Shown here one piece after another: positions 1 to 64,000 of a DNA stretch of 64,000 nucleotides (position 1 is its first letter; each line of letters starts with the position of its first letter). The stretch is taken from the NCBI RefSeq assembly GCF_007753265.1, contig NZ_CP036349.1, forward strand, positions 1,707,363 through 1,771,362, read 5' to 3'. The stretch comes from Botrimarina mediterranea. Its GTDB lineage: Bacteria > Planctomycetota > Planctomycetia > Pirellulales > Lacipirellulaceae. A program made the position numbers and the translations under genes. The notes below the pieces were generated by a model, which saw nothing but the letters and a program-made list of their open reading frames with translations, made no database searches and was not told the origin of the DNA.

Positions 1-100
1 TAGCTACTAACCTTGGTTCCAAGGTTCTGGGTTTCCAAGGTTCCAAGGATCCAAGGATCCAAGCTTGGTTCCAAGGTTGTGGGTTATAAAGGTTCTATGG
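1..100. repeat. CCAAGG-rich repeat cluster, possible oriT
   Basis: The hexamer CCAAGG occurs at 19, 35, 43, 51 and 71, with its complement CCTTGG at 11. A 22-bp direct repeat beginning CTTGGTTCCAAGG lies at 12-33 and 64-85 with one mismatch. The cluster sits just upstream of two small DNA-binding proteins and a MobF relaxase gene, which is where an origin of transfer or relaxosome binding site is expected. The oriT role is inferred from position; no nic site was identified. Confidence 0.45.
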
Positions 101-216
101 TTATTGGGTGGCGAGCGTTGGGGATGTCGGCGGAGTTTGCAGGGTTGGTGGCGAGCAATATGCGGGTGAGTGTAGAAAGATTTGATTAGCGGTGGAGGGC
201 GTTATATCTTCGAAGC

Positions 217-486
217 ATGGTACGGAAGAAAACCGCAACAACAAGGAAGAAGGTATCGAGGGCGAAGTCCGTAGAGTCGGTGAGCCCGAGCGAGTTGTTG
301 CCAACGCCGCCACCGTCAGAAGACGCGGTGACACTCTCGGTCGATATCCCGCGGAAGATATCGTTTCGCTTGAAAGTCGCGTTGCTGCAGATGGAAGCCA
401 AGGGAGAGAAAGCAACCAAGCGACAGTTCGTTGAGCAAGCCCTCGCAAGTGCCCTAGACGAGTTCGATCTGGAGTGGGGGGCTTAA
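217..486 (+). CDS. small basic protein, probable ribbon-helix-helix accessory factor
   Basis: This 89-residue protein has a Lys/Arg-rich N-terminus (about residues 1-20), a Pro-rich linker, and a C-terminal segment from about residue 40 with a short strand (TLSVDIPRKI) followed by two predicted helices, the pattern of a ribbon-helix-helix DNA-binding fold. It stops 3 bases before the next gene and heads a four-gene run with that gene, the relaxase and the coupling protein. An accessory DNA-binding role in the relaxosome is likely from context, but no specific family was recognised. Confidence 0.6.
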   Translation: MVRKKTATTRKKVSRAKSVESVSPSELLPTPPPSEDAVTLSVDIPRKISFRLKVALLQMEAKGEKATKRQFVEQALASALDEFDLEWGA

Positions 487-489
487 CCG

Positions 490-747
490 ATGGCAAAGAA
501 GACGCAGAAGCCGCTCCTAGAGCAGTGTAAGAAGGTGACCATTCGATTTACCGATGGCCAGGCCGAGAAAATTGCTGTGGAGTGCTTGAAGTCAGGCATC
601 AAGCCTAGTGCGTTCTTAAGGCTTGCCAGTGTGGCGTTTGTCGACCACAAGATGCTCGATCTAAAGTCCACGCAGCAGACCGTGTTGGACGAGCTTATCA
701 GGCTGCGGAGAGATTTCTCCGATGCGTTGGTGAGAGGGGACGATTAG
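490..747 (+). CDS. MobC-like mobilisation accessory protein
   Basis: This 85-residue protein shows the MobC/ribbon-helix-helix pattern: a strand (KVTIRFTDGQ, about residues 14-23), then helices containing SGIKPSAFLRLAS, then a C-terminal helix with LDELIRLRRD. Proteins of this type bind oriT and help the relaxase load. It lies 3 bases upstream of the relaxase start, so translation is probably coupled. The family assignment comes from pattern and position, and sequence identity to named MobC proteins was not tested. Confidence 0.65.
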   Translation: MAKKTQKPLLEQCKKVTIRFTDGQAEKIAVECLKSGIKPSAFLRLASVAFVDHKMLDLKSTQQTVLDELIRLRRDFSDALVRGDD

Positions 748-750
748 TCG

Positions 751-3231
751 ATGCTTTCGATAAGTAAGATTGGAGGCGGTGACGCCACGGCCTACTACGC
801 CAACTTGAACGAGCACGAGGGCATTGTTGGTAGCTACTACGACGAAGAGGGGAAGCGCCAAGGCGTCTGGTTTGGAACTGGGGCGGCAGAACTAGGGCTC
901 GGTGGTGCTGTGGACGGAGAGACCTTCAAGAGCCTTCTGGAAGGGAAGTCACCGGACGGCAGGACGGTTCTGGTGCAGCAGCGAAATGGAGAGCAGCTAA
1001 AGCGTCGAGCCGGATTTGATCTGACGTTTTCGGTCCCCAAGAGCTTCTCCGTTCTCTACTCGCAAGTTTCCGATGAACGTCGTGCCGAACTCGACCACAT
1101 CGCCGAACGGGCTCTCTACCGAACACTCGACTTGGTCCAAGCCGAATGCGGCAGAACCCGCCGCGGCAAGAATGGCGTCATCGCCCAAGATGCGAAACTT
1201 ATCGGGGCTATGTTCAAGCATGATACGGCTCGCGGTATCCCTGGCGAACTGCCTGACTGCAACGTTCACTACCACTGCGTGCTCGCAAACTTAGTCGTTA
1301 GAGAAGACGGAACGCACGGAGCGCTCGACGCACGAACGCTCTTTGAGCGGAGGAAGAAGATAGCTCTTGGCGCGATGTTTCGAGCGGAACTCACAGCACT
1401 TTTAAGGAGCGACCTTGGCATCGAGACGCATCGGCCAAGAAAGCCGGGACGAGACGAGAAGGTCTCGTGGTTTGAGGTCACGGGTGTTCCAGAAACGCTG
1501 ATGACGGCGATGAGCAAGCGTCGGGCTGCAATCGAGAGGTGGCTCAATGAACACGGTCTCTCTGGAGCTAAGGCAAGCGAGCGGGCAAACCTCGGAACGC
1601 GAGCGAAGAAGAGCACCTTCCCGTGGAAGACGCTGAGCGACGCTTGGCTAAGGCTCGGCCGAGAATTCGGCTGGTCTCGGAGCGAGGCCGATGAACTCAT
1701 CGGGACGCCGTTCGATGTCGGAGGCACGACCAAGACGACCGGGCAGTTAGCCAAGCAATCGCTTGCCATGCTGATGAGTAGCCGAGCACGTTTTACGCGG
1801 AACGAGCTGATGGAGCGAGCTGCGATTGAGGCACAGACAACAGGGCTTGGAATCGACGATGTGCTAGTAGCCGTTGACCAAACGCTTGCCAGCACCAAGG
1901 AAGTGGTGAGGCTGCAGGACAAGGAGGGCCAACCGACCTTTACGACAAGAGAGATGCTGCGGTTAGAGAAAGGGGCTCTGGCTCGTGCAACGAGTCTCAG
2001 CAAGAAGAGTAATCACGCAGTAGAGCTTGGTGATGTTGCGAGAGTCATCCTTCGCTACGAGACCATCCGGATAGACCAGGCGGAAGCCGTAAGGGCCATC
2101 TGCGTCGGTGGTGACTGCGTCTCCGTCACCGGTGTTGCCGGGAGTGGTAAGACCTTCGTGCTAGGTGTCGCCCGCGAAGTGCTCGAAGGCGGAGGCTTCG
2201 AACTCATAGGTACGGCCCTCGCAGCAGACGCTGCCAAAGAGCTTGAGAAGGGATCCGGAATTCAGTCAACGCACCTGCACAAACTGCTCTACGACCTGAA
2301 CGAAAAGAACCGAGAGCTGTCCGCGAGCACGGTCGTCGTTCTCGACGAAGCGGGTATGGTTGGCACCAGGCAGATGGCAGACCTTTTGGAACGCATCCAT
2401 CAAGCCGGAGCCAAGGTTGTGATGGTGGGAGACCCCTTGCAGATCCAGCCTGTCGACTCGGGAGCCCCGTTTAGAAAGGTAAGTGAAGAGATAGGAACAG
2501 CTGAGCTTGTTGAGATTATCAGGCAGCGAGAAGGGTACGCGAGGCAAGTCGTAAGAGACCTTCGTGCGGGTAGAGCACAGGAGGCGTTGGCAGAGCTTGC
2601 TAAGCGTGGCCAGGTCACCATTGCAGAAGAGTCGGAGCTTGCACGAGACCAACTCGTCAAAGACTGGGAAGACATTGTGTTCAAGAAGAAGGTGCCAGCT
2701 AGCGATATTGCCGTTCTTTGCGGCATGAACGAGGACGTGCGAGACCTTAACCGAAGACTTCAAGCGGTGATGAGAGAACGAGGGGAGCTTGGAGATTACC
2801 GGCTTGAGCTTGACGGCTTGGAGTTCTGTCTCGGTGACCGAGTTGCGATTACCAGGAACGACCGGATGCTGGGTGTGCGTAATGGAGAGCGTGGTGAAGT
2901 CGTCGGAGTAAGGGGTAAGACGCTTTGGGTCAAGTTTGAGAAGTCGGGGTTTGAGATCGAGATCGACACCGACGATTTCGCACACGTTACGCTCGACTAC
3001 GCCAAGAGCATCCATCGCAGCCAAGGAGAAACGGTCGAGCACACGCTCTTTCTTGCGGGCGATGTGATGACCGACCTACATACGAGTTACGTGGCAGGAA
3101 GCCGAGCACGAGACAAGACCTTTATCTACTCACACGTGTCGGCCGTGGAATCGGTTGAAGGGCTTGCTGCGATGATGAGCCAGTCACGGCAAAACGAGAT
3201 GGCAACAGAGTACGAATTAGGGAGGGTGTGA
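751..3231 (+). CDS. MobF-family relaxase with C-terminal helicase (TrwC/TraA type)
   Basis: The protein (826 residues) should nick DNA at oriT, bind covalently to the 5' end and unwind the strand for transfer. The N-terminal relaxase domain has the tandem tyrosines Y15-Y16 and a metal-binding histidine set (H157, and the HYH at 173-175). The second half is a superfamily I helicase with Walker A GVAGSGKT (about 461-468) and Walker B LDEAG (about 531-535), followed by UvrD-like motifs ending in KSIHRSQGETV. This is the MobF domain order, although 826 residues is shorter than F-plasmid TraI. It overlaps the start of the coupling protein, as expected of one transfer operon. It appears intact. Confidence 0.92.
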   Translation: MLSISKIGGGDATAYYANLNEHEGIVGSYYDEEGKRQGVWFGTGAAELGLGGAVDGETFKSLLEGKSPDGRTVLVQQRNGEQLKRRAGFDLTFSVPKSFSVLYSQVSDERRAELDHIAERALYRTLDLVQAECGRTRRGKNGVIAQDAKLIGAMFKHDTARGIPGELPDCNVHYHCVLANLVVREDGTHGALDARTLFERRKKIALGAMFRAELTALLRSDLGIETHRPRKPGRDEKVSWFEVTGVPETLMTAMSKRRAAIERWLNEHGLSGAKASERANLGTRAKKSTFPWKTLSDAWLRLGREFGWSRSEADELIGTPFDVGGTTKTTGQLAKQSLAMLMSSRARFTRNELMERAAIEAQTTGLGIDDVLVAVDQTLASTKEVVRLQDKEGQPTFTTREMLRLEKGALARATSLSKKSNHAVELGDVARVILRYETIRIDQAEAVRAICVGGDCVSVTGVAGSGKTFVLGVAREVLEGGGFELIGTALAADAAKELEKGSGIQSTHLHKLLYDLNEKNRELSASTVVVLDEAGMVGTRQMADLLERIHQAGAKVVMVGDPLQIQPVDSGAPFRKVSEEIGTAELVEIIRQREGYARQVVRDLRAGRAQEALAELAKRGQVTIAEESELARDQLVKDWEDIVFKKKVPASDIAVLCGMNEDVRDLNRRLQAVMRERGELGDYRLELDGLEFCLGDRVAITRNDRMLGVRNGERGEVVGVRGKTLWVKFEKSGFEIEIDTDDFAHVTLDYAKSIHRSQGETVEHTLFLAGDVMTDLHTSYVAGSRARDKTFIYSHVSAVESVEGLAAMMSQSRQNEMATEYELGRV

Positions 3232-4856
3232 TGGAGTTGCTAGTCGGGCTAGGCATCTTGGGCGTGGGAGCGGGAGTACTTGTAGTTAGGCCGCTTGCTA
3301 GAAGTCACCGCATCAAGAGCTACACCCGCGGCCGCGAACTCCGTAGCAAGCGGGCGACTAAGAAGGTCTCTGGAGACGCCGCGACAGGACTTCGCTTTGG
3401 CAACGCCTTCCTTCCAGCGAGCGCAGCGACCCAGCACACGCTAGTAGTCGGCACGACAGGTTCTGGTAAGAGCCAGGTGCAGCGACTGTTCATGAGAGAG
3501 CCACTCCTGCGGATCCAAGTAGGCAGTGACCACCGAGCCCTCATCTACGACGCCAAGGGCGAGACGTGCGCGTATCTCCGAAGGATCGGAGTAACGGCAC
3601 AGGTCTACTCGCTTAACCCGTTTGAGAAGCGGAGCAACGAGATTTGTAAGGCAGTCGCCTGGGATATCGCGAGAGACATCACTTCACCTGCGAGGTCGCT
3701 CAACCTTGCAGCCGCTTTCATCAAGCAAGAGCACGGCGGGGCAAACGGCTACTTCACCGACGCGGCACGGCTCGTTCTTGACGGCATCATCACGAGCTTT
3801 ATCAAGCACTCCGGGCGCGCCTGGACGCTGTCGGACTTGGTGAACGCTACAAGCACGCGGACTCGGATGGAGCAAGTGCTCGGCCGAGACGAGCACGGCA
3901 AGGCGGTCATCGAGAGTCTTCTAGGTGACGACCGAACCGGTTACGCCGTGGCAAGCACGGTGGCTAGCAAGATGCGCTACTTCTCACCAGTAGCCGCCAT
4001 GTGGCAAAGGTGCGAACACAAGATAAGCTTGGCCGAATGGTGTTCTAGCAACTCGATATTGTTATTCGGAGACAACGAGACGGCCACCGCAACACTCGAT
4101 GCGTTGAACGCCGTGATGTTCGCGGTGGTGGCCGAAGAGATCGACAAGCAAGGACAGTCGGACACGAGACGCACGTGGCTATGGCTAGACGAAGTGCGGC
4201 TTGCTGGCGGCATACTCAATAGCGGGATGCTGCCGCGACTTGCCGTGAAGGGAAGGTCGAGAGGATGTTGTCTCGTGTTGGCGTTTCAAGACATTGAGGG
4301 ATTCCGACTTGCCGCTGGAAAAGAGAACGCCGACGAAATAGTTGCCCAGTGCTCGAACATCGCCCTTCTTAGGATGAGTGGAGAAGGGGGACAGTTCGCG
4401 TCAAAGCTCGTTGGGCAGTATGAGACCATTGAGGTTCATCACTCGGACTCAACAAGGCTTCTGGGAGCCGAGACCCGGAGCGAGCAACGAGTTACTAAGG
4501 ACACAATGCTTCCGTCAGAGTTCTATGGCTTCCCACAGACCAACCCGGAAAACGGTCTGCAGGGTCTCTTCATCTCAACCGAACGGGGCGCCGAGCTTGT
4601 GCGGATCGCACCCGAGTGCATTCAGCAAGTCGTTGTGACGACCGAGCAAGAACAACGCGACGCGGTCGTGGTGAGACCGAACGCCGACCAGTGGCTGCGA
4701 GGGTGGAACCCCAAGGACTACAAGCGACTCGGTATCGAGCGAGCGGTCCAAGAAGGCGTGCAAGAGCCTGTGCCGACGTCCAAGAAGCTTAAGCTGAGGC
4801 TCCGGACGCCGGATGGGCTTGAAGAGGTGACACTGCCCAAGGCGGTAGGATTGTGA
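3231..4856 (+). CDS. type IV coupling protein (TraD/TrwB/VirD4-like ATPase)
   Basis: This is a hexameric ATPase that links the relaxosome to a type IV secretion channel. A hydrophobic segment near residues 1-25 is the likely membrane anchor. Walker A is GTTGSGKS (about 74-81), and the Walker B region is TWLWLDEVRL (about 315-324), followed by KGRSRG and LAFQDIEG, typical of TraD_N/TraM-recognition ATPases. The ATG at 3231 shares one base with the relaxase stop; a GTG at 3228 is an alternative. A decayed copy of the region around the Walker B motif lies at 10079-10234. No other secretion-channel genes were seen in the window, so the module may be mobilisable rather than self-transferring. Confidence 0.9.
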   Translation: MELLVGLGILGVGAGVLVVRPLARSHRIKSYTRGRELRSKRATKKVSGDAATGLRFGNAFLPASAATQHTLVVGTTGSGKSQVQRLFMREPLLRIQVGSDHRALIYDAKGETCAYLRRIGVTAQVYSLNPFEKRSNEICKAVAWDIARDITSPARSLNLAAAFIKQEHGGANGYFTDAARLVLDGIITSFIKHSGRAWTLSDLVNATSTRTRMEQVLGRDEHGKAVIESLLGDDRTGYAVASTVASKMRYFSPVAAMWQRCEHKISLAEWCSSNSILLFGDNETATATLDALNAVMFAVVAEEIDKQGQSDTRRTWLWLDEVRLAGGILNSGMLPRLAVKGRSRGCCLVLAFQDIEGFRLAAGKENADEIVAQCSNIALLRMSGEGGQFASKLVGQYETIEVHHSDSTRLLGAETRSEQRVTKDTMLPSEFYGFPQTNPENGLQGLFISTERGAELVRIAPECIQQVVVTTEQEQRDAVVVRPNADQWLRGWNPKDYKRLGIERAVQEGVQEPVPTSKKLKLRLRTPDGLEEVTLPKAVGL

Positions 4857-4869
4857 GAAGGAGAATGGG

Positions 4870-5124
4870 ATGAGGCAGAACGTAATGTATGTTGCAACGA
4901 GCCGCTTGGTGCTACGTGGTGACAAGGAAAGAGAAGTCTCGGCTGAAGATGTCGGGAATCTCCTGTCCCTTTACATAGACATTGAAGAGAAGGGGGTCAC
5001 AGAACCACTCGTGGTCGAGCCCATCAGCGGGCTAGCGGAGCTACGCGTCATCGATGGTGACAAGCGGGTGCGGGTGGCTCGACGGTTGGGCATCGAAAGT
5101 CTGCCCTACGTTCTGGCCAACTGA
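4870..5124 (+). CDS. short ParB/Srx-like N-terminal domain protein
   Basis: This 84-residue protein starts after the Shine-Dalgarno sequence GAAGGAG, 13 bases downstream of the coupling protein stop. The segment EKGVTEPLVVEPISG...LRVIDGDKRVRVARRLGIESLPYV matches the ParB-type nuclease/sulfiredoxin fold, with the GDKRVRVARRLG stretch corresponding to the usual GERRLRAA motif. It lacks the helix-turn-helix and C-terminal domains of full ParB proteins. It is probably the last gene of the mobilisation operon. Its role is unknown; CTP or nucleotide binding could be proposed from the fold. Confidence 0.65.
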   Translation: MRQNVMYVATSRLVLRGDKEREVSAEDVGNLLSLYIDIEEKGVTEPLVVEPISGLAELRVIDGDKRVRVARRLGIESLPYVLAN

Positions 5125-5352
5125 GGATTTCGCTCCGCCAGTCTCCCTGATCCCTAGGTTGTGCCGCTCCGATCCAGAAGAGGGGGGACTACGTCCCAAC
5201 CCGATCTACGCGGCGTTTCTCGCGGTCATTCGACAAGGCCGGTTTTCCCCATTGTTGGTTGTTTTGTGCAGGACTAAGCTGGGCTACTGCCAGCGGCTTA
5301 GTGTGGAGACCGGAACCAGCCCGCCCTAGTGAAGGTAGCCAACGGAGGGCCT

Positions 5353-6429
5353 ATGGTGGTCGGCATTTTTCTTTTTGCCTTTCAACGAAAGCCGGCAGAC
5401 ATGACTGCTTCAATTCACTGCGGATGGTGCACACACTTCTGTAGCTTGGCGGCGGCTGCCGTCCTCTGTCTGGGCGTTCCGCACGAGTCCGCGGGTGAGC
5501 CAGCGGCAGCTCAGCGTCTCCCTGCTTACGACCCCCTTCCGTTCGGACTTCCTGCCACGACGTCCGTCTCAGCGGAGAACCTCAAAGGCTTCTATATCCC
5601 GTGCTTTGAGAACCGGGTTGTCGGGCACATATCGTTCCGACTGGATTCCTTCAAAGAGAATCTGATGAGGATTGCGGTCTTTGACCGCTCCGACGTTGAA
5701 GGTTTCGATCTTTTGGTGACGCATGGCAATAAGAACTTCCCATCGCCGATCAAGATACCCTACGGTTGGCGGTGCAGCGTCCACAAAGTAGGGGAGTCGT
5801 TTTTCGCCGATGCTTATACCTGGGAGGGTGACAAGCAGAGCCATTACTTGTTCCGGCTGCTTTCCTCCAACAAGGTGCCATTCAAGAATCTTCTTCTTGT
5901 GCCGCTGTCCAAACAGTCGCGAAGCGACTACGGGAGTATCGCTGGTGCGGACGACCTCCTGAAATACGCTGCCGCCAATCAAGGACAATCATCACTCGCC
6001 ACCGAGGGGCAAATCTGGTTCGCCGAGAGCAACGCCGCTGCCCTCTCGTTCTTCGGCAACACGGTTACCGATGGCAAGGCGGCCTACGATCAGCTTGAAC
6101 GCCGTTTTCCCGATCCGCATCGTTTGGCCCGACTTCGTCGACTGCATCCCGGCCAAGTCAATCCGGTGACACGCGACATCGTCGGGTATCGCAACCCCAA
6201 TCGAGGTGAGCGTAGTGACATCGATCCCGTCGTCGTTTACTTTGGAGCGATCGTCGCCGCGGCAATTGCCGCCCCGGCCATCGAGGCTTTGCTCAGCGAT
6301 GGACAGCAGCAGCCAGCAGCCGTCACTCCTCCGAGCTATGAACCTAAAACTTGCCCCCACTGCTTCATGGGTCGTCGCTTCTACGACCAAGCGCTCTGTC
6401 CCTACTGCGGCGGCACGGGAAGGCAGTAG
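5353..6429 (+). CDS. hypothetical secreted protein with C-terminal zinc-ribbon motif
   Basis: The family is not recognised. The N-terminus has a hydrophobic stretch (SLAAAAVLCLGVP) followed by a likely signal-peptidase site near AGEPAAA. The ATG at 5353 is chosen because GGAGGG lies just upstream; an ATG at 5401 would give a more usual signal-peptide length. A second hydrophobic stretch (VVYFGAIVAAAIAAPAIEALL) lies near the C-terminus, followed by CPHCFMGRRF and CPYCGGTGRQ, two CxxC pairs of the DnaJ zinc-finger kind. The protein may therefore be anchored with its zinc motif exposed on one side. It is isolated from its neighbours by about 230 bases upstream. Confidence 0.6.
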   Translation: MVVGIFLFAFQRKPADMTASIHCGWCTHFCSLAAAAVLCLGVPHESAGEPAAAQRLPAYDPLPFGLPATTSVSAENLKGFYIPCFENRVVGHISFRLDSFKENLMRIAVFDRSDVEGFDLLVTHGNKNFPSPIKIPYGWRCSVHKVGESFFADAYTWEGDKQSHYLFRLLSSNKVPFKNLLLVPLSKQSRSDYGSIAGADDLLKYAAANQGQSSLATEGQIWFAESNAAALSFFGNTVTDGKAAYDQLERRFPDPHRLARLRRLHPGQVNPVTRDIVGYRNPNRGERSDIDPVVVYFGAIVAAAIAAPAIEALLSDGQQQPAAVTPPSYEPKTCPHCFMGRRFYDQALCPYCGGTGRQ

Positions 6430-6541
6430 TTGCTATGCGGTGGGCTGATTGCCATGCAGACGAGCTCGTCCGATAGCCTGAGCCTTGTGCGGATTTCTTT
6501 CCAGAGACGGTACTTCTCGGGCATCTTGGGCTCACAACTCA

Positions 6542-7330
6542 TCACCGGTCGCCCCTCTCGATAGAAACCAACCGAGTTCTCACACCGGTTTGCCGGAAGG
6601 CCTCGGCGGTTTCAAACGCCCCCTCGGGAAGTGCGTGGGTTTCAGCTCCAACTTCATCGAGCCAGGCACGAAACGCTTCGGACTTCTAATCACTTCTACT
6701 GAACGCACCTTCGCCCATTACCGAAACGAGTTTGCCGCCAGGCTTGAGTAGCGTATAGGCGTGCCGCATGTGGTCGATGTCGGAGTTCTCGCCACGCTCA
6801 AAGGGCGGGTTCATCACGATCCGGTCGTACTCCCCTTGGTGCTCCAAGAAGTCACCGAAGTAGACGGCGTAGCCCTTGGCGTCTAGCACCGGCTTTAGCG
6901 TCCGGTTCATCTCGATGGCGGTGACATCGAGTTCGGGGAGCTGCTCGTAGAGAGAGTCAACAATCGAGCCCATGCCGCACGACGGCTCGAGCACCTGGTG
7001 GTCTGCTTGGATGTCTGCAAGGTCCAGCATCTGGTCGATGACTGAAAGCGGAGTAGGAAAGAAGCCAGGAAGCTTCTTGCCGATGAGATCTCGCTCGGCT
7101 GCCTTTACCGGAGAGTCCTACTGTTGCCTTGCTCGGTACGGCAAGAACTCTCTGAGGGCTGCTAGAAGCTCTGGTAGCGTGTGGATGTTCGCTCGCTGAA
7201 GGCGTTGGTAGCGCAAGGATATCTTTGGTCTCTGTGACTACCGCCTGGTCGGCTACGAAGAGCGTTTGAAGGTTTCGGGAGTTTCTGTGATGGCGGCGTC
7301 GAAGTCGAACTGTTTCTGTACCGCGTTCAT
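6542..7330 (-). pseudogene. decayed class I SAM-dependent methyltransferase
   Basis: Reading the minus strand from the ATG at 7330, one frame gives MNAVQKQFDFDAAITETPE and then stop codons, followed in the same frame by LPELLAALREFLPYRARQQ, another stop (TAG), KKLPGFFPTPLSVIDQML, and a recognisable methyltransferase core with EPSCGMGSIVD (motif I) and DRIVMNPPF (catalytic motif). A further in-frame TAG follows GAFSRSD, after which the frame continues as KSEAFRAWLDEVGAE to a normal end at 6542. The gene is thus full-length but broken by several nonsense changes and no obvious frameshift. The intact middle piece (6686-7030) is probably not a functional protein. Genes of this type are common on plasmids and phages. 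Confidence 0.8.
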
Positions 7331-7424
7331 GCCCCGTGTTATGGAGCGGTGCGAGGTCGATGTTGCTTAGGAGGGTGGCAAGCTTAATAAGTAAACTCTC
7401 ACTCACAGACCACCTCACTTTCTT

Positions 7425-7491
7425 CCCGTCCTTCGTCGATCGCCATCGGCCTCACCTTCAGCGGGGCCGGTGGTGAGCGATGAAGGACGGG
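7425..7491. repeat. imperfect 27-bp inverted repeat
   Basis: The arm at 7425-7451, starting CCCGTCCTTCGTCG, is complementary to 7465-7491, ending CGATGAAGGACGGG, with about five mismatches and a 13-base spacer. It lies in the 390-base gap between the broken methyltransferase and the gene at 7720. It could be a terminator for either side or a remnant of a mobile element end. No gene is seen in the remainder of the gap. Confidence 0.5.
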
Positions 7492-7719
7492 CAGTGGGCG
7501 ATCCCCTTTCTCCGGCAGGCTGCCCCTATCCTTTGTTGATTGCTTGAGGCCTCATTTGGGGTAGTAAGAAACGCCTAGAAAAGCACACAGAAGCTCTCGA
7601 ATCTGTCTTGCCGAGAAGCTAGACTGCCTGCCCATCCGAGCCTTACCGAGCAGCCATGTTCGCTCTGAAGGCTACTCACGTGCCAAGTACACCAAAGACG
7701 ACTTCTAGGAGAAGCAGCG

Positions 7720-8067
7720 ATGGCTAAAAAGAAGGTCACGGAGAAGTCAGCCGCTAAGGCGGTGAACAAGAGCGAACTGGTTCGCGAGCACGCTGCGGCG
7801 AACCCTAAGGAGAAGCCTAAGGCGATCGCTGAGGGGATCAAGAAAAAGCACGGCGTTGAGATCTCGCCACAACAGATATCAACGGTGCTGTTTCAGGCAC
7901 GTGCTAAGGCCGGAAAGAAGAAGGCCAAGAAGCGTGCTCCAGCGGCGTCTGGTTCCGAGACGAAGGTCAGCCTTTCATTGCTGCTCGACGCTAAGCAGTT
8001 CGCTGAAAAGGTCGGCGGTGTTGATCAGGCGACGATGCTTCTAGCAGCGCTAAAAAAGCTCGATTGA
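7720..8067 (+). CDS. Lys/Ala-rich hypothetical protein
   Basis: This 115-residue, strongly basic protein follows a GGAGAAG ribosome-binding site. The N-terminal half (KSELVREHAAANPKEKPKAI, then a helix-rich region with EISPQQISTVLFQARAKAG) resembles a small helix-turn-helix or histone-like DNA-binding domain. The middle is a Lys/Ala tract (about 65-75), and the C-terminus (LSLLLDAKQFAEKVGG...TMLLAALKKLD) is a predicted helix pair. Similar small proteins are frequent in planctomycetes, but no function is known to me. Confidence 0.65.
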   Translation: MAKKKVTEKSAAKAVNKSELVREHAAANPKEKPKAIAEGIKKKHGVEISPQQISTVLFQARAKAGKKKAKKRAPAASGSETKVSLSLLLDAKQFAEKVGGVDQATMLLAALKKLD

Positions 8068-8185
8068 CCGCTTGGGAGTCCGCGTTGCACTAGAAGAGTA
8101 CCGCCTGCTTCTCGCGGCAAGTTTGCTGACGCATCCGACGCCGAATGCCTTTGCTTGCTCTTCCATCGGCCATCGAACGATTGGT

Positions 8186-8228
8186 TCCGAGACTGTCAGA
8201 TTATCACGTCCACCGAGCTACTCAACTT
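8186..8228. repeat. 43-bp direct repeat, copy 1
   Basis: The segment containing TTATCACGTCCACCGAGCTA recurs at 9866-9908 with two mismatches and in the same orientation. The two copies bracket a 1.7-kb block holding the XRE pseudogene and the ArdC gene. Upstream, 8068-8392 holds no gene that I can support. The repeat may be the scar of a duplication or an old attachment site. Confidence 0.7.
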
Positions 8229-8392
8229 TCCTGGAACAGAGAGTTGCTACGGCACGGCGACAAGAGTGAGTAGAATCGCCCATTGTTACAGACTGCCTAG
8301 GCTGAGACGCTCCAGATGGATAGCACTGTTGCCGAGCGTTTGCCTCGTCGGGTCAGCCGTTCAATGGCTGAGGCGACTGGAGGAGAAGAGAG

Positions 8393-8709
8393 ATGCCAAG
8401 TATAGAAAAGCCGACTGAGAGCTACGGGAAAGTGTTTGAGGATATGGGTTTCCGCTCGAAGAGGCGGCTATCCTGCAACTGAAAACCGACTTCAAAATCG
8501 CCGCAAAGCGGAAGCTGACGCCGAAGAAGCTCGGCCAGGTGCTCGACATCCAGCAGCCGCAGGTGAGCGACCTACTGACAGGCAAGGTCTCGAAGATGAC
8601 CGTCGATAAGCTGACGAAGTACCTCTACCGCTTGGGCGTGAACGTCGAACTCGATGCGAAGCCGATGGCGAAGAGTCGCAAGAAGTTGCACGGGACCGAG
8701 GTGGCTTAG
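8393..8709 (+). pseudogene. XRE-family (HigA-like) antitoxin gene with a frameshift
   Basis: A good ribosome-binding site (GGAGGAG) precedes the ATG at 8393. The first frame reads MPSIEKPTESYGKVFEDMGF and then runs into a stop at about 8482. Shifting frame near 8450 gives PLEEAAILQLKTDFKIAAK, LTPKKLGQVLDIQQPQVSDL, LTGKVSKMTVDKLTKYLYRL and so on to a TAG at 8709. Joined, this is a complete XRE helix-turn-helix antitoxin of the type with an EDxGxP N-terminus, so a single missing base probably broke it. No toxin gene is recognisable upstream. Sequencing error is an alternative explanation. Confidence 0.75.
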
Positions 8710-8769
8710 GCTCTCGACCTGGCGTGGCGACAGCGTACGCCACTGCTGCAACACAAAAGAGGCAAGGGC

Positions 8770-8819
8770 GGCGTGCAGCGGGCCAATGCCTTCGTAAGAA
8801 CCTCCGTGGGTTGAATCAA
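8770..8819. repeat. 50-bp segment duplicated at 17082-17132
   Basis: The sequence beginning GGCGTGCAGCGGG and containing GCCTTCGTAAGAACCTCC is repeated at 17082-17132 at roughly 80% identity. It abuts the 3' end of the intact ArdC gene here, and lies near an ArdC 3' fragment in the second location, so the two regions are descended from one longer duplicated segment. Confidence 0.7.
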
Positions 8820-9646
8820 GCGGAAAGCGGTTCCGGTTCGAGCTGCTGGGCTTCGATGCCGGTGAGAATCTGCGAGGCCGCCTGCTGGATGCGTCCGAGC
8901 GAAGCGGTGAGCTGCTCGGGGTCTCCCTGGTGGCACTGGATGTAGTCTTTCGACTGCTTGAGGGCCCCTGAGAGCCCCGCAGCGTGCGAGACGACGTAGG
9001 CCACCGATTCGGCTTCGAGTTCCTTAACGGTCTTTGAGAGCGTCTTGCGGTCCTCGGCCTTATGCATCAGCTCGTGGGCCAGCTCGTGGGCGAGGGTGTT
9101 GTACGCCTCGGCCTGGTTGAGCCCGCTGAGCAAGTAGATGCGGCCCCCCATCGAGACCCCGTCGGCCCCGTCGAGGTGCTCTTCGTAGCCCAGCTCGATG
9201 CCGAGCGACGACACGTATTGAACGAGTCTTTCGAGGTGGTCTCCCGGCTCCCCGCTGAGGCGGTTGATGTCGGGGAGCTCGTCCCCTTCGGTCTGGGCCA
9301 GGTCGAAGACGTGAACGGCCCGGTAACCAAGGACCCCCTTGGTCTCGTTGCCTTCTTCGTCCTCTTTCTTGCCGACCATTGGGGCGAGGATGCAGATGCC
9401 CTTCTCGCCCTTTTTGACGGAGCGTCCGAGCTTCTTCCACGCCTGGAACCCGGCCACCCGCGTCGCGGTCGGCCTCTGCCGGGCGATGAGCAGGCAGTTG
9501 CCGAACGAGTAGTGGTGGAAGCGGCTCATGGTGTTGAGGTACCTGGTGAGTTCCTCGCTCTTGCCCGCCGCGAGGGCGGCCGCGAGTTCGGATAACGCCG
9601 AGTCGCAGAGCGACTTCGCCTCTTCCTTCTTCATGCGAATCTCCAT
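8816..9646 (-). CDS. ArdC-like antirestriction protein with metallopeptidase motif
   Basis: The protein is 276 residues from the ATG at 9646 (a second ATG at 9634 is also possible). The N-terminal ArdC domain has LTRYLNTMSRFHHYSFGN and LIARQRPTATRVAGFQAW, the single-stranded DNA-binding part of this family. The C-terminal part contains the zinc-metallopeptidase motif HELAHELMH (about 187-195). ArdC proteins of conjugative plasmids protect incoming DNA from host restriction. A degraded piece of a second copy lies at 17408-17560. The DNA is more GC-rich than its neighbours, which suggests a separate origin. It lies between two 43-bp direct repeats. Confidence 0.85.
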   Translation of the reverse strand: MEIRMKKEEAKSLCDSALSELAAALAAGKSEELTRYLNTMSRFHHYSFGNCLLIARQRPTATRVAGFQAWKKLGRSVKKGEKGICILAPMVGKKEDEEGNETKGVLGYRAVHVFDLAQTEGDELPDINRLSGEPGDHLERLVQYVSSLGIELGYEEHLDGADGVSMGGRIYLLSGLNQAEAYNTLAHELAHELMHKAEDRKTLSKTVKELEAESVAYVVSHAAGLSGALKQSKDYIQCHQGDPEQLTASLGRIQQAASQILTGIEAQQLEPEPLSA

Positions 9647-9865
9647 GGCTGGGCCAACGCAGCGAGAATCGCTGTTGGCCGTGGAAACGCTCGCCCCGAG
9701 AGATGGGGAACGAGCCAAAGAAACGGGGTAGAAAAACCTTCTTGGCGATGCTGCACGCCGCCTGCCTCGGGGGCCGGTTGCTAGGCAATCAGTCCCTGAG
9801 ACCGCGGTTTGCGAGTCCGTCTACCCAGAAGAAGAAGGCGAGAAAGAGCGGGAACGAGAGAGCGC

Positions 9866-9908
9866 TCCGAGACCTTCAGATTATCACGTCCACCGAGCTA
9901 CTCAACTT
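9866..9908. repeat. 43-bp direct repeat, copy 2
   Basis: This matches 8186-8228 with two mismatches in the same orientation. It lies upstream of the ArdC gene (which runs leftwards) and just before a fragment of a Cys-rich tail domain on the other strand. Confidence 0.7.
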
Positions 9909-9940
9909 GCGGCGGAGTGAGCCTGCTCACCGAGGAATAG

Positions 9941-10029
9941 CCGCCGCACTCCCCTCATGGATGCCCTTCATTGGCAGTGCAGAAGCGGCCTTCTTTGGTG
10001 TTGTCGTACCACCTTCAAATTCGGTTGTG
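9941..10029 (-). pseudogene. fragment of a Cys-rich C-terminal tail domain
   Basis: On the minus strand one frame reads HNRI-stop-RWYDNTKEGRFCTANEGHP-stop-GECGG. This matches the end of the S1/P1 nuclease-like protein at 48082-49296 (HNRSCKWYGKTKEGRYCTANEGHPCGQCGG split over its last 30 residues), with both stops (TGA) exactly where that protein has cysteine. No upstream gene body was recognised. It is probably a relic of a gene carrying the same tail domain. Confidence 0.65.
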
Positions 10030-10050
10030 GCGGCACCTGTAATGCAACGA
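10029..10050. repeat. 22-bp repeat, also at 17607-17628
   Basis: The 22-bp string containing CACCTGTAATGCAACGA is identical at 10029-10050 and 17607-17628 in the same orientation. The second copy lies at the extreme 3' end of the type III restriction gene region. With the ArdC fragment and the 50-bp repeat this marks a duplicated, rearranged block. Confidence 0.75.
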
Positions 10051-10078
10051 TGTCTAGTCCTTCAACGTACTCAACGAA

Positions 10079-10234
10079 CTTGTCTTTAGGCTCCTCGCGG
10101 AAGACATCGACCTCCAAGGGAACTCGTCCACGAGGCGGACGTGGCTCTGGGTCGATGAGGTGCGGCTCGCAGAGGGAATTCTGCAAAGCGGCAAGCTAGA
10201 ACGACTTGCGGTAAAAGGCCGCAGCCGTGGAGCG
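10079..10234 (+). pseudogene. fragment of a second type IV coupling protein gene
   Basis: Translation gives LAEDIDLQGNSSTRR, TWLWVDEVRLAEGILQSGKL and ERLAVKGRSRGA, which closely parallels the Walker B region of the coupling protein at 3231-4856 (VAEEIDKQGQSDTRR, TWLWLDEVRLAGGILNSGML, PRLAVKGRSRGC). Only about 50 codons remain, and both ends fade into unrelated sequence. The differences show it is a diverged homologue rather than a recent copy. The stretch from 10235 to 10785 holds no gene I can support. Confidence 0.8.
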
Positions 10235-10785
10235 TGGAGTTGGGGAGACCCTCAAAGGCGCGATCCTACCACGATTCAGGTCATAATGACTCATAGCAGA
10301 TTGCTGCCGATAGGACGCACAGGCCCATCAAGCGAATCATCACGCCTAGCGTGCCCAACTGTAACGCCTCTCACTTTGGGATCGAAAAATCGCTCTCCCT
10401 CGGCCGATCACTTGCTCTCAGCACGTTGCAGTGATGGAACACTAACGACGAACGCCACATATGAGGTTTAATATAAAGCGGTGCTTCGTGTTGATTACGA
10501 AGGGTCGCACGATGCTGCGATCGACCGGCACGGAAAACGGACCGCTTTGGTGACCACGCCACTCAACCGTTTCGGCAGGGCTGGTCGCGGTGATTGCTGT
10601 CGCAAACAGCCCTAGTGAAAAGCGAACGAGCAGTGAGATTCCAGAGCCGATTGCCGAGGAGACCGATCGCCGATGTGACATAATGTGCGTGCGAAGGGGC
10701 GTAGCTGCTGGCTTCATGGGGGCCGCCGCAGCTTCCAGAGGCTTGAGTGCGATTCTCCGCTTCCTTGCTAAAGCCGTACGTAGCA

Positions 10786-11490
10786 CTATGAGCGCCGTCG
10801 AAGTGCCAATAGTGCGCCAGTAGCCGCCAAGACGACTGACGTTGGTTCTGGAATACCGGTCGTCGTAAGGACTACTTGCCAGTTATCGAGACCCATCCGA
10901 ATATCGCGAGCGTTTGATCCATCAAATAGCTCTCGATAGACGCCGAACTCTATCGGGCTTCCTGTCTCGCTGAAGTCAGGGTTGCCAGTCGGCAAGAAAA
11001 TGCCGTTGAAAAAGACCTCGAAGTCCGAAGCTGTTAGTCCGGTGAGTTCGAAGTGCCGCCATTGACTGTCTGAAAAACCGCTTAAGTACTCAGCCTTAGA
11101 GCGGTACAGGAAACCGTCTTGCCTAATCGCAATACGCCCGTACAAGCGTTGAGTACCCTGTATGAAGAGGGCGTCCTCAGAATAGTCGAGAGAAAGAATC
11201 TCTCCGTCTGCGGGGTCGTAGACCTGCGCTGTGTTGAAATGCCAACCAGTTACGTCGTAGACCTGGAAGCCATTTGTAGCGGTCGATACGGTGCGAATCT
11301 CCCGAAACATTCCCGGGCTGCCGCCCAAGGGGAACTGTGTCGCCGTCGAATAGCCGTAGACCGCCGGGTTGGTGACCACATCCCACGCAGTGTCGTTGAA
11401 CGTTCCATCGGACAGCGTCACGGTACCAGCAGACGAGTATTCTAGGGCGCAGCACATGATGATGGCCGTGGCGATATGAGTCAGTCGCAT
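10786..11490 (-). CDS. PEP-CTERM secreted protein
   Basis: This 234-residue protein starts at the ATG at 11490, with a signal peptide MRLTHIATAIIMCCALEYSSAG. The C-terminus has the sorting signal IPEPTSVVLAATGALLALRRRS: a PEP motif, a hydrophobic helix and a basic end, recognised by exosortase in planctomycetes and other bacteria. The middle has the look of a beta-sandwich (LamG/concanavalin-like) domain, but this was not established. It is probably exported and anchored at the cell surface. An ORF further upstream in frame (to 11598) is unlikely because it would bury the signal peptide. Confidence 0.85.
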   Translation of the reverse strand: MRLTHIATAIIMCCALEYSSAGTVTLSDGTFNDTAWDVVTNPAVYGYSTATQFPLGGSPGMFREIRTVSTATNGFQVYDVTGWHFNTAQVYDPADGEILSLDYSEDALFIQGTQRLYGRIAIRQDGFLYRSKAEYLSGFSDSQWRHFELTGLTASDFEVFFNGIFLPTGNPDFSETGSPIEFGVYRELFDGSNARDIRMGLDNWQVVLTTTGIPEPTSVVLAATGALLALRRRS

Positions 11491-11653
11491 CAGTAGGTCA
11501 CTCCAGTTGTAGGCGGGACGAGGCACGGAGTCGCAAACTCTGGCAACACACAGGCTTGGCAATCTAGGTACAGGCCGTAGTGAGGTCCACGAACGCAACC
11601 TGAACGCACGAGCGTGAAGATCCAGCGTGCAATCTGCGTTCTGGTTGGGTAAG

Positions 11654-12700
11654 ATGCCGACCTGTCAGCGAACGGGACGCCTTGCCCTAACAAGATCGAC
11701 TCCGTTGGAAACGCCCTCGAATCGGCACGGCTTCACGCTCGTTGAGCTGCTGGTCGTCATCGCCATCATCGGGATGCTCGTCGCTCTCTTGCTTCCGGCC
11801 GTTCAGGCCGCCAGGGAGTCGGCCCGGCGTACGCAGTGCGTGAACCGCCTTCGCCAGTTTGGGATCGCCCTGGTTTCGTGCCACGACGCGACCCGAGCGC
11901 TCCCGGAGGCGCCGACGGCGACCCCCTCGGCTGCGGGTCTCGACTTTGGTCCGAGCAACCATGTCCTGCTAATGCCGTACCTCGAAGAGCAGTCGCTCCG
12001 TGACCTCTACGACACGACAAGGACCTGGCACAACCAGACCCCCGCGGTGGCCCGGACATCGGTGCCGCTGTTTCTCTGCCCGTCGTCACCGGGGGAGACG
12101 GTGCACCTCTTCCCGCTCCTCGGCCCAGGGGGGCTCAACTTCCCGAGCGGCGACGCCTACGCCGTCAACCACTTCGTCTACAACAAAGGGGCGAGCGACG
12201 CGTGGTGCCTGTCCGGAGCGGTCCGCCCTGAGCTACGAGGGCCCTTCGAGCTCAACCGCTCCACTCGCTTCCGAGACGTCACCGACGGCGCGAGTCACAC
12301 CTTCGCGATGGGGGAGGCCGCGACCTCGCTGCCGCTCTGCCACGGCGCCGGTTGCACCGAGGCCGCTTCGGCGGACCAGGTCGCCGTGCAGGTCTGGATG
12401 AGCGGCGAGCCCGGTTATGATGTTCTCGTGACGCAAGGGTTTATGGTCGGGAGCGCCTACGGCTCGACCGCCGAGCCGCTCGGCAAGACGCCCGTCACCG
12501 ACACTTCGATCAGCCTTGCTGGTTTGGGGGATTGCCGCTCGAGCCAAGACGGCGGTCCACACAGCACGAGCAATTTTCGGAGCAGCCATCCGGCGGGGGT
12601 CCACTTCTTATGGCTCGACGGCTCGGCTCGCCTAGTCGCAACGGACACCGACATCGACGCTTACCGAGCCGCCTCGACGATGCAAGGCGGGGAGACCTAG
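11654..12700 (+). CDS. DUF1559 family prepilin-like protein
   Basis: This 348-residue protein has the type IV pilin N-terminal signal near residue 23 (HGFTLVELLVVIAIIGML), cleaved after the glycine by prepilin peptidase with the E at position +5, followed by LLPAVQAARESARRTQC. The body shows the DUF1559 hallmarks: LxxYHDxxxxLP-like SCHDATRALP, LLMPYLEEQSL, VPLFLCPSSP, and the end SSHPAGVHFLWLDGSARLV. The family is massively expanded in planctomycetes and is thought to form pseudopilin-like or extracellular structures. The gene is GC-rich compared with its surroundings. The start is uncertain (11627 or 11654), with no clear ribosome-binding site. Confidence 0.9.
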   Translation: MPTCQRTGRLALTRSTPLETPSNRHGFTLVELLVVIAIIGMLVALLLPAVQAARESARRTQCVNRLRQFGIALVSCHDATRALPEAPTATPSAAGLDFGPSNHVLLMPYLEEQSLRDLYDTTRTWHNQTPAVARTSVPLFLCPSSPGETVHLFPLLGPGGLNFPSGDAYAVNHFVYNKGASDAWCLSGAVRPELRGPFELNRSTRFRDVTDGASHTFAMGEAATSLPLCHGAGCTEAASADQVAVQVWMSGEPGYDVLVTQGFMVGSAYGSTAEPLGKTPVTDTSISLAGLGDCRSSQDGGPHSTSNFRSSHPAGVHFLWLDGSARLVATDTDIDAYRAASTMQGGET

Positions 12701-12737
12701 CGCTTGTGAATCGACACGTAATTCGGGGGACACGATT

Positions 12738-13406
12738 TTGACTTGGAGAGAGAGACCGCAGGGCCGATCGATCCCCTGTAACGGGGAGATGTTCCGCTAC
12801 CACCGCCACCGCCTCGGTTGGACTCAAGAGGACTTGGCGGACCTCGTCAACAAGACCCCCCGGCTCATCGCCAAGGCCGAGGCGGGAGGCTGCCTGCACC
12901 CCGACTCGATCGAGGCGATTGCCGCCGCCCTCACGACGCCCGAAATCCACGTCTTCCCCGACGAGCTCGTCTCATCACCTAAGCAGCTGGCCCGGGCGAT
13001 TGTCGAGGGGTACGCGCGCCACGAGCGGCAGTGCACCAAGCATCTGCATCACTTGCTGGCCGACGACATCGTTGTCGTCGCACCAGGCCCTCAAGACGTT
13101 TTTACTTTCTGCGGCGAGCACCACACCAAGGACGGGTTCGACCGCTTCTGGGGCAAGTTCTTTGGGATGATGGAGCGGCTCGACAAGCAGCGAATCGTCG
13201 ACTCGATGCGGATCATCGCCGAGGGCAACGAGGTCGTCGTTCTCACGAGCGAGTACGCCTCCGCCAAGGGGGACCCGGCGCCGCCCAATGTCACTCCCAT
13301 CGCATTTGTGATGGAGTTCGAGGCGGGAAAGCTCAGACGGTTCGAAGACCATTTCGACCCGACCGCCGGGTACGAAAAGCTCCGCAAGATGCGGGGGCTT
13401 GGTTGA
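12738..13406 (+). CDS. XRE helix-turn-helix fused to a SnoaL/NTF2-like domain
   Basis: The N-terminal part (about residues 18-72) is an XRE DNA-binding domain: MFRYHRHRLGWTQEDLADLV, NKTPRLIAKAEAGG. From about residue 85 to the end lies a cone-shaped NTF2/SnoaL-like fold, with HLHHLLADDIVVVAPG, HTKDGFDRFWGKFF, and VTPIAFVMEFEAGKLRRFEDHFD. Such folds bind small hydrophobic ligands or catalyse isomerisations, so a one-component, ligand-sensing regulator is a reasonable inference. The TTG at 12738 is used here; an ATG at 12789 at the start of the helix-turn-helix, only 2 bases after GGGGAG, is an alternative. It lies 37 bases after the DUF1559 gene. Confidence 0.75.
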   Translation: MTWRERPQGRSIPCNGEMFRYHRHRLGWTQEDLADLVNKTPRLIAKAEAGGCLHPDSIEAIAAALTTPEIHVFPDELVSSPKQLARAIVEGYARHERQCTKHLHHLLADDIVVVAPGPQDVFTFCGEHHTKDGFDRFWGKFFGMMERLDKQRIVDSMRIIAEGNEVVVLTSEYASAKGDPAPPNVTPIAFVMEFEAGKLRRFEDHFDPTAGYEKLRKMRGLG

Positions 13407-13730
13407 GAGGTAAAAAATGCTCTACGGCGGGTCAGCTTGAGAGCGTGTTGCACGTATCGCTCCAGATTGGTCGCAAATCCAAGGCAAGACCAGACAGCGC
13501 GAACTTGCCCTAACAGATCATTTTTTAATCCGGTGACAGGCTTGACCAACTCAATCGAGCTATCAGCTGCGAGATCGTTCTAAGCGAGGAGAGGTCAGAT
13601 CCGATGGAATCCGTCACGTGGCTGCTACCGGAACAAAGGTGTCTTGTGTCCACTGCAGCTCTCTTGCGTCGTTGACAAATCGAAGAGGCTTTGAGCCAGA
13701 CCGATCGAACATAAGCCTTACACGGTCGCA

Positions 13731-13916
13731 TCAGTAGATTTGGGAATCTTCGCCGCAGCCGGGACATTGCATCCGGCGTTGCTGCTCGACGTAGGCGGCG
13801 TAGAGCTTAGCTTGCTGCTGTTCGTGTTCGATGGCCGAGTGATCGGATTGGTCTGAGGCGCTGCCTTCGGGGCTATTGGTTGTTTGACTCAATGCATCGT
13901 TTGCTGACATTGACAT
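13731..13916 (-). CDS. small CxxC protein with hairpin leader, copy A
   Basis: This 61-residue protein starts at the ATG at 13916. The N-terminal half is polar and low in complexity. The second half (HSAIEHEQQQAKLYAAYVEQ, QRRMQCPGCGEDSQIY) has a helix followed by a single CxxC knuckle, suggesting a metal-binding or dimeric zinc site. A homologue at 30202-30387 keeps EH.(Q/R)QQA(K/R)LY.AY(V/I)EQQRRM.CP.CGE. The ribosome-binding site is inside the 3' arm of a 28-bp hairpin immediately upstream. The function is unknown. Conservation of the protein and hairpin in two places argues that it is a real gene. Confidence 0.7.
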   Translation of the reverse strand: MSMSANDALSQTTNSPEGSASDQSDHSAIEHEQQQAKLYAAYVEQQRRMQCPGCGEDSQIY

Positions 13917-13921
13917 CGTAA

Positions 13922-13988
13922 GACTCCCCTTGGTGTTGGTGACCCCCCCTCGCAAGAACTGGGGGGGTCACCAACACCAAGGGGAGTC
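13922..13988 (-). promoter_or_regulatory. 28-bp perfect hairpin sequestering the ribosome-binding site, copy A
   Basis: On the minus strand the 5' arm (13988 to 13961) and the 3' arm (13949 to 13922) form a perfect 28-bp stem with an 11-base loop containing TTCTTGCGA. The 3' arm ends in AAGGGGAGTC, 5 bases before the ATG at 13916, so the Shine-Dalgarno sequence is locked in the stem. Copy B at 30393-30460 has the same stem length with compensated base changes. A translational switch, RNase III substrate or mobile-cassette end are all possible. It could also stop read-through from the opposite strand. Confidence 0.8.
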
Positions 13989-14370
13989 GAGTCAGAAAGG
14001 CCATCAAACATGAAGTCGAAAGCAGCAAGACCATTGGAGTCATAGTCCGGGATCGCTACGTCGGCTTGCATCAGCTTGGAGCGCTCGCCCGAACACTTTT
14101 CTCTGGCTGTAGGGCAAGTGGAACAGCTCGCTGATCGTCGGCAGCGTCTCGGTCGACCAGCGAATCGTTGTCATTAAGCTAGTTCGTCACCCGGTAGGCG
14201 AGCCTCGTTGGCTTGCCTGCGGCCTGCGTCATCGTTCGTTCCGTCCGTTCGAGAAGAATGGAGTGTCAGGCTGCTCTATTGCGTTCATGGTGCGTTCATT
14301 GCTTGCGCGGTCTCGTCAGGCATAATCACTCCTTTCCCCATGCACCACCAACCACCTAGGAACCGTCTCC
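13989..14370. other. 382-base gap without a gene
   Basis: No protein-coding region or RNA gene can be supported between hairpin A and the PEP-CTERM gene at 14371. The last 60 bases presumably carry the promoter of that gene; AACCACCTAGGAACC precedes its start without an obvious Shine-Dalgarno sequence. Confidence 0.5.
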
Positions 14371-16485
14371 ATGAATACCGCAGCGCTTTCCTCTTCTAGG
14401 GACTTGCTAGCAAAGGGTGTTATTGCCCTCTGCTCAATAGTTGGGTCGAGCGCATGCGCGCAGTCAACGCTTGATCTTGGGCTCGCCGATTATGCCGAGC
14501 TTGGAAATATCGGTTTGAGAGCGTTGCCGGTTCTTGCTGAGCTGGACCTGACGGGCTTAGGTATCCAGGCGACAATCGACTGGAACAACACACTCGCCCC
14601 GGTCACGGATGGATTGTTGGGGCAGGCTATCGAGAGCACAGTTACTGTCGATAGATTTACGGATGCGATTATGCCATGGTTGACTTTCACGGCGTCCGAC
14701 CAAGTTGGCAGCTCGACTTCGCCGTTCGGGTTGTTGAACCTAACGGGAATAGAAACGGGCCTCTCATCTTTCGACACGCAGATAATCGCATTGGAGGCAG
14801 GGCTGTCAGACTCAATTCCAGAACCAGACAGCGAGTGGTATCTGGCGGGAGCAACGAGCCTTGCGGCCCGGAGTCAAATGGAGACCGTCAGGGCGGACGC
14901 CGTCACCCGGCTCGAAGAGCTAGGAATGTCGGCGGCTAATGTGACGGAAGTACAAAGCAAGTTGTCGCTATTTGCTGACCGACTGATGGCCGGAAGTAAT
15001 ATCTCTTACGACGTTGCTGGCTACATCGCCACACTGCCCGGCGCGTATGCTGTGCAAGACACCGTCGTAAACTTGGTTGCGACCTCTGGCGACCTCGCGG
15101 GGCTTCGGGCCGGTCAACTCGCGACAACACGTGGGCGAGTGGACGCGCTGACGCCTTTGATCAGCACCAGACAGGCGGAGTTGGGGACTCTCGTTGAGAG
15201 CATTGACTACGTTCTTGCGAGCGGTATGCTCGGCTCCGAATGGAGAACGTCTGTGGAACCCGCCTCGCTCACCGGCGGTGTGTTCGCGATTAGGGGAAGT
15301 GAGCTAAGCTTCTCGGAAGCCGCCACAGAGATAGTCGGGCCTTTTTCGCTGGGAAGCGTTCAGTTCGACAATCTTGTCTTCCCATGCCCTGAAGTAGGGG
15401 CGTGCAGCTTTGTCACGCCCGGAAGCTTTGCCGGGGTAGCAACAAGGACGGTAGACGACCCTACGCTAGGCGAGCAAACGACCATCGGGGTCGCACAAGC
15501 GAACTTCTACTACATCACTATCGAGAACGTCGAAGGCAACCCAGTTGCGTCGCAAGACTTTGTGGCGATTCCGTCGTTGGGAAAGTACGCATGGGTGCCC
15601 GAAGAATTGACTGTGAGTTTTGACGTGCTTGCGAGCTACAATTCACCGCTCAGGATCTCGGGACTTGCTTCTTCGGACGGGCAAGCGGGTGCAGTAGTCG
15701 ACGCACCCACTCTAAGCGATGTCAGTGCTATGCAAGACGGAGACGTCGTGCCTGGAATAGGGACCGGAAAGGTGCAGGTGGTTTCGTTGGTCGACACTAT
15801 AGCGAGCCCCACGGAAAAGTCATTCCAGCTGCAAGACGAGACAGGCGGCATCACCGTCTTTGGTAGCAACAGCTTTATCGATGGCCTTCTAGTGGGAATC
15901 GAAGTCGGCGACTATGTAATCCCCGTTGGCTTTCAGAAAGCAAAGTTCAATGGGCTAGCAGAGATTGTCGACGGGGGGGGCTCTGGTTTCGGAACGTCGC
16001 TTCTGCCGACGGGTGAGTCGGGCGGAGTGTCCGCAAGAATGGTCGGCGCTAGTGATCTACAAGACTACAGCGAGCAAGCAGAGAGGCTCGAAAGCACTGT
16101 CGTTCAACTCGGAAGCGTTAGGTTCTTAGAAGAAGGTGTGTTTGCCGCAGGGACGAACTACGTGGTCACCGACGGCATCGCTGAGGCGACTGTCAGGATA
16201 AGTACGGCAGACATAGACCTTGTAGGCACTCGTATTCCCATCGGAGAGATCAGCCTCACGGGCGTACTAAGCCAGTTTGACTCAAGCAACCCAGCTGGCG
16301 GTACCGCTGGCCGAGGGTACCAGCTGCTGCTCCGAAACCTTTCTGATGTCGGTGTCGCAGTGCCTGAACCAACAGCAGCGAGCCTAATAGCCCTACTATT
16401 CTTTGTTGGCATGTTCGGATTCCGGAACCACACATTTGTTCATAGCGAACGCCTGGTTGCCGGTGACGCGATGGCCGCGCGCTAA
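14371..16485 (+). CDS. large PEP-CTERM secreted protein with an OB-fold-like region
   Basis: The protein is 704 residues. Its signal peptide covers about residues 1-31 (GVIALCSIVGSSACAQ). The region from about 450 to 540 (VPGIGTGKVQVVSLVDTIAS, KSFQLQDETGGITVFG, LLVGIEVGDYVIPVGFQ) looks like the OB-fold domain found in secreted nuclease-associated proteins. The C-terminus has VPEPTAASLIALLFFVGMFGF, a PEP motif plus hydrophobic helix, but is followed by about 25 extra residues rather than the usual short basic end. Ordinary sorting may therefore be impaired, or a stop was lost. Its last 90 bases overlap a possible gene on the other strand. Confidence 0.75.
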   Translation: MNTAALSSSRDLLAKGVIALCSIVGSSACAQSTLDLGLADYAELGNIGLRALPVLAELDLTGLGIQATIDWNNTLAPVTDGLLGQAIESTVTVDRFTDAIMPWLTFTASDQVGSSTSPFGLLNLTGIETGLSSFDTQIIALEAGLSDSIPEPDSEWYLAGATSLAARSQMETVRADAVTRLEELGMSAANVTEVQSKLSLFADRLMAGSNISYDVAGYIATLPGAYAVQDTVVNLVATSGDLAGLRAGQLATTRGRVDALTPLISTRQAELGTLVESIDYVLASGMLGSEWRTSVEPASLTGGVFAIRGSELSFSEAATEIVGPFSLGSVQFDNLVFPCPEVGACSFVTPGSFAGVATRTVDDPTLGEQTTIGVAQANFYYITIENVEGNPVASQDFVAIPSLGKYAWVPEELTVSFDVLASYNSPLRISGLASSDGQAGAVVDAPTLSDVSAMQDGDVVPGIGTGKVQVVSLVDTIASPTEKSFQLQDETGGITVFGSNSFIDGLLVGIEVGDYVIPVGFQKAKFNGLAEIVDGGGSGFGTSLLPTGESGGVSARMVGASDLQDYSEQAERLESTVVQLGSVRFLEEGVFAAGTNYVVTDGIAEATVRISTADIDLVGTRIPIGEISLTGVLSQFDSSNPAGGTAGRGYQLLLRNLSDVGVAVPEPTAASLIALLFFVGMFGFRNHTFVHSERLVAGDAMAAR

Positions 16486-16857
16486 CAGCTCTGTAGCTTC
16501 TCGCCGCCACACAGCTAGGTCGTTGCAAGTGACGCACTCGTCCTTGTCTCTGTCGAGGGTCGTAGTGATGAGCCAATTAGCAATAAGCGGTGCGTGAGGA
16601 CGATGCTCGTAATATCCTGTTACTGGGAAAGGAGCGTGCCCGTTGCATTTTCCCAGCGAGGCCGCAAAAAGAAGCATACGTTTGCGGTCACAGTCTTTCT
16701 GCTCGGGAATGGAAATAGGCACTAAGTCCATTGAGAACCCGATTGCGCACTGCATAGAAAGCGTGAGCTTGCTCGATGGCTCTGGCGATGCTTCGGCTAA
16801 CAACTTCGTGCAGGTGAGTGTAAAGAGAATAAGGTGTACTAGCATTCCACGAGTCAT
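16396..16857 (-). CDS. possible small secreted Cys-containing protein
   Basis: This 153-residue reading frame begins with a plausible signal peptide (MTRGMLVHLILFTLTCTKLLAEA) and contains cysteines in LSMQCAIGF, KDCDRKR, LGKCNGH and DECVTCNDLA, which could form disulphides outside the cytoplasm. It has no recognised family. It overlaps the 3' end of the 14371 gene by 90 bases tail to tail. That overlap and the lack of homology make it uncertain. Confidence 0.4.
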   Translation of the reverse strand: MTRGMLVHLILFTLTCTKLLAEASPEPSSKLTLSMQCAIGFSMDLVPISIPEQKDCDRKRMLLFAASLGKCNGHAPFPVTGYYEHRPHAPLIANWLITTTLDRDKDECVTCNDLAVWRREATELLARGHRVTGNQAFAMNKCVVPESEHANKE

Positions 16858-17189
16858 GTTCTACGCGTAACATACATCGAGGAGTTAGGAAATAGGCTTT
16901 GCAGCAGCAGGGGGATTGTGGCATTAGCTTTACGCTAGCGACTGCGTTGTTGCGACCAGGGCTAAGAACTTCTTCGCCTTGGTTGCTTGGAAGAACTGGG
17001 AGAACAGCGAGAGACCACCCTACCGAATTGAGCGTGGAAGCATGGACTTTGGCTTCTTGATGCATAGACGAAGGTAGGGGGGGCGTGCAGCGGGGCTATG
17101 CCTTCGTTAGAACCTCCATCGGTAGAATCAAACCGAGAGCAGTTCTGGCGAGAGTTGATTGCGTGGGGGCGAAGGAAGGGACGAGTATT
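16858..17189. other. intergenic debris
   Basis: No intact gene is seen. The segment 17082-17132 is a diverged copy of 8770-8819, the sequence next to the ArdC gene. The rest is unassigned. Confidence 0.5.
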
Positions 17190-17289
17190 ACGCGTTCCAA
17201 TCTGAACTGACGGCTAGCACTCTACGCAACCTGATGCATCGAAAGAACTTGCAACTGCTAGCGACGCGCTACTTCAGATTGGAATGCGT
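17190..17289. repeat. 100-bp inverted repeat element
   Basis: The arm ACGCGTTCCAATCTGAA (17190-17206) is complementary to TTCAGATTGGAATGCGT (17273-17289) with one mismatch. The 66-base interior has two further GCTAGC palindromes. It interrupts what was once a continuous ArdC-adjacent segment: the 50-bp repeat is on its left and the ArdC fragment on its right. A miniature mobile element or folded-strand recombination site is possible. Confidence 0.55.
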
Positions 17290-17407
17290 ACAACCCATCG
17301 AGAAGAAGGAGTGCTACTCAAATCTCCCACCCCCCTTTGCCGCAAGCAGGAGGCTCTCCGCAGATTTCCTCAACTCGTCCGGACCTGACGTTTAGGAGCG
17401 ACCATGT

Positions 17408-17560
17408 GCCGGTGAAAATCTGCGAGGCCGCCTGCTGGATCCTTCCGCGCGAAGCGGTGAGCTGCTCGGGACTCCCTGATAGTACTGGATGTAGTCGCTC
17501 GACTTCTTGAGCGACCTAGAGAGTTCCGCCGCGTGCAAGACGACATAGCAGAGTTTAGCA
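17408..17560 (-). pseudogene. 3' fragment of a second ArdC gene
   Basis: The DNA matches the last ~150 bases of the intact ArdC gene (about 8855-9000), including AATCTGCGAGGCCGCCTGCT and GAAGCGGTGAGCTGCTCGG, but with small indels that break the frame. Nothing of the peptidase domain remains. It ends near the type III restriction gene. Confidence 0.75.
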
Positions 17561-17606
17561 CGTAGTGCATTAAGACATTGCTCAACGCGGAGGACGAGGA
17601 GCTTGC

Positions 17607-17628
17607 GGCGGCACCTGTAATGCAACGA
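17607..17628. repeat. 22-bp repeat, copy of 10029-10050
   Basis: This is an exact copy of the 22-bp string at 10029-10050, 4 bases beyond the stop of the restriction gene. It marks the edge of the duplicated block. Confidence 0.75.
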
Positions 17629-17631
17629 CGA

Positions 17632-20600
17632 CTAATACTTCAGCCGTGACTTATGGAGCAGATTGAGCGTCTTGACCCAGAGAAGCACCGCGTCTTTGGC
17701 ATGGTCGCAATTCTCTAGGGTCTTTTTCTCGTGGGCGATGTAGTCGTTTCGGAAGTCGTATACTCGCGTGACGAGTTCGCCGAGATTGGTTTTCGCAAGG
17801 CCTCGGAATTGCGTGCGAACGCTCGTGAATATCCCCCCGAGAGGTTCGGAGTCTTTGGCGGCATAGTCTAGGCAGAAGACTAGGAGCCCGGTGGGCATCA
17901 GCGGGCTTCGATGGACGAGCAGTCGCTTGAAAGTTTTTGCTCGCTCGCGAAGAAACTCCGCCTTATCCCTCTCCCTACGGTTGGCAGGCTCGCCCATATC
18001 GGGATTAAAGAAGTCCTTTTGATCCGCATCGATGACGGGAACATCGCCGGTGAGACGCTCGAGCATCAACGCTTCGGCTGCGTTGTCGACAGGCCCCAGG
18101 AGCGGCTGGAAGATGGGTCCGTACGAGACGTTGTCCTTGTTCTCGTGGAAGAAGTACAAAGTGACTGCGTGCTCGATCGCCTTGCGGAAACGAAGGGGGA
18201 GCTTGTCAAGTTCCTCGGCCGAAATGAATTGCAGCACCTGTCCGGCGATGCGTTCTTGGTCAGAAGGCTCGAAGCGAAAGCTTAGTTGAGGCCCCGAGTC
18301 GCGTAGCAGCTCGTTTAGCGCGGGTTCGCATGCCCGGGACAGTTCCCGCATGCTCCGACGAGAGACGCGTTGAAAGACATCCTGAGGGACGTACAGGTAC
18401 TCCCAGCGGACCGCCTTGGTCGAGGCAGCCTTGCACCATTCGATGCCCGCCCTGGCTCGGGCGGCGACCTCCACGTCAACCTGCCCTTTCGTTTCGACGA
18501 GATAATAGCGAGCGTCTGAGAGACGGACGATGAAGTCGGCTGTGTAGATCGAGCGCCGCCCGTCCCGGGCCAGGTAGTCGATTCGGAGGGCCTGCGGTCC
18601 AGCGTTCTTCGCGAACGCGGCGACATCCTCCGCACGGTCTGCGAACTCCGTAAAAGCGACTTCGAGTTCCCGGTTGCAGGGAACAAGGTTGAATGGCGTG
18701 CGGCTTGCGATCTCCGCCGGGTGACGTTCGGAGTGAGTCGCCTGAAACGACTTCCAGGCGGTCATCGACTGCGCCTCCGCTTCGGGGAGTCTTATTTCTT
18801 TGTGGGTGATACGAGAGAGGACCAACGGAACGAAAGTCGCGCGGATGTGCTCGCGAACGTCCGCATCTGCCAGCCGAGCCAGCAGACGCGGGTCGTAGAG
18901 CGTCACCTGGTTCTCGAAGAGAACCGATTCGAGAAACTCCTGGAGAAGGGGCGCAAGCTTGGCGTGTGTTCCGCGAATCTTGACCGCCCGCTCGATCTCT
19001 TCCCGGAAGAATGAGATGGCCCCGACGCCGTCCGCCAGCAGGTCGAGCTTGATCGTCATCTGTTCGACGACCTCGTTCGTGATGAGGTGGCGACCCTCGT
19101 ACTGGATCTCCGTCTCTTCGGGCGTTCCCAGCGGCAAAGGTGCGAGAGTACCGAAGCTACGGCGTATGTCCTCAATGGATATCAGTCCCAACTCCGGTTC
19201 GACGCGGTATCCCGGCGAAAGCCGGGGAATCCGCAAGTCCAGCGCCTTAAGATCTTTATTCTCCCCGTCTGGATAGATCGTGACCGTGGTCCGGGGAATC
19301 TTTTCAACGTCGATGCCCTCGATCGGGACCCCTTCTTCCGATAGTTGCTCTCGGTAGAGACCAATGAAAGAAGGATGCTCAACGACGGTGACCACCTCGG
19401 CGGCTTGTCCGGGCGGCGTCATCCGTCGCAACCCGCGGCCGAGGGTCTGCTCCGGGAGAATCTTCGACGCCGCGGTGAGCGGACGGAGTGGAACGATGGT
19501 CGTGACGTTCCGCACGTCCCACCCTTCGCGGAGCATCAGAACCGAGACGATACAGCGGTAAGGGCTGGAGTTTTCGTCGAGCTCCCTCGAAAGCTTTCGA
19601 AGCGCCCGGAGGTCGTCGTCGCTGATGTCCTTCTCGTTCTCGACGAACTCATAGTAGGCGTTGACTCCGGAGCCACGCTTCTTGAGCTTACCTTTGAGGT
19701 TCGTGTGGAGGTTGATGGTCTTACCATTCAGCTCCGCGAACGACGGGTCCGAGTTCAGGCGCCCCGCGATCTGGTCCGCCGCCTCAGTGTCCTCGGTCAT
19801 CACAAACATCAACGGCTTTTTACCGCTCTTCTCCCACTCGTCCTTGGAGGCGAGCCAGCGATTGTAGCCAATCGTCAAGTGCTGCTCGTACTTGTAGGCA
19901 GCGTCGTCGTGGGCTCGCTCGACGAGCTGTGAGCCGTGACCGATGATGGGCGTCTTAATGATGCCCGCGTCCACCGCCTCGCCTAGCGGCGTGTCAATCA
20001 CAACGTGACGGAAGACGTTCCCCTTACTGTCTTTTGGTGTGGCGGAGAGGTCGAGTTGAGCGACCAGACCCCCTCCACGCCTGCGTGTGCTGTTGTGGAT
20101 GTGGCTGATCGCCTCGTTCCACGCCGAGTCGGGGTCCCAGACATGGTGTGCCTCGTCGTTGAGGACCATGAGCCGTGGGTGGGAAGTGATACGCTCCCTC
20201 AGTGCGAGGCTCGTGTCGAGCGCCTTGGCCTTGGAGACATTAGGCCCGATCCAGTCATAGGTCTCAGCCTCCCCCCGAGAGCGTCTCGCCGAGTCGTAGA
20301 GGCGATGGATATTAGTCAGGTACAAGACGCCGCCGGTCGTAGCCGCGGCTGCCTCGTCTTGGAGAACCACCGAGAGGTTCCAATCCCCGCGCCAAGCGCT
20401 GGGGATAAGAGGGTCATTTTGGAAGATCCGGCCATCGCCAAAGTCGTCCTTTAGACGTTCGAAGACGGTCACGCCCGGGGCGATTACAACGAAATGTTTC
20501 GCCAGCTCTGAGTCGGGCTCGCGGAGCGCGTGGAAGTAGCTCCACACGATGGCGAGGCTCATGATTTTCGTCTTCCCGGCCCCAGTAGCGACCTTGAAGG

Positions 20601-21051
20601 CGTACTTCGCCCAGGCGTCTTCTTCTGGGTTGATGCCCAGAGCCGCCCGCTCGCTGTCGGGGCCCCCAAATTCAGCCGTCAAAGCCGACAAGTTGCGGAC
20701 ACCCAGCACCTCATAGAGGTAGATGAAGCTCTCGATCGCCTCTCGCTGGCAGAAGTAGTAGTTGAAGGGGAAGCTCGCCCCGTCGGGACCTTCGATGTAG
20801 TGGTCACAGTAGAACCAGTGGTGGAGCAACTCCCGCGTCGTGTCGGAAGCCCCGCCGTACTGGGCCTCACGCCAGTCCGCCAAGTAACGCCGTAGGTTCT
20901 GCGCGATGACGACGGGGCTTGGTCGGCGCCCATTGATAATGCGGGCTGGGTCCCCGTCGTGTTCTCCCCGGACGCGGTGTCGGTTGGGAACATCGGAAGG
21001 CCCGAAGAGCGGTTCCAACGCCCCTAGGTTGACCACTGGTTCGCTACTCAT
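17632..21051 (-). CDS. res: type III restriction enzyme, Res subunit
   Basis: This 1139-residue ATP-dependent restriction subunit cuts DNA when two unmodified sites are met. It has Walker A VATGAGKTK (154-162), the DEAH box NDEAHHVWD (298-306), LDLSATPK (333-340), and the helicase motif VI region PEQTLGRGLRRM, all typical of superfamily II type III enzymes. Near the C-terminus the segment RSIYTADFIVRL...YYLVETKGQVD carries the PD-(D/E)xK nuclease signature (D...ExK). The start overlaps the 3' end of mod by 8 bases, so the two are co-translated and would form a Mod2Res complex. It appears intact. Confidence 0.93.
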   Translation of the reverse strand: MSSEPVVNLGALEPLFGPSDVPNRHRVRGEHDGDPARIINGRRPSPVVIAQNLRRYLADWREAQYGGASDTTRELLHHWFYCDHYIEGPDGASFPFNYYFCQREAIESFIYLYEVLGVRNLSALTAEFGGPDSERAALGINPEEDAWAKYAFKVATGAGKTKIMSLAIVWSYFHALREPDSELAKHFVVIAPGVTVFERLKDDFGDGRIFQNDPLIPSAWRGDWNLSVVLQDEAAAATTGGVLYLTNIHRLYDSARRSRGEAETYDWIGPNVSKAKALDTSLALRERITSHPRLMVLNDEAHHVWDPDSAWNEAISHIHNSTRRRGGGLVAQLDLSATPKDSKGNVFRHVVIDTPLGEAVDAGIIKTPIIGHGSQLVERAHDDAAYKYEQHLTIGYNRWLASKDEWEKSGKKPLMFVMTEDTEAADQIAGRLNSDPSFAELNGKTINLHTNLKGKLKKRGSGVNAYYEFVENEKDISDDDLRALRKLSRELDENSSPYRCIVSVLMLREGWDVRNVTTIVPLRPLTAASKILPEQTLGRGLRRMTPPGQAAEVVTVVEHPSFIGLYREQLSEEGVPIEGIDVEKIPRTTVTIYPDGENKDLKALDLRIPRLSPGYRVEPELGLISIEDIRRSFGTLAPLPLGTPEETEIQYEGRHLITNEVVEQMTIKLDLLADGVGAISFFREEIERAVKIRGTHAKLAPLLQEFLESVLFENQVTLYDPRLLARLADADVREHIRATFVPLVLSRITHKEIRLPEAEAQSMTAWKSFQATHSERHPAEIASRTPFNLVPCNRELEVAFTEFADRAEDVAAFAKNAGPQALRIDYLARDGRRSIYTADFIVRLSDARYYLVETKGQVDVEVAARARAGIEWCKAASTKAVRWEYLYVPQDVFQRVSRRSMRELSRACEPALNELLRDSGPQLSFRFEPSDQERIAGQVLQFISAEELDKLPLRFRKAIEHAVTLYFFHENKDNVSYGPIFQPLLGPVDNAAEALMLERLTGDVPVIDADQKDFFNPDMGEPANRRERDKAEFLRERAKTFKRLLVHRSPLMPTGLLVFCLDYAAKDSEPLGGIFTSVRTQFRGLAKTNLGELVTRVYDFRNDYIAHEKKTLENCDHAKDAVLLWVKTLNLLHKSRLKY

Positions 21052-23122
21052 AGTCTATCTCGACGGTGATGGACGTGTCGCATCCAAAGATGTCGACGAC
21101 CTTCACGCACGCGGTGTGGACGCCCTTCTTCGGGTACTGATAGCGCTGTTCCGACGCGGTCTTCAGTGACCGGTCTTTTCGCGTGCGGTAGTCCTGCCAG
21201 TGGTGGTTGAAGGGCCCGCCATGCTGGAAGTCGAAGTCGACCGCCCAGAAATCAATGAAGTCGAACCCGTTCTTGATGGCTCGCTCTTGGAGGGCCTTCA
21301 GCTCCTTGCTGGGGACCTCGGCAAGCGAGGGGAGGAACCTGGTCAGCTTAATGTCAACAGATTTTTCTTTCCCCTTCTTGTGGTAGACCGCCTTCGCCTC
21401 AAGCGTCGCCACCTCCAGAAACGGCGGCGGTTCTGTGCGGTTCTTCTCCATGATCTCACGCGGAATCTGGATGAGCTTGATCTTCACCCCAAGCTCCTTC
21501 TCCAGACGATTGCACTCGAGGCGCAAGTCCATCTCGAACTCCCAGGCCAGGCACGTCACCTCCTTCGCCCCGGCCTCCTTGGCGGCACTAGCGACGGCTT
21601 CAATTTCCCTGCGAGTGAGGATGCCGTCGATGCCATCGACGTGGCACAACGAAGGACCCTTCTTGCCATGAATGAGTGGGGAGGGAGCAGATTTAAGCAA
21701 CTCCGCCTTGTAGAACTCAAGCACCACACGTCGGTGGTCGTCGTCAGCCCCCTTGAGGCGTTCTTTCTGCCACCACTGCCGCTCGTAGCGCCCAAGGTTA
21801 AATACGTCAAACGCCCGGTACGGGCGGTCGCCGTCGTGTTGCTTACGTTGAGCGTCTATCATCCTCTTTCTAGCTGTGTGTATAGCAAACCGACCCAAGT
21901 CTGCCATGATCCAGCGCCGGTCTAATTTTTCTGCCACCACCCCCGTGGTGCCGGATCCACAAAAGAAGTCTGCTACCAAGTCTCCTGGGTTAGTTGATGC
22001 CAATATGATTCGCTCCAAGAGAGCCTCAGGCTTCTGCGTCGTATACCCGCATTTCTCATGCGACCATCCGCGTATCATACTGATGTCATCCCACCAAGTT
22101 CCAATCTGTACGCCTTTGGAGTCCTCAAGGTAACTCTTACGCATCGGAACTGTTCCGGGGTTAGTTTGCACCACCAACCCTCTATCGATGAGGTCCTGCA
22201 TCTTCTTCTTGGAGTATCGCCAGGCTCGCGTTACTCCCTTAACTTCGTAGACAGGATTGCCCTTTGCTTCCCCACCTGGACCAAGCATGTTTTCGAGCTT
22301 GTACCTCCTCCCGTCTTCATCACTGTACCTAAAGAAACCCTCGACGTAGTCTTCGCTCAGCGGAACGTACAGAGGGTTCCACGTCACGTTCTCGGAATTG
22401 CGATAGAATAGTATAGTGTCTTGTATCCGCGAGTAATGCCGGCTGCCCTGACCTGCGTCGCTCTTCGCGTCAGATCTCTTCCAAACAATCTCGTTGACAA
22501 AGTTCTGTGGTGCGAACAATTCATCAAGCATAGCTCGCAAGTAAGCATCCACGTGCCAATCGCAGTGCACATACAACGCACCATTCTCCGATAGCAGAGC
22601 TTTTATCAGAACAAGTCGCTCATACATCATTTGCAGATAGGAATCTCGCCCCCGCCCCCAGGTGTCACGATAAGCAACCATTTCGAGCGTGGACTGGTCC
22701 TTGTGCACTACAGCATTCTTCTCGCCAATCGGGACGTTCATCGAGAAGTCTGCGCCTACATCAAACGGTGGGTCGATGTAGATGAGGTCGATCTTCCCTC
22801 GGTAATTGGCCAACAGGGACGATGCGACAAGTTTGTTGTCACCCCAAATCAGCATGTTCCGGAAGTCGTCCAGATGGGCTGTGGACTCGTCAAAGAGCAG
22901 GCCTTGAGCCTTCGCACGGGCCCGTGGCTCGTCGATTGTTTCAATTTTTTGAAGAGGCATGGCGATACTCGCCGCATCAACCTCACGGCGGTTCCCCCAC
23001 TCGTCGTACTTGCCCTCCCAAACCAGTTCCGTACGAAGCGTGCTGAGCGGGTGGGGGTTGTCTGGGCCGTACTGGGCAGGACTGGTGCCGTTGGGTTGGC
23101 TTTCTTTCTTCGGTTGCGCCAT
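21044..23122 (-). CDS. mod: type III DNA methyltransferase, Mod subunit
   Basis: This 692-residue adenine methyltransferase modifies the recognition site and gives specificity to the restriction complex. The catalytic motif DPPF (117-120, within IDLIYIDPPFD) comes before the AdoMet-binding motif FFCGSGTTG (386-394), the beta-class order of type III Mod proteins. TTQKPEALLERII (361-373) is the usual motif upstream of the AdoMet site. The region between (about 210-340) holds the target recognition domain. An upstream in-frame extension to 23305 is not Mod-like, so the ATG at 23122 is chosen. A C-terminal part of about 300 residues follows. Confidence 0.92.
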   Translation of the reverse strand: MAQPKKESQPNGTSPAQYGPDNPHPLSTLRTELVWEGKYDEWGNRREVDAASIAMPLQKIETIDEPRARAKAQGLLFDESTAHLDDFRNMLIWGDNKLVASSLLANYRGKIDLIYIDPPFDVGADFSMNVPIGEKNAVVHKDQSTLEMVAYRDTWGRGRDSYLQMMYERLVLIKALLSENGALYVHCDWHVDAYLRAMLDELFAPQNFVNEIVWKRSDAKSDAGQGSRHYSRIQDTILFYRNSENVTWNPLYVPLSEDYVEGFFRYSDEDGRRYKLENMLGPGGEAKGNPVYEVKGVTRAWRYSKKKMQDLIDRGLVVQTNPGTVPMRKSYLEDSKGVQIGTWWDDISMIRGWSHEKCGYTTQKPEALLERIILASTNPGDLVADFFCGSGTTGVVAEKLDRRWIMADLGRFAIHTARKRMIDAQRKQHDGDRPYRAFDVFNLGRYERQWWQKERLKGADDDHRRVVLEFYKAELLKSAPSPLIHGKKGPSLCHVDGIDGILTRREIEAVASAAKEAGAKEVTCLAWEFEMDLRLECNRLEKELGVKIKLIQIPREIMEKNRTEPPPFLEVATLEAKAVYHKKGKEKSVDIKLTRFLPSLAEVPSKELKALQERAIKNGFDFIDFWAVDFDFQHGGPFNHHWQDYRTRKDRSLKTASEQRYQYPKKGVHTACVKVVDIFGCDTSITVEIDYE

Positions 23123-23508
23123 TGAAAGTGGTGCTTTTGCGGAAGCGGAGAAGATGGACGGGCGTGACGTAAGAGCATACCCGGGAACGGTTTGCGGGCA
23201 TTGTAGCGAGACATGGCGTCGGCGCAGAGGCAATTCGCGTAGGTCTTTTATCCTAGACGGACCGATTTTTCCCCGATTTCTTGCCTTCCGCGCGAACCCC
23301 GACACCTTCGGGTGCGTTCATCACTCTCATGGTCTGTCATGTAGGCAGCGTGCTCGCCAGGGGCGAGAACTTTGGCACGCGGCCCCTCTGTCCCGCCTGG
23401 GCCAGGGCCGTCGACGTCTGATTGGGACGATTCGGCGATACCCACTCTCCGCATTTCGCGTAGTGTGGCACGACTAGTCGCTCACTCAGACGCACTAGGA
23501 GACTTGCT
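23123..23508. other. divergent intergenic region
   Basis: This gap separates the leftward mod-res operon from the rightward zinc-ribbon/DUF4062 pair, and must hold promoters for both. No gene or clear repeat was seen. Confidence 0.5.
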
Positions 23509-23685
23509 ATGTTGCTGGTCGAGTTCATTTGCACGCGTTGCGGGAATCGGTTTGAAGCAGAGATCTTCGAGAAGGGTGAGGCGGAAGAGCAGCGAGCACC
23601 CACGTCTTCCGCTCGCTGTCCTGCCTGTCAAAGCGTCTACATTGATCGCCTTCGGGAGCGTCGTTTGCCGAAGCGCCCCCGTTAG
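23509..23685 (+). CDS. 58-residue zinc-ribbon protein
   Basis: The ATG at 23509 opens a frame with MLLVEFICTRCGNRFEAEIF and, later, SSARCPACQSVYIDRLRERR, ending KRPR. The two CxxC pairs 30 residues apart form a rubredoxin-like zinc ribbon of the FmdB/regulatory type. It is 25 bases upstream of the DUF4062 gene and on the same strand, so the two are probably one operon. Its small size makes it easy to overlook. A DNA-, RNA- or protein-binding adaptor for the DUF4062 protein is an inference. Confidence 0.75.
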   Translation: MLLVEFICTRCGNRFEAEIFEKGEAEEQRAPTSSARCPACQSVYIDRLRERRLPKRPR

Positions 23686-23710
23686 CACCATTTTTGACAG
23701 GAGCAATGTC

Positions 23711-24862
23711 ATGCGTGTGTTCGTAAGTTCTGTGATGCAAGGATTCGAGGCAGAGCGAGCGGCTGCTCGTAGGGCGATAGAGTTGCTTCGGCACGATGCA
23801 GTCATGGCTGAGAGCTTTGGGGCGCAGCCCCAAAGCTCTCAGTCTTCCTGTCTCGAAAGAGTACGGAGCAGTGACGTTTTCATAGGCATCTTTGGTCGTC
23901 GATACGGGCAAGTGGCGCCTTCGGGGATGGCTGTCTGCGAAGAGGAGTTTGAAGAGGCTCGTCGACGTGGTCTCCGCATTCTGGTTTACGTCTCGAAAGA
24001 GGAGAAAGAGGCGAATCAAGTCGCCTTTCTGAAACGAGTTGGGGACTACAACAATGGGTACTTCTACGGCAGCTACTCCACCCCAGCGGAGCTACAGGAA
24101 CGAGTGGTTCAAGGGCTAAACGATCTCGAACGGTCTGATACCGGCAAGAAGACCGGCGAAGAGGCGATGCGTCAGCTGCAGTCGCATGCTGGTGCCATGC
24201 CAGCGAGTAGGCACCAAACATCGCTAGTCTTTAGCATCACGCCAACGCAGAAACTTAGCGAGGTAATCGGCCCGAAGAAGCTCGGAGAAGATGATTTCCA
24301 CGAGCAGATTTCTCAACTGCTACTGTTCGGCAATAAGCCACGTTTCTTCGACGCTTCGCTAGGAACTACCATCGAGGAAGGTAGGGACTACGTGCAGTTC
24401 CTTCAGAAGATCGATGGGAGGCGAGGAACTTTCTCCTCGGTGTGTCTGTACTCTGATGGAAGTGTGGTCTTTGGCTGCGATCTCACGGGGCCGGAGAGGG
24501 GGATGGAATACGCGATGATGCTCAGCAGCGTCATCGACAGTGATCTGACGCGCGTCAGGCTTATGGCTGCGATTCAGAGCACCGCGCAGTACTATCAGCT
24601 ATTGAATGACCATCGCCTGGCGACGTTCTTTGCTCTGGCGGAGCTGCGGGGAGTCGAACAGAAGCAGTTCGGGCCTTGGCCTAGCACGCCACCAAAATCG
24701 ATGAGCATGCCGACGCATCAACTAGGAAACGCGATCTACGCGACCGATGGCCCCATCAAGGTATCGCTTCCTCAGACGCTTGAGGGCGTGGCGATCGCTT
24801 CCGACTTCGTTGACCGGTGGACACGTATTTTCAAGGCAGCAGGGGCCTTCTTCACCCCATGA
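23711..24862 (+). CDS. DUF4062 domain protein, candidate defence effector or sensor
   Basis: This 383-residue protein begins MRVFVSSVMQGFEAERAAAR, the DUF4062 signature, followed by SSDVFIGIFGRRYGQVAPSG and SVCEEEFEEARRRG-like MAVCEEEFEEA. DUF4062 has a Rossmann-like fold related to TIR and nucleoside deoxyribosyltransferase domains, and is often found at the N-terminus of NTPase or effector proteins. The C-terminal half (about 190-383) is not recognised and contains no Walker motif that I can see. The ATG at 23711 is clear from the family start. A 16-bp perfect palindrome lies inside the gene at 23808-23842. Its position beside a type III restriction system suggests defence. Confidence 0.8.
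   Translation: MRVFVSSVMQGFEAERAAARRAIELLRHDAVMAESFGAQPQSSQSSCLERVRSSDVFIGIFGRRYGQVAPSGMAVCEEEFEEARRRGLRILVYVSKEEKEANQVAFLKRVGDYNNGYFYGSYSTPAELQERVVQGLNDLERSDTGKKTGEEAMRQLQSHAGAMPASRHQTSLVFSITPTQKLSEVIGPKKLGEDDFHEQISQLLLFGNKPRFFDASLGTTIEEGRDYVQFLQKIDGRRGTFSSVCLYSDGSVVFGCDLTGPERGMEYAMMLSSVIDSDLTRVRLMAAIQSTAQYYQLLNDHRLATFFALAELRGVEQKQFGPWPSTPPKSMSMPTHQLGNAIYATDGPIKVSLPQTLEGVAIASDFVDRWTRIFKAAGAFFTP
23808..23842. repeat. 16-bp perfect palindrome inside the DUF4062 gene
   Basis: CTGAGAGCTTTGGGGC (23808-23823) and its exact complement (23827-23842) are separated by GCA. It encodes the family-conserved stretch ESFGAQPQSSQ, so it could be partly forced by the protein, but the perfection of the repeat is notable. 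A strong mRNA hairpin about 100 bases after the start codon is expected. Confidence 0.7.
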
Positions 24863-25095
24863 GGGTAGGCCGGGTGACTGAATTGTTTTCTCCGTGCGGT
24901 AGTAAGCTCGATGCGATCGGAAGTCGAATGCAACAGAACAATCGGTTCGAGTTGATGTCCGCTTCTGGTCGCAAGTCCTTGACCTCGCAACGGGTTAGTG
25001 TGCGCTTGCCCTGCCTTGCCGTGCTGCTTTCGGCTGCCCCCAGGGAAGTCGAATCTCTTCGTGCCTTTTTGCGAGTTACGTGGTAAACTAGAGGC

Positions 25096-25350
25096 ATGAA
25101 CCTTCTGCTGCACCTACCGCCAGAGCTTGAAGCCAGGCTCACCCAGCAAGCCAGATCGACGGGTCAGAACCCCGAAGAGATCGCACTGCGTGTGCTCGAA
25201 GAGCAGCTAGTTGACGAGACGCTCGCTACTGCTTCATTGTCGGCAGACGACTGGGTGTCGGATGTCCGTTCTTGGGCCGAGAGCCATCGGACGCTGAGCC
25301 AAGAGGCGGATGATAGCCGCGAGAGCATCTACGCGGGTCGCGGTGAATGA
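25096..25350 (+). CDS. VapB-like antitoxin
   Basis: This 84-residue protein starts with LLLHLPPELEARLTQQARS and QNPEEIALRVLEEQL, the ribbon-helix-helix pattern of antitoxins. The acidic C-terminus (DDWVSDVRSWAESH) would wrap the toxin. It overlaps the PIN toxin gene by 4 bases (ATGA), the usual toxin-antitoxin arrangement. Autoregulation by binding the upstream promoter is expected from the family. Confidence 0.75.
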   Translation: MNLLLHLPPELEARLTQQARSTGQNPEEIALRVLEEQLVDETLATASLSADDWVSDVRSWAESHRTLSQEADDSRESIYAGRGE

Positions 25351-25790
25351 TTCTGGTCGACGCGAACGTTCTGCTTCGATTGGTGCAACCGAGTCACTCG
25401 ATGCACCCGGTAGCCCTGGAGGCGCTCTCCCGGTTGCGGCAGGGCAGCCAGCTGCTAGCGGTCGTTCCCCAAATCCTCTACGAGTACTGGGTGGTCGCCA
25501 CCCGCCCGACCGACGTGAACGGCCTGGGGCTGACCGCCGAAGAGGCAGACGCCGATGTCGCTAAGCTTATCCAACGGTTCCGGTTACTGCGGGACGAGCG
25601 GAGCGTCTTCGAACGGTGGCACGAGCTAGTTGTCGAGCACAAAGTGCTCGGCAAGAACGCACACGATGCAAGGCTGGTAGCCGCCATGCAGCGGCACGGC
25701 ATGAGTCGTTTGCTAACCTTCAACGGCGGAGACTTCAATCGGTACAGCGGCGTCGAAGTGCTTAATCCGCAAACGGTCGCTGACTCTTGA
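25347..25790 (+). CDS. vapC: VapC-like PIN-domain toxin
   Basis: This 147-residue PIN ribonuclease has the four acidic metal-binding residues: D5 (MILVDANVLL), E46 (QILYEYWVV), D107 (NAHDARLVA) and D129 (TFNGGDFNRY). Family members cut tRNA or rRNA when the antitoxin is lost. It is probably an addiction module for the mobile element or a defence component. The gene overlaps the antitoxin gene and follows it directly. Confidence 0.88.
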   Translation: MILVDANVLLRLVQPSHSMHPVALEALSRLRQGSQLLAVVPQILYEYWVVATRPTDVNGLGLTAEEADADVAKLIQRFRLLRDERSVFERWHELVVEHKVLGKNAHDARLVAAMQRHGMSRLLTFNGGDFNRYSGVEVLNPQTVADS

Positions 25791-25824
25791 GAAGCAATCG
25801 GAAAAACCAATAAGGCGACAGTAT

Positions 25825-26067
25825 ATGGCGACGATTCGAGAACTTCGGCGACGTGAGAAGTGCCGGCCAAGTCTAAACCGAGAATTCGAAGACATTCTCA
25901 TCGGTTCGGAGTGCTCGGGGGAACTAGAAGGGTTCCTGAGAGAGAGGGGGTTTCGCGTCTCCTCTCCGGTAGAGGCTGCGACCGGGGTAGACCTAATCGA
26001 GATTGGCGGAAGCCCCGACTTGGATGAGGTCGAGGCCGCCATTCAGCAGTGGAAGAACGCGGATTGA
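25825..26067 (+). CDS. hypothetical 80-residue protein
   Basis: The protein is short and acidic to neutral. Its N-terminal helix (ATIRELRRREKCRPSL) is followed by GFRVSSPVEAATGVDLIEIG and a final helix (DLDEVEAAIQQWKNA). The family is not recognised. It lies 34 bases after vapC on the same strand and may be a third member of that operon. Confidence 0.5.
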   Translation: MATIRELRRREKCRPSLNREFEDILIGSECSGELEGFLRERGFRVSSPVEAATGVDLIEIGGSPDLDEVEAAIQQWKNAD

Positions 26068-26113
26068 GAACGTCAGCATGCAGAAAGCAGCACGGGCGGG
26101 CAATTGAAAAAAC

Positions 26114-27403
26114 TTACACGTCGTCAGTGCTGACGTAGGTTTTCCCCATCTTCTTCAAGCCCTTTTTGGTCAGGTCGATCTTTGCACCGGGCAAGTCAAG
26201 TTGAAGATTAGCCGCCGATGCCAACAGAGCCGACGCGAGGGCGTCGGTCGCCGTGACCGAGCCCGGATTGTGCTCTTCGGAAACGAACAGGTTCTTGCTC
26301 AGGCGTTCGATTAACTCGGTAGGAAACTCGGTTTTGTCTCCGGCTGCCAGGGACTCGAAGTAGAGCTCGACGAGCCAGCTTGCTCGCTCAACATCGAGGT
26401 GCAGCTGTTTTAACTTGAAGTCTTCGGCTGCCGAGCGAGAGGCGAAATCGTTGAGCCACTTGATGAAGAATCCGGCCGTCACAATGGCGCCAACAGTCGC
26501 CCCGATGCGTGACAGGATGATGAGCGAGGCGGCTTGGCCCGTGCCGGGGTCGAGGCGAAACAATGCGACCACCACGGCCACGAAGAAGGCCAACAGGCCA
26601 ACATAGCCGACGACAACGAAACCGCGACGCCAGGTAGTTTCGGGGCTAAGCTTGAGCCGGTCGGCCTGTTTGATGGTCTCAAGGAGCTGTTTTCGGTCGT
26701 CGCGGCGAGCATGAGTTGCCGCTCGGTCATCTACCTCTTTCGTTCGTTCTTCGAGAGCCTTTTCTCTGGCATCCAGGTCGGAGTTCCGCTGTTGGTACGT
26801 CTCGTCCTCGTCGGATTGACGAGAAGCGAAGCTCTCTTCGAGTTCTGCCAGACGCTTCGAGTGCTGAGCGTCGAGAAGCTCTCGCTGTGCGTTTAGATGC
26901 TCGTTCTGTCGTCCGACCAGCAATTCGAGGCGATTGAGCGCTTCTTCTCGAGCTGCAAAGTGCTCCTTAGCGTGGGTTCCGATAAGTGAGCCGAGGTCTA
27001 TCGAGACCGAGCTTCGAAGCCGAGTCTGGACTACTGCTGCGAAGTCGATGAACTCTTCGGACGTGCCACTAAAGTGCTGCTTGTTTAGCGTCAGGTCGTC
27101 GTAGAAGGCTACCTCTGAGTTTGCTGGCCGTACGATGTGACGTTGGACGGAAACAAGAGCCTGATTCTGGCCGTTGTACAGATGGGCGGATCTGATTACG
27201 CGTGACGCCTTACCAGCGAGCCGAGCGATTATCTCGTGCTCATCCAGTTCGCTCCTGGCGATTCTGATAGGCTCGCCATCGACGAATCCGAGATGGATTT
27301 GTGCAACTTCTTTGGCGGCGTCTGACCGCGTAATCTCGACAAGTGCGGCGACCAATTCGCCATCAGTGGTGCGGACAATCCGCTCGGTAATTGGGTCGGC
27401 CAT
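26114..27403 (-). CDS. coiled-coil membrane protein, hypothetical
   Basis: The protein is 429 residues. Residues ~1-130 form a globular N-terminal domain (VRTTDGELVAALVEITRSDA, HLYNGQNQALVSVQ). A long Glu/Arg-rich coiled coil follows (~150-250, e.g. RLAELEESFASRQSDEDE, REKALEERTKEVDDRA). Then come two transmembrane segments (GFVVVGYVGLLAFFVAVVVALF and IGATVGAIVTAGFFIKWL), and a soluble C-terminal tail with an SLFVSEE-like segment. It resembles phage-defence membrane effectors in architecture, but no family is recognised. It stands alone between VapC and the recombinase. Confidence 0.7.
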   Translation of the reverse strand: MADPITERIVRTTDGELVAALVEITRSDAAKEVAQIHLGFVDGEPIRIARSELDEHEIIARLAGKASRVIRSAHLYNGQNQALVSVQRHIVRPANSEVAFYDDLTLNKQHFSGTSEEFIDFAAVVQTRLRSSVSIDLGSLIGTHAKEHFAAREEALNRLELLVGRQNEHLNAQRELLDAQHSKRLAELEESFASRQSDEDETYQQRNSDLDAREKALEERTKEVDDRAATHARRDDRKQLLETIKQADRLKLSPETTWRRGFVVVGYVGLLAFFVAVVVALFRLDPGTGQAASLIILSRIGATVGAIVTAGFFIKWLNDFASRSAAEDFKLKQLHLDVERASWLVELYFESLAAGDKTEFPTELIERLSKNLFVSEEHNPGSVTATDALASALLASAANLQLDLPGAKIDLTKKGLKKMGKTYVSTDDV

Positions 27404-27516
27404 GGGTGCATCCTCGGAAGTGGTGAGGACACGCTAGCACCACTTGAGCTGAGAAGCAAAAAGAACCCGGTACGAGCCTGTGAGCTGCACGGTTGCCCCG
27501 GCCTAGCAGTCAATGC

Positions 27517-28665
27517 CTAGTGCCCCTCAATCGCCTTCTCAAACTCATCCTCGGACGGCTCGACATACCGCCAGATGTGGCGGTCAGAGATGTGGTTGGA
27601 GCGCTTTTTCGCGAACTCGATGCCCTTCTCGCGGGTGAGTTTGCGGAGAGTGTGGTGCCGGAGGACGTGGGGGCTTACGTCAATCTTCTCTCCCTCGGGG
27701 AGGTTCCGGTTGGCCATCGCCGCAATCGCCTTGAGGGCGTCGGCGTACTTTTGGAGGGTGAGCCGCTTGCCGGTCTTGCTCTGGAAGAGGGGGCCTGGTT
27801 CTTCGCCCCGCTCCTCGGTGAGGTAGTCCGAAAGGGCCTCGGCGGCGTCCTTTCCGAGCGGGACCCGCTCGACAATCAGGTTCCCTTTGCAGCGGACATT
27901 CACGAGGGCCGAGCCGTCGAACTGGGCCAGGTCGAGCCCGAGGATTTCTGAGGGGCGGAGGGCCGAGTTGAGCCCGACGTAGAGCAGGGCGTGGTTGCGG
28001 TAGGGGCGTTGATTGGCCCGGGTGTTGGTCTTCATCAGTTGCAGCGAAGCGTTCCGGAGCCGCCCCTCGGCGAGCTCCGGGAGCCCCCGCCAGGCGGGCC
28101 GCCGCTTGGGGGTCGTGTCCTTGACCTTCGCCATCGGGAACCCGGCGAGGAACGGCCGCTGGTGGGCAATCCACTTGGCCGCCGTCCGGAGCGTGGCGAG
28201 CACCCGGTCAATCGTCGTGGGAGCGAGCGGCTTGCCGCTCCTGGCGCCGGTGGTTTCGGTGAGCCGCTTCAAAAAGCTCTTCGAGGTGGCGACCGTCCAT
28301 TGGTCGGGGTCGTCGTCGCCGGTGAACTCAGTAAAGAAGGCGATAAAACGTTCGAGGTCGGCCCGCTTGGCCTTGAAGGTGTTGGTGGCCTCCTCGCCAT
28401 TTGCGGGGGCCCCGACTTCGAGAGTGAGGTAGAGGGAGAACCAGGCGGCGAGCGAGTTGCGGCGGCTGGTCGGGATGAGCTTTTCGGCCGAGGCGGTGAC
28501 GAGCACGAGCTTCCCCTCCTTGGGTGACGGGCTGACGGACGGCCGCGAGGCCTTCTTGGGGGCGACCGACTTGGTCGACGGCTTCTTGTTGCCGGGGGCC
28601 TTAGGGACCACGACCTGGGCGGTTACGGGATGCACGGGGGTGACTCGCCGCTTCTTCGCCATCAC
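27517..28665 (-). CDS. tyrosine recombinase/integrase
   Basis: This 382-residue site-specific recombinase has a basic, Lys/Pro-rich N-terminal extension (~1-55), a SAM-like core-binding domain (~70-175) and a catalytic domain. Catalytic residues seen are R237 (NSALRPSEIL), K260 (VRCKGNL), H333 and R336 (SPHVLRHHTL), H358 (RSNHISDRH) and the nucleophile Y367 (IWRYVEPSE). Its two ATG codons (28665 and 28662) overlap the stop of the upstream 96-residue gene. Integrases with this arrangement move integrative elements, and a cluster of 10-bp repeats lies 320 bases upstream. Its DNA is GC-rich relative to its neighbours. Confidence 0.9.
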   Translation of the reverse strand: MMAKKRRVTPVHPVTAQVVVPKAPGNKKPSTKSVAPKKASRPSVSPSPKEGKLVLVTASAEKLIPTSRRNSLAAWFSLYLTLEVGAPANGEEATNTFKAKRADLERFIAFFTEFTGDDDPDQWTVATSKSFLKRLTETTGARSGKPLAPTTIDRVLATLRTAAKWIAHQRPFLAGFPMAKVKDTTPKRRPAWRGLPELAEGRLRNASLQLMKTNTRANQRPYRNHALLYVGLNSALRPSEILGLDLAQFDGSALVNVRCKGNLIVERVPLGKDAAEALSDYLTEERGEEPGPLFQSKTGKRLTLQKYADALKAIAAMANRNLPEGEKIDVSPHVLRHHTLRKLTREKGIEFAKKRSNHISDRHIWRYVEPSEDEFEKAIEGH

Positions 28666-28952
28666 GGTTCGCTCGATGCTCTCTCGTTGTCGGTCAGCAC
28701 ACGGACGTTCTCGGTGACTAGGTGGAGGGAGGCCGGTTGGGGGGTGACCGAGCCTTCGCCGGTCAACTCTCCGTTACGGTCCTTCTTCCAGCGATGCCGC
28801 CAATGGACGGCGAGCAAGAACACGGTCTCGCCCGTAGTGGTCTCCACCTCGACCGCCGAGTACTCGTTGTCGAGCCACTCGACCTCTTGCACGCCGATGA
28901 CTTTCGCCCCGCGGAGGGCCTCCTCTCGTTCTTCAATTTGCTCGCTCTTCAC
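28662..28952 (-). CDS. hypothetical 96-residue protein upstream of integrase
   Basis: The protein is acidic at the N-terminus (MKSEQIEEREEALRGAKV), with a central beta-rich part (VEWLDNEYSAVEVETTTGE, TVFLLAVHWRHRW). It overlaps the integrase start by 4 bases and so is translationally coupled to it. A directionality factor or regulator is possible from position alone. No helix-turn-helix was seen. Confidence 0.65.
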   Translation of the reverse strand: MKSEQIEEREEALRGAKVIGVQEVEWLDNEYSAVEVETTTGETVFLLAVHWRHRWKKDRNGELTGEGSVTPQPASLHLVTENVRVLTDNERASSEP

Positions 28953-28983
28953 TCGCCTCCTTTATGCCCGGCTGACCCGCCGG

Positions 28984-29093
28984 ACCTTATTGACCGCAAA
29001 CTATCGCCCCGATTCGCCCCGAGAACCGGGGTTCTGGTGCGTAACAGGGAGTCTGAGGTTTAAGTATCGGTCAATAAGGTACATTATTGACCG
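28984..29093. repeat. three copies of TTATTGACCG upstream of the integrase operon
   Basis: TTATTGACCG occurs at 28987-28996, inverted at 29068-29077 and direct again at 29084-29093. The first two form the ends of a 13-bp perfect inverted repeat (ACCTTATTGACCG at 28984-28996, complement at 29068-29080). Such clusters bind integrases, excisionases or repressors. They lie just beyond the 96-residue gene and 140 bases upstream of the PEP-CTERM gene on the other strand. Confidence 0.65.
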
Positions 29094-29236
29094 TTTTTTG
29101 TCAACAGAATTATCCCGCGGACGCATGCTGGCTGAGTCATCAGAATCAGGTAGCATCACTGCGGGATTTGACTCCGCCAGACCGGTTCTTGAATGCTGGA
29201 TTGGCCTTTCAGAAAACCGCTTGAGACAAATGAATC

Positions 29237-30265
29237 ATGATTAACCGCCGCACGATTCTGTCAGTGGTACTTCAGTTGCTAGCCGTGCAATTTCTCACTG
29301 CTTCTTCCAGCGCACGTGCTGAGACAGTCGCTTTCTGGTCATTCAACGATATCGGAAATGCCACCGTCTCCGAGGTGGCCGCTGACATTGGTCAGGGAGT
29401 GGGAACCACGATAGGGGGCGTATCTGGGCGGGCAGCTGAGGGAACGGGGTACGACGATGTAGTAGCTGGTTTGGCGTGGGAGTTGACTGACTTCCCAAGC
29501 CAGGGTACCGCGGAGGAGACAGCTGGGGTGGAGCTTCGAGTTCCGACGCTCGGATACTCGAATATTGTGATACGACTCGACCACTTCATTGGCGCCGGAA
29601 GTGCTCTCGAATCGCTACTTCAGGTGACATATGACGGCATTAACTACACCGGTATTCGTCAGTTCGGTAGTGACTTCATAGACCCCTATCAGCAGGAGGA
29701 ATGGGGAGACCCCTTATCTATGTCCTATAGTTTTGGCACGTCGAATCAGAATGCCGCGTCAAACAACCCAAATTTCGGTTTCCGGTTCGTGTCCGACTTT
29801 TACCCCTCTTTTAATTCGACCTTCTACCGCTCCTTTGGCGGGGCCTACAGCCCTGATGCTGCGTGGAGAATCGACAATATTCTTGTGACGGGTGACTTGT
29901 TGTTTCGCCCCGGTGACTTCAACGGAGATGGGCTCGTTGATGCGGCGGACTACACGGTGTGGCGTGATGCGGTCGGAACGGCGAACCCGTCCCTAGCCGA
30001 TGCAAATCGCGACGGGCAAGTTAATGCGTCCGACTATGAAGTGTGGGCGTCAAACTACGGCAGCAGTTCCAGCGGCGTTACGTCTACTGTGTTGCAGAGC
30101 GTACCTGAGCCAACCACTGCGGTTCTGCTAGCCCTCGGTACGCTCGCTGCCGTCGGTTGCCGCAACGTGCGAGAGCTTGGCGAATACGTTGGGACATGCT
30201 CTCAGAATAATTGCGGCGATTCGCCGCAGCTTGGGCAGTGCATCCGGCGTTGCTGCTCGATGTAA
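29237..30265 (+). CDS. PEP-CTERM protein with a dockerin-like pair
   Basis: This 342-residue exported protein has a signal peptide (~1-30, ILSVVLQLLAVQFLTASSSARA), a beta-rich middle, and a dockerin type I repeat (FRPGDFNGDGLVDAADYTVW, DANRDGQVNASDYEVWASNYG) with two calcium-binding DxNxDGxV loops. It then has VPEPTTAVLLALGTLAAVGC as the sorting signal. After that the protein continues as RNVRELGEYVGTCSQNN...CCSM instead of a short basic tail. That tail is encoded antisense to the small CxxC gene at 30202-30387, so the original 3' end was probably replaced when that element arrived. Confidence 0.85.
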   Translation: MINRRTILSVVLQLLAVQFLTASSSARAETVAFWSFNDIGNATVSEVAADIGQGVGTTIGGVSGRAAEGTGYDDVVAGLAWELTDFPSQGTAEETAGVELRVPTLGYSNIVIRLDHFIGAGSALESLLQVTYDGINYTGIRQFGSDFIDPYQQEEWGDPLSMSYSFGTSNQNAASNNPNFGFRFVSDFYPSFNSTFYRSFGGAYSPDAAWRIDNILVTGDLLFRPGDFNGDGLVDAADYTVWRDAVGTANPSLADANRDGQVNASDYEVWASNYGSSSSGVTSTVLQSVPEPTTAVLLALGTLAAVGCRNVRELGEYVGTCSQNNCGDSPQLGQCIRRCCSM

Positions 30266-30387
30266 GCCTCGTAGAGCCTGGCCTGCTGACGGTCGTGTTC
30301 GGTCGTTGACTCAGGAGCTTGGCTGGGGGCATTGCCGTGGGGGCAGGTGGATTGGTGATTCGGCTCGTGGTTCGTTTGCGTGATCAT
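30202..30387 (-). CDS. small CxxC protein with hairpin leader, copy B
   Basis: This 61-residue homologue of the 13731 protein starts at the ATG at 30387. Shared segments are the helix and knuckle TEHDRQQARLYEAYIEQQRR and MHCPSCGESPQLF. The N-terminal half (QTNHEPNHQSTCPHGNAPSQ) is unlike copy A except for its polarity. An upstream hairpin with the ribosome-binding site in its 3' arm is present as in copy A. The 3' 64 bases overlap the PEP-CTERM gene tail to tail. Confidence 0.7.
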   Translation of the reverse strand: MITQTNHEPNHQSTCPHGNAPSQAPESTTEHDRQQARLYEAYIEQQRRMHCPSCGESPQLF

Positions 30388-30392
30388 CTTGA

Positions 30393-30460
30393 GATTCCCC
30401 TTGATGGTGGTGGTTGCCCCTCGCAAGAATTGGGGGCAACCACCACCATCAAGGGAAATC
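30393..30460 (-). promoter_or_regulatory. 28-bp hairpin sequestering the ribosome-binding site, copy B
   Basis: The 5' arm (30460 to 30433) and 3' arm (30420 to 30393) pair over 28 positions with one G-U wobble. The 12-base loop contains TTCTTGCGA, as in copy A. The 3' arm ends AAGGGGAATC, 5 bases before the ATG at 30387. Relative to copy A, seven stem positions differ with both partners changed. This compensation supports selection for the stem, although a DNA palindrome would show the same pattern. Confidence 0.8.
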
Positions 30461-30701
30461 GTTTCCGAGACATCCGCTCGAATACGGCGGCTCCGAACCT
30501 TCACCCTAAACAAACGAGGGCGCCGCCCAGAGGCTACCGTGGTGCTGTCCGTCTGCCCAGGTTTCTTGGAGCAGGATCGTGCTACAAGCTGGTAGGCTAC
30601 TCTTTACGTTCGCGTGAGCGGTTCCCTCGCTTGCCGCAGAGCTCTTAGTCCACCTAGCCTCGTGTAGCTCTCGTAGCTTCCGGCATACCAAGTCGTGATC
30701 C

Positions 30702-32186
30702 ATGGCCGCCAAGTCAGAAAAGCCGCAGAGTGCCGAGCGAGAAGAACCGGTTTCCCCAGATTCCGCTGATAAGTCGTCCAGCAAGATAACTGCCGATGAG
30801 CGAACTATAAGCCGACTTCCTACTACAAGACGGATAGGCGACGACCCGGGGAAGGCCTTGTTATCACGTGCTGCCTTAATCGCGGCTCCGTGGAAGGCTG
30901 TTGGGGAGGTTAGCTCTCTTTGGGAAGAATCGTTTATTCTTGTTACTGGTTTAAGAGCCAACGGTCCCGAGCGTTGGAAAGTATTTGGGAAATACACCAA
31001 CACACGGCAGGAGTGTTGGTTGGAGGAAGCTAGCAACACGCTCGCCAAAGCTGTTCGCATCGGATTGTCCACTTTCCATGATTATGGGCGACCTCGTGGT
31101 AGCCACAAGAGCGAAGCCCTTCCTGCATTGATCGTAGGACGTATCGTTATCGACCATGAGACGTTGGAGAAGACTTGGAAGCACTACGAGTTGCAGAGTA
31201 TAGCCGCTTACTGCGATGAGCATGGCTTGAATCGTCAGGAGTTTCTCCTTGCCAAACTAACGGCTTACAAGGCCTATCGAAGTGGAAATGATGTACTTCA
31301 CGAATACAAGCGGTTAACAGGGGAAGCGGCCAGTGGCAAGCTCCCAAGAGCACGCTCTTCGACGTTAAGATCCTACGCCCTAAAGTATCGGAGCCAAGTC
31401 AGTTCACTTTTTTCCAATTGCTTCACATGGCCTAGCGTGATGATGGCTAAGAAGAGTGGCGGGCGTGCCATACGTCTGATTGATTCCCGAGAGTCTTATG
31501 TCTGGGGAGCGGTTGAGCTTCGATTTATCGATGCCGTGGATCCGGTAGAGGATGCGTTGTCAGAGACTGCGTCTAGTTTTGATTTAGGCACGCGTTCATG
31601 GCATCATGACCTGGAAGCGAAGTGTAGGGCTTGGCTTGATGGCTACGTTAAAGGTAAACAGCGGTTGGCAAGAGTAAGTGGTAGTGTAAAGCAGCTCATT
31701 GAGTCTTTTTCGACTCTCGAAGGCGAACTCCTGAAGGATACCCTCCGGGCGATTGCCGAGGGGCTGGATGACGAAGCCTTGGGCGAGCTAAGCCGTGTTG
31801 TTGCCGATGAGGCTCGAGCTAAGGGCATCGCTCTCGATTATGCCGACCAGGCGTCGTCATCCGATCCAACAGAGTCCACCGGTTCGTCTGCACAGAGTAC
31901 CGCGAGTACCGCAACGGCCTCTGCCAAAAATCCCGCCGGAGCTTCCAGAGACCCCGTGGCAGTCGCTGTCGGCAAGGAGATAAGGCGTCTTCGTGAACTT
32001 AAGGGCAAGAAGAACGCTAGCGACTTCGCGAAGCTCATTGGCAGGACTCGCGGACAGTTGTCGAACTGGGAAACCGGACAAAAGCTCCCATCATTGAAGA
32101 GCATGGTGCTGATAGCCAAAGCCCTTGAAGTGCCTACCGAATTGCTCTCCAGTCTCGTCGAAGGTGATTTCCAAGAATCTGATTGA
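30702..32186 (+). CDS. large protein with C-terminal XRE helix-turn-helix, probable operon regulator
   Basis: The protein is 494 residues. Residues ~40-360 form an unrecognised, mostly helical region (e.g. APWKAVGEVSSLWEESFILV, KTWKHYELQSIAAYCDEHGL). A Ser/Thr/Ala-rich linker (~385-425) joins it to an XRE DNA-binding domain (~430-490: VGKEIRRLRELKGKK, IGRTRGQLSNWETGQKLPSL). It heads a 13-kb run of sixteen same-strand genes. Two palindromes of the GTATCC type follow directly after its stop and before the next gene, which are good candidate operators. Confidence 0.75.
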   Translation: MAAKSEKPQSAEREEPVSPDSADKSSSKITADERTISRLPTTRRIGDDPGKALLSRAALIAAPWKAVGEVSSLWEESFILVTGLRANGPERWKVFGKYTNTRQECWLEEASNTLAKAVRIGLSTFHDYGRPRGSHKSEALPALIVGRIVIDHETLEKTWKHYELQSIAAYCDEHGLNRQEFLLAKLTAYKAYRSGNDVLHEYKRLTGEAASGKLPRARSSTLRSYALKYRSQVSSLFSNCFTWPSVMMAKKSGGRAIRLIDSRESYVWGAVELRFIDAVDPVEDALSETASSFDLGTRSWHHDLEAKCRAWLDGYVKGKQRLARVSGSVKQLIESFSTLEGELLKDTLRAIAEGLDDEALGELSRVVADEARAKGIALDYADQASSSDPTESTGSSAQSTASTATASAKNPAGASRDPVAVAVGKEIRRLRELKGKKNASDFAKLIGRTRGQLSNWETGQKLPSLKSMVLIAKALEVPTELLSSLVEGDFQESD

Positions 32187-32200
32187 ATCTTCTTGACGAC

Positions 32201-32280
32201 GTATCCCCGAAGGGATACAGTGGGGTTGTAATGCCTTCCAGCAGTGTTTTTTTGATCCATGTGTATCCCCCGGAGGATAC
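32201..32280. promoter_or_regulatory. paired GTATCC palindromes around the start of the downstream gene
   Basis: GTATCCCCGAAGGGATAC (32201-32218) and GTATCCCCCGGAGGATAC (32263-32280) are near-identical 18-bp palindromes 62 bases apart. The second covers the GGAGG ribosome-binding site and ends one base before the ATG at 32282. They could be DNA operators for the XRE protein encoded just upstream, or RNA hairpins that mask translation. Confidence 0.7.
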
Positions 32281-32281
32281 G

Positions 32282-32776
32282 ATGCCCTTGAATTATGCCG
32301 CCGACCAGCCCAAGGTGCCCGAGCCAGATTCTCGTCGGGTCACTGTTGAGTCCGCTCCAGCCGTCTCGGACGATGGCACGGGTTCGGACGTCGCCAGCGG
32401 CGGCGATCTGGCCGCCGAGATTCTTGCGATCGAGGCTCGACTCGTGGCGGGCATCGAGGCTTACGGCCACGGCGACCCTCGCCGTGGCGAGGCTCTTGCT
32501 CGCCGCCGCATTCTGATGCCGACCGTTATCGTCAACGCCGCGGAGCGATACGGCCAGCTTCTGCTTCACTCAGCGGAGGAAGGCCGGACTGAGTTGCCGC
32601 TGCGCTTTCATGACCGCGGTCCGGTCAGTGCATGGTTCCCACTCGCCCTGGGGCTGGCTCACTTGATTGACCACCGGGCAAGAACTCTCGGTCGCCGCTC
32701 GAAGTCGGTCACTCCTGCGATCGCCGGAGCGGCCGCCTCGTGCGACGCGGCGAAGGAAGGGGAGCAGCATGCCTGA
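32282..32776 (+). CDS. hypothetical 164-residue protein
   Basis: The ATG at 32282 follows GGAGGATAC. After a disordered N-terminus (~1-45) the protein is helical: LAAEILAIEARLVAGIEAYG, GEALARRRILMPTVIVNAAE, YGQLLLHSAEEG. No family is recognised. An in-frame extension to 32183 would run through both palindromes and is rejected. It is the second gene of the 30.7-44.2-kb cluster. Confidence 0.6.
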   Translation: MPLNYAADQPKVPEPDSRRVTVESAPAVSDDGTGSDVASGGDLAAEILAIEARLVAGIEAYGHGDPRRGEALARRRILMPTVIVNAAERYGQLLLHSAEEGRTELPLRFHDRGPVSAWFPLALGLAHLIDHRARTLGRRSKSVTPAIAGAAASCDAAKEGEQHA

Positions 32777-32913
32777 TTAAGTTAGCCGAGGTCTCATGGC
32801 CACCCACCCTCACGGGTGCCGGTCAAAACTGAACATCGCGCGAGATACCTACCGCCTCCTGTACCAGACCCTCCTTCAGTTCTTGCCATAGATTCCTTAT
32901 CGAGGTTATTGCC

Positions 32914-33666
32914 ATGTCTCTACTTGAGCCTGGGTCTGGACATAGTGTCCAAACCACTCACGACGGGGAAGTCGTTGCGGATACGGAGTGGGGGCTAGAG
33001 CCGTCTGACCGTGCCAAGCTCAATCTATATTCCAAGCGAGTCTGTCAGGATAGCTCGAAGGTTGTAATTCACTACCTGAAGATCGGTCGTTGGTTGTATG
33101 AGGCACGCGAACTACTTAACCGGGGCAGAGACGGTCGTTACGGGCGTTGGATAAAGGAAGAGACACCACTGGAATACAAGACCGCAACGAGGATTCGCAA
33201 AAGTTGGGAGCGTTTGTGGCCAATCATCGAGGAGCACCATGGAGGGAAAATTGAACAATGGTGGTCAAACGTTAGCCAGACGGCTTTCTATGCTTTTGGC
33301 GATCCCAAGCGAGTTAGTGATGAACTGCTCGAGCGGCTCTTGACTTTGGCCGCCAGCGGTGAGCGAGTAATGCCCAGGACAGTATATTTGTTTACTAACC
33401 AGGATGTCAGGTTAGACGAGGTGAAATCGTCGCGACACCACGAGTCACTTCCCGTGCAGGTCGTGCGGCACTACTTGCGAGCTGGCGGCTACAAATGTTT
33501 CGTTAGGAGCGACGATCCGAGCTATGGGATTGCGATTGCTTTCGTTCGCGAAGACGAAGCCCCCAAGTACCCGGAGTCTCCTGATTATGATTGCGACTTT
33601 AACGCGCTAGGCAATCTCAATCCCCCGGAGAACCTGAAGGCCATTATGGCTCTTAAGGCAAAGTAG
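32914..33666 (+). CDS. hypothetical protein of the DUF3102-like helical type
   Basis: This 250-residue protein has a helical N-terminal half with VCQDSSKVVIHYLKIGRWLYEARELL and ETPLEYKTATRIRKSWERLW. That pattern (a long helix, then the YGRW-like GRYGRWIKEE and a helix) is seen in DUF3102 and similar plasmid or phage proteins. The C-terminal half has a beta-rich stretch (SLPVQVVRHYLRAGGYKCFV). The function is unknown. The quoted 26-residue helix is split here only by description; the family call is tentative. Confidence 0.55.
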   Translation: MSLLEPGSGHSVQTTHDGEVVADTEWGLEPSDRAKLNLYSKRVCQDSSKVVIHYLKIGRWLYEARELLNRGRDGRYGRWIKEETPLEYKTATRIRKSWERLWPIIEEHHGGKIEQWWSNVSQTAFYAFGDPKRVSDELLERLLTLAASGERVMPRTVYLFTNQDVRLDEVKSSRHHESLPVQVVRHYLRAGGYKCFVRSDDPSYGIAIAFVREDEAPKYPESPDYDCDFNALGNLNPPENLKAIMALKAK

Positions 33667-33810
33667 TTCACCTTACATTCGTTCGCTGGTATTGAGCTAC
33701 CGCGTGCAAGCGGAGCTGCGACCATTGCTGCAACAGACACGTCTATAGCCAACGTTAGATGAGTTCCTCCAGAAGATTATGACCCCCGACCCCCCCCGGA
33801 GATAAGAAAC

Positions 33811-34170
33811 ATGTTGGATTTTGCCGAGATCCAGATCGAGGGTCGCCTGGTCTCGCCGCTGGTGGTGAAACAAACCACCATTGGCGAAGTCGGCGAAGGG
33901 ACCGTCGTCGCGAATAGCGCCGTTCGCGGCGGAGAGGGTTGGATCGACCAACCGATGTTTATCGACTTCGCCGCGTTCGGCGTCACGATTTCTCCGGCCC
34001 TTCGCGATGCCGCTAAGGGTGACCGAGTCCGTCTCGAAGGTTTCCTCCGCTTTGAGCGTTGGGAGCAAGACGGCCAGAAACGCTCGAAGCACAAAGTTAT
34101 CGCTCGCACGGTTCGCGTCGAGCCCAAGGTCGAGAATACGCATGCCACGAAGGCCGTCGCCAGCAAGTAG
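33811..34170 (+). CDS. SSB-like single-stranded DNA-binding protein
   Basis: This 119-residue protein has the OB-fold pattern of single-stranded DNA-binding proteins: IEGRLVSPLVVKQTTIGEVG, VIDFAAFG-like PMFIDFAAFGVTISPAL, then GDRVRLEGFLRFERWEQDGQ and KVIARTVRVEP. It lacks the long acidic tail of cellular SSB. It is preceded by GGAGATAAG. A role in replication or transfer of the element is expected from the fold and neighbours. Confidence 0.7.
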   Translation: MLDFAEIQIEGRLVSPLVVKQTTIGEVGEGTVVANSAVRGGEGWIDQPMFIDFAAFGVTISPALRDAAKGDRVRLEGFLRFERWEQDGQKRSKHKVIARTVRVEPKVENTHATKAVASK

Positions 34171-34220
34171 TCCACTCCTACTCCATACTCTCGCGAGACA
34201 ACGCCCAACACCACAGTTCA

Positions 34221-35294
34221 ATGTTTCGCTCCATCGCTAACAAGCTCCGAGCAATCGACGCCGCCGAGGTTCCCACATGGGTTCCGATCGCTCACGGCAT
34301 GCCGGTGCTTGGCCTCGGCGTTCGGTTTGGTGCCGGTGGCGTGCTGGGCGCCGTCGATGTGAATGGTGACGCCTTTGAGGTCATTCTCACTGAAGACTTC
34401 GGTCGCACGTTCCGCGTACGGTTGGTGGACGGGCAGGCTGGCGAGTTGATTGTTCGATCCCCGGGGTGGTTCGATCTTGTCACGGATGCCGGGTTCACTT
34501 TGAGCGTTCGCTTTGCAGGGGGTACTTATCATCAGCACCTCCTGTGTCGTGCAGTCACCAGAGCAAAACTCTGCGGATCCAGGTTTCGCCTCGGTGAAGA
34601 CGGCTCCGTTCGCGTCGACTGCAGTCGTTTCTCCGTCGGCGAGCCGTTCGCCCTCGCGCTGTCGGACGGAACAGTTGCTGTCGCCGACGGGAAGTCCGGT
34701 CTGGTAGCGATTTCAAGCTCGTCTCGTGGCGTTCAATGCTTCCGCTACCTCGGCCGCAACGGCTGGCGGGAATGCTTCACAGTGGCGAGGGAGTGGAGCT
34801 GGGGCCGAGTGCTCAACAGTGAGGGTTCGGATTCGGTGGTGCTGTTCGACTCGGTGAAACTGTACTCCAACGGCACCGTCGAGTTATGTGGCACTCAAGC
34901 TTTCGGTCGATTTGCTGAGGTGGAGGCAACGTACCGTGACCCGAGCGACCGAGGCTTCATCCTGATACGCCGCTCGGTCGGAAGCGACCTGCTTCGGGTC
35001 TACGAAGACTCGCTGACGAATCCGTCTGCCCTCGCCTGGTACCAGCCGCAATCAGTCGTTGGGAAGGACGGCGAGACAAGGTACGACGCTTGGTTGTTCT
35101 CGGCTGCCAACAACTCACTCCCCACTGGCACAACCGGTACCAAACCGCTCCGTACTGCTCTGCTCGGTGTGATGTTCCTAGTTGCGTGCCTATCTCTCTT
35201 CGTCCCCTCTGCAAGTGCTGTGCTCTGTGCAACGTTCTGCGCTGGCCTCACGGCCTTCAGCATCATTCGTTCCTTCAGACTCATCGCATGGTGA
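34221..35294 (+). CDS. hypothetical protein with two C-terminal membrane segments
   Basis: The protein is 357 residues, starting at the ATG at 34221; an in-frame extension to 34059 overlaps the SSB-like gene and is unlikely. The main part (~1-310) is beta-rich and repetitive: FGAGGVLGAVDVNGDAFEV, FSVGEPFALALSDGTVAVAD. Two hydrophobic helices (~323-355, LLGVMFLVACLSLFVPSA and CATFCAGLTAFSIIRSF) close it. The family is not recognised. It ends 3 bases before the next gene. Confidence 0.6.
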   Translation: MFRSIANKLRAIDAAEVPTWVPIAHGMPVLGLGVRFGAGGVLGAVDVNGDAFEVILTEDFGRTFRVRLVDGQAGELIVRSPGWFDLVTDAGFTLSVRFAGGTYHQHLLCRAVTRAKLCGSRFRLGEDGSVRVDCSRFSVGEPFALALSDGTVAVADGKSGLVAISSSSRGVQCFRYLGRNGWRECFTVAREWSWGRVLNSEGSDSVVLFDSVKLYSNGTVELCGTQAFGRFAEVEATYRDPSDRGFILIRRSVGSDLLRVYEDSLTNPSALAWYQPQSVVGKDGETRYDAWLFSAANNSLPTGTTGTKPLRTALLGVMFLVACLSLFVPSASAVLCATFCAGLTAFSIIRSFRLIAW

Positions 35295-35297
35295 CCG

Positions 35298-35495
35298 ATG
35301 TCCGCGATTCTCCGCCGAGTGTTCTTGACCGGTATAGTCCTCGTCTTCTTCGCCCTCGTTAGTGGCAATGTGTACGGGTTCGCCGATTCGGTCGAACGCG
35401 TCATTGCGTGGGTGGCTGCTATTTACTTTATTGCTGCGTTCATTGTCTGGGGCCGTCAAATTCTCGAATTATTTCTGGATCGCGTCGGCTTCTAA
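35298..35495 (+). CDS. small membrane protein
   Basis: This 65-residue protein has two predicted membrane helices (FLTGIVLVFFALVSGNVYGF and VIAWVAAIYFIAAFIVWG). It starts 3 bases after the preceding stop, so co-translation is likely. It could be a small partner of the C-terminally anchored protein upstream. No family was recognised. Confidence 0.6.
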   Translation: MSAILRRVFLTGIVLVFFALVSGNVYGFADSVERVIAWVAAIYFIAAFIVWGRQILELFLDRVGF

Positions 35496-35664
35496 CCCCG
35501 TTTTTTTAGGAGGTGTTTTTTAGCTATCAAGCGTTATTTTTCTTGTCGCTGTTCCAATTTTCAACTGATCGCGCCGCGTGATGAGTTGGGGAATTGGATA
35601 CAGCTGGTCGCCCCTGCTCCGAGATTCTCTCGTAGTTTCGGCCGGCTACTTTTTGGAGGTCGTC

Positions 35665-36153
35665 ATGACTTACTTTAGAAACAAGAGGAATAACTTCGCT
35701 AATCAGCAAACAACGAGTGTCGCTGGCCGGAATCCGGATCGGCTGCTCACAGTGCCTGGCACAGAAATCGAACTTTCGATTTGGACTGCCTCGGCTGGGA
35801 GCCAAAACGCCGGGCAAACTTCGGTGGGGTTCGACCGCGTGACGTACGGCTCTGACGGCACTAAACGCCGCAACCGTACGTTTCGGTTTTCCCGCTCGGA
35901 GGACTTGGTCGGGCTGCTACTGGGCGTCATCGGGGCACTTGAGTTAGCTGCTCAAGACGAAACGCTCCCGGGCAACCTGCGTAGCTGCTACTTGCGACTT
36001 GCTGAGGAAGCTGGTGCGGCCGTGGCTGTCGCCATGGATCCTGCCAAGCCCCAGGCGAAAATGAAGCCAGAGATGAGTCTTACCGCCCTTGCTGCACAAC
36101 CAGCAAACGGACGGGTGGGCATTAACTCCAAGGTTTCGAGCTTGCTGAGCTAG
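35665..36153 (+). CDS. hypothetical 162-residue protein
   Basis: The ATG at 35665 is preceded by TTTGGAGG, which decides the start over an upstream in-frame codon. The middle is beta-rich (TEIELSIWTASAG, DRVTYGSDGTKRRNRTFRF), followed by a helix pair (SEDLVGLLLGVIGALELAAQ, RSCYLRLAEEAGAAVAV). The family is not recognised. A strong hairpin follows the stop. Confidence 0.6.
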   Translation: MTYFRNKRNNFANQQTTSVAGRNPDRLLTVPGTEIELSIWTASAGSQNAGQTSVGFDRVTYGSDGTKRRNRTFRFSRSEDLVGLLLGVIGALELAAQDETLPGNLRSCYLRLAEEAGAAVAVAMDPAKPQAKMKPEMSLTALAAQPANGRVGINSKVSSLLS

Positions 36154-36165
36154 AAAGGCACCTTC

Positions 36166-36212
36166 GGTGGTCGGGGAGAGACGTTTCGCGTCCTCCCCGG
36201 CCACCACTTTAA
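36166..36212 (+). terminator. hairpin after the 35665 gene
   Basis: GGTGGTCGGGGA (36166-36177) pairs with TCCCCGGCCACC (36194-36205) with one G-U pair, then ACTTTAAATT. It is a plausible terminator or transcript-end stabiliser. The T run is short, so termination may be partial. Confidence 0.65.
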
Positions 36213-36274
36213 ATTATCACGTTCCCGTGGCTTTAGAATCACCTTTTAAATCCTCTGGATAGGAATCCATACCT

Positions 36275-37519
36275 ATGTTGAATCCCACCACTTCTAGTAA
36301 CAACGGTAACGACGACAAGAGCCCGCCGGGTAGTAACGGTGACACTCCTCTTATAGAGGACGCCTTCGACTCTCAACCGACTTGCGGTGCTCCTCGTTTC
36401 ACCTTTCCGGACCCCGGTGATTCTGCCGCGAAGGGTAACGTTGCTCTCAGAGATGCCCCTACCCCCATTTCTCTGCATTCGGGCTCGATCACTACAGGGG
36501 CCTTAATCTGGAGAACCAACAGTGGCGTCCCAATTCCGGAGCTTACGGATGAGGCCGAAGCGTGTCTCAGTTCGCTGCCTGCCGAAGACACCGTGTCAGC
36601 GGAGTTGACGGGTCTTCTCGCCAAGAATCGTGACCCGAATGCCGGGGCGTCCCAAGCGATGTTGATTGCGGCCTCTCAAGGCAAGCGGTCGCCGGAGCTT
36701 TACCCGATTCGTCTCGTTATCGAGTCGGTCAACGCCGAGGTGCCTCCGATAAAAGCGGAGGTCGAAAAGAAGAAGCGGACCCAGGAAAGGCGAGCGAATG
36801 CAACACCTGAATACGTGATGACGCGTCGGGGATCTTACGCTGATTGCTTCCTGCCGGGGAATATCGGCAAGACGTTGAAGCTCTGTTTCTTCGCTACTGT
36901 TTTCGTTCTCGGGCTTGGCCTGGAGTTCAAGGCGATGGAGATCTACGTCGTGGCCTGCATGCCGGATCTTGTGTTGGACCCGATGACGGGCGCCATCGAC
37001 TTCTTTGCGGCGTTTGCAATCTGCGGTTCCTACGTGTTGGCGCCGTTTATCGCGGCGAAGGTTCTGTTCTTCGATGTGCCGCCCGAGATCTATAAGGCAC
37101 GTCTCAACGTGTTCGCTCTTGCTGGCGGCGTTGCTGCTCTCGTTCTCCCCGTCATTTATTCGTGGGTGATGGGCGGCACGAAGGACGAGTTGCCTACCCC
37201 GGGCACGATCGCGTTCATGCTGGGGGGGCTATACGGCTGCCTCCTCATGACGACCGGATCGTCCTTCCTCGTCGAGTCGGCGTACGCGGATCTTCTCGAT
37301 GTCCAAAAGGTGCGGTCAGAATCCTATATCGTTCTTGATGCCTCTTTGAGTGCCTGCTCGTACTCGATCGCAGCGTGCAACTCGGTACTCCAGAAAGCCA
37401 GGGCAGCTCAGAACGCCCTTGACGCTGCTGGGGAGCATCTCGGCCATTCATATCAGGCGTCGCTTGCCGCGGCTCAAGCCCGTGTTGCCGCCGCCCAAGC
37501 CCAAGCATTTGCCAATTAG
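36275..37519 (+). CDS. multi-pass membrane protein, hypothetical
   Basis: This 414-residue protein has a long hydrophilic N-terminal part (~1-190), then four hydrophobic segments (e.g. LCFFATVFVLGLGLEFKAM, IDFFAAFAICGSYVLAPFIA, VFALAGGVAALVLPVIYSWV, IAFMLGGLYGCLLMTTGSSF), and an Ala-rich C-terminal coiled coil (SLAAAQARVAAAQAQAF). It may be a structural or channel-like part of the cluster. No similarity to known type IV secretion subunits is evident. Confidence 0.6.
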   Translation: MLNPTTSSNNGNDDKSPPGSNGDTPLIEDAFDSQPTCGAPRFTFPDPGDSAAKGNVALRDAPTPISLHSGSITTGALIWRTNSGVPIPELTDEAEACLSSLPAEDTVSAELTGLLAKNRDPNAGASQAMLIAASQGKRSPELYPIRLVIESVNAEVPPIKAEVEKKKRTQERRANATPEYVMTRRGSYADCFLPGNIGKTLKLCFFATVFVLGLGLEFKAMEIYVVACMPDLVLDPMTGAIDFFAAFAICGSYVLAPFIAAKVLFFDVPPEIYKARLNVFALAGGVAALVLPVIYSWVMGGTKDELPTPGTIAFMLGGLYGCLLMTTGSSFLVESAYADLLDVQKVRSESYIVLDASLSACSYSIAACNSVLQKARAAQNALDAAGEHLGHSYQASLAAAQARVAAAQAQAFAN

Positions 37520-37555
37520 CTTTCTCGTACTCTTTTGATTTAAGGACGCAAGCCG

Positions 37556-38956
37556 ATGCCATGTTCGATGCCCATGCTCTTAGCATTCGTCATGCTAGCC
37601 GTACAAGGAATTACTGTCGCTTCGCCACTTGCCAAGGAGCCTGAAGGTCAAGCAAGCACAGAAGTCTTCCTATTCGCGGCCGAAGCTACCGACTCAGCAA
37701 CACGGAAAGTGCTCTCTGATAAGCTACTTCACCGAATGCACGAGGAGGCTCTCCCCGGTGATGTCTTCCACTTGTTTTCTTGTGGCTCTGGCCACAAACC
37801 CGTGGGTACCTGCACAATTCCGCCCGGCACGTTTGGCGTCCGCAAGAATCGTGGAGAGATGAAGAAGCAGGTGAAGCCGTTTGTTACGTGGCTCGGAGCA
37901 GCGCCCTCTGAGCGCAAGTCTTTGGAACTTAACATCCCTGAGATTGGCAAGTCGGTCGCGAGCGTTCGGAAGACCGATTATCGCTCGGAAGTGATCCTCA
38001 TCGGGGATCCGAGTTACAATAACACTCTGCACGACGGCTGGAGCATGCGGGGTCGCAACATCCCATCGGATAGCTCAGTCACAAAGCAGGCTCGAAGCAT
38101 CTCTCCGTTCAACCGTGGCGTTGTCGATCTGCCCGCTAATACAAGCATTACCCTTCTCGCTCACCGAGAGGATTTTGGCGCCGACCATGTCTACCGCCAT
38201 GGGGTAGAGCGCTTCTGGCGGTTGTTCTTCCAGGTAAATGGCGGAGCCAAGCTCCTAAAAGTGACGGCCTCCGTCGAAGCGGCACTTGACCACGCAGAAC
38301 GCAATAATCCACCGGCGCCGGTAGTGGCCGTGCCTGGCAATCAAGGCATGCGGTTAGCGACTGCCGAATCATTGGGTGATGACTTTTTCGGTGAACCGGT
38401 GGTCATTTTTCTTGGTGGCGAACACCGAAAGCCCCCACTGAATAGAATTGTCCCCGCGGTCGATGTCGAAGCTATTCTAAGCCAAGCGATGTCGTGGCAG
38501 AACTACACGACCTACGCCCTCCGCTGGACGGCGGACGAGGAAGTGAGCTCGTACTGCGACCTCGATTGGGCGGTCGTCAACAAGGCCACGGGAGAGGAGG
38601 TCTTCTTCGCCCATCCCCGTGGCACGTCGGCTCAACTTTATCGCGACATTCGCTACGGCCAGGGTCATTCCGATCGCCGCTCGTTTGGCTCCAACTTTGA
38701 GATCGTCAAGGTCGCGAACTCGGCGCCGCACGACTTTTGGATCAACTGCTTTAAGGGGTCCGGCCGCATCGAGGCGGAACTTATTCAAATTCGCAGCGGC
38801 GTGCGAACTACCCAAGCCATCACGTTCAAGGCCGCGGTAAGCGATGGCCGTCGCGACACCGCCATCCGAGACACAAGCAAATCGTGGCTCAAGCTCGAAC
38901 TCCCCCTGGGTGATCCGGGTCGACCGAGCACGGCCAATGCCCCTACACTTCGCTAA
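37556..38956 (+). CDS. exported VWA-like protein, hypothetical
   Basis: The protein is 466 residues, with a signal peptide (~1-23, MLLAFVMLAVQGITVASPLA). Residues ~35-230 follow the strand-helix order of a von Willebrand A domain (TEVFLFAAEATDSATRKVLS, LPGDVFHLFSCGSGHKPVGT, DYRSEVILIGDPSY) but lack a clear DxSxS metal site. The rest is beta-rich. Being exported and inside the mobile cluster, it might act at the cell surface during transfer; that is an inference. Confidence 0.55.
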   Translation: MPCSMPMLLAFVMLAVQGITVASPLAKEPEGQASTEVFLFAAEATDSATRKVLSDKLLHRMHEEALPGDVFHLFSCGSGHKPVGTCTIPPGTFGVRKNRGEMKKQVKPFVTWLGAAPSERKSLELNIPEIGKSVASVRKTDYRSEVILIGDPSYNNTLHDGWSMRGRNIPSDSSVTKQARSISPFNRGVVDLPANTSITLLAHREDFGADHVYRHGVERFWRLFFQVNGGAKLLKVTASVEAALDHAERNNPPAPVVAVPGNQGMRLATAESLGDDFFGEPVVIFLGGEHRKPPLNRIVPAVDVEAILSQAMSWQNYTTYALRWTADEEVSSYCDLDWAVVNKATGEEVFFAHPRGTSAQLYRDIRYGQGHSDRRSFGSNFEIVKVANSAPHDFWINCFKGSGRIEAELIQIRSGVRTTQAITFKAAVSDGRRDTAIRDTSKSWLKLELPLGDPGRPSTANAPTLR

Positions 38957-38959
38957 CTT

Positions 38960-39001
38960 GTTCTTTGCCGCGTACCAACAGGTAGGACAAAGAACATTTT
39001 T
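38960..39001 (+). terminator. hairpin followed by T-rich run
   Basis: GTTCTTTG (38960-38967) pairs with CAAAGAAC (38988-38995), followed by ATTTTTAT. It lies between the 37556 and 39018 genes. It is probably an intrinsic terminator or partial attenuator within the cluster. Confidence 0.65.
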
Positions 39002-39017
39002 ATCAAGGAGGGCTTCT

Positions 39018-39221
39018 ATGGACGATCGTAGAAGAATGAAACGTCGGAGACGTACGGCACCAGAGCAACGCAGTAAACTTAACAGACGACAACGCGACTT
39101 GAGCGAGCTGACACATTGTGTTCGTATCCTCTTCGCTATCGTTGTCCAATCAGTACTCCTCGCCTCCGGCCTGGTTCTGATTGGTTCGGGTCTCATGCGT
39201 TTTGCTCTGTTGTCGGGCTAA
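39018..39221 (+). CDS. small single-pass membrane protein
   Basis: This 67-residue protein starts at the ATG at 39018, preceded by AAGGAGGG. The first 30 residues are strongly basic (MDDRRRMKRRRRTAPEQRSK), followed by one or two closely spaced hydrophobic segments (VRILFAIVVQSVLLASGLVL). The family is not recognised. A good intrinsic terminator follows. Confidence 0.6.
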   Translation: MDDRRRMKRRRRTAPEQRSKLNRRQRDLSELTHCVRILFAIVVQSVLLASGLVLIGSGLMRFALLSG

Positions 39222-39247
39222 CAGTGACTACGTCGCTCGTTAGTTCT

Positions 39248-39280
39248 GCCTGCTCTTCACTTTGGAGAGCAGGCAACTTT
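39248..39280 (+). terminator. intrinsic terminator
   Basis: GCCTGCTCT (39248-39256) and AGAGCAGGC (39266-39274) form a perfect 9-bp stem, followed by AACTTTATT. It ends the transcript of the small membrane protein gene. Confidence 0.75.
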
Positions 39281-39543
39281 ATTCCGTAAACCCCGGAGTG
39301 CCTATTTCCGATCCCTAAATGCCCCCCCAACTCCTTCCGAGGTGTTTTTGTCTGGATGAGCCCGACTCCCCTAAAGGGGGAGCATCAAATTGCAGTAAGC
39401 CCTTTAGCTTATGGCTGCTGCATTCTCCGAAGGAAGAAGCATGGGAATGGGCGTATTTGGACACAGCGCAATGAGTCGTAGTGGCGAGTAGTTCAGAGCT
39501 TCTCACTCTACGTGGCGACACTCATGGTTCTCGTAATAGAACT

Positions 39544-39840
39544 ATGCGGAGACCTGTAAGCCAAGAACTAATAGTTGCCATGCTGTCTAATGACGGCGTC
39601 GGGGTCACATGCCCTGTAACCCGTCAGAAGCTTGCGGGGCTGCTTGAAGACTACCTCGCCACGGACCACGTGTCGGTGACACTTGCGAGCGAAATTTTCG
39701 CAAAAGGCTCTGTTGGCCGCCTTGATTTACGCGACAACGAGTCCACACAGGTCGTTGATGCTAGTTGCGAAGTGACTGCCGACGAGATTAGAGACTTTGC
39801 CACCTTCCTTAAGGTCCGGGGCGGATTCTCTGTTTGCTGA
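39544..39840 (+). CDS. hypothetical 98-residue protein
   Basis: The ATG at 39544 gives MRRPVSQELIVAMLSNDGVG, then RQKLAGLLEDYLATDHVSVT and DEIRDFATFLKVRGGFSVC. No family is recognised. There is a possible upstream GTG at 39481. The composition is normal for the cluster, but evidence for a gene is only its length and location. Confidence 0.45.
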   Translation: MRRPVSQELIVAMLSNDGVGVTCPVTRQKLAGLLEDYLATDHVSVTLASEIFAKGSVGRLDLRDNESTQVVDASCEVTADEIRDFATFLKVRGGFSVC

Positions 39841-39995
39841 GCATCTCGGTGTGCTCCTCCCTGGGGCATGCCGCGTCTTTCCTTTCCTGACGTTCACCTC
39901 CGCCTGCTTGGCCAAGCATCCACGTGGTGCTTGGCGAGGAAGGCTTTTGCCGCAGCCTCCTTGGCTAAACTTTGCGGCAACTAATGGTGAACTAT

Positions 39996-40835
39996 ATGGA
40001 TACAAGAACTAACAACAAGCTCAAAGGGCTACTTCGTACGGGAGACCCTAAGAGTCTTTATCGATTCGACTCGCCACTTAACCCGGAGGAGGTGACTCCT
40101 AGCCGAATTGGCTATCCGCGAACGCTACTCAGCACGAGCAGGAAAACCGAGAAAGGACGATCAGTCGGGGTCAGCACCAAGGTGATGTATTTAACCCCTG
40201 GCGCCCTTTGTCCGGCGGCGTCACCCGGTTGCGTTGCTGCCTGCTTGGGCTTTAGCTCTGGTCGGATGAGCCTTCAGCAGGCTAGCTTCGCACGTGATCG
40301 GCGTACCTCGCTATTCATTCACGAACGGGACATGTTCCTTTCGAAGCTGAACAGCGAGATCGCTGAGCATGCCGACGAGGCTAGAGCAATGGGACTCGTT
40401 CCATGCGTTCGATTGAATGGATCCAGTGATGTGGACTGGTCTGAGGTCGCTCCCCAGATCTTCCGCAGGCACTCCGATTGCATGTTCTACGACTATTCCA
40501 AAGTCCCCGGCATAGCGCTTCGCTATGCGGCACGGGGCGATAGTGGTAGCTCATGGCCGACGAACTACGCCATTACTTTCTCTGTTGCCGAGCACAACAC
40601 AAAGCGTGCTCTTCAGATGCTGGAAGTTGGCGTCAACGTGTCGGTGGTGTTTTCCGGCGGACTCCCGAGTCAATGGCTCGGTGTCAAAGTGATCGATGGT
40701 GATCAACACGACGCAAGGTGGCTCGACCCGAACCCTTGTGTGGTGGGCTTATCCGCTAAAGGGCTTGCCCAATACGACCAGACAGGTTTTGTCGTACGTC
40801 CAAATTGGACGACACGCACAAAGTCATCTGTGTAG
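39996..40835 (+). CDS. gp88-like protein (phage/plasmid protein of unknown function)
   Basis: This 279-residue protein starts at the ATG at 39996, with alternatives just upstream. It has the pattern of the phage 'gene product 88' family: RTLLSTSRKTEKGRSVGV, then LTPGALCPAASPGCVAACLG with spaced cysteines, QASFARDRRTSLFIHERDMF, and VRLNGSSDVDWSEVAPQIF followed by FYDYSKVP. The family is widespread in mycobacteriophages and plasmids and has no established role to my knowledge. The Cys set could bind metal. It is followed by a strong terminator. Confidence 0.75.
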   Translation: MDTRTNNKLKGLLRTGDPKSLYRFDSPLNPEEVTPSRIGYPRTLLSTSRKTEKGRSVGVSTKVMYLTPGALCPAASPGCVAACLGFSSGRMSLQQASFARDRRTSLFIHERDMFLSKLNSEIAEHADEARAMGLVPCVRLNGSSDVDWSEVAPQIFRRHSDCMFYDYSKVPGIALRYAARGDSGSSWPTNYAITFSVAEHNTKRALQMLEVGVNVSVVFSGGLPSQWLGVKVIDGDQHDARWLDPNPCVVGLSAKGLAQYDQTGFVVRPNWTTRTKSSV

Positions 40836-40848
40836 GGTCAAAGACCTT

Positions 40849-40887
40849 CGGCACGGCGCAACACTCGTGTTGCGCCGTGCCGTTTTC
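40849..40887 (+). terminator. strong intrinsic terminator
   Basis: CGGCACGGCGCAACAC (40849-40864) and its complement at 40867-40882 form a 16-bp stem, followed by TTTTCT. It separates the gp88-like gene from the next three genes. Confidence 0.85.
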
Positions 40888-40910
40888 TCACCAACTGAAA
40901 AGACTCTGTT

Positions 40911-41537
40911 GTGTCCCACTCGATCGCTGATGACATCCTAGTGGCGCTAACCCACTCGGTGCGAATCTTCTCGATCGGTCAAGTCGCCCGCGGTTGGTTT
41001 GAAGATGATACCACCGAGGCAGCCGCATTCCTGGACCGCCTTCGTCGCGTGAATTTGGTGACCTTCAAGACCCATCTTGTTCACCCCGAGTTCGATTCGC
41101 TCTCGGCTACCGTTTCTTGGGAGCCAGGGAATCTCCCGCCCGACTTTCGCCGTGCTGCTTACTGGCTTAGAAGTCGTTGGAAGCAACCCAAAGAGGAACT
41201 GCCTCTGGTTTCTGCTTCGGATAACGCTTGCAGGCGTTATGGCGGCACCAATGTTTGCCCAAGAGCTTCCGAGATGTCTCACGATTTGCACATGGCCTCG
41301 CTCTTCGTCGCCTGGCGGCTGAACTCGCTGCTGGACGGCTTTGGCGTTTGGCGCTCCGGCGATTGGCTTCGGGCACAGGGGCTGTCACGCGAGTTTGGAA
41401 AGAACGTGCCTGATGCGGCCCTACTTGACGGTTCACTAAACGTGTCTCACCTCATCGAAGGAGGCGGCTCTTATTGCGTCCGAAAGCTGCAAGCGATCCA
41501 TCAGGCCTACAAGAGCTACCCCTACTCCATCTACTAG
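40911..41537 (+). CDS. Replic_Relax-like protein
   Basis: This 208-residue protein starts at a GTG. The N-terminal part (FLDRLRRVNLVTFKT) fits a winged-helix domain, followed by MSHDLHMASLFVAWRLN, KNVPDAALLDGSLNVSHLIE and YCVRKLQAIHQAYKSYPY. This layout (HDL...ADL, PDA, E...K...Y) is seen in the replication-relaxation family, proteins with an endonuclease-like fold found on plasmids and integrative elements. It is followed 2 bases later by another gene and then by a coupling ATPase, a context that suits DNA mobilisation. Confidence 0.6.
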   Translation: MSHSIADDILVALTHSVRIFSIGQVARGWFEDDTTEAAAFLDRLRRVNLVTFKTHLVHPEFDSLSATVSWEPGNLPPDFRRAAYWLRSRWKQPKEELPLVSASDNACRRYGGTNVCPRASEMSHDLHMASLFVAWRLNSLLDGFGVWRSGDWLRAQGLSREFGKNVPDAALLDGSLNVSHLIEGGGSYCVRKLQAIHQAYKSYPYSIY

Positions 41538-41539
41538 CA

Positions 41540-42277
41540 ATGGCAGACATCCTCTTTAAAAAAGACTTCAGCAGCGAAAGCCTTTCGGCCCGGCTGTTGT
41601 CGTTCATCGAACGTTATCGGATTGCCAACCCGCCGTGTGTCGCCAAGACGTTCTTTAGGGACACCCCGCTCGTGGACGGCTTGCTTGCGGCAAAAGAGGC
41701 ACTTGAAGAACTCTTCAAGGCGAAGGCTGTAACCAAGCTCAAAGGCAACTCCCGATTTGCGAAGGAGACCTACATCCTCGCCGACGCACAAATCAAGGAG
41801 GGCTACGACCTTGCTAGGCTCTGGTACTGCACGATGTCGGAGTCGCCTAAGCAGCTTCTCACCTACGAAGAGCTTAAGGGGCTGTTCCACGCCGAGGGTC
41901 AAAAGCCTCCTCACCAGAACTACGCTCACGCGATTTCCCCGGAGCCAGGTGGTGACGCCCTCTTTCGCATCTACTGGTGCCAGGCAACAACGTTAAAGAG
42001 CTTCCGTACTCAGCTGGGCAACATCCTTGCGACGCAGTCTACGTCGTACCGCGGCTGGGTCGATGACGGCAGCTTTGGTGTCGCCATCCTCGTTCACACC
42101 GAGAGCAAGGCCGCTGAGCTTCGCCGCGTGCTCGAAGATCCCGTCCGCGGCAAGGCGCCGTTTAACGCCGTCGCACGCATCACGGTCTCGGTCGTTCCAG
42201 ACCACGAAGGGTATGCGTCTGCGGTAAAGGCTCTTCACGATTCGCCAACTTCAGTTTGTGAAGTTAGCGATGACTGA
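41540..42277 (+). CDS. hypothetical protein between Replic_Relax-like and coupling ATPase genes
   Basis: The ATG at 41540 gives a 245-residue protein; an upstream extension in frame overlaps the preceding gene. There are helical N-terminal segments (SESLSARLLSFIERYRIANP, KEALEELFKAKAVTKLKG) and a mixed C-terminal region (DGSFGVAILVHTESKAAELR, ARITVSVVPDHEGYASAVKA). The family is not recognised. It overlaps the next gene by 8 bases, so it is likely co-translated with the ATPase. Confidence 0.6.
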   Translation: MADILFKKDFSSESLSARLLSFIERYRIANPPCVAKTFFRDTPLVDGLLAAKEALEELFKAKAVTKLKGNSRFAKETYILADAQIKEGYDLARLWYCTMSESPKQLLTYEELKGLFHAEGQKPPHQNYAHAISPEPGGDALFRIYWCQATTLKSFRTQLGNILATQSTSYRGWVDDGSFGVAILVHTESKAAELRRVLEDPVRGKAPFNAVARITVSVVPDHEGYASAVKALHDSPTSVCEVSDD

Positions 42278-43844
42278 CCAGATCGTTCTGGGGGAATGGC
42301 TCTACGACGAGAAGGAAGTTCCAGAACTTGCTCTGCAGGATCAGTGGCGTCCCGAGCAGCTAGCTTACCAGCTGGGCAAGGCAGGGGAAGCTTTTAGCTT
42401 GCCTCGCGAGTTCTTTAGGTCGGGCGTACATACACATTGTCGGGGAAAAACGGGGTCCGGAAAGTCCTCGCGCGTTCTGCTCCCACTGCTGATGCAGCTC
42501 ATGGAGCCCTACAAGATCGAGTGGACATCAGATGACGGGATGACACGCACCATCACTGAACAAGATGCGTTTTTAGTCATTGACCTTGGAGGTGACAAGT
42601 CGCTTTTTCATGCGACCAGGAAGCGGGCTGAAGAGCTCGGTCGCAGGTTCCGTTTTCTCTCTCTCGATTCCAACCACTCCGAGAAGTTTGACCCGTTCCA
42701 GTCCATCAAGGCTGACGGCCACCGAATTATCCGTCTGTGCAATCTTTTTTTGGAAGCGTTTTCGTTGGACCATGGCTTGGCATACGGTGGCTCGTGGTAT
42801 AGCCAGCGTAACCTTCTGCTGCTCTTGAGCATCTGTGAACGCCTGGTTGCAAGAAAACAGAGTGGGCAAGACATCTCTCTTCGTGAAGTTGACCGATACC
42901 TCGCCGACCCAAACAACGGCAACATCAAGGACGCTGAGCAGATCCGCGGCATCTTTAGCTTCTTGCTTCGCTACGGCCAGCTGCAACCGTGTGCTGCTGA
43001 TGACTCGATCAACATGCGAGAGAGCATCCTCAACCGGGACGTTGTCTACGCCTACCTCCCGTCAATTTCTGAAGCGACGACGGCACGGCAAATAGCCGGC
43101 CTGATGCTGTACGTGACGGTAAACGCCGCCATGTCACTCTACGAGGAGAGCGAAGGTAGCTCGTTCGATCGGCCGCAGCCGCACCTGCATGTCGTCATCG
43201 ACGAGTTTCACACGCTTGCAGGCACTGCGTTCGAGAGCCTCTTGACCGGGGCCAGGAAGTACGGCATCAGCATGTACCTCGCCAACCAAACAACGGAGTC
43301 GCTCGTTAAGCGGGACATCGATTTGAGCAGTGTCGTCAGAGACAACTGCGGACTGAGACTCTACCAGACCGTAACGGGCAAGCAGGACTTCGACGAGCTT
43401 CAGAACTTTTCTGCAGAAGCCACGCGGATCCTCAAGAGCACCAAGGCAAAAGAGAGCGTTCGGTACAAGGGCAAAGGAGCGTTCGGCACCGAGAGCTATA
43501 GCCAACAGGTCACCACTCTTCTGAGTAAGCGGGAGATTCAAGAGGTTAGCGCCACTGAAGGTGCGATGTTCGCCATCGTCGATGACGGGAAGGGCCAACG
43601 CGAGCCAATCCCTTTGATTACCAAGTACCACCTCACGCGAGGAGAGTTCCTCAAGTACCGCTCTCAGACACTCCCCGATACGAGTCAACTTTACGACGAC
43701 TCGGTAAACCCGGCCTTGTTGTCGAGCCTTCCTGCCTGGCAATGCACGCACCTGGAGCCTGCGAAGAGTCCGGCACTCACAGCCCGCCTCGAACGCCTCC
43801 GCTCGCTTCGCAATCAACTTGAAGCCGAGTTTGGGCCGGGTTGA
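42270..43844 (+). CDS. second VirD4/TraG-type coupling ATPase
   Basis: The protein is 524 residues from the ATG at 42270 (a GTG at 42258 is the alternative). Walker A is RGKTGSGKSS, near residue 60. A FLVIDLGGDKSLF segment and the Walker B motif LHVVIDEFHTLAG (~residue 310) follow, then YLANQTTESL and NCGLRLYQTV, typical of TraD/VirD4 coupling proteins. Unlike the 3231 protein, no N-terminal membrane segment is evident, so it may act as a soluble coupling protein. It overlaps the preceding gene by 8 bases. It is clearly not a recent copy of the 3231 gene. Confidence 0.85.
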   Translation: MTDQIVLGEWLYDEKEVPELALQDQWRPEQLAYQLGKAGEAFSLPREFFRSGVHTHCRGKTGSGKSSRVLLPLLMQLMEPYKIEWTSDDGMTRTITEQDAFLVIDLGGDKSLFHATRKRAEELGRRFRFLSLDSNHSEKFDPFQSIKADGHRIIRLCNLFLEAFSLDHGLAYGGSWYSQRNLLLLLSICERLVARKQSGQDISLREVDRYLADPNNGNIKDAEQIRGIFSFLLRYGQLQPCAADDSINMRESILNRDVVYAYLPSISEATTARQIAGLMLYVTVNAAMSLYEESEGSSFDRPQPHLHVVIDEFHTLAGTAFESLLTGARKYGISMYLANQTTESLVKRDIDLSSVVRDNCGLRLYQTVTGKQDFDELQNFSAEATRILKSTKAKESVRYKGKGAFGTESYSQQVTTLLSKREIQEVSATEGAMFAIVDDGKGQREPIPLITKYHLTRGEFLKYRSQTLPDTSQLYDDSVNPALLSSLPAWQCTHLEPAKSPALTARLERLRSLRNQLEAEFGPG

Positions 43845-43919
43845 TGACAGGCCTCGCCCAAGAGTAACCGAACGACCCGAACGCGTCAGGGACGATGCGA
43901 CACTCCACTACGACCTTCC

Positions 43920-44246
43920 TTGGCCCAACTACTCAGCATCACCGAAGCGGCGTCCTACCTTGGCTACACGGTCAAGGGGCTCAGGAACATCGTTGATCGA
44001 TCGCGTGCGGCGGCGCGCGGTGAGCAGGTGCGTGGCCCTGTCGTGAAGTTCTTCCAAGCGGGTCGACGCGGCAAGGTCATGTTCCGTCTCGAATGGCTAG
44101 ACGAATTCGTTGAGCAGAATACGGTCGATCCGACGATTCGTGGGTACGCTCGATCGAACAAGGATAGGCAACGAAAAGCGTCACGCTTGACCGTGTCTCA
44201 AGCGGTTGGGAACTCGGGTTTGGATGAAGCCTACTTCGACTCCTGA
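43920..44246 (+). CDS. excisionase-like helix-turn-helix protein
   Basis: This 108-residue protein starts at a TTG. AQLLSITEAASYLGYTVKGL followed by RNIVDRSRAA is a MerR/HTH_17-type DNA-binding domain, and KVMFRLEWLDEFVEQNTV is its usual wing and final helix. The C-terminus is disordered and basic. It could be a directionality factor or regulator for the element. It is the last gene of the cluster. Confidence 0.7.
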   Translation: MAQLLSITEAASYLGYTVKGLRNIVDRSRAAARGEQVRGPVVKFFQAGRRGKVMFRLEWLDEFVEQNTVDPTIRGYARSNKDRQRKASRLTVSQAVGNSGLDEAYFDS

Positions 44247-44823
44247 GGGGCTCTAGCACGTCCCTGCTCGCCAGGCGCCTGACTGCCCGCCGCTTGGTTT
44301 CCATTCTTTGAGGTTAGGGAGGGCGATGGTACAGGTGGCGATAGGTAAAGGCTGCGATGAGAGAGTGCGGCTTCAGTTCGTTGCGGATTTATTGCCGAAG
44401 CAGCCGCACAAGGCTCCGGCACAGAACCTTCCACCGAGGGTAAAAACAGAGCGGCCCCCATCTGTGATGATGAGAGCCGCTCGACCGTCAGCGGATTCTC
44501 CGCCGCGAGCCCCCGAGTATTCCCCTGCCACGGTTGCTCCTCAGCAGAGCCGCGACTCAAGCTTCCCCGGGTAAGCCCATTATCGGACAAGTTGAATTCT
44601 TAGGCAAACAAAGAGCGTGAAACATCGGTCGGCTGCCCCGGAAATTCTTTGTCGTGAGCCATGCCCCCCCAAAAAAACCTCACCGACAGACCTGGCTGCG
44701 GAGCAGCACTACTCGTTCTGATGGAGATTCTTTCGCGGCAGCACGCGTGGCCTTCCGCCGCCGGTCCAGAACGCGGTAGGCTTCCGGCCCGAGGTCAAAG
44801 ATGAGTAGCGAGCCCAGCAAGAC
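44247..44823. other. 577-base gap without a supported gene
   Basis: An 88-codon reading frame (44308-44574) is present but has no recognisable feature and no convincing ribosome-binding site. No repeat or RNA gene was recognised. The gap separates the 30.7-44.2-kb cluster from the PIN-GNAT gene. Confidence 0.45.
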
Positions 44824-46296
44824 GTGAAGTTCTTAATCGACACCAACGTCCTGATCGCCGGTGAGCCGACCGACGCCCAGAACGTCGAGCCGGCAACCGG
44901 CGCCGTAGCCCGCTTGGTCGGAGCGGTCTTGGCCCATGGCGGCGAGTTGTACTGCCACCCGGACTCGCTCGTAGAACTCGGCAGTGACCGCGACCCGGCG
45001 CGACGCGAGTTGCGGCAGACGCTGGTGGCGAAGTATCCGAGCCTGCCCGCTCCGCCTGCAATCGGGCAAGCACTCATCGAGGAACTGGGGCCACTGGTCC
45101 CTGGTTCGAATCACGAAATCGATGCGAAGATGCTCGCGGCCGTCGCCGGTGACGCCGTGGACTTCCTGGTCACCAGCGACCTCGGCATTCACCGACGCGC
45201 CAAGCGGGTCGGGCTAGAGCAACGAGTTGTCAGCGTCTCGGACGCCCTGTTCTTGCTTCGAGAGCTGGCGGCCGAGGCTCCGCTGGAGTTTCCGGCGGTT
45301 TCGAAGATTTTCTGCCACGAGCTGGATCACACCGCTCCCTTCTTCGACTCTCTCCGAGCGGGTTACGATGGGTTCGACGACTGGATCAAGCAAGCCAAGC
45401 GGGAGCACCGCCCCGCCTACCGCATCGAAGTCGGCGGGCGGCTTGCCGGCTTGGCTCTGCTCAAGGAAGACGACAACGAGCCGCTCGCCGGGAGTAGCGG
45501 GAGGCTCTTGAAGCTCTGCACGATGAAGATCGCGGACGAGTTTCGGGGGAACCGCTACGGCGAGTTGATCCTCAAACCGGTCTTCGAGCACTGCCGTGTC
45601 GGCGGATTCGACGCGGTCTTCTGCACGTGCTTCCCGAAAGAGAAAGAGCTGGTCTCTCATCTCTCCCGCTTTGGCTTCGAGCTCGTCGGGCGGAAGGGCC
45701 AGGAGCTGGTCTTGGTAAAGCGATTCAAGCCGACCGATCACGAACGGCAAGAACTCGACCCGTTGGCGTACCACGTCCGCTTCGGCCCTTACCGCGTGAA
45801 GGCGGCCGGGGCGGCCGCTTTCGTAGTGCCGGTTCAGCCGCGTTGGCACGAGCAGCTGTTCCCGGAGCTAGAGGAGCAGATGGGGCTCTTCGCTGGCCAA
45901 ACGCCCTACGGCAACAGCATCCGGAAGGCGTATCTTTGCCGTAGCATGACCAAAACGATTGAGCCGGGGTCCGTCCTGCTGTTCTACCGCTCCCAGGACC
46001 GGTCCTGTGTTCAGGCGGTGGGAATAGCCGAGGCCTCGGTCCGAAGCCGCGAGCCCATCGAAATCATCCGCTACGTGGGTACGCGTACGGTCTACAGCGA
46101 GGCGGAGGTAGAGGCGATGGCGGCGGAGTCGAACCAGGGGGTGCTAGCGGTCTTGTTTCGGCAGGCCCAATCGATCGACAATACTCCGCTGCTAGAGCTT
46201 GTGCGGGCGGGGGTCCTCAAGGGCGCCCCGCAGTCCATCACAAAGGTCCGAACTCCCAAAGGAATCGAATGGATTCGGTCCCGAGTCGAAACGTAG
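44824..46296 (+). CDS. PIN-GNAT-PUA-like fusion protein
   Basis: The protein is 490 residues with three parts. Residues ~1-140 are a PIN ribonuclease with D6 (MKFLIDTNVLIAG), E51 (SLVELGSD), D100 (NHEIDAKML) and D119 (LVTSDLGIHRRA). Residues ~165-305 are a GNAT acetyltransferase with the acetyl-CoA loop RGNRYG (241-246) and FCTCFPKEKELVSHLSRFGF. Residues ~335-490 form a PUA/EVE-like end (AYLCRSMTKTIEPGSVLLFY, GVLAVLFRQAQSIDNTPLLE). The combination suggests a nuclease, an acetyl-transfer step and nucleic-acid binding in one chain. The next gene, an ASCH protein, overlaps by 28 bases. A toxin-antitoxin or defence role is inferred. Confidence 0.8.
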   Translation: MKFLIDTNVLIAGEPTDAQNVEPATGAVARLVGAVLAHGGELYCHPDSLVELGSDRDPARRELRQTLVAKYPSLPAPPAIGQALIEELGPLVPGSNHEIDAKMLAAVAGDAVDFLVTSDLGIHRRAKRVGLEQRVVSVSDALFLLRELAAEAPLEFPAVSKIFCHELDHTAPFFDSLRAGYDGFDDWIKQAKREHRPAYRIEVGGRLAGLALLKEDDNEPLAGSSGRLLKLCTMKIADEFRGNRYGELILKPVFEHCRVGGFDAVFCTCFPKEKELVSHLSRFGFELVGRKGQELVLVKRFKPTDHERQELDPLAYHVRFGPYRVKAAGAAAFVVPVQPRWHEQLFPELEEQMGLFAGQTPYGNSIRKAYLCRSMTKTIEPGSVLLFYRSQDRSCVQAVGIAEASVRSREPIEIIRYVGTRTVYSEAEVEAMAAESNQGVLAVLFRQAQSIDNTPLLELVRAGVLKGAPQSITKVRTPKGIEWIRSRVET

Positions 46297-46697
46297 TCCT
46301 GCTGTCGATAAGGCCTCAGTTCGTCGAACGCATCCTAAGTGGAGAAAAGGCGGTCGAGTTCCGCCGGACGGGACTGCCGGAGACAGTGGCCTCGGTTGTG
46401 GTCTACTGCACCGCCCCTGTTCAACGGGTCGTCGCCTACTTCTCAGTGAGCGGCGTTGTCACTGCCCCGCCAGACAAGTTGTGGCGGCAGTTTCGGGGAG
46501 TCGCGGGGATCGAGCGCGAGGCGTTCTTCGAATACTACAAGGGGTGCGAAAAGGGGCGAGCGATCCAGATCGCCGAAGTCACGCGGCTAAGCCAACCAGT
46601 AGACTTGGCAAAAATCTCGCGGGGCATGAAGGCTCCACAAAGCCTTCGCTACCTCGACGCGACCGAGTTCGACCGCGTCCGTCGGCACGCCGCGTAA
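46269..46697 (+). CDS. ASCH-domain protein
   Basis: This 142-residue protein has an ASCH (PUA-related) fold: VVLLSIRPQFVERILSGEKA followed by VEFRRTGLP, and VVVYCTAPVQRVVAYFSVSG. The SIRPxxxxxIxxGxKxxEFR pattern is the family signature, associated with RNA binding or RNA metabolism. It overlaps the PIN-GNAT gene by 28 bases in another frame. The two proteins therefore probably work together. It may be the antitoxin or the sensor. Confidence 0.8.
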   Translation: MDSVPSRNVVLLSIRPQFVERILSGEKAVEFRRTGLPETVASVVVYCTAPVQRVVAYFSVSGVVTAPPDKLWRQFRGVAGIEREAFFEYYKGCEKGRAIQIAEVTRLSQPVDLAKISRGMKAPQSLRYLDATEFDRVRRHAA

Positions 46698-46705
46698 ATG
46701 CAGCC

Positions 46706-47881
46706 TTACGCCATTCGGAAGCGACGGTTGTCGGCGGTCATCGCCCACGTGCACCAGTGTTGGCCGAGGACCTTGTCACGCTCCCGAGCGTGGCGGATGA
46801 GCGAACGGGTTAGGCCAAGGATAGACCCCACAAGCATCGATTCTGGGAGGTTGGTAGCGGCGGCCATTCCGCAAGCGTACCCGATCCCGAGGCCGACGCT
46901 TCCTTCCTTAGCGGTGAGGGTCCAGAGTGAGAGTTTGTTGAGTTCCTTCTTCAAGACGCTAAGGTCCCGTCGGGCAGCCTCCTTGAAGTCCGAGACGATA
47001 AGGTCACGTTCGTTGTCTTCAGCGTCACGAAGCTGGGTAAGGTAGCGGTCGACGACCTCACGGAAAGCACGCTGCCTCTCTCGGACATCGTCTTTCTTCC
47101 TGGCCTCGGTCAGGTTCTTTAGCGTCTCGGGGGTGACCTCTTGTCCCACGGCTTGACCCAGTCTCGGAACGGTTGCAAACAGGCAACGGAGGTCTCTCCC
47201 GATAAGAGCCTCACCTAGTCTTGGCGAGAATGCGGCGATGTCAGCTGGCTCGTTGTCCGGTTTGTACTCGAACGACACCTGCGTCACTCCCGTTGCTGAC
47301 GACTGATGATTCAGCAGGGAATTGATGGTGTCTTGGAACAGGTACTCGTCGTCGGTAACCGGTGGCATGTGCTCGGAGCTGCAAGCAGCGGCGAGGGCCG
47401 ACATGACAAGGCTCGTGATGCCTTTTGGGAGACGCAGCGTGTAGCCACCGAACTCCGGTGAGAGTTTACCTCCCGCCTTACGCTGTTCGACATACCTCTC
47501 GACTTCGTGGGCGGGCTTATCGCAGTCCTTGAGCCACCCCCCGTGCAGCAGTAGTTCGAGGGTTTGCGGGGACGCCTTATCCGCAAAGAAGTCGGTCCAT
47601 AGAATCGTCTCGCCGCGTTGTGCCGGGCCTTCGATCAGAGTTTCTCTGAGCCACTCGTGGGCTTGGCGTTTCTGATTGTCGCTCGGTACCAAGTTCGATG
47701 AGAACTCATCGAGGGCGCCACGCATCGCGGCTTGCATCTCGGCTGGATGGCCGCGTCTACGCTCCCGGTAGCTTTCGACAGGAACGATGCACGCGACGTT
47801 GTCCCAGTACAACATCGCATCGACGAGGAATCGCGGGTCCCAAATCGTTGTTTGCGGGTAGTAGAGGGCTCGGTCGGGCAT
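46706..47881 (-). CDS. hypothetical protein, DUF6236-like
   Basis: This 391-residue protein begins MPDRALYYPQTTIWDPRFLV followed by DAMLYWDNVACIVPVESY, the start pattern that I associate with DUF6236. The rest is mainly helical, with a charged segment (~250-330: TEARKKDDVRERQRAFREVV, FKEAARRDLSVLKKELNKLS). A hydrophobic stretch (GLGIGYACGMAAA) lies near the C-terminus. It is convergent with the ASCH gene, 8 bases apart. The function is unknown. The family call is from memory. Confidence 0.6.
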   Translation of the reverse strand: MPDRALYYPQTTIWDPRFLVDAMLYWDNVACIVPVESYRERRRGHPAEMQAAMRGALDEFSSNLVPSDNQKRQAHEWLRETLIEGPAQRGETILWTDFFADKASPQTLELLLHGGWLKDCDKPAHEVERYVEQRKAGGKLSPEFGGYTLRLPKGITSLVMSALAAACSSEHMPPVTDDEYLFQDTINSLLNHQSSATGVTQVSFEYKPDNEPADIAAFSPRLGEALIGRDLRCLFATVPRLGQAVGQEVTPETLKNLTEARKKDDVRERQRAFREVVDRYLTQLRDAEDNERDLIVSDFKEAARRDLSVLKKELNKLSLWTLTAKEGSVGLGIGYACGMAAATNLPESMLVGSILGLTRSLIRHARERDKVLGQHWCTWAMTADNRRFRMA

Positions 47882-48081
47882 CGTGAGACTGGCTCGGTGG
47901 ACAACCGGAAATCAACGCGGCAAGTGTCGCACAAGACATCTCAAGAGCCAAGTTTTAACTACCGCCAGCAGAGTAAAAAACCGGTCCAATCCGTGATAGA
48001 ATTGAGCGACGGGTTTTTGGGAAGCGTCAATCAGCCGTCTCGCGTGCCGGTCCCCCTGTAGCAGATAAGCGGAGCGACCCT

Positions 48082-49296
48082 GTGGTTCGGATTCTTCTCT
48101 TGATCGCCGCTTTTCCCGCCCTCTGCCACGGCTGGAATGCTGCTGGGCATGAGGTGATTGGCCTAGTCGCTTGGCAACAGCTTGGCGAGCGAGACCGCAT
48201 GGCGGCGGTCGAGCTGCTGAAGGAACACCCAAGATTCGAGTCCCACTTTCTGCGGCGTATTCCTGAAGAAGTTTGGCAGGCGAGCATCGCCGAACAAGAC
48301 CAGTGGGTCTTCGCCTTCGCGGGAACATGGCCCGATCTCGTCCGCAACCAGTCGGACGCGGTCACGTCCGACGATGTCCGTCGGTTCAATCGGCCGCGGT
48401 GGCACTACATCAACCTGCCGGTCTGGGCATCGCCATCCGACCGAGACGCTTTGTTGAGAACGCTAAGCACCAACCGCCGAATCGAACCGCCAGGCGACCG
48501 CGATGATCCATCAATGAACGTCGCCCAGGCGGTAGCCAATTCGCTGCGAGTGCTTGAAGACCCTCGTGAGACCAGGGCGGTGCGGGCAGTCCACCTCGCC
48601 TGGTTTTTGCACCTTGCCGCTGACTTGCATCAGCCGTGCCACGCCACAGCCCTCTACAGTGCGGACCGATTTCCCGAGGGCGATCGTGGTGGGAACGAAG
48701 TCCCGGTCCGTGGAGCCGGGGGCAAACTCCACGCCCTGTGGGATCAAGCCATTCTCCCACGTTCAAACTACAACCGTATCCGACGTAAGGCATTCGAGCT
48801 TGGCGATGAGCACGGTAAAACTGGAACCGCCGCTCGTTCTTCGCTGGCGCCCGAGGCCTGGTTACTGGAAAGCTACCAACTCGCGAAGCAACGAGTCTAC
48901 ACGCCCCAGTTGCTCTCGGCGATCCAAGAACAAGGCGAGCAGCTTGGCCGGATTGATTTGCCAGCGGCCTATCACCGAGAAGCGGGCGAAGCAGCCGACC
49001 TGCGAGCCGTCCAAGCCGGTTACCGAATCGCGACACTCTTGCACGGACGGCCGCCAGCTACTGAGACGGTTCAAACAACTCACCGACTGGAACGCCCCGT
49101 AGTAGATCCGGAAGTTGAAGTTCCGGAGGTTGAGCTTGGGAACTCCACACATTCAGCAACGGTAGAACTTTCTCATTGGATCAATACCAAGAGTGGCAGC
49201 CGACACAACCGTTCGTGCAAGTGGTACGGTAAGACCAAAGAAGGCAGGTACTGCACGGCAAACGAAGGGCACCCGTGTGGGCAGTGTGGAGGTTGA
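48082..49296 (+). CDS. secreted S1/P1-type nuclease with Cys-rich tail
   Basis: The protein is 404 residues from a GTG start. The signal peptide (~1-17) is cleaved just before W18, the N-terminal zinc ligand of this family. Other ligands: H23 (WNAAGHEVIG), D in GTWPDLV, H in WHYINLP, H/D/H in HLAADLHQPCH, and H/D in LHALWDQ. These are the three-zinc signature of S1/P1 nucleases, which cut single-stranded DNA and RNA outside the cytoplasm. The last ~35 residues form a separate Cys-rich tail (RHNRSCKWYGKTKEGRYC, NEGHPCGQCGG) shared with the relic at 9941-10029. Confidence 0.87.
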   Translation: MVRILLLIAAFPALCHGWNAAGHEVIGLVAWQQLGERDRMAAVELLKEHPRFESHFLRRIPEEVWQASIAEQDQWVFAFAGTWPDLVRNQSDAVTSDDVRRFNRPRWHYINLPVWASPSDRDALLRTLSTNRRIEPPGDRDDPSMNVAQAVANSLRVLEDPRETRAVRAVHLAWFLHLAADLHQPCHATALYSADRFPEGDRGGNEVPVRGAGGKLHALWDQAILPRSNYNRIRRKAFELGDEHGKTGTAARSSLAPEAWLLESYQLAKQRVYTPQLLSAIQEQGEQLGRIDLPAAYHREAGEAADLRAVQAGYRIATLLHGRPPATETVQTTHRLERPVVDPEVEVPEVELGNSTHSATVELSHWINTKSGSRHNRSCKWYGKTKEGRYCTANEGHPCGQCGG

Positions 49297-49332
49297 GCCG
49301 ATTCTTTGCCGAATGCGATTTGCCTCGAGTGG

Positions 49333-50730
49333 CTAGGCAGCACCCGCTTGGGGTGCGCCGTTAATCGTACGCCGCCAGTGCTCCAACAACGCCGTGTCGA
49401 GGTAGACCTGAAAATGCCTGTTCGTGCGGGCGTTCTCCGCCGCAAGCAGCTTCCCATGAACGCGAGAGCATCGGATCGCCTCCGCTTGGAAGTCTTTGCG
49501 GGCGACCTCTGAGAGACCCGTCCAGAACTCAGCGAAGGCCGCTTTGGCGCTCGCCTTCCGGTCAATCGTTTGCTTCAACAAGCTTTGCTTTCTAGCGAGG
49601 CTCTTCTGTTCCCCCTCCCTCGTCGCCTCCGCTTCTTGCCGAAGGCATTCGGGCGACTTATAGCCTTCACGGAAGTCGTAGCCGTCTTTGCTGAGGATGT
49701 CTCCAGCAAGCCACCGGTGACTAATTTTCTCGCCGTGACACAGCCGGTCGTCAAAGTTCAGGATGGCGCGCTCGATTCGCGATCGATTCCGCTGCCTTCG
49801 CAAAAGAAGCGAAGCATCCGTGCAGCCACGTTCTTGCAGCTGCTTGAGGAGCAGCGAATCCCTGACCGCTGCCTTCTTGCCCGTCTCAGTCCGGAGGTCG
49901 GTGTAGACAACTTCCCATCCGCTTTGTCCCCGGTCGATGTAGTTGGCTCGACAAAAGCCCTTTCTTTCTAGCTCGTGGTGAGCCGGTTCCAGCGACTCCT
50001 TTATCTGTCCGGTGTGGTGCTTCCTGCTCACGCCGACCTTCTCAAAGGCGAGCTGCTTTAGTTCAAACGGCACCTCGCTTCTCGCGTAGAACTTCTTGCC
50101 AAGAAACCGGAAGAGCCTCCTTGAGATCGGGTTCTCCAGGCCTCGCCAGAAATCGACATCGAGGCCGCGGACATAACCCGCTTCGATAGACTCCCAAACA
50201 AAATCGCTCCACACGAAGAACGCTGTCTTGGTCTCGGCGTCCGGCATTGCGTTCTTGCCGACCACCTGCCAACGGTCGAGGATCCCAACGACATCCCGCA
50301 CCCGTTGCCGCTTGCCTTTGCTCCAGAACGCTTCCTTGGAGATGATGGTGACGCTCGCCCAACGGTCGAGGCTCTTTGTCAGTCGGCGGTAGTTCCTGGT
50401 GCTCCGCTCCCAGCCGATCTGCTCCAAGAAGGCGTACGGCGTAAAGCACACCCGGCGGCTTGGGGATGAGGCTTGGTGGGTCAGCTCTTCAAGGCCAATC
50501 AGCACCTCCTCGTCGTATGAGGTGGGCAAACCCAAGAGGTCGGACCCGGTGACGGTCAGCTCCCTCGGTACCCGCTCTGCGGTTTCAGGGTCGGTGATCT
50601 CATCGCGGAAGGTGAGCGTCTTAACTCCCCGAGGGGGCCGCTTCCCCATCACGGTCAGCGGGAATTCGGCGAGGTTCATCTCGTCAGGGACCCGCCTGGT
50701 GCGTTTGGCTGTACTCTCTTCTCTCTCCAT
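49333..50730 (-). CDS. RepA-like plasmid replication initiator
   Basis: The protein is 465 residues from the ATG at 50730, which follows TTTGGAGGAGA. The N-terminal part (residues ~10-300) has the pattern of the RPA/replication initiator protein A family: SYDEEVLIGLEELTHQAS, RRVCFTPYAFLEQIGWE, YRRLTKSLDRWASVTII, and SRRLFRFLGKKFYARSEVPF. The C-terminal ~130 residues are Lys/Arg-rich and helical. Six iterons lie about 110 bases upstream on the same side, as in iteron-controlled plasmids. It would bind the iterons and load the replication helicase. Confidence 0.85.
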   Translation of the reverse strand: MEREESTAKRTRRVPDEMNLAEFPLTVMGKRPPRGVKTLTFRDEITDPETAERVPRELTVTGSDLLGLPTSYDEEVLIGLEELTHQASSPSRRVCFTPYAFLEQIGWERSTRNYRRLTKSLDRWASVTIISKEAFWSKGKRQRVRDVVGILDRWQVVGKNAMPDAETKTAFFVWSDFVWESIEAGYVRGLDVDFWRGLENPISRRLFRFLGKKFYARSEVPFELKQLAFEKVGVSRKHHTGQIKESLEPAHHELERKGFCRANYIDRGQSGWEVVYTDLRTETGKKAAVRDSLLLKQLQERGCTDASLLLRRQRNRSRIERAILNFDDRLCHGEKISHRWLAGDILSKDGYDFREGYKSPECLRQEAEATREGEQKSLARKQSLLKQTIDRKASAKAAFAEFWTGLSEVARKDFQAEAIRCSRVHGKLLAAENARTNRHFQVYLDTALLEHWRRTINGAPQAGAA

Positions 50731-50841
50731 TCTCCTCCAAAAACAAACTCGTCGCACTTCCTCTACGACGTTATCTAATAAGTCTATAGAGTTTAGGCCC
50801 CACTCAACCTGCTGACATCATTGGTCTTTCAACGATCCCGT

Positions 50842-50969
50842 GTCGGTCAAATCACATGGATCGGTCGGTCAAATCACGTGCCCTTGTCAGTCAAAGCACG
50901 TGTCTACTGTCAGTCAGATCACGTGTGTCGTCAGTCAAATCACGTGCCGCCTGTCGGTCAGATCACACT
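50842..50969. repeat. six 17-bp iterons, plasmid origin (oriV)
   Basis: Units with consensus GTC(G/A)GTCA(A/G)ATCACGTG start at 50842, 50864, 50886, 50909, 50930 and 50953, spaced 21-23 bases, about two helical turns. All face the same way. The first and last are slightly degenerate. They lie between the divergent Rep and ParA genes, the classic place for an iteron origin and for copy-number control by Rep binding. Confidence 0.93.
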
Positions 50970-51532
50970 AGCTGGCCATGTGGCGTCGCTCCTAGCAGGT
51001 AGGCCGTCCGCCAAGGCTCCCGACCAACGTCCTGGCTTGGTTCAAACTGCTTAAAGGAAACTATTACGGATGCCGTTGATTGGCAATAACTTTCTTTAGG
51101 GTCTCTGAGGTCTGCCGCGAGAGGTGCTCTGCGTGGTCGGTTGTGCAACTGTGCGGATTGCAGGGCTAACGAATGAAGCCGTTCGCATGCGACTGCCGCC
51201 GTGCAGATTCAACTCTGACGGCAAGTAGAGCCGCGTCAATAAATCGCCCTGAGAGACCCGGAGCAGCGAACCCTACCCGATGGCCTCGCGGGCGATAATC
51301 GACGCTTCAGTGGCCACCCAGGCCCTTTCTCCGCTGTTGTGGGATAACGCTACAGATTACTTTCGTCGCCATCGTCCCTTTAAGCCCGTTCGTGATATCA
51401 CGCTGGCCAGCTGGCGTTACTTCTGGCAAGGCCTTGTTCCATCAGGCCAGCCAACTCGCCAACCCGCTAGCCGGCTGCCCATCACGAAATAACTCGTTGT
51501 GTCATGCTGGGAATCGTGATAACTCATTAACC
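50970..51532. other. intergenic region between iterons and parA
   Basis: No gene can be supported. Just before the ParA start, ATAACTCGTT (51489-51498) and ATAACTCATT (51519-51528) form a direct repeat 30 bases apart, a candidate operator for partition-gene autoregulation. Confidence 0.5.
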
Positions 51533-52300
51533 ATGATCGTATCATTTGCAAATTCAAAAGGGGGCGTTCTCAAGACGACGTTGGCTGTTCACCTAGCAGA
51601 CTGGTTCAGACTTCATGGCTGCTCGGTCGTGCTGTTTGACTGTGACGCTCAACGCCTCTCTTCCAGGTGGCTCAAGGTAGCGAGGCCGGAAATGCGAGTG
51701 CTTACCCCGCAAACGCCAGAAGAGATCGTCAAACAGGTCAGCGAAGCCTCGGTCAGCCACGACGCGGTAGTCGTTGACGCTCCAGGAGGTCTTAGCGAAA
51801 TTACCGGGGCGATCCTCCAGGTCACCGACGCCGCCCTCATCCCGACAGGGGCCAGTCAGCTGGACATTATGGCCCTCGATTGGACGACGGAGACGATCCA
51901 CGAGATCCAGAAGCTGAGGGACGGCCTGCCACAGACCGCAATCATCCCGACCCGAGTGGGGAGGGGGAGAAAGACCACCGAGAGTCTTCGGCAGCACGCA
52001 AGCTCGATGCGGTTTGGGATCACCAAAAGTACGATTCCCTACCGCGAGGTCATCGTCCAATCAGCGGGGCTACGCTCGCCCGGCAACGACGGTTGGAAGA
52101 TACCACCGAGCCTTGTCTGGGACCTTGGCCGGAGGAAGCAGGTCAGAGAACCGGCTCTTGAGATCGACGCCGTTTTTCGCGAGGTGTTTGCCGCGGCTTG
52201 CCAAGAGAACCCGCGTCTCATCCTAGAACGAGTAACACCAAGAACTAAACTAAAGCAGACAGCAGAAAAGGAGGGGCATGCCGCAGGATCCAGAACTTAA
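51533..52300 (+). CDS. parA: ParA-family partition ATPase with altered Walker A
   Basis: This 255-residue P-loop ATPase of the ParA/MinD family begins MIVSFANSKGGVLKTTLAVH. The deviant Walker A, usually KGGVGKT, here reads KGGVLKTT (K9-T16), with leucine replacing the glycine before K14. The signature Lys (K9) and K14 are kept. Walker A' VVLFDCDAQRLSSRW and Walker B VVVDAPGG are present. It lies next to the iteron origin and is followed by an overlapping partner gene, as in type I plasmid partition systems. The start at 51533 fits the family; upstream in-frame codons are not needed. Confidence 0.85.
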   Translation: MIVSFANSKGGVLKTTLAVHLADWFRLHGCSVVLFDCDAQRLSSRWLKVARPEMRVLTPQTPEEIVKQVSEASVSHDAVVVDAPGGLSEITGAILQVTDAALIPTGASQLDIMALDWTTETIHEIQKLRDGLPQTAIIPTRVGRGRKTTESLRQHASSMRFGITKSTIPYREVIVQSAGLRSPGNDGWKIPPSLVWDLGRRKQVREPALEIDAVFREVFAAACQENPRLILERVTPRTKLKQTAEKEGHAAGSRT

Positions 52301-52889
52301 AGTAGACGACGCGATGCCGTCAGCAGCTGCACTGCGTTTCGTCAAGGGTAGCGTTGGCGACCCAAAGAAGCCGGTGACGACACAAACAAAGAAGACGAGC
52401 GCTGCTGAAGGCGGCGAAGTGGTGGAAACGGGTGGCCCGGATCAGCCAACGAGAACTGCACGAGCCGAGAGTCAACGTAGGCCGCGTCAGCAGCCCAAGC
52501 CCGTTGAGTCGCAACCGACTCACTACGTCCTGCTCTCAACCAAGATTCGGCCGGAAATCAAGCGGAGGCTTGCCGAAGTTAGGCACCAACGCGTGATGGC
52601 GAACGACCCAGTCTGCACACTCAAGCAGTTCATTGAGGAAGCCGTCGAAAGTTGGCTGAAGTTCGAAAAGACGGGGGCCCAACCTCATTCGTCCGGTGCG
52701 AGCCAGCCAACTGCGTCTAGTCGCGTGCCGCGTGAGCCGTTCAATAATCAGATACGCGTCGACTTAAAGCGGATGCTGATGGAAGCGAGCCACCGACGGA
52801 AGATGAGGGGCAACCCGTCGCACACGATCCTCGCGGTCGTCGAAGAGGCAATCACGGCCTGGCTTGGGACTGGGAGAGCGAGCCGTTAG
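52278..52889 (+). CDS. double ribbon-helix-helix partner of ParA
   Basis: This 203-residue protein has a disordered N-terminus (~1-85, Pro/Arg/Thr-rich) and then two similar segments: VLLSTKIRPEIKRRLAEVRH with TLKQFIEEAVESWLK (~92-135), and NQIRVDLKRMLMEASHRRKM with TILAVVEEAITAWLG (~160-198). Each has a strand followed by two helices, as in ParG/Omega-type centromere binders. The gene overlaps parA by 23 bases. The duplication would give an intramolecular dimer, which is unusual for this family. An arginine-rich tail that stimulates ParA is common in such partners. Confidence 0.7.
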   Translation: MPQDPELKVDDAMPSAAALRFVKGSVGDPKKPVTTQTKKTSAAEGGEVVETGGPDQPTRTARAESQRRPRQQPKPVESQPTHYVLLSTKIRPEIKRRLAEVRHQRVMANDPVCTLKQFIEEAVESWLKFEKTGAQPHSSGASQPTASSRVPREPFNNQIRVDLKRMLMEASHRRKMRGNPSHTILAVVEEAITAWLGTGRASR

Positions 52890-53186
52890 TGCCATTTTCA
52901 GCCTACCGTAGTAGAGGATGTGAATGATGTCCGTCCGAGACTACTGAGCGTTTACGATCCCGGCAGCTTTCTGCAGACCGGCACAAAGCCACTCTCTCGC
53001 ATTCGGCGACCCCGACGGTCGGGCAAGCTGCCTTGCGGTCGAATCGACCGACCGACCTCAGAGGTCGGCGGCCGCTCTGCCCGTAAGATCGAGCGGTTGG
53101 GGCCACCTATCGCATTTGGGAAATGCATGACTTCATAACAATAAACCAGAAGTCATTATGCGACGGCAGAGACCCCTGGCTTGACG
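52890..53186. other. convergent intergenic region with small palindromes
   Basis: CCGACCTCAGAGGTCGG (about 53052-53068) is a 17-base palindrome, and ATGACTTC...GAAGTCAT forms an 8-bp inverted repeat spanning about 53126-53158. They may be terminators for the two convergent genes or partition-site repeats. No gene is seen. Confidence 0.45.
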
Positions 53187-54104
53187 TCATGCGGCCTCTG
53201 CTTCCCTAAGCAACTCGTCGATATACTCTATCAATGGAACTATCGATTGTGCAAAAGCATCGACCACCAGAATGCCAATCGAAGTAATCATAATATTGCG
53301 GTATGTCCCCCAGGCGAAGAAGAACGTGCCCGCATATCCAAATCCAAGGATGGCTATCAGCACAAGGGGAACAAATCTATGTGGGTCGATGTCTGGGCTC
53401 GTCGGCCGCGAGAACATTGCGAACAGCGTACAGAAGTAAGCCCAACCAATTGCCATCGACATGAGATAACCCTTGGGCATCGGTCGGGCCAACTTCTTGC
53501 CCTTCCATCCAATGCGCCCAAGTGCGTACCGGACGAGTACCCAAACGGGGAGGATGACTAGGAATATAAATACTTCTCCTAAGATACGACCAAGTCCACC
53601 AGCGGTAGATAATTTGTCTAGCAAGTTCGGCAGGCCGAGAGCAGTAAGAAAGAAAAAGAATGTGAAGAGCAATATAGCTATGCCAAGCCACTTTCGTCCC
53701 CATTCCAACTTTTGGCACCCTTCCAAGTAGTGCGAAACCCAGCAACTGGCTTTGGAGGAGGCCGTACCGATCACAGCGCCAACACCAAAGAGAACTAAAG
53801 TCAGAGCGTCCAGTTCATGATTGTGAACATCGACATCAAATGGCATCCAATCAAGAACACGCCTCCACAAGATCCTGGTTGCTTCCTGGAACTCCACTAC
53901 CAGCCTGCGTAGGAACTCGGTCAGCTTGAACTGCTTGTTCAGCTTCCCAATCACGTGCAAGGCCGGAATGATAGCCAATAGCTGCAAATAGCCTACTTGG
54001 TCGTACCCAAGTAGTACTCGCAGCGATTTAGAATCCGATGGTTCTGGACCGTCGACAGGCTTAGAAACCTCTCTGATCGGTGGCTCCTTCTCTATCCGAC
54101 TCAT
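53187..54104 (-). CDS. multi-pass membrane protein, hypothetical
   Basis: This 305-residue protein starts at the ATG at 54104. At least six hydrophobic segments follow a hydrophilic N-terminus, for example YLQLLAIIPALHVIGKL, LTLVLFGVGAVIGTA, WLGIAILLFTFFFFLTALGL, FIFLVILPVWVLVRYAL, LVLIAILGFGYAGTFFF and MITSIGILVVDAFAQS. The family is not recognised. It is the last gene on the mobile side of the junction. Confidence 0.65.
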   Translation of the reverse strand: MSRIEKEPPIREVSKPVDGPEPSDSKSLRVLLGYDQVGYLQLLAIIPALHVIGKLNKQFKLTEFLRRLVVEFQEATRILWRRVLDWMPFDVDVHNHELDALTLVLFGVGAVIGTASSKASCWVSHYLEGCQKLEWGRKWLGIAILLFTFFFFLTALGLPNLLDKLSTAGGLGRILGEVFIFLVILPVWVLVRYALGRIGWKGKKLARPMPKGYLMSMAIGWAYFCTLFAMFSRPTSPDIDPHRFVPLVLIAILGFGYAGTFFFAWGTYRNIMITSIGILVVDAFAQSIVPLIEYIDELLREAEAA

Positions 54105-54830
54105 GCCTACTTCCTCGGACTGTGGGCCAATCAATTACTATCTATCGCGACGTTATCTCTAGCTCTATTGGTTGCCAAGGTGCGGGCTGTTGAAGGACAG
54201 CCTTATCGAGTTTGGTTTTGAAGTCAGTTGTGCCACCATGGACCACGCTATGCTCCAAAGTCGCCCAACTATTGCAGCTGGTTAGCATTCAGTTGTTCCG
54301 CGTCAATCGCAAGCACAGAACGGCTCTTGGATGCAAGTGCTTCGGGCCGTTGCAATTGTTGGCGACAGAACCTCAGCACCTAAGCGGTCTGTCCCACCGA
54401 ACAGGACGCCAGAAGGTACTGGATGCGGTTGGGCAATGTCAAAATTGGGTGGAATCACCTATTCGCTAAGTCGCAGCGGGTGGCACGCAGAGTGCACAGT
54501 TTGGGTGGAAGCGAATCAGACGAGGTAGCATCGACCTCGCTCTGGTCGGGCTCCGAATGAGTCGCTGAGGTCGTCTTCACCGACTCCAATTCGGGAAGCA
54601 GATGCCAGCTGTCGATTCGATGACGCTGACCTGCCGTGGATCAACCCTGAATCTATTCGTTAAGGGGTACTCGGCTCGTCGCCGGACCTGTATCTTCCCC
54701 ACTGCGCTATAACCCGCCGCGGTGCGGTCAAGCATCCGGTAGCGTTGGCAATTAATCTGGCAATTAGTGGCAGGCAAAGAGCCGAAATCACCGGCACTTT
54801 TGGGCACACAAAGGGAACCGCAGAAAAAAA
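54105..54830. other. 726-base gap at the mobile/core junction
   Basis: No coding region can be supported here. A few short reading frames have no recognisable features. It borders the tRNA-like relic and is the likely place of an element end. Confidence 0.45.
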
Positions 54831-54904
54831 ATTCGAGCCCTAAGGCCTTGCCTGCAAACGCTTTAGAGAAGCGTGCGGCGGCTATCCAGTTGAGCTAGGG
54901 GTGC
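54831..54904 (-). pseudogene. tRNA-Arg-like relic
   Basis: On the minus strand the 5' end GCACCCC TA GCTCAACTGGATAG matches a tRNA acceptor strand and D-arm. It is followed by an anticodon-like arm ACGCT-TCTCTAA-AGCGT, in which position 33 is C instead of T and the triplet would be TCT (Arg). The D-stem does not close and the T-arm and 3' acceptor strand (expected GGGGTGC) are missing or scrambled. It is probably a tRNA disrupted by integration or a decayed duplicate. It lies exactly where base composition changes. Confidence 0.6.
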
Positions 54905-54996
54905 TCCGTACGCCGCCTATCGGCGTCGCGTCCCTCGCTTCGATAGGCGAACCCGGCTGAGTGAGGGAATCGCAGATTATGGCGGCTAAGCAGCTA

Positions 54997-55010
54997 AGCC
55001 GCAAGCGGCT
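54997..55010 (-). terminator. small hairpin downstream of the BshB1-like gene
   Basis: AGCCGCAAGCGGCT (54997-55010) is a 6-bp stem with an AA loop, 10 bases past the stop of the deacetylase gene. This CGC-TTGCG type hairpin is common at gene ends in planctomycetes. Confidence 0.45.
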
Positions 55011-55020
55011 GAAATCTCAG

Positions 55021-55728
55021 TTAAACCAGCCCTCCAAGTTTCGCTAATCCGAGCGGTTCACGCGTCTCGATCGGTTCGCCGTAGGCCGTGCCGATCGATT
55101 TGCCCCAGTAGGCCGCCTCGTCGCGGAGTCGGTCATAGAACGTCGGCGAAGTCGTTGGCCTGCCCGTGACGAACTGGCTCTCATAGCAGCGGATCGACTC
55201 GATTTTCTTTTCCCACACGTCGCTGATATCCACGACGAACGCCGGCTGCGGCGCCAGCTTGAGGTGAACGCAGTAGTAGTAATAGACCCGCGACGGGTGG
55301 TGGGGTTCGCCCGCTAGGGCCATTTGCCCCGGTTCGTCAGTCTTGGTGAGCTTCGACCAGAAGCGGGCGTCCTCGACGAGCTTGGTCGCGGCCGTGTGGT
55401 CCGGGTGGGCGTCTTCCCAGTACGGCGCGAACAGCCACTTGGGCTTCACACGGCGGAACACGGCGGCGAGCTTCGCGCGGTTCTCGAGCGTCGCTTCGAG
55501 CGAACGGTTCGGCAGACCGAGGTTCTCACGCCATTCGAGGCCGAGCACCTTGGTGGCGGCTGCTGTCTCCCGGGCGCGGATCTCTAGCGACCCTTGCGGC
55601 GTGGGCTCGCCCGAGGTGAGGTCGAGCACGCCGACACGCTTGCCCTCTTGTTGCAGCTTAAGGATCACGCCCGCGGCGCCCAGTTCGGCGTCGTCGGGAT
55701 GCGGGGCGATGACGAGGGCGTCGAGCAT
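55021..55728 (-). CDS. bshB1: PIG-L/BshB1-type deacetylase
   Basis: This 235-residue zinc deacetylase begins LDALVIAPHPDDAELGAAG (zinc motif HPDD, 10-13), then LDLTSGEPTPQGSLEIRARE, and EDAHPDHTAA (AHPDH, 107-111). Length and the TxGE(P/M)TPxGS motif fit BshB1, which removes the acetyl group from GlcNAc-malate in bacillithiol synthesis. Glycan deacetylation is the alternative. It is the first gene of the GC-rich chromosomal part. Confidence 0.8.
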   Translation of the reverse strand: MLDALVIAPHPDDAELGAAGVILKLQQEGKRVGVLDLTSGEPTPQGSLEIRARETAAATKVLGLEWRENLGLPNRSLEATLENRAKLAAVFRRVKPKWLFAPYWEDAHPDHTAATKLVEDARFWSKLTKTDEPGQMALAGEPHHPSRVYYYYCVHLKLAPQPAFVVDISDVWEKKIESIRCYESQFVTGRPTTSPTFYDRLRDEAAYWGKSIGTAYGEPIETREPLGLAKLGGLV

Positions 55729-55813
55729 CGGGGGAGGGGCCAGGGGCTGAGGGGCGAGGGGCTAGGGACGCATCGGCGTGTGTCCTAATCTAACAAGTCG
55801 TCGATCAATCGAC

Positions 55814-55900
55814 TGTGGGAGGGGTCTCCAGACCCCGATTACGGTATCCATTCCGAAACGGCGTGGTGCGCGTAACCAGGGTCTGGAGACCCCTCCCACA
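55814..55900. repeat. 22-bp perfect inverted repeat between bshB1 and carboxypeptidase genes
   Basis: The arm starting TGTGGGAGGGGTCTCC (55814-55835) is exactly complementary to 55879-55900, with a 43-base spacer. It lies between two divergent genes, so it is not needed as a terminator. It looks like a dispersed palindromic repeat. Confidence 0.75.
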
Positions 55901-55947
55901 TAAAGCTCTTTCCAAACAGTTAACGACTAACCGCTAACGGCTTCATC

Positions 55948-57462
55948 ATGTCCGCCGCCGAGACCTTCGCCAAACTTCGCGCTCATGCCCGTGAGACCGC
56001 CCTGGTGGCGTCGATCGGGGGCCTTGTCGAATGGGACGAGCAGACTTACCTCCCGCCGAGTGGCGGCGACTGGCGGGCCGAGCAGCAGGCTTACCTGGCC
56101 GGCGTCGTTCACGCCCGCAGCACGGCGCCCGCGCTAGGCGAGTGGCTCGCTGAACTGCGTGACTCGGACGAAGCCCGCGACCCCGAGAGCGACATCGGCT
56201 GCGTCACGCGCGAGCTGTCGCGACGCTACGAGCGCGAGACAAAGCTCCCCGGTGATCTGGTCGAAGAGATCGCTCGCACCAGCAGCAAGGCGCACCACGC
56301 CTGGACCACCGCGCGCCGTTCGGACGATTTCGCCATCTTCCGGCCGTGGCTCGAGCAGATGCTAGCGCTGCAGCGCCGCAAGGCGGAGGCCTTCGGCTAC
56401 GAGGCGTCGCCGTACGACGCGTTGATCGAGGACTACGAGCCGGGCGAGACCGCCGAGTCGGTTGGCAGCGTGCTCACGGGGCTCCGCGCGGAACTCGCGC
56501 CGCTGGTGCAGGCGATCGTCGGCAGCGGCGTCGCCGCGCCGAGCGAGGTCCTGCGCGAGAGCTTTGATGTCGAGACGCAGGCCATCTTCGGCAAGGCGGC
56601 CGCGCAGGCGATCGGCTTCGACTTCGCCTCCGGGCGGCTCGACGTGACGGCGCACCCGTTCTGCGGCGGCGCCGGTCCGAACGACGTCCGCATGACGACG
56701 CGCTACAACGAACACGACTTCGCCGACGCCTTCTTCAGCACGCTCCACGAGACGGGCCACGGCCTCTACGAGCAGGGCCTCCCCGGCGAGTGGTTCGGCC
56801 TGCCGCCGGGCGAGGCGATCTCGCTGGGCATCCACGAGTCGCAGTCGCGGATGTGGGAGAACCTGGTGGGCCGCGGCCGCGGCTTCTGGCGCCACTTCTT
56901 CGGCCCGCTGGGCGAGGCGTTCCCTGTGGCGATGAAGGGCGTCGATCCGGAGTCGTGGTACTTCGCAATCAACGAAGCGAAGCCCTCGCTGATCCGCACC
57001 GAGAGCGACGAGGCCACCTACAACCTGCACGTGATCGTCCGCTTCGAACTCGAACGCGCGATGATCGAGGGCGACTTGCTTCCTAGTGACCTGCCGGCCG
57101 CATGGAACGAGAAGTACGCCTCGATCGTCGGCATCACACCACCAAGCGACGCCAACGGCTGCCTGCAAGACGTGCACTGGAGCGCGGGCCTGTTCGGCTA
57201 CTTCCCGACGTACTCGCTGGGCAACCTCTACTCGGCCCAGTTCTTCGACCAAGCCGAAGCCGACCTCGGCGACCTCGAAGCGATGTTCGCCGCCGGCGAG
57301 TTCGACCCGCTGCTGGGCTGGCTCCGCAAGAACATCCACCAGGTCGGCCAGCGCCTGTCAGCGAGCCAACTCGTCGAGCGCGTCACCGGCAAACCGCTGT
57401 CGCACGAGCCTCTGATGCGTCGCTTAAAGGCGAAGTTCGGCGAGCTGTATGGGTTCGGTTGA
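55948..57462 (+). CDS. M32-family metallocarboxypeptidase (Taq type)
   Basis: This 504-residue zinc carboxypeptidase has the catalytic motif HETGH (267-271, in FSTLHETGHGLYEQGLP), the family-specific HESQSRMWEN further on, and the IVGITPPSDANGCLQDVHW segment near the C-terminus. Length matches the family (about 500). It removes C-terminal residues from cytoplasmic peptides. It stands alone between intergenic repeats. Confidence 0.92.
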   Translation: MSAAETFAKLRAHARETALVASIGGLVEWDEQTYLPPSGGDWRAEQQAYLAGVVHARSTAPALGEWLAELRDSDEARDPESDIGCVTRELSRRYERETKLPGDLVEEIARTSSKAHHAWTTARRSDDFAIFRPWLEQMLALQRRKAEAFGYEASPYDALIEDYEPGETAESVGSVLTGLRAELAPLVQAIVGSGVAAPSEVLRESFDVETQAIFGKAAAQAIGFDFASGRLDVTAHPFCGGAGPNDVRMTTRYNEHDFADAFFSTLHETGHGLYEQGLPGEWFGLPPGEAISLGIHESQSRMWENLVGRGRGFWRHFFGPLGEAFPVAMKGVDPESWYFAINEAKPSLIRTESDEATYNLHVIVRFELERAMIEGDLLPSDLPAAWNEKYASIVGITPPSDANGCLQDVHWSAGLFGYFPTYSLGNLYSAQFFDQAEADLGDLEAMFAAGEFDPLLGWLRKNIHQVGQRLSASQLVERVTGKPLSHEPLMRRLKAKFGELYGFG

Positions 57463-57467
57463 AGACT

Positions 57468-57500
57468 CACGCAAAGCCGCGAAGGCGCAAAGAGAGCCGC
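57468..57500. repeat. GC-rich CGCAAAG-type intergenic repeat
   Basis: The stretch with CGCAAAGCCGCGAAGGCGCA is composed of short overlapping copies of CGCAAAG/CGCGAAGG. Such strings occur widely between planctomycete genes. Only one instance is in this window. Confidence 0.5.
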
Positions 57501-57679
57501 GGAGCCAATTCAACCACAACCAACCCAACCACCGAGGCGCGACCGCCAGGGAGCGACCAAGCAGCAACGCGGTAGCCTGATGGCCCACTACTGAGATAAC
57601 TCAAAAGGTAGGTGCGCAAATTAGTACCGATCGCGATACGGTCACCGATATGCAAAGGATGGCTAGAGAGGGAGCCAGC

Positions 57680-57877
57680 ATGTCATCGATCATCCGATAC
57701 CTGCGGAGCAAAGAAGAAGGGCTCTCTCCGATTCGGGTAGTTTTCTACATAAAAGAAGCGTTTGACATGCCGTTGCCAGCGATTCAAGAGATTCTAGGTT
57801 GGTCGGAGATTAGCGGTGGCGCGCTCGACGAAGAGGGCGTCAATGCATTGGGCGATAGATTTCTTCCTCGTGGCTGA
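57680..57877 (+). CDS. conserved-looking hypothetical 65-residue protein
   Basis: The ATG at 57680 follows AGGGAGCCAGC. The protein SSIIRYLRSKEEGLSPIRVV then FYIKEAFDMPLPAIQEILGW is helical, with the look of a small regulatory or immunity protein. No family is recognised. It is not in an operon. Confidence 0.55.
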   Translation: MSSIIRYLRSKEEGLSPIRVVFYIKEAFDMPLPAIQEILGWSEISGGALDEEGVNALGDRFLPRG

Positions 57878-57946
57878 TCCCGGCTGTTGTGAGCAAGTAA
57901 ACGTAGGTCAGGACAGCCTGACCTATTGAACTGGCCACCAAATAAG

Positions 57947-58411
57947 TCAATTGGACCGTCTAGTTCCCTCTGCGACGACCCATTTGGTCCCTCCCAAGTA
58001 TAGTCGGCCGAAACCATATTCATCACGCACTTCGAATAGCACTGGCAGGTTGCCAAGCACGTCTGAATCGACATCGACAGCGGCAGGCATCGGTGTGTCT
58101 TCGGGTTTCCATGCGCCTATGATCTGATCTTCTGATTCGATCGTCTGTAGCCAGTCGGCGACATCCCGTAGCTCGACGGGTGCAACGACAACAAAGTAAG
58201 TGCCGAAACTCTTCATGCAGTAGCTGCAATCGCCACTAATCCGCAACGTATCGAAAACTGAGGGCAGCTTTGCGTAGTCAGGAAGTTCGCGGAGGGCGCC
58301 GGTCCTCCCCGGAGGGGGGGGAGCCGTGTAGAGGTAGGCTACGTACGCGAACGGAATCGCCGCGGCAATCACTAGCTCCCACCTGATAACTCTCAAACTC
58401 TTGCGCGACAT
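57947..58411 (-). CDS. membrane-anchored hypothetical protein
   Basis: This 154-residue protein starts at the ATG at 58411. One N-terminal hydrophobic segment (WELVIAAAIPFAYVAYLY) is followed by a soluble domain with the pair CSYC (SGDCSYCMKSFG) and a beta-rich end (VLFEVRDEYGFGRLYLGG, KWVVAEGTRR). It is probably exposed on the outer side of the membrane. The family is not recognised. Confidence 0.6.
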   Translation of the reverse strand: MSRKSLRVIRWELVIAAAIPFAYVAYLYTAPPPPGRTGALRELPDYAKLPSVFDTLRISGDCSYCMKSFGTYFVVVAPVELRDVADWLQTIESEDQIIGAWKPEDTPMPAAVDVDSDVLGNLPVLFEVRDEYGFGRLYLGGTKWVVAEGTRRSN

Positions 58412-59047
58412 GTACCTGGGCTCCGCCGTAAGCGTATGGGCTCGACTATTCAAGCAAATGCCTTCGCAATCTCCGGTCGAAGTCTAACGGCTTTCACACC
58501 GTTGCGCGGGCGGCCCCGACTGTCGTGAAGAAGTGACTTCGCAATCGCTTGATTATCGCCGAACGACTGTCGGGGCGCGCAGCACAGGAGGGCATGTGGA
58601 ATCAATCGGCCCTTGTTGCTTCGCAACGTGCGACTGTCGTTCGAGATAGTCTAATGGCCAGCTAGTTTTTTGCTCACGACGGTTAGAGCCATCCGACCGT
58701 CTATTGCCATGACAACTGCGTGGCCAAAAGCGAGCGAAATTTCGGCAGAAAGCAGCAAAAAGCCGCTGCCGCGTCGGGGCCGCTGTGGGGCCCTCTGACG
58801 CGTTCGTTGGTCGCGGCGGTTGAGATGTCGACTGGGGGCACAAGAGGCCCGCTACGGGGCCGCTAGGGTCCTTAGAATCGATGCCATAGGGCGCCGATTA
58901 GTGTGGTGGAAAGTCGACCTGGAAGGCCCCCCCTCTAGTGGGGGCGATCGCGGCGTGGGTCCGGCAGGCGGCGCGTTTGATGACGCCTTGCCACGGCCCA
59001 CGCCGTGCTTGTTCCGGCCGACTCGTTGGGCTGCCGACAGGCGTCTC
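58412..59047. other. 636-base gap
   Basis: No gene can be supported. The only visible structure is a C/G-run hairpin near 58926-58950 (GGCCCCCCCTCTAGTGGGGG). Confidence 0.5.
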
Positions 59048-60043
59048 TCACTTTGTCTCCGTCACCTCCACCACCTCCGTAACGTCGTCCGTTTCCCCCT
59101 CACGCATCGTTACAAAGTGTGGCGCCTCGGGTGGGTGTTGTTCGACTACCGAGGGGCAGCCGATCTTCTTCAAGAGGCGCTCCAGCGCTGGGGCGTGGAG
59201 GCCGGCGCGTTCTTGGTCGAGCGCTTTGTCGATCACCCACAGGTACTCGCCCATCAGGTGGTCGGCAAAGTGGTCGATGCGGCCCTTGGTGAGCGTCCGC
59301 CAGAAACCCCACCAGCGGTCGCGGACCCGCAAGATGCCTCGCACGCCCGACACCCGCCCGCGGCGATTGGCGTAGACCTCGACGCCGCCGTGACGGTAGC
59401 CGAGCCACATTGGCGGCACGCGCGGGACGATGTCGTTGTTGTTGACCCAGCGGTAGTAGTTGAGTTTCACGTGGTTGATGTAACGCTGGTTGCCGACGCG
59501 CGGCGAGCCGAACGTGAAGACCGCCTCGGGCGAGCTCTTGATGTGCGACAGGTAGCAGCGCCCCGCGCAGATGGCGGTCATCGCGCCGCCGAGCGAGTGG
59601 CCGGCGAACCAGAGGACGCGTTCGTTGCTCACCAGCGCCTTCTCGAGTCGCGGCCAGAGGTCGTCCACCTCGCGCTTGAAGCCGCGGTGGACGCGGCCCA
59701 CCGTTTCGGCGGCGTCCATGAAGGCGTTGAGGTCGGCGCGGACGTCGTTCCACTCGTTGGGTTCGGTGCCGCGGCAGCAGATGACCGCGTCGGTCTCGTT
59801 GCCGAACAAATATGCCTGCGCGCCGTCACGGTCGTAGAACCGCGTTTCGGGAAAGCCGACGTCCTCGGCGAGTTGCCCGGCGATCGTGCGGCTGAAGTAG
59901 CTCGCACGCGAAAGCTCGGCGAAGAGGAGCGACTTCTCGAGAAAGGTGAGCTGCGAGACGGGCCGCCCCTCGAGCCGCGTCATCGCGACCAGCTCGGCGC
60001 CGGGCGCAAGTGGCTTGACGTCCTGGGGCGTTGGGAGCGGCAC
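59048..60043 (-). CDS. class 3 lipase
   Basis: The protein is 331 residues from the GTG at 60043; an ATG at 59983 is also possible. It is an alpha/beta hydrolase of the fungal lipase type (class 3). The nucleophile elbow GHSLGGAMTA, preceded by LWFAGHS, is present, with VFTFGSPRVGNQRY and DIVPRVPPMWLGY (Asp) and a late His (IDHFADHLMGEY). No signal peptide is seen, so it is probably cytoplasmic or membrane-peripheral. A longer in-frame N-terminus to 60280 is translated from the intergenic repeats and is rejected. Confidence 0.85.
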   Translation of the reverse strand: MPLPTPQDVKPLAPGAELVAMTRLEGRPVSQLTFLEKSLLFAELSRASYFSRTIAGQLAEDVGFPETRFYDRDGAQAYLFGNETDAVICCRGTEPNEWNDVRADLNAFMDAAETVGRVHRGFKREVDDLWPRLEKALVSNERVLWFAGHSLGGAMTAICAGRCYLSHIKSSPEAVFTFGSPRVGNQRYINHVKLNYYRWVNNNDIVPRVPPMWLGYRHGGVEVYANRRGRVSGVRGILRVRDRWWGFWRTLTKGRIDHFADHLMGEYLWVIDKALDQERAGLHAPALERLLKKIGCPSVVEQHPPEAPHFVTMREGETDDVTEVVEVTETK

Positions 60044-60144
60044 GCTTACGAACTCACAGAGGGCGGGGGGGGCGATGCCGGTGGAATCTAACCGGCAATG
60101 GGGTAACCGCTCAAGCAAAGATGATGAGCGCAAGCGAATCAAAT

Positions 60145-60343
60145 AGCCCCGGAGGGGCGGCAGCGCGTAGACAGGGGCGCAAGCCCCTGGAGTAAAAGGC
60201 CAAGCATAAACGTAAGCCCCGGAGGGGCGACAGCAACTTAAGGTAGGGAGTTGTGCTGTCGCCCCTCCGGGGCTGAACAACCGATCGCCGCAAGGTTCCA
60301 GGGGCTCGCGCCACTGGCTACGCGCTATCGCCCCTCCGGGGCT
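60145..60343. repeat. cluster of GCCCCGGAGGGGC palindromic repeats
   Basis: AGCCCCGGAGGGGCG units occur at 60145, 60215 (both forward), and 60256-60274 and 60319-60343 (both inverted, CGCCCCTCCGGGGCT). Two copies form a large stem (60215-60233 with 60256-60274). The last copy overlaps the 3' end of the next gene and supplies its final codons. These are dispersed palindromic repeats of the planctomycete kind. Confidence 0.85.
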
Positions 60344-61833
60344 TTCCAGAACGCTTCCGCTTCGGCATAGGCCTTGGCGTCGCTCGCGCCGAACTCAGCC
60401 TGCGCTTCCTTTAGAGCGTTCAGCCACTGCGTGCGGTCTTCGCTGTCGGCTCGTCCGCCGCCCTTGCCTTCGACGAACCACGGCGCGGACATCGCCATCT
60501 CGTAGTGGTCGGGCGATTCGGCGACCGCGACGATCGCGAGCCAGCCCGGGGCGTCGAACTCGATGCTGGGGAGTTTACCTCCCGAGGCGGCGAGCTCGGC
60601 GATGCGGATGTTGTGGACGGTCGCGCCGTTCTTGACGATCTCGACGTAGTCGATCTTCGTGCGCGTGGCGAGGTTGAGTCCGATCGTCAGCGAGCGCTTT
60701 CCATTGACAAGCAGGAACGTCTCGCCGGGCGGCGCGCCTTCGACGAAGGGCCGCAGCAGCGGGCCGTTGGTCACGACCGTCGCCATGCGGTCAGCGGCGT
60801 CCCACCACGCTCCGGGCGACGCGTCGCCGTCGGTGTAAGCGTAGACGCGCGCGGCGCCGATCGGCGCCGTGTTGAGGCCCGAGCCGCTGACCGCGACGGC
60901 GGGCAAATGAACACCGGCGTCGAGGAGTGATTCGTAAAGCACGCGCCGCCAACGACCCGGCCCCTGCGCGCCGGGGTAGCGGAGCCCGTCCCCTTGGCGG
61001 CCACGCTTGGCGGCTTCCTTGCCGGCCGGCGACTCGGCCCAGCCGTCGATGACAACAACCGCGTCAACGACATCGTGCGCGATCCACAGCGGTAGCTCAC
61101 GGCTGGTGATTGACGCGACCACCCGCCACCCGCGCTCTTGCGCTTCGTTCAAGAACGCGACAGACGACTCGCCGGGTTGCGGCAACGCTTCGAGCGTGCG
61201 CGACTCGTCCGGATCGATCAGCCACACGACGCCGCGCGCGTCGTCCCACAGCGCGCTGGCTCCGGGCGAGACTTTGTCGCGACGGCGACGTTCGGCGAGT
61301 TCGGGCGGCGCCCACGCCTTGCCGTCCCAAGCGGCGCTGACCGTTGGCGTGTAGGCGAGTTGCTCGGCGCGGTGAAGCAGCGGCAGGTCGGCGACGGGGC
61401 GGCACGTGGCGAGGTCCGCCGCGGCCCAGCCCTCGTCGGCGAGGTCCGCGAAACGCGTCATCTCGACCCGCTTGGAATCTTCCGCATGGCGGACGATCTC
61501 GAAGTGGCCGTGCTGCGTACGGAACTCCGGCCCGGCGTCGAGGTCGAACCGGTAGACGCCGCGCCGCAGGCCGAGCAGCGTCTCGCCATCGACGTAGACG
61601 TAATCGCCCAACGGAGCGGCGCCCCAGGGATCGACCCCACGGGCGGGCGAGACCGCGTTGTCACGGGCGTCGCGGAGGTGGAGCCGGGCGGCGACCGGTT
61701 GGCCGCTCTTGGCGTCGACGACGGACAGCTCAAGCTGCCCGTCGGGCCGGCGGGCCGAGGCGTCGGCACAGGCGAGCGCGAACGCCGCCGCGGCGAGCCA
61801 GCCCAATCGGTAACTTCGGTCAAACAGGAGCAT
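60325..61833 (-). CDS. secreted CehA/McbA-like protein
   Basis: This 502-residue protein starts at the ATG at 61833 (another at 61848). A signal peptide (~1-30, RLGWLAAAAFALACADASA) is followed by a carboxypeptidase-regulatory-like beta-sandwich (GQLELSVVDAKSGQPVAARL) and a domain resembling the CehA/McbA PHP-related hydrolases. The usual HxHT metal-binding histidines of that family are not obvious, so it may be a non-catalytic member. The last five codons and stop lie inside a palindromic repeat (APEGR). Confidence 0.65.
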   Translation of the reverse strand: MLLFDRSYRLGWLAAAAFALACADASARRPDGQLELSVVDAKSGQPVAARLHLRDARDNAVSPARGVDPWGAAPLGDYVYVDGETLLGLRRGVYRFDLDAGPEFRTQHGHFEIVRHAEDSKRVEMTRFADLADEGWAAADLATCRPVADLPLLHRAEQLAYTPTVSAAWDGKAWAPPELAERRRRDKVSPGASALWDDARGVVWLIDPDESRTLEALPQPGESSVAFLNEAQERGWRVVASITSRELPLWIAHDVVDAVVVIDGWAESPAGKEAAKRGRQGDGLRYPGAQGPGRWRRVLYESLLDAGVHLPAVAVSGSGLNTAPIGAARVYAYTDGDASPGAWWDAADRMATVVTNGPLLRPFVEGAPPGETFLLVNGKRSLTIGLNLATRTKIDYVEIVKNGATVHNIRIAELAASGGKLPSIEFDAPGWLAIVAVAESPDHYEMAMSAPWFVEGKGGGRADSEDRTQWLNALKEAQAEFGASDAKAYAEAEAFWKAPEGR

Positions 61834-61973
61834 ACGGAAACCTAGCACACAGAGGGGTGCATCGGGCGGCCCCTCTGCATTGGGACTGCGGGCTCTCGGA
61901 TGGCCCCTCTGGATCGTGACCGTCGGAGGATAAGCTTACGATGCCCACCACCAGCGACAGCCGCAAAAGATCG

Positions 61974-62960
61974 ATGGCAGACGACTACTACAAAGTGCTC
62001 GGCCTTCCCCGCGGGGCAGGCGAAGAGGAGATACGCAAGGCGTATCGAGACCTCGCGCGGAAGCACCACCCGGACCGCAACCCGGACAACCCGGAAGCCA
62101 AGAAGAAGTTCCAGGAAGTGCAGCGGGCGTTCGAGGTCCTCAACGACCCGAAGAAGCGCGAGCAGTACGACCGGTTCGGCGCCGACTTCGAGGCGGCAGG
62201 CGGGCCATTCCGCGGCGGCGGTGGTGGGCAGCGCTATCCCGGCGGCGGCTTTCCCGGTGGAGGGCCCGGCGGCGGACAGACCGTCGATTTCGACCTCAAC
62301 GACCTGTTCGGCGGCGGCGGGGCAGGGGCCGGCGGCTTCGCCGACCTCTTCAAGCAGTTCGGCGGCGGAGCGCCGGGCGGCCGCGCCCGACGGGGCGCCG
62401 CTCAGCCGCCAACGCGCGGCGACGATATCGAGCACGAGATCACCGTCCCCTTCGCGACGGCCGTCACCGGTGGCGAGGCGGCGATCACGGTCGCCCGCGG
62501 CGGCGGCAAGCAAGAGACGCTGACCGTCAAAATCCCCGCCGGCATCGACGACGGCAAGAAGATCCGCCTCCGTGGACAGGGAAACCCCGACCCCAGCGGC
62601 GGTTCCGCCGGCGACATCCTGCTGACGATCCGGGTCGCGAGCCACCCGATCTTCCGCCGCAATGGCCGGCGGCTCGACGTCACGGTGCCGATCACGCTCG
62701 CCGAGGCCGCCGAGGGCGCCAAGGTCGATCTCCCCACCCCCAAGGGGACAATCACCCTCACCATCCCGCCGGGAACCTCTAGTGGAAAACGCCTGCGGGT
62801 GAAGGGCCACGGCGTCGATCCCCGCGGCGAAAACCCCGGCGATTTGTACGCCGAGGTCCAGATTGTCCTCCCCGAGGGGCTCAGTGCGGAGGACCGGGGT
62901 CTGCTAGCATCGGTCTCGAGTCGCTATACTCAGCAGCCCCGGCGTGAGCTGCGCTGGTGA
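61974..62960 (+). CDS. cbpA: CbpA/DnaJ-type co-chaperone
   Basis: The protein is 328 residues from the ATG at 61974. The J domain (~1-66: DDYYKVLGLPRGAGEEEIRK, HPD at 32-34, DPKKREQYDRFG) is followed by a Gly-rich linker (~70-140) and the DnaJ C-terminal peptide-binding domains (HEITVPFATAVTGGEAAITV, TVKIPAGIDDGKKIRLRGQG, LRVKGHG). It has no cysteine zinc-finger, which points to CbpA rather than DnaJ. It would stimulate a DnaK Hsp70. Confidence 0.92.
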   Translation: MADDYYKVLGLPRGAGEEEIRKAYRDLARKHHPDRNPDNPEAKKKFQEVQRAFEVLNDPKKREQYDRFGADFEAAGGPFRGGGGGQRYPGGGFPGGGPGGGQTVDFDLNDLFGGGGAGAGGFADLFKQFGGGAPGGRARRGAAQPPTRGDDIEHEITVPFATAVTGGEAAITVARGGGKQETLTVKIPAGIDDGKKIRLRGQGNPDPSGGSAGDILLTIRVASHPIFRRNGRRLDVTVPITLAEAAEGAKVDLPTPKGTITLTIPPGTSSGKRLRVKGHGVDPRGENPGDLYAEVQIVLPEGLSAEDRGLLASVSSRYTQQPRRELRW

Positions 62961-62983
62961 CCCTTGCCGAGCGGAGGTCGCCC

Positions 62984-63310
62984 ATGTGGATCGATGGATT
63001 GCAGGCTCAACCGATGTTTCTGGCGCAGGCGACCGCTGTGCCGCTGCTCGACCCGCCGACGCGGGCCGTGCTGCTAATGTCGCTGTTGGCGTTTATACTG
63101 CTGGGCCTGGGCCTGATGGCAGGCGCCATGCTCGGCGGCCGCTGGGTGCGACGGTTGGGGAGTGTCGACCTGCGAAAGCCCCTGCCATTGCGCCGTTCGG
63201 CGGCCGAGATGCGCGAACCGCTGCCGGCCATGCTCCGCGGAGTCCCCTGGCAAGAGAGTGGCGACACGCAGGCCGCGGACCACGGCGGCGCCGACACGGT
63301 CTCGCGCTAG
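62984..63310 (+). CDS. small membrane protein in the cbpA-rnpA interval
   Basis: The ATG at 62984 is preceded by GGAGGTCGCCC, which favours it over a GTG at 62957 that overlaps the cbpA stop. The 108-residue protein has one strong transmembrane helix (AVLLMSLLAFILLGLGLMAG) and a hydrophilic tail. No family is recognised. It lies 23 bases after cbpA. Confidence 0.65.
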   Translation: MWIDGLQAQPMFLAQATAVPLLDPPTRAVLLMSLLAFILLGLGLMAGAMLGGRWVRRLGSVDLRKPLPLRRSAAEMREPLPAMLRGVPWQESGDTQAADHGGADTVSR

Positions 63311-63339
63311 ACGTTTTGATTGCCTCCTGCGAGCCGCCC

Positions 63340-63726
63340 TTGTCTGACGCGAAGCGATACTCGTTCCCCAAAGAGCTCCGCTTGCGCACCGGCGCCGAGT
63401 TCGACGCCGTCTTCAAGGCGAAGGTCTCCGCGGGCGATGGCGTGCTTGTCATCCACGCCCGCCCGAACGGGCTCGGGCACGCGCGTCTCGGCCTCGCGGT
63501 ATCGCGCAAGGTAGGCGGCGCCGTGCGACGCAACCGCTGGAAACGCTGCCTCCGCGAAGCCTTCCGGCTATCGCAGCACGACCTGCCGGCGCTCGACTTC
63601 GTGTGCCTGCCCCGACTCCGGGACAAGCCGACGCTAGCGGTTGTCGACGCCGCGCTGCGGGGACTAGCGCGTCGGCTCGAGAAGAAAGCCGCCAAGCAGG
63701 CGCAGCCGTCCGAGGGCCGCTCGTGA
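63340..63726 (+). CDS. rnpA: ribonuclease P protein component
   Basis: This 128-residue basic protein assists the RNA subunit in tRNA 5' maturation. [20 protein letters not shown], then [20 protein letters not shown] and LREAFRL are the family signature (RNR motif in [13 protein letters not shown]). A TTG at 63340 (or 63316) is used as start because no ATG fits. It overlaps yidD by 4 bases. This is the standard rnpA-yidD neighbourhood. The usual rpmH gene is not seen upstream. Confidence 0.9.
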
Positions 63727-63974
63727 TCCGGATCGCGATGTTCCTACTCGCCGCGGCCCGCGACCTCACGTCGCTCGCGCTGGTGCTGGCGGTGCGGTGC
63801 TACCAGCGACTGATAAGCCCCTGGCTCCCAAACGCGTGCCGCTATCAGCCGACGTGCAGCGAGTACGCGGTGCTAGCGGTGCGGCGCTACGGCCCGTTGC
63901 GGGGGATGTGGAAGACCGCGGGACGGATTTCGCGATGCCATCCTTGGGGACGGGGGGGATACGACCCGCCGTAG
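63723..63974 (+). CDS. yidD: membrane protein insertion efficiency factor
   Basis: This 83-residue protein starts at the GTG at 63723, overlapping the rnpA stop; an ATG at 63738 is an alternative. [33 protein letters not shown] and [13 protein letters not shown] are the three conserved blocks of the YidD family, with its invariant cysteines. A membrane-associated N-terminal helix precedes them. It assists YidC-mediated membrane protein insertion. Confidence 0.93.
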
Positions 63975-64000
63975 GCGGAGGGGTTAGGAGCTGAGGGGAT

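Follow-up and report, generated by a model that had tools for sequence, protein, structure and literature searches.

The window analysed here, a stretch of 64,000 nt of the Botrimarina mediterranea genome (NZ_CP036349.1; window positions are used as coordinates below), carries on its minus strand two genes for a small CxxC protein with a CPxCGE knuckle near its end, each standing behind a long hairpin (Table 1). In copy 1 (protein P0002) all 28 of the 28 stem positions are paired around a loop of 11 nt, and the stem of copy 2 (P0003) consists of 27 Watson-Crick pairs and one G-U pair on the sense strand, with a loop of 12 nt. Both folds are very stable, with energies of -69.9 and -59.1 kcal/mol and folding z of -10.9 and -9.6 for copies 1 and 2, respectively; none of 200 shuffles was equally stable. 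The two proteins are 46% identical. Compared by eye, the stems differ by seven double changes, in which both partners of the pair are replaced, and by one C-G pair turned into U-G; TTCTTGCGA is present in both loops. This motif has five matches on the two strands of the window against 0.85 expected, two of them being the loops. The original prediction had described two 61-codon CPxCGE genes behind 28-bp stems, with the Shine-Dalgarno sequence in the 3' arm, 5 bases ahead of the start codon; its coordinates, pairs and loops are confirmed, GGGGAG and GGGGAA are present in the arms, and our recount of the double changes, the G-U pair and the common loop motif agrees with it. It also knew of no named riboswitch or leader of this form, and Rfam 15 at the gathering score indeed gives no match in the window.

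Table 1. Hairpins, small CxxC genes and mobile-element genes of the window
Feature	Positions	Strand	Remarks
TrwC-type relaxase with helicase domain	751..3231	plus	
TrwB-type coupling protein	3231..4856	plus	
Methyltransferase-domain ORF (MTS, PF05175)	6686..7030	minus	
Third hairpin, decayed	7425..7491	minus	Watson-Crick pairs at 23 of 27 positions; loop CCGCTGAAGGTGA
ArdC-type antirestriction protein	8816..9646	minus	
Small CxxC gene, copy 1 (P0002)	13731..13916	minus	61 codons; homologues found
Copy 1 hairpin, 3' arm	13922..13949	minus	contains GGGGAG; ends 5 nt before ATG
Copy 1 loop, AGTTCTTGCGA	13950..13960	minus	
Copy 1 hairpin, 5' arm (sense strand)	13961..13988	minus	
Tyrosine integrase	27517..28662	minus	
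Small CxxC gene, copy 2 (P0003)	30202..30387	minus	61 codons
Copy 2 hairpin, 3' arm	30393..30420	minus	contains GGGGAA; ends 5 nt before ATG
Copy 2 loop, CAATTCTTGCGA	30421..30432	minus	
Copy 2 hairpin, 5' arm (sense strand)	30433..30460	minus	
Replication initiator protein A (RPA)	49333..50730	minus	
ParA-like ATPase	51692..52300	plus	Pfam scores below cut-off

The flanks of the two copies cannot be aligned, which is uninformative because the proteins themselves are only 46% identical. No T-run lies beside either copy on either strand, and an intrinsic terminator fits less well than an RNA leader on this ground; terminator scans at both copies, allowing loops of 3-8 only, found none. The 3' end of copy 2 (30202-30387) is overlapped by 64 bp on the other strand by the tail of a plus-strand ORF (29237-30265), whose end we take to be PEP-CTERM-like.

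The first ~55 kb of the window are lower in GC and carry genes of mobile-element type. Their GC content, taken in 2-kb steps, is 0.55-0.62, against 0.62-0.67 in 19 of 20 samples of the same genome, and they encode a ResIII helicase with a DNA methylase in addition to the genes of Table 1. The low GC content together with the TrwC relaxase, TrwB, ArdC, integrase and RPA suggests that this part of the window is an integrated mobilizable plasmid. A relaxase search in plasmids (1418 records) gave matches of which the best 40 all have less than 60% identity, with no planctomycete among the matches listed. The decayed hairpin of the same region lies 6 nt before a GTG and has a DNA methyltransferase remnant downstream; no single open frame connects the methyltransferase-domain ORF with it. 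The small mobile cassette raised originally is weakly supported, in that hairpin and gene do reside in a mobilizable element, and the cassette form itself is putative. In cassettes of the integron attC type the core sites and their recognition by the integrase are at the 3' end of the gene, whereas the present hairpin is 5' of the gene.

A count of copies per genome, as proposed with the original prediction, gives three CxxC genes in this genome. The third copy (L006) lies at 2.27 Mb; its stem, 28 nt long, shows no sequence relation to those of copies 1 and 2, its loop ends in GGGTGA and its arm is without a Shine-Dalgarno sequence. Beyond this genome the CxxC protein has a patchy distribution, being present in 11 of 43 genomes of the same family and in 23 of 396 sampled genomes of the same order. 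The conserved C-terminal part of the family reads Y-x-E-Q-Q-R-R-M-x-C-x-x-C-G-E, and some of the larger members have a zinc-ribbon-like N-terminus, at Pfam scores below the cut-offs. No Pfam or NCBIfam family matches the protein at cut-off; copy 1 has a weak match (E 0.0011) to PHROG 19679, whose function is annotated as unknown, and a search of viral contigs found no relative. At several loci the neighbours of the CxxC gene are of plasmid type: a ParA-type ATPase, an unnamed small protein to which we give the working name L055-type, a MerR-type helix-turn-helix protein and, just under its cut-off, a DUF932-like protein.

Long palindromes abound in this genome. A background sample of 400 kb (L035-L054), which with the window makes 464 kb with rough gene calls, contains 58 hairpins scoring at least 16, or about one per 8 kb, three of them inside a called gene. 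Judged by eye, many of these palindromes belong to repeat families (for example TGTGGGAGGCGTCTCCAGACGCCGATTACG and GGCGAGCCGGGAGCGTCAGCGACCGGAG) whose arms change together. Against this background, compensatory changes in a long perfect palindrome are in themselves nothing unusual in this genome. The leader hairpins might then be dispersed REP-like palindromes which landed before genes by chance, with template-switching in replication keeping the arms matched without selection. The frequency of the background families is in keeping with this account, as is the fact that 18 of 239 other called genes have a hairpin scoring at least 12, with any loop, in the 130 nt before the start; at this score, with the loop disregarded, the excess before CxxC homologues (6 of 34) is not significant (p 0.096). 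What the account leaves unexplained is the distinctive point of these hairpins, their position: all three CxxC copies of the genome have the stem near the ATG, ending 5-10 nt before it. The copies are also outside any repeat family. Their loop pattern occurs in three places of the 5.87-Mb genome, two exact and one with three mismatches, the latter without a hairpin, and on the plasmids described below TTCTTGCG loops recur on unlike stems. We therefore regard chance placement of REP-like repeats as unlikely. The resemblance to such repeats lies in the perfect palindromes with arms changing together that are common in this genome, and the difference in that the present hairpins are sense-oriented at gene starts, with a conserved loop and mostly unshared stems. 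At 55814-55900 of the window, 48 nt before the called start of a 504-codon gene at 55948, there is a 30-nt palindrome whose repeat family has other members in the genome.

The association of hairpin and gene was assessed by a script which examined 130 nt upstream of each start and accepted stems scoring at least 7 with a loop ending in GYGA or TTGYG. The sample comprised 34 distinct CxxC copies with start codons picked by script, including two fragments without a start codon (L021, L026), one with a frame break (L025) and one weak row (L092). The motif hairpin precedes nine of the 34 homologues, compared with 7 of 239 sense control genes of the same genome (Fisher 1.6e-5), and six of 31 when the three copies of that genome are left out (p 0.0014); the antisense control in the same genome gave 5 of 239. 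In a second control, made up of 62 genes at related loci with the L055-type genes kept, there were four sense and one antisense positives, and three of the four sense positives are L055-type leaders. A 6-bp stem (L078) falls under the script threshold and is outside the nine. The GYGA/TTGYG motif was derived partly from sequences that were counted afterwards, and therefore the plasmid pK2D_1, fetched afterwards, is the fairer test. Across the class the hairpins are sense-oriented and lie 5 to 108 nt before the start, with stems of 6 to 28 bp and loops of 11-27 nt; the loop is kept while the stem drifts. One of them (G011) is located between two co-directional genes. The fold is thus linked to the CxxC gene beyond chance, as first supposed (three of three copies in the own genome; 9/34 against 7/239). 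By the comparison proposed together with the original prediction, however, an exclusive link does not hold, as 25 of the 34 homologues are without the motif hairpin by script and other genes have it. The CxxC genes of L012 and L014 sit immediately after another gene.

The free plasmid pK2D_1 (L161) was picked because of its L055-type gene. Its hairpin at 33929-33995 led to a 60-codon gene, 46860, which was then shown to be a CxxC homologue; tblastn of P0003 against PLSDB returned no match, although this homologue exists. A second homologue on the plasmid, 46870, has a leader hairpin with the loop GGGTTCTTGCGA and is on the strand opposite to 46860. Both CxxC genes found on pK2D_1 therefore have a sense-oriented leader hairpin. 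A 233-codon gene of the same plasmid has a different hairpin, of 21 bp with the loop GCGTGGAG (5436-5485), which ends 2 nt before its ATG; relatives of this gene adjoin a CxxC gene elsewhere and have a hairpin near the start in L019, a weaker one in L016 and none near the start in L082.

The hairpin recurs before genes of other kinds, in several genera and in two classes. In pPSMK1, a conjugative plasmid of Phycisphaera mikurensis, which belongs to the same phylum as the host of the window and to a different class, four genes have a hairpin before them: the L055-type gene, a hypothetical gene and the genes for ArdC and RadC. The loop is CCGTTCTTGCGTA in the L055-type leader and GCTTCTTGCGA in the hypothetical-gene leader, two leaders of the plasmid have TTCTTGCG loops, and the leaders of ArdC, RadC and the hypothetical gene share a common block upstream of the hairpin. 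In the L055-type leaders of one genus (L055, L100, L150) the hairpin is part of a longer common leader and lies 29-41 nt upstream of the ATG, and a gene of another kind (L069) has the same long leader. Nine of 88 L055-type genes pass the script test and 79 do not; we trust six of the nine passing rows, since L157, L177 and L192 look like chance.

These cases bear on the idea, central to the original prediction, that the hairpin is a switch which hides the Shine-Dalgarno sequence of the CxxC gene and of this gene alone; such a switch might be controlled by the CxxC protein itself. GGGGAG, GGGGAA and GAGGAG do lie in the 3' arms of copy 1, copy 2 and pK2D_1 46860. The script, which measured a wrong hairpin in one of the 21 leader rows (L069), places the Shine-Dalgarno sequence in the 3' arm of two leaders, copy 1 and the decayed hairpin of the window; with copy 2, whose GGGGAA is absent from the word list, and pK2D_1 46860, whose stem is longer, the number rises to about four of 21. 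In about 17 of 21 leaders the sequence is outside the stem or was not found, the arm of the third copy is without it, and hairpins of the same class precede ArdC, RadC and L055-type genes. A switch private to the CxxC protein consequently appears improbable.

Conservation of pairing was examined in four leaders with an invariant TTCTTGCGA loop on unlike stems. In their alignment 93.8% of cells are paired and 10 of 12 pairs are changed on both sides; the paired share, the both-side counts and the covariation score were reached by none of 500 shuffles and the number of pair types by one of 500, and in slid registers the pairing drops to 40-56%. The stems thus covary in the test suggested originally. 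Because the four leaders were selected for having hairpins, this result describes freedom of the stem together with identity of the loop and is no independent proof of selection. Mismatches in the stems of the 21 leaders, among which one row is a wrong hairpin, comprise 14 G-U and 12 A-C, a balance that gives no sign of strand-specific RNA selection.

Loops of the TTCTTGCG kind were absent from 838 hairpin-strands of the own-genome sample and from 220 of three other planctomycete plasmids, and were found in three of 333 hairpin-strands of pK2D_1 and pPSMK1, two of these being the pPSMK1 leaders; the hairpin of pK2D_1 46870 scored under the cut used for this count. The reversed 8-mer, as a control, occurred 4, 0 and 1 times in the same sets. 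An unbiased hairpin scan of five plasmids and the island gave 31 GYGA/TTGYG loops against 20 with the reversed motif, a slight excess made up of 12/11 in pPSMK1, 5/3 in pPla86_1, 3/2 in pSINAC03, 1/1 in PALBO2, 6/1 in pK2D_1 and 4/2 in the island.

Wider searches yielded few further leaders. Most of the inspected matches of a first covariance model (R1) in 43 genomes of the family were ordinary GCCCC/GGGGC hairpins, with one more L055-type leader (L150) among them. The pattern TTGCCCCN{4,28}GYGAGGGGCAA matched in five of 146 genomes: two matches are CxxC leaders, one is an L055-type leader and two are intragenic, in what we take to be threonine-synthase-like genes. The search of planctomycetes with a covariance model that had been proposed originally was carried out with the TTCTTGCGA model (R2) on 392 genomes of the phylum. 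It recovered training sequences and gave no sure new case: 54 genomes match at E <=0.5, which is within chance for such E-values, and the sure matches are the two copies of the own genome (G000) and pPSMK1 (G743), all of them training sequences. The match in G669 (E 2.6e-4) is borderline, without an obvious gene start behind it, and the other inspected matches resembled hairpins at gene ends or within coding DNA.

We tentatively favour, at somewhat less than an even chance, the view that the hairpin is a cis-acting, loop-read leader of accessory genes of planctomycete conjugative and mobilizable plasmids, probably acting as RNA; in the present genome it would have become chromosomal by integration. 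What is recognised would be the loop, either of the TTCTTGCGA flavour or a related one ending in GYGA, and we infer that the two flavours represent one element. The stem would need pairing only, leaving its sequence and its length (6 to 28 bp) free to drift. After transcription the hairpin would fold in the 5' leader or the intercistronic part of the message, where a plasmid or host factor might bind the loop and so set translation or stability. Genes under such shared regulation, namely ArdC, RadC, the L055-type gene and the small CxxC gene, could then respond jointly. Where the stem covers the ribosome site, as in copies 1 and 2 and pK2D_1 46860, the ground state would presumably be silent. 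A DNA operator fits less well than an RNA leader because it would be expected to conserve the arms, whereas here the loop is kept and the stem drifts.

The plasmid setting, with ArdC, RadC and methyltransferase genes behind hairpins, also agrees with a role in single-stranded plasmid DNA after transfer, where the hairpins would be promoters or priming sites resembling Frpo and ssi and would let the recipient express establishment genes early. The near equality of G-U and A-C mismatches suits DNA as well as RNA, and the leaders are on one strand each in the window (three) and in pPSMK1 (four). Frpo-like sequences are described upstream of such genes in other plasmids, in the part of the source available to us (PMC11541004). 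On pK2D_1, on the other hand, the leaders are on opposite strands, and conjugation moves one strand. A scan of the unfolded sequence found no sigma-70-like site within 500 nt at either copy (13900-14400 and 30370-30870), a weak test, since chance alone would give about 0.1 and the promoters of planctomycetes may be of another form. Finally, transcription starting at the base of the stem, 5 nt ahead of the ATG, would leave no ribosome site outside the stem. The opposite strands on pK2D_1 and, as a weak test, the lack of promoter boxes would favour the RNA leader over a promoter on the transferred strand, and we consider a role in single-stranded DNA unlikely, slightly more so than chance placement of repeats.

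Control of plasmid genes seems to have been studied mostly in Proteobacteria and Firmicutes. In Frpo/ssi promoters the -35 and -10 elements form in the folded strand, always on the transferred one. From the text at hand, the promoters of F-like plasmids (PMC11541004) resemble the present hairpins in that several of them stand ahead of early genes on one plasmid, and differ in that our hairpins showed no -35/-10-like boxes in the unfolded sequence at copies 1 and 2, have a conserved loop and occur on both strands of pK2D_1. EGeRS of the pLS20 family (PMC8708921) are likewise repeated cis elements before several establishment operons of one plasmid; as far as the consulted portion of their description goes, they are much longer than single-strand promoters, and the present element is set apart from them, by description, as one hairpin of 6-28 bp with a loop of 11-27 nt in Planctomycetota. 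The common upstream block and hairpin before ArdC, RadC and the hypothetical gene of pPSMK1 may be comparable to EGeRS in arrangement. A cis element that recurs before the establishment genes of a plasmid is thus nothing new in kind, at least in the passages seen of both sources (PMC11541004, PMC8708921). Structured 5' leaders of Rfam share with our hairpins a conserved, covarying leader fold, and differ in that the window has no Rfam 15 match.

A literature search combining planctomycetes, conjugative plasmid and ArdC found no paper, and one combining planctomycetes with plasmid, hairpin and RNA motif returned one, a general survey. As far as these and other literature searches and Rfam reach, the hairpin class looks undescribed. 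A broader proposal, which we think rather doubtful, is that Planctomycetota plasmids share an establishment regulon in which a loop-read hairpin of any stem sequence, working otherwise than the Frpo promoters, would switch ArdC, RadC, L055-type and small zinc-knuckle genes together upon entry into a new host. If real, the element would be a marker for accessory and establishment genes of Planctomycetota plasmids and would provide a case for testing how a control hairpin keeps its loop while its stem drifts, and it would put an unnamed family of small CxxC proteins on the map.

Similar hairpins were also seen in viral sequences. Four viral contigs contain a CCCC...TTCTTGCGAGGGG pattern, and two near-identical phage contigs among them (L267 and L268, IMG/VR) have a 95-codon phage ORF with a 10-bp hairpin, AAGCGGCCCC-CGTCTTCTTGCGA-GGGGCCGCTT, 21 nt upstream of its ATG. 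Another IMG/VR contig (L266), with proteins that we take to resemble those of microviruses, bears a TTCTTGCGA hairpin, but its larger ORFs are on the strand that does not carry the motif.
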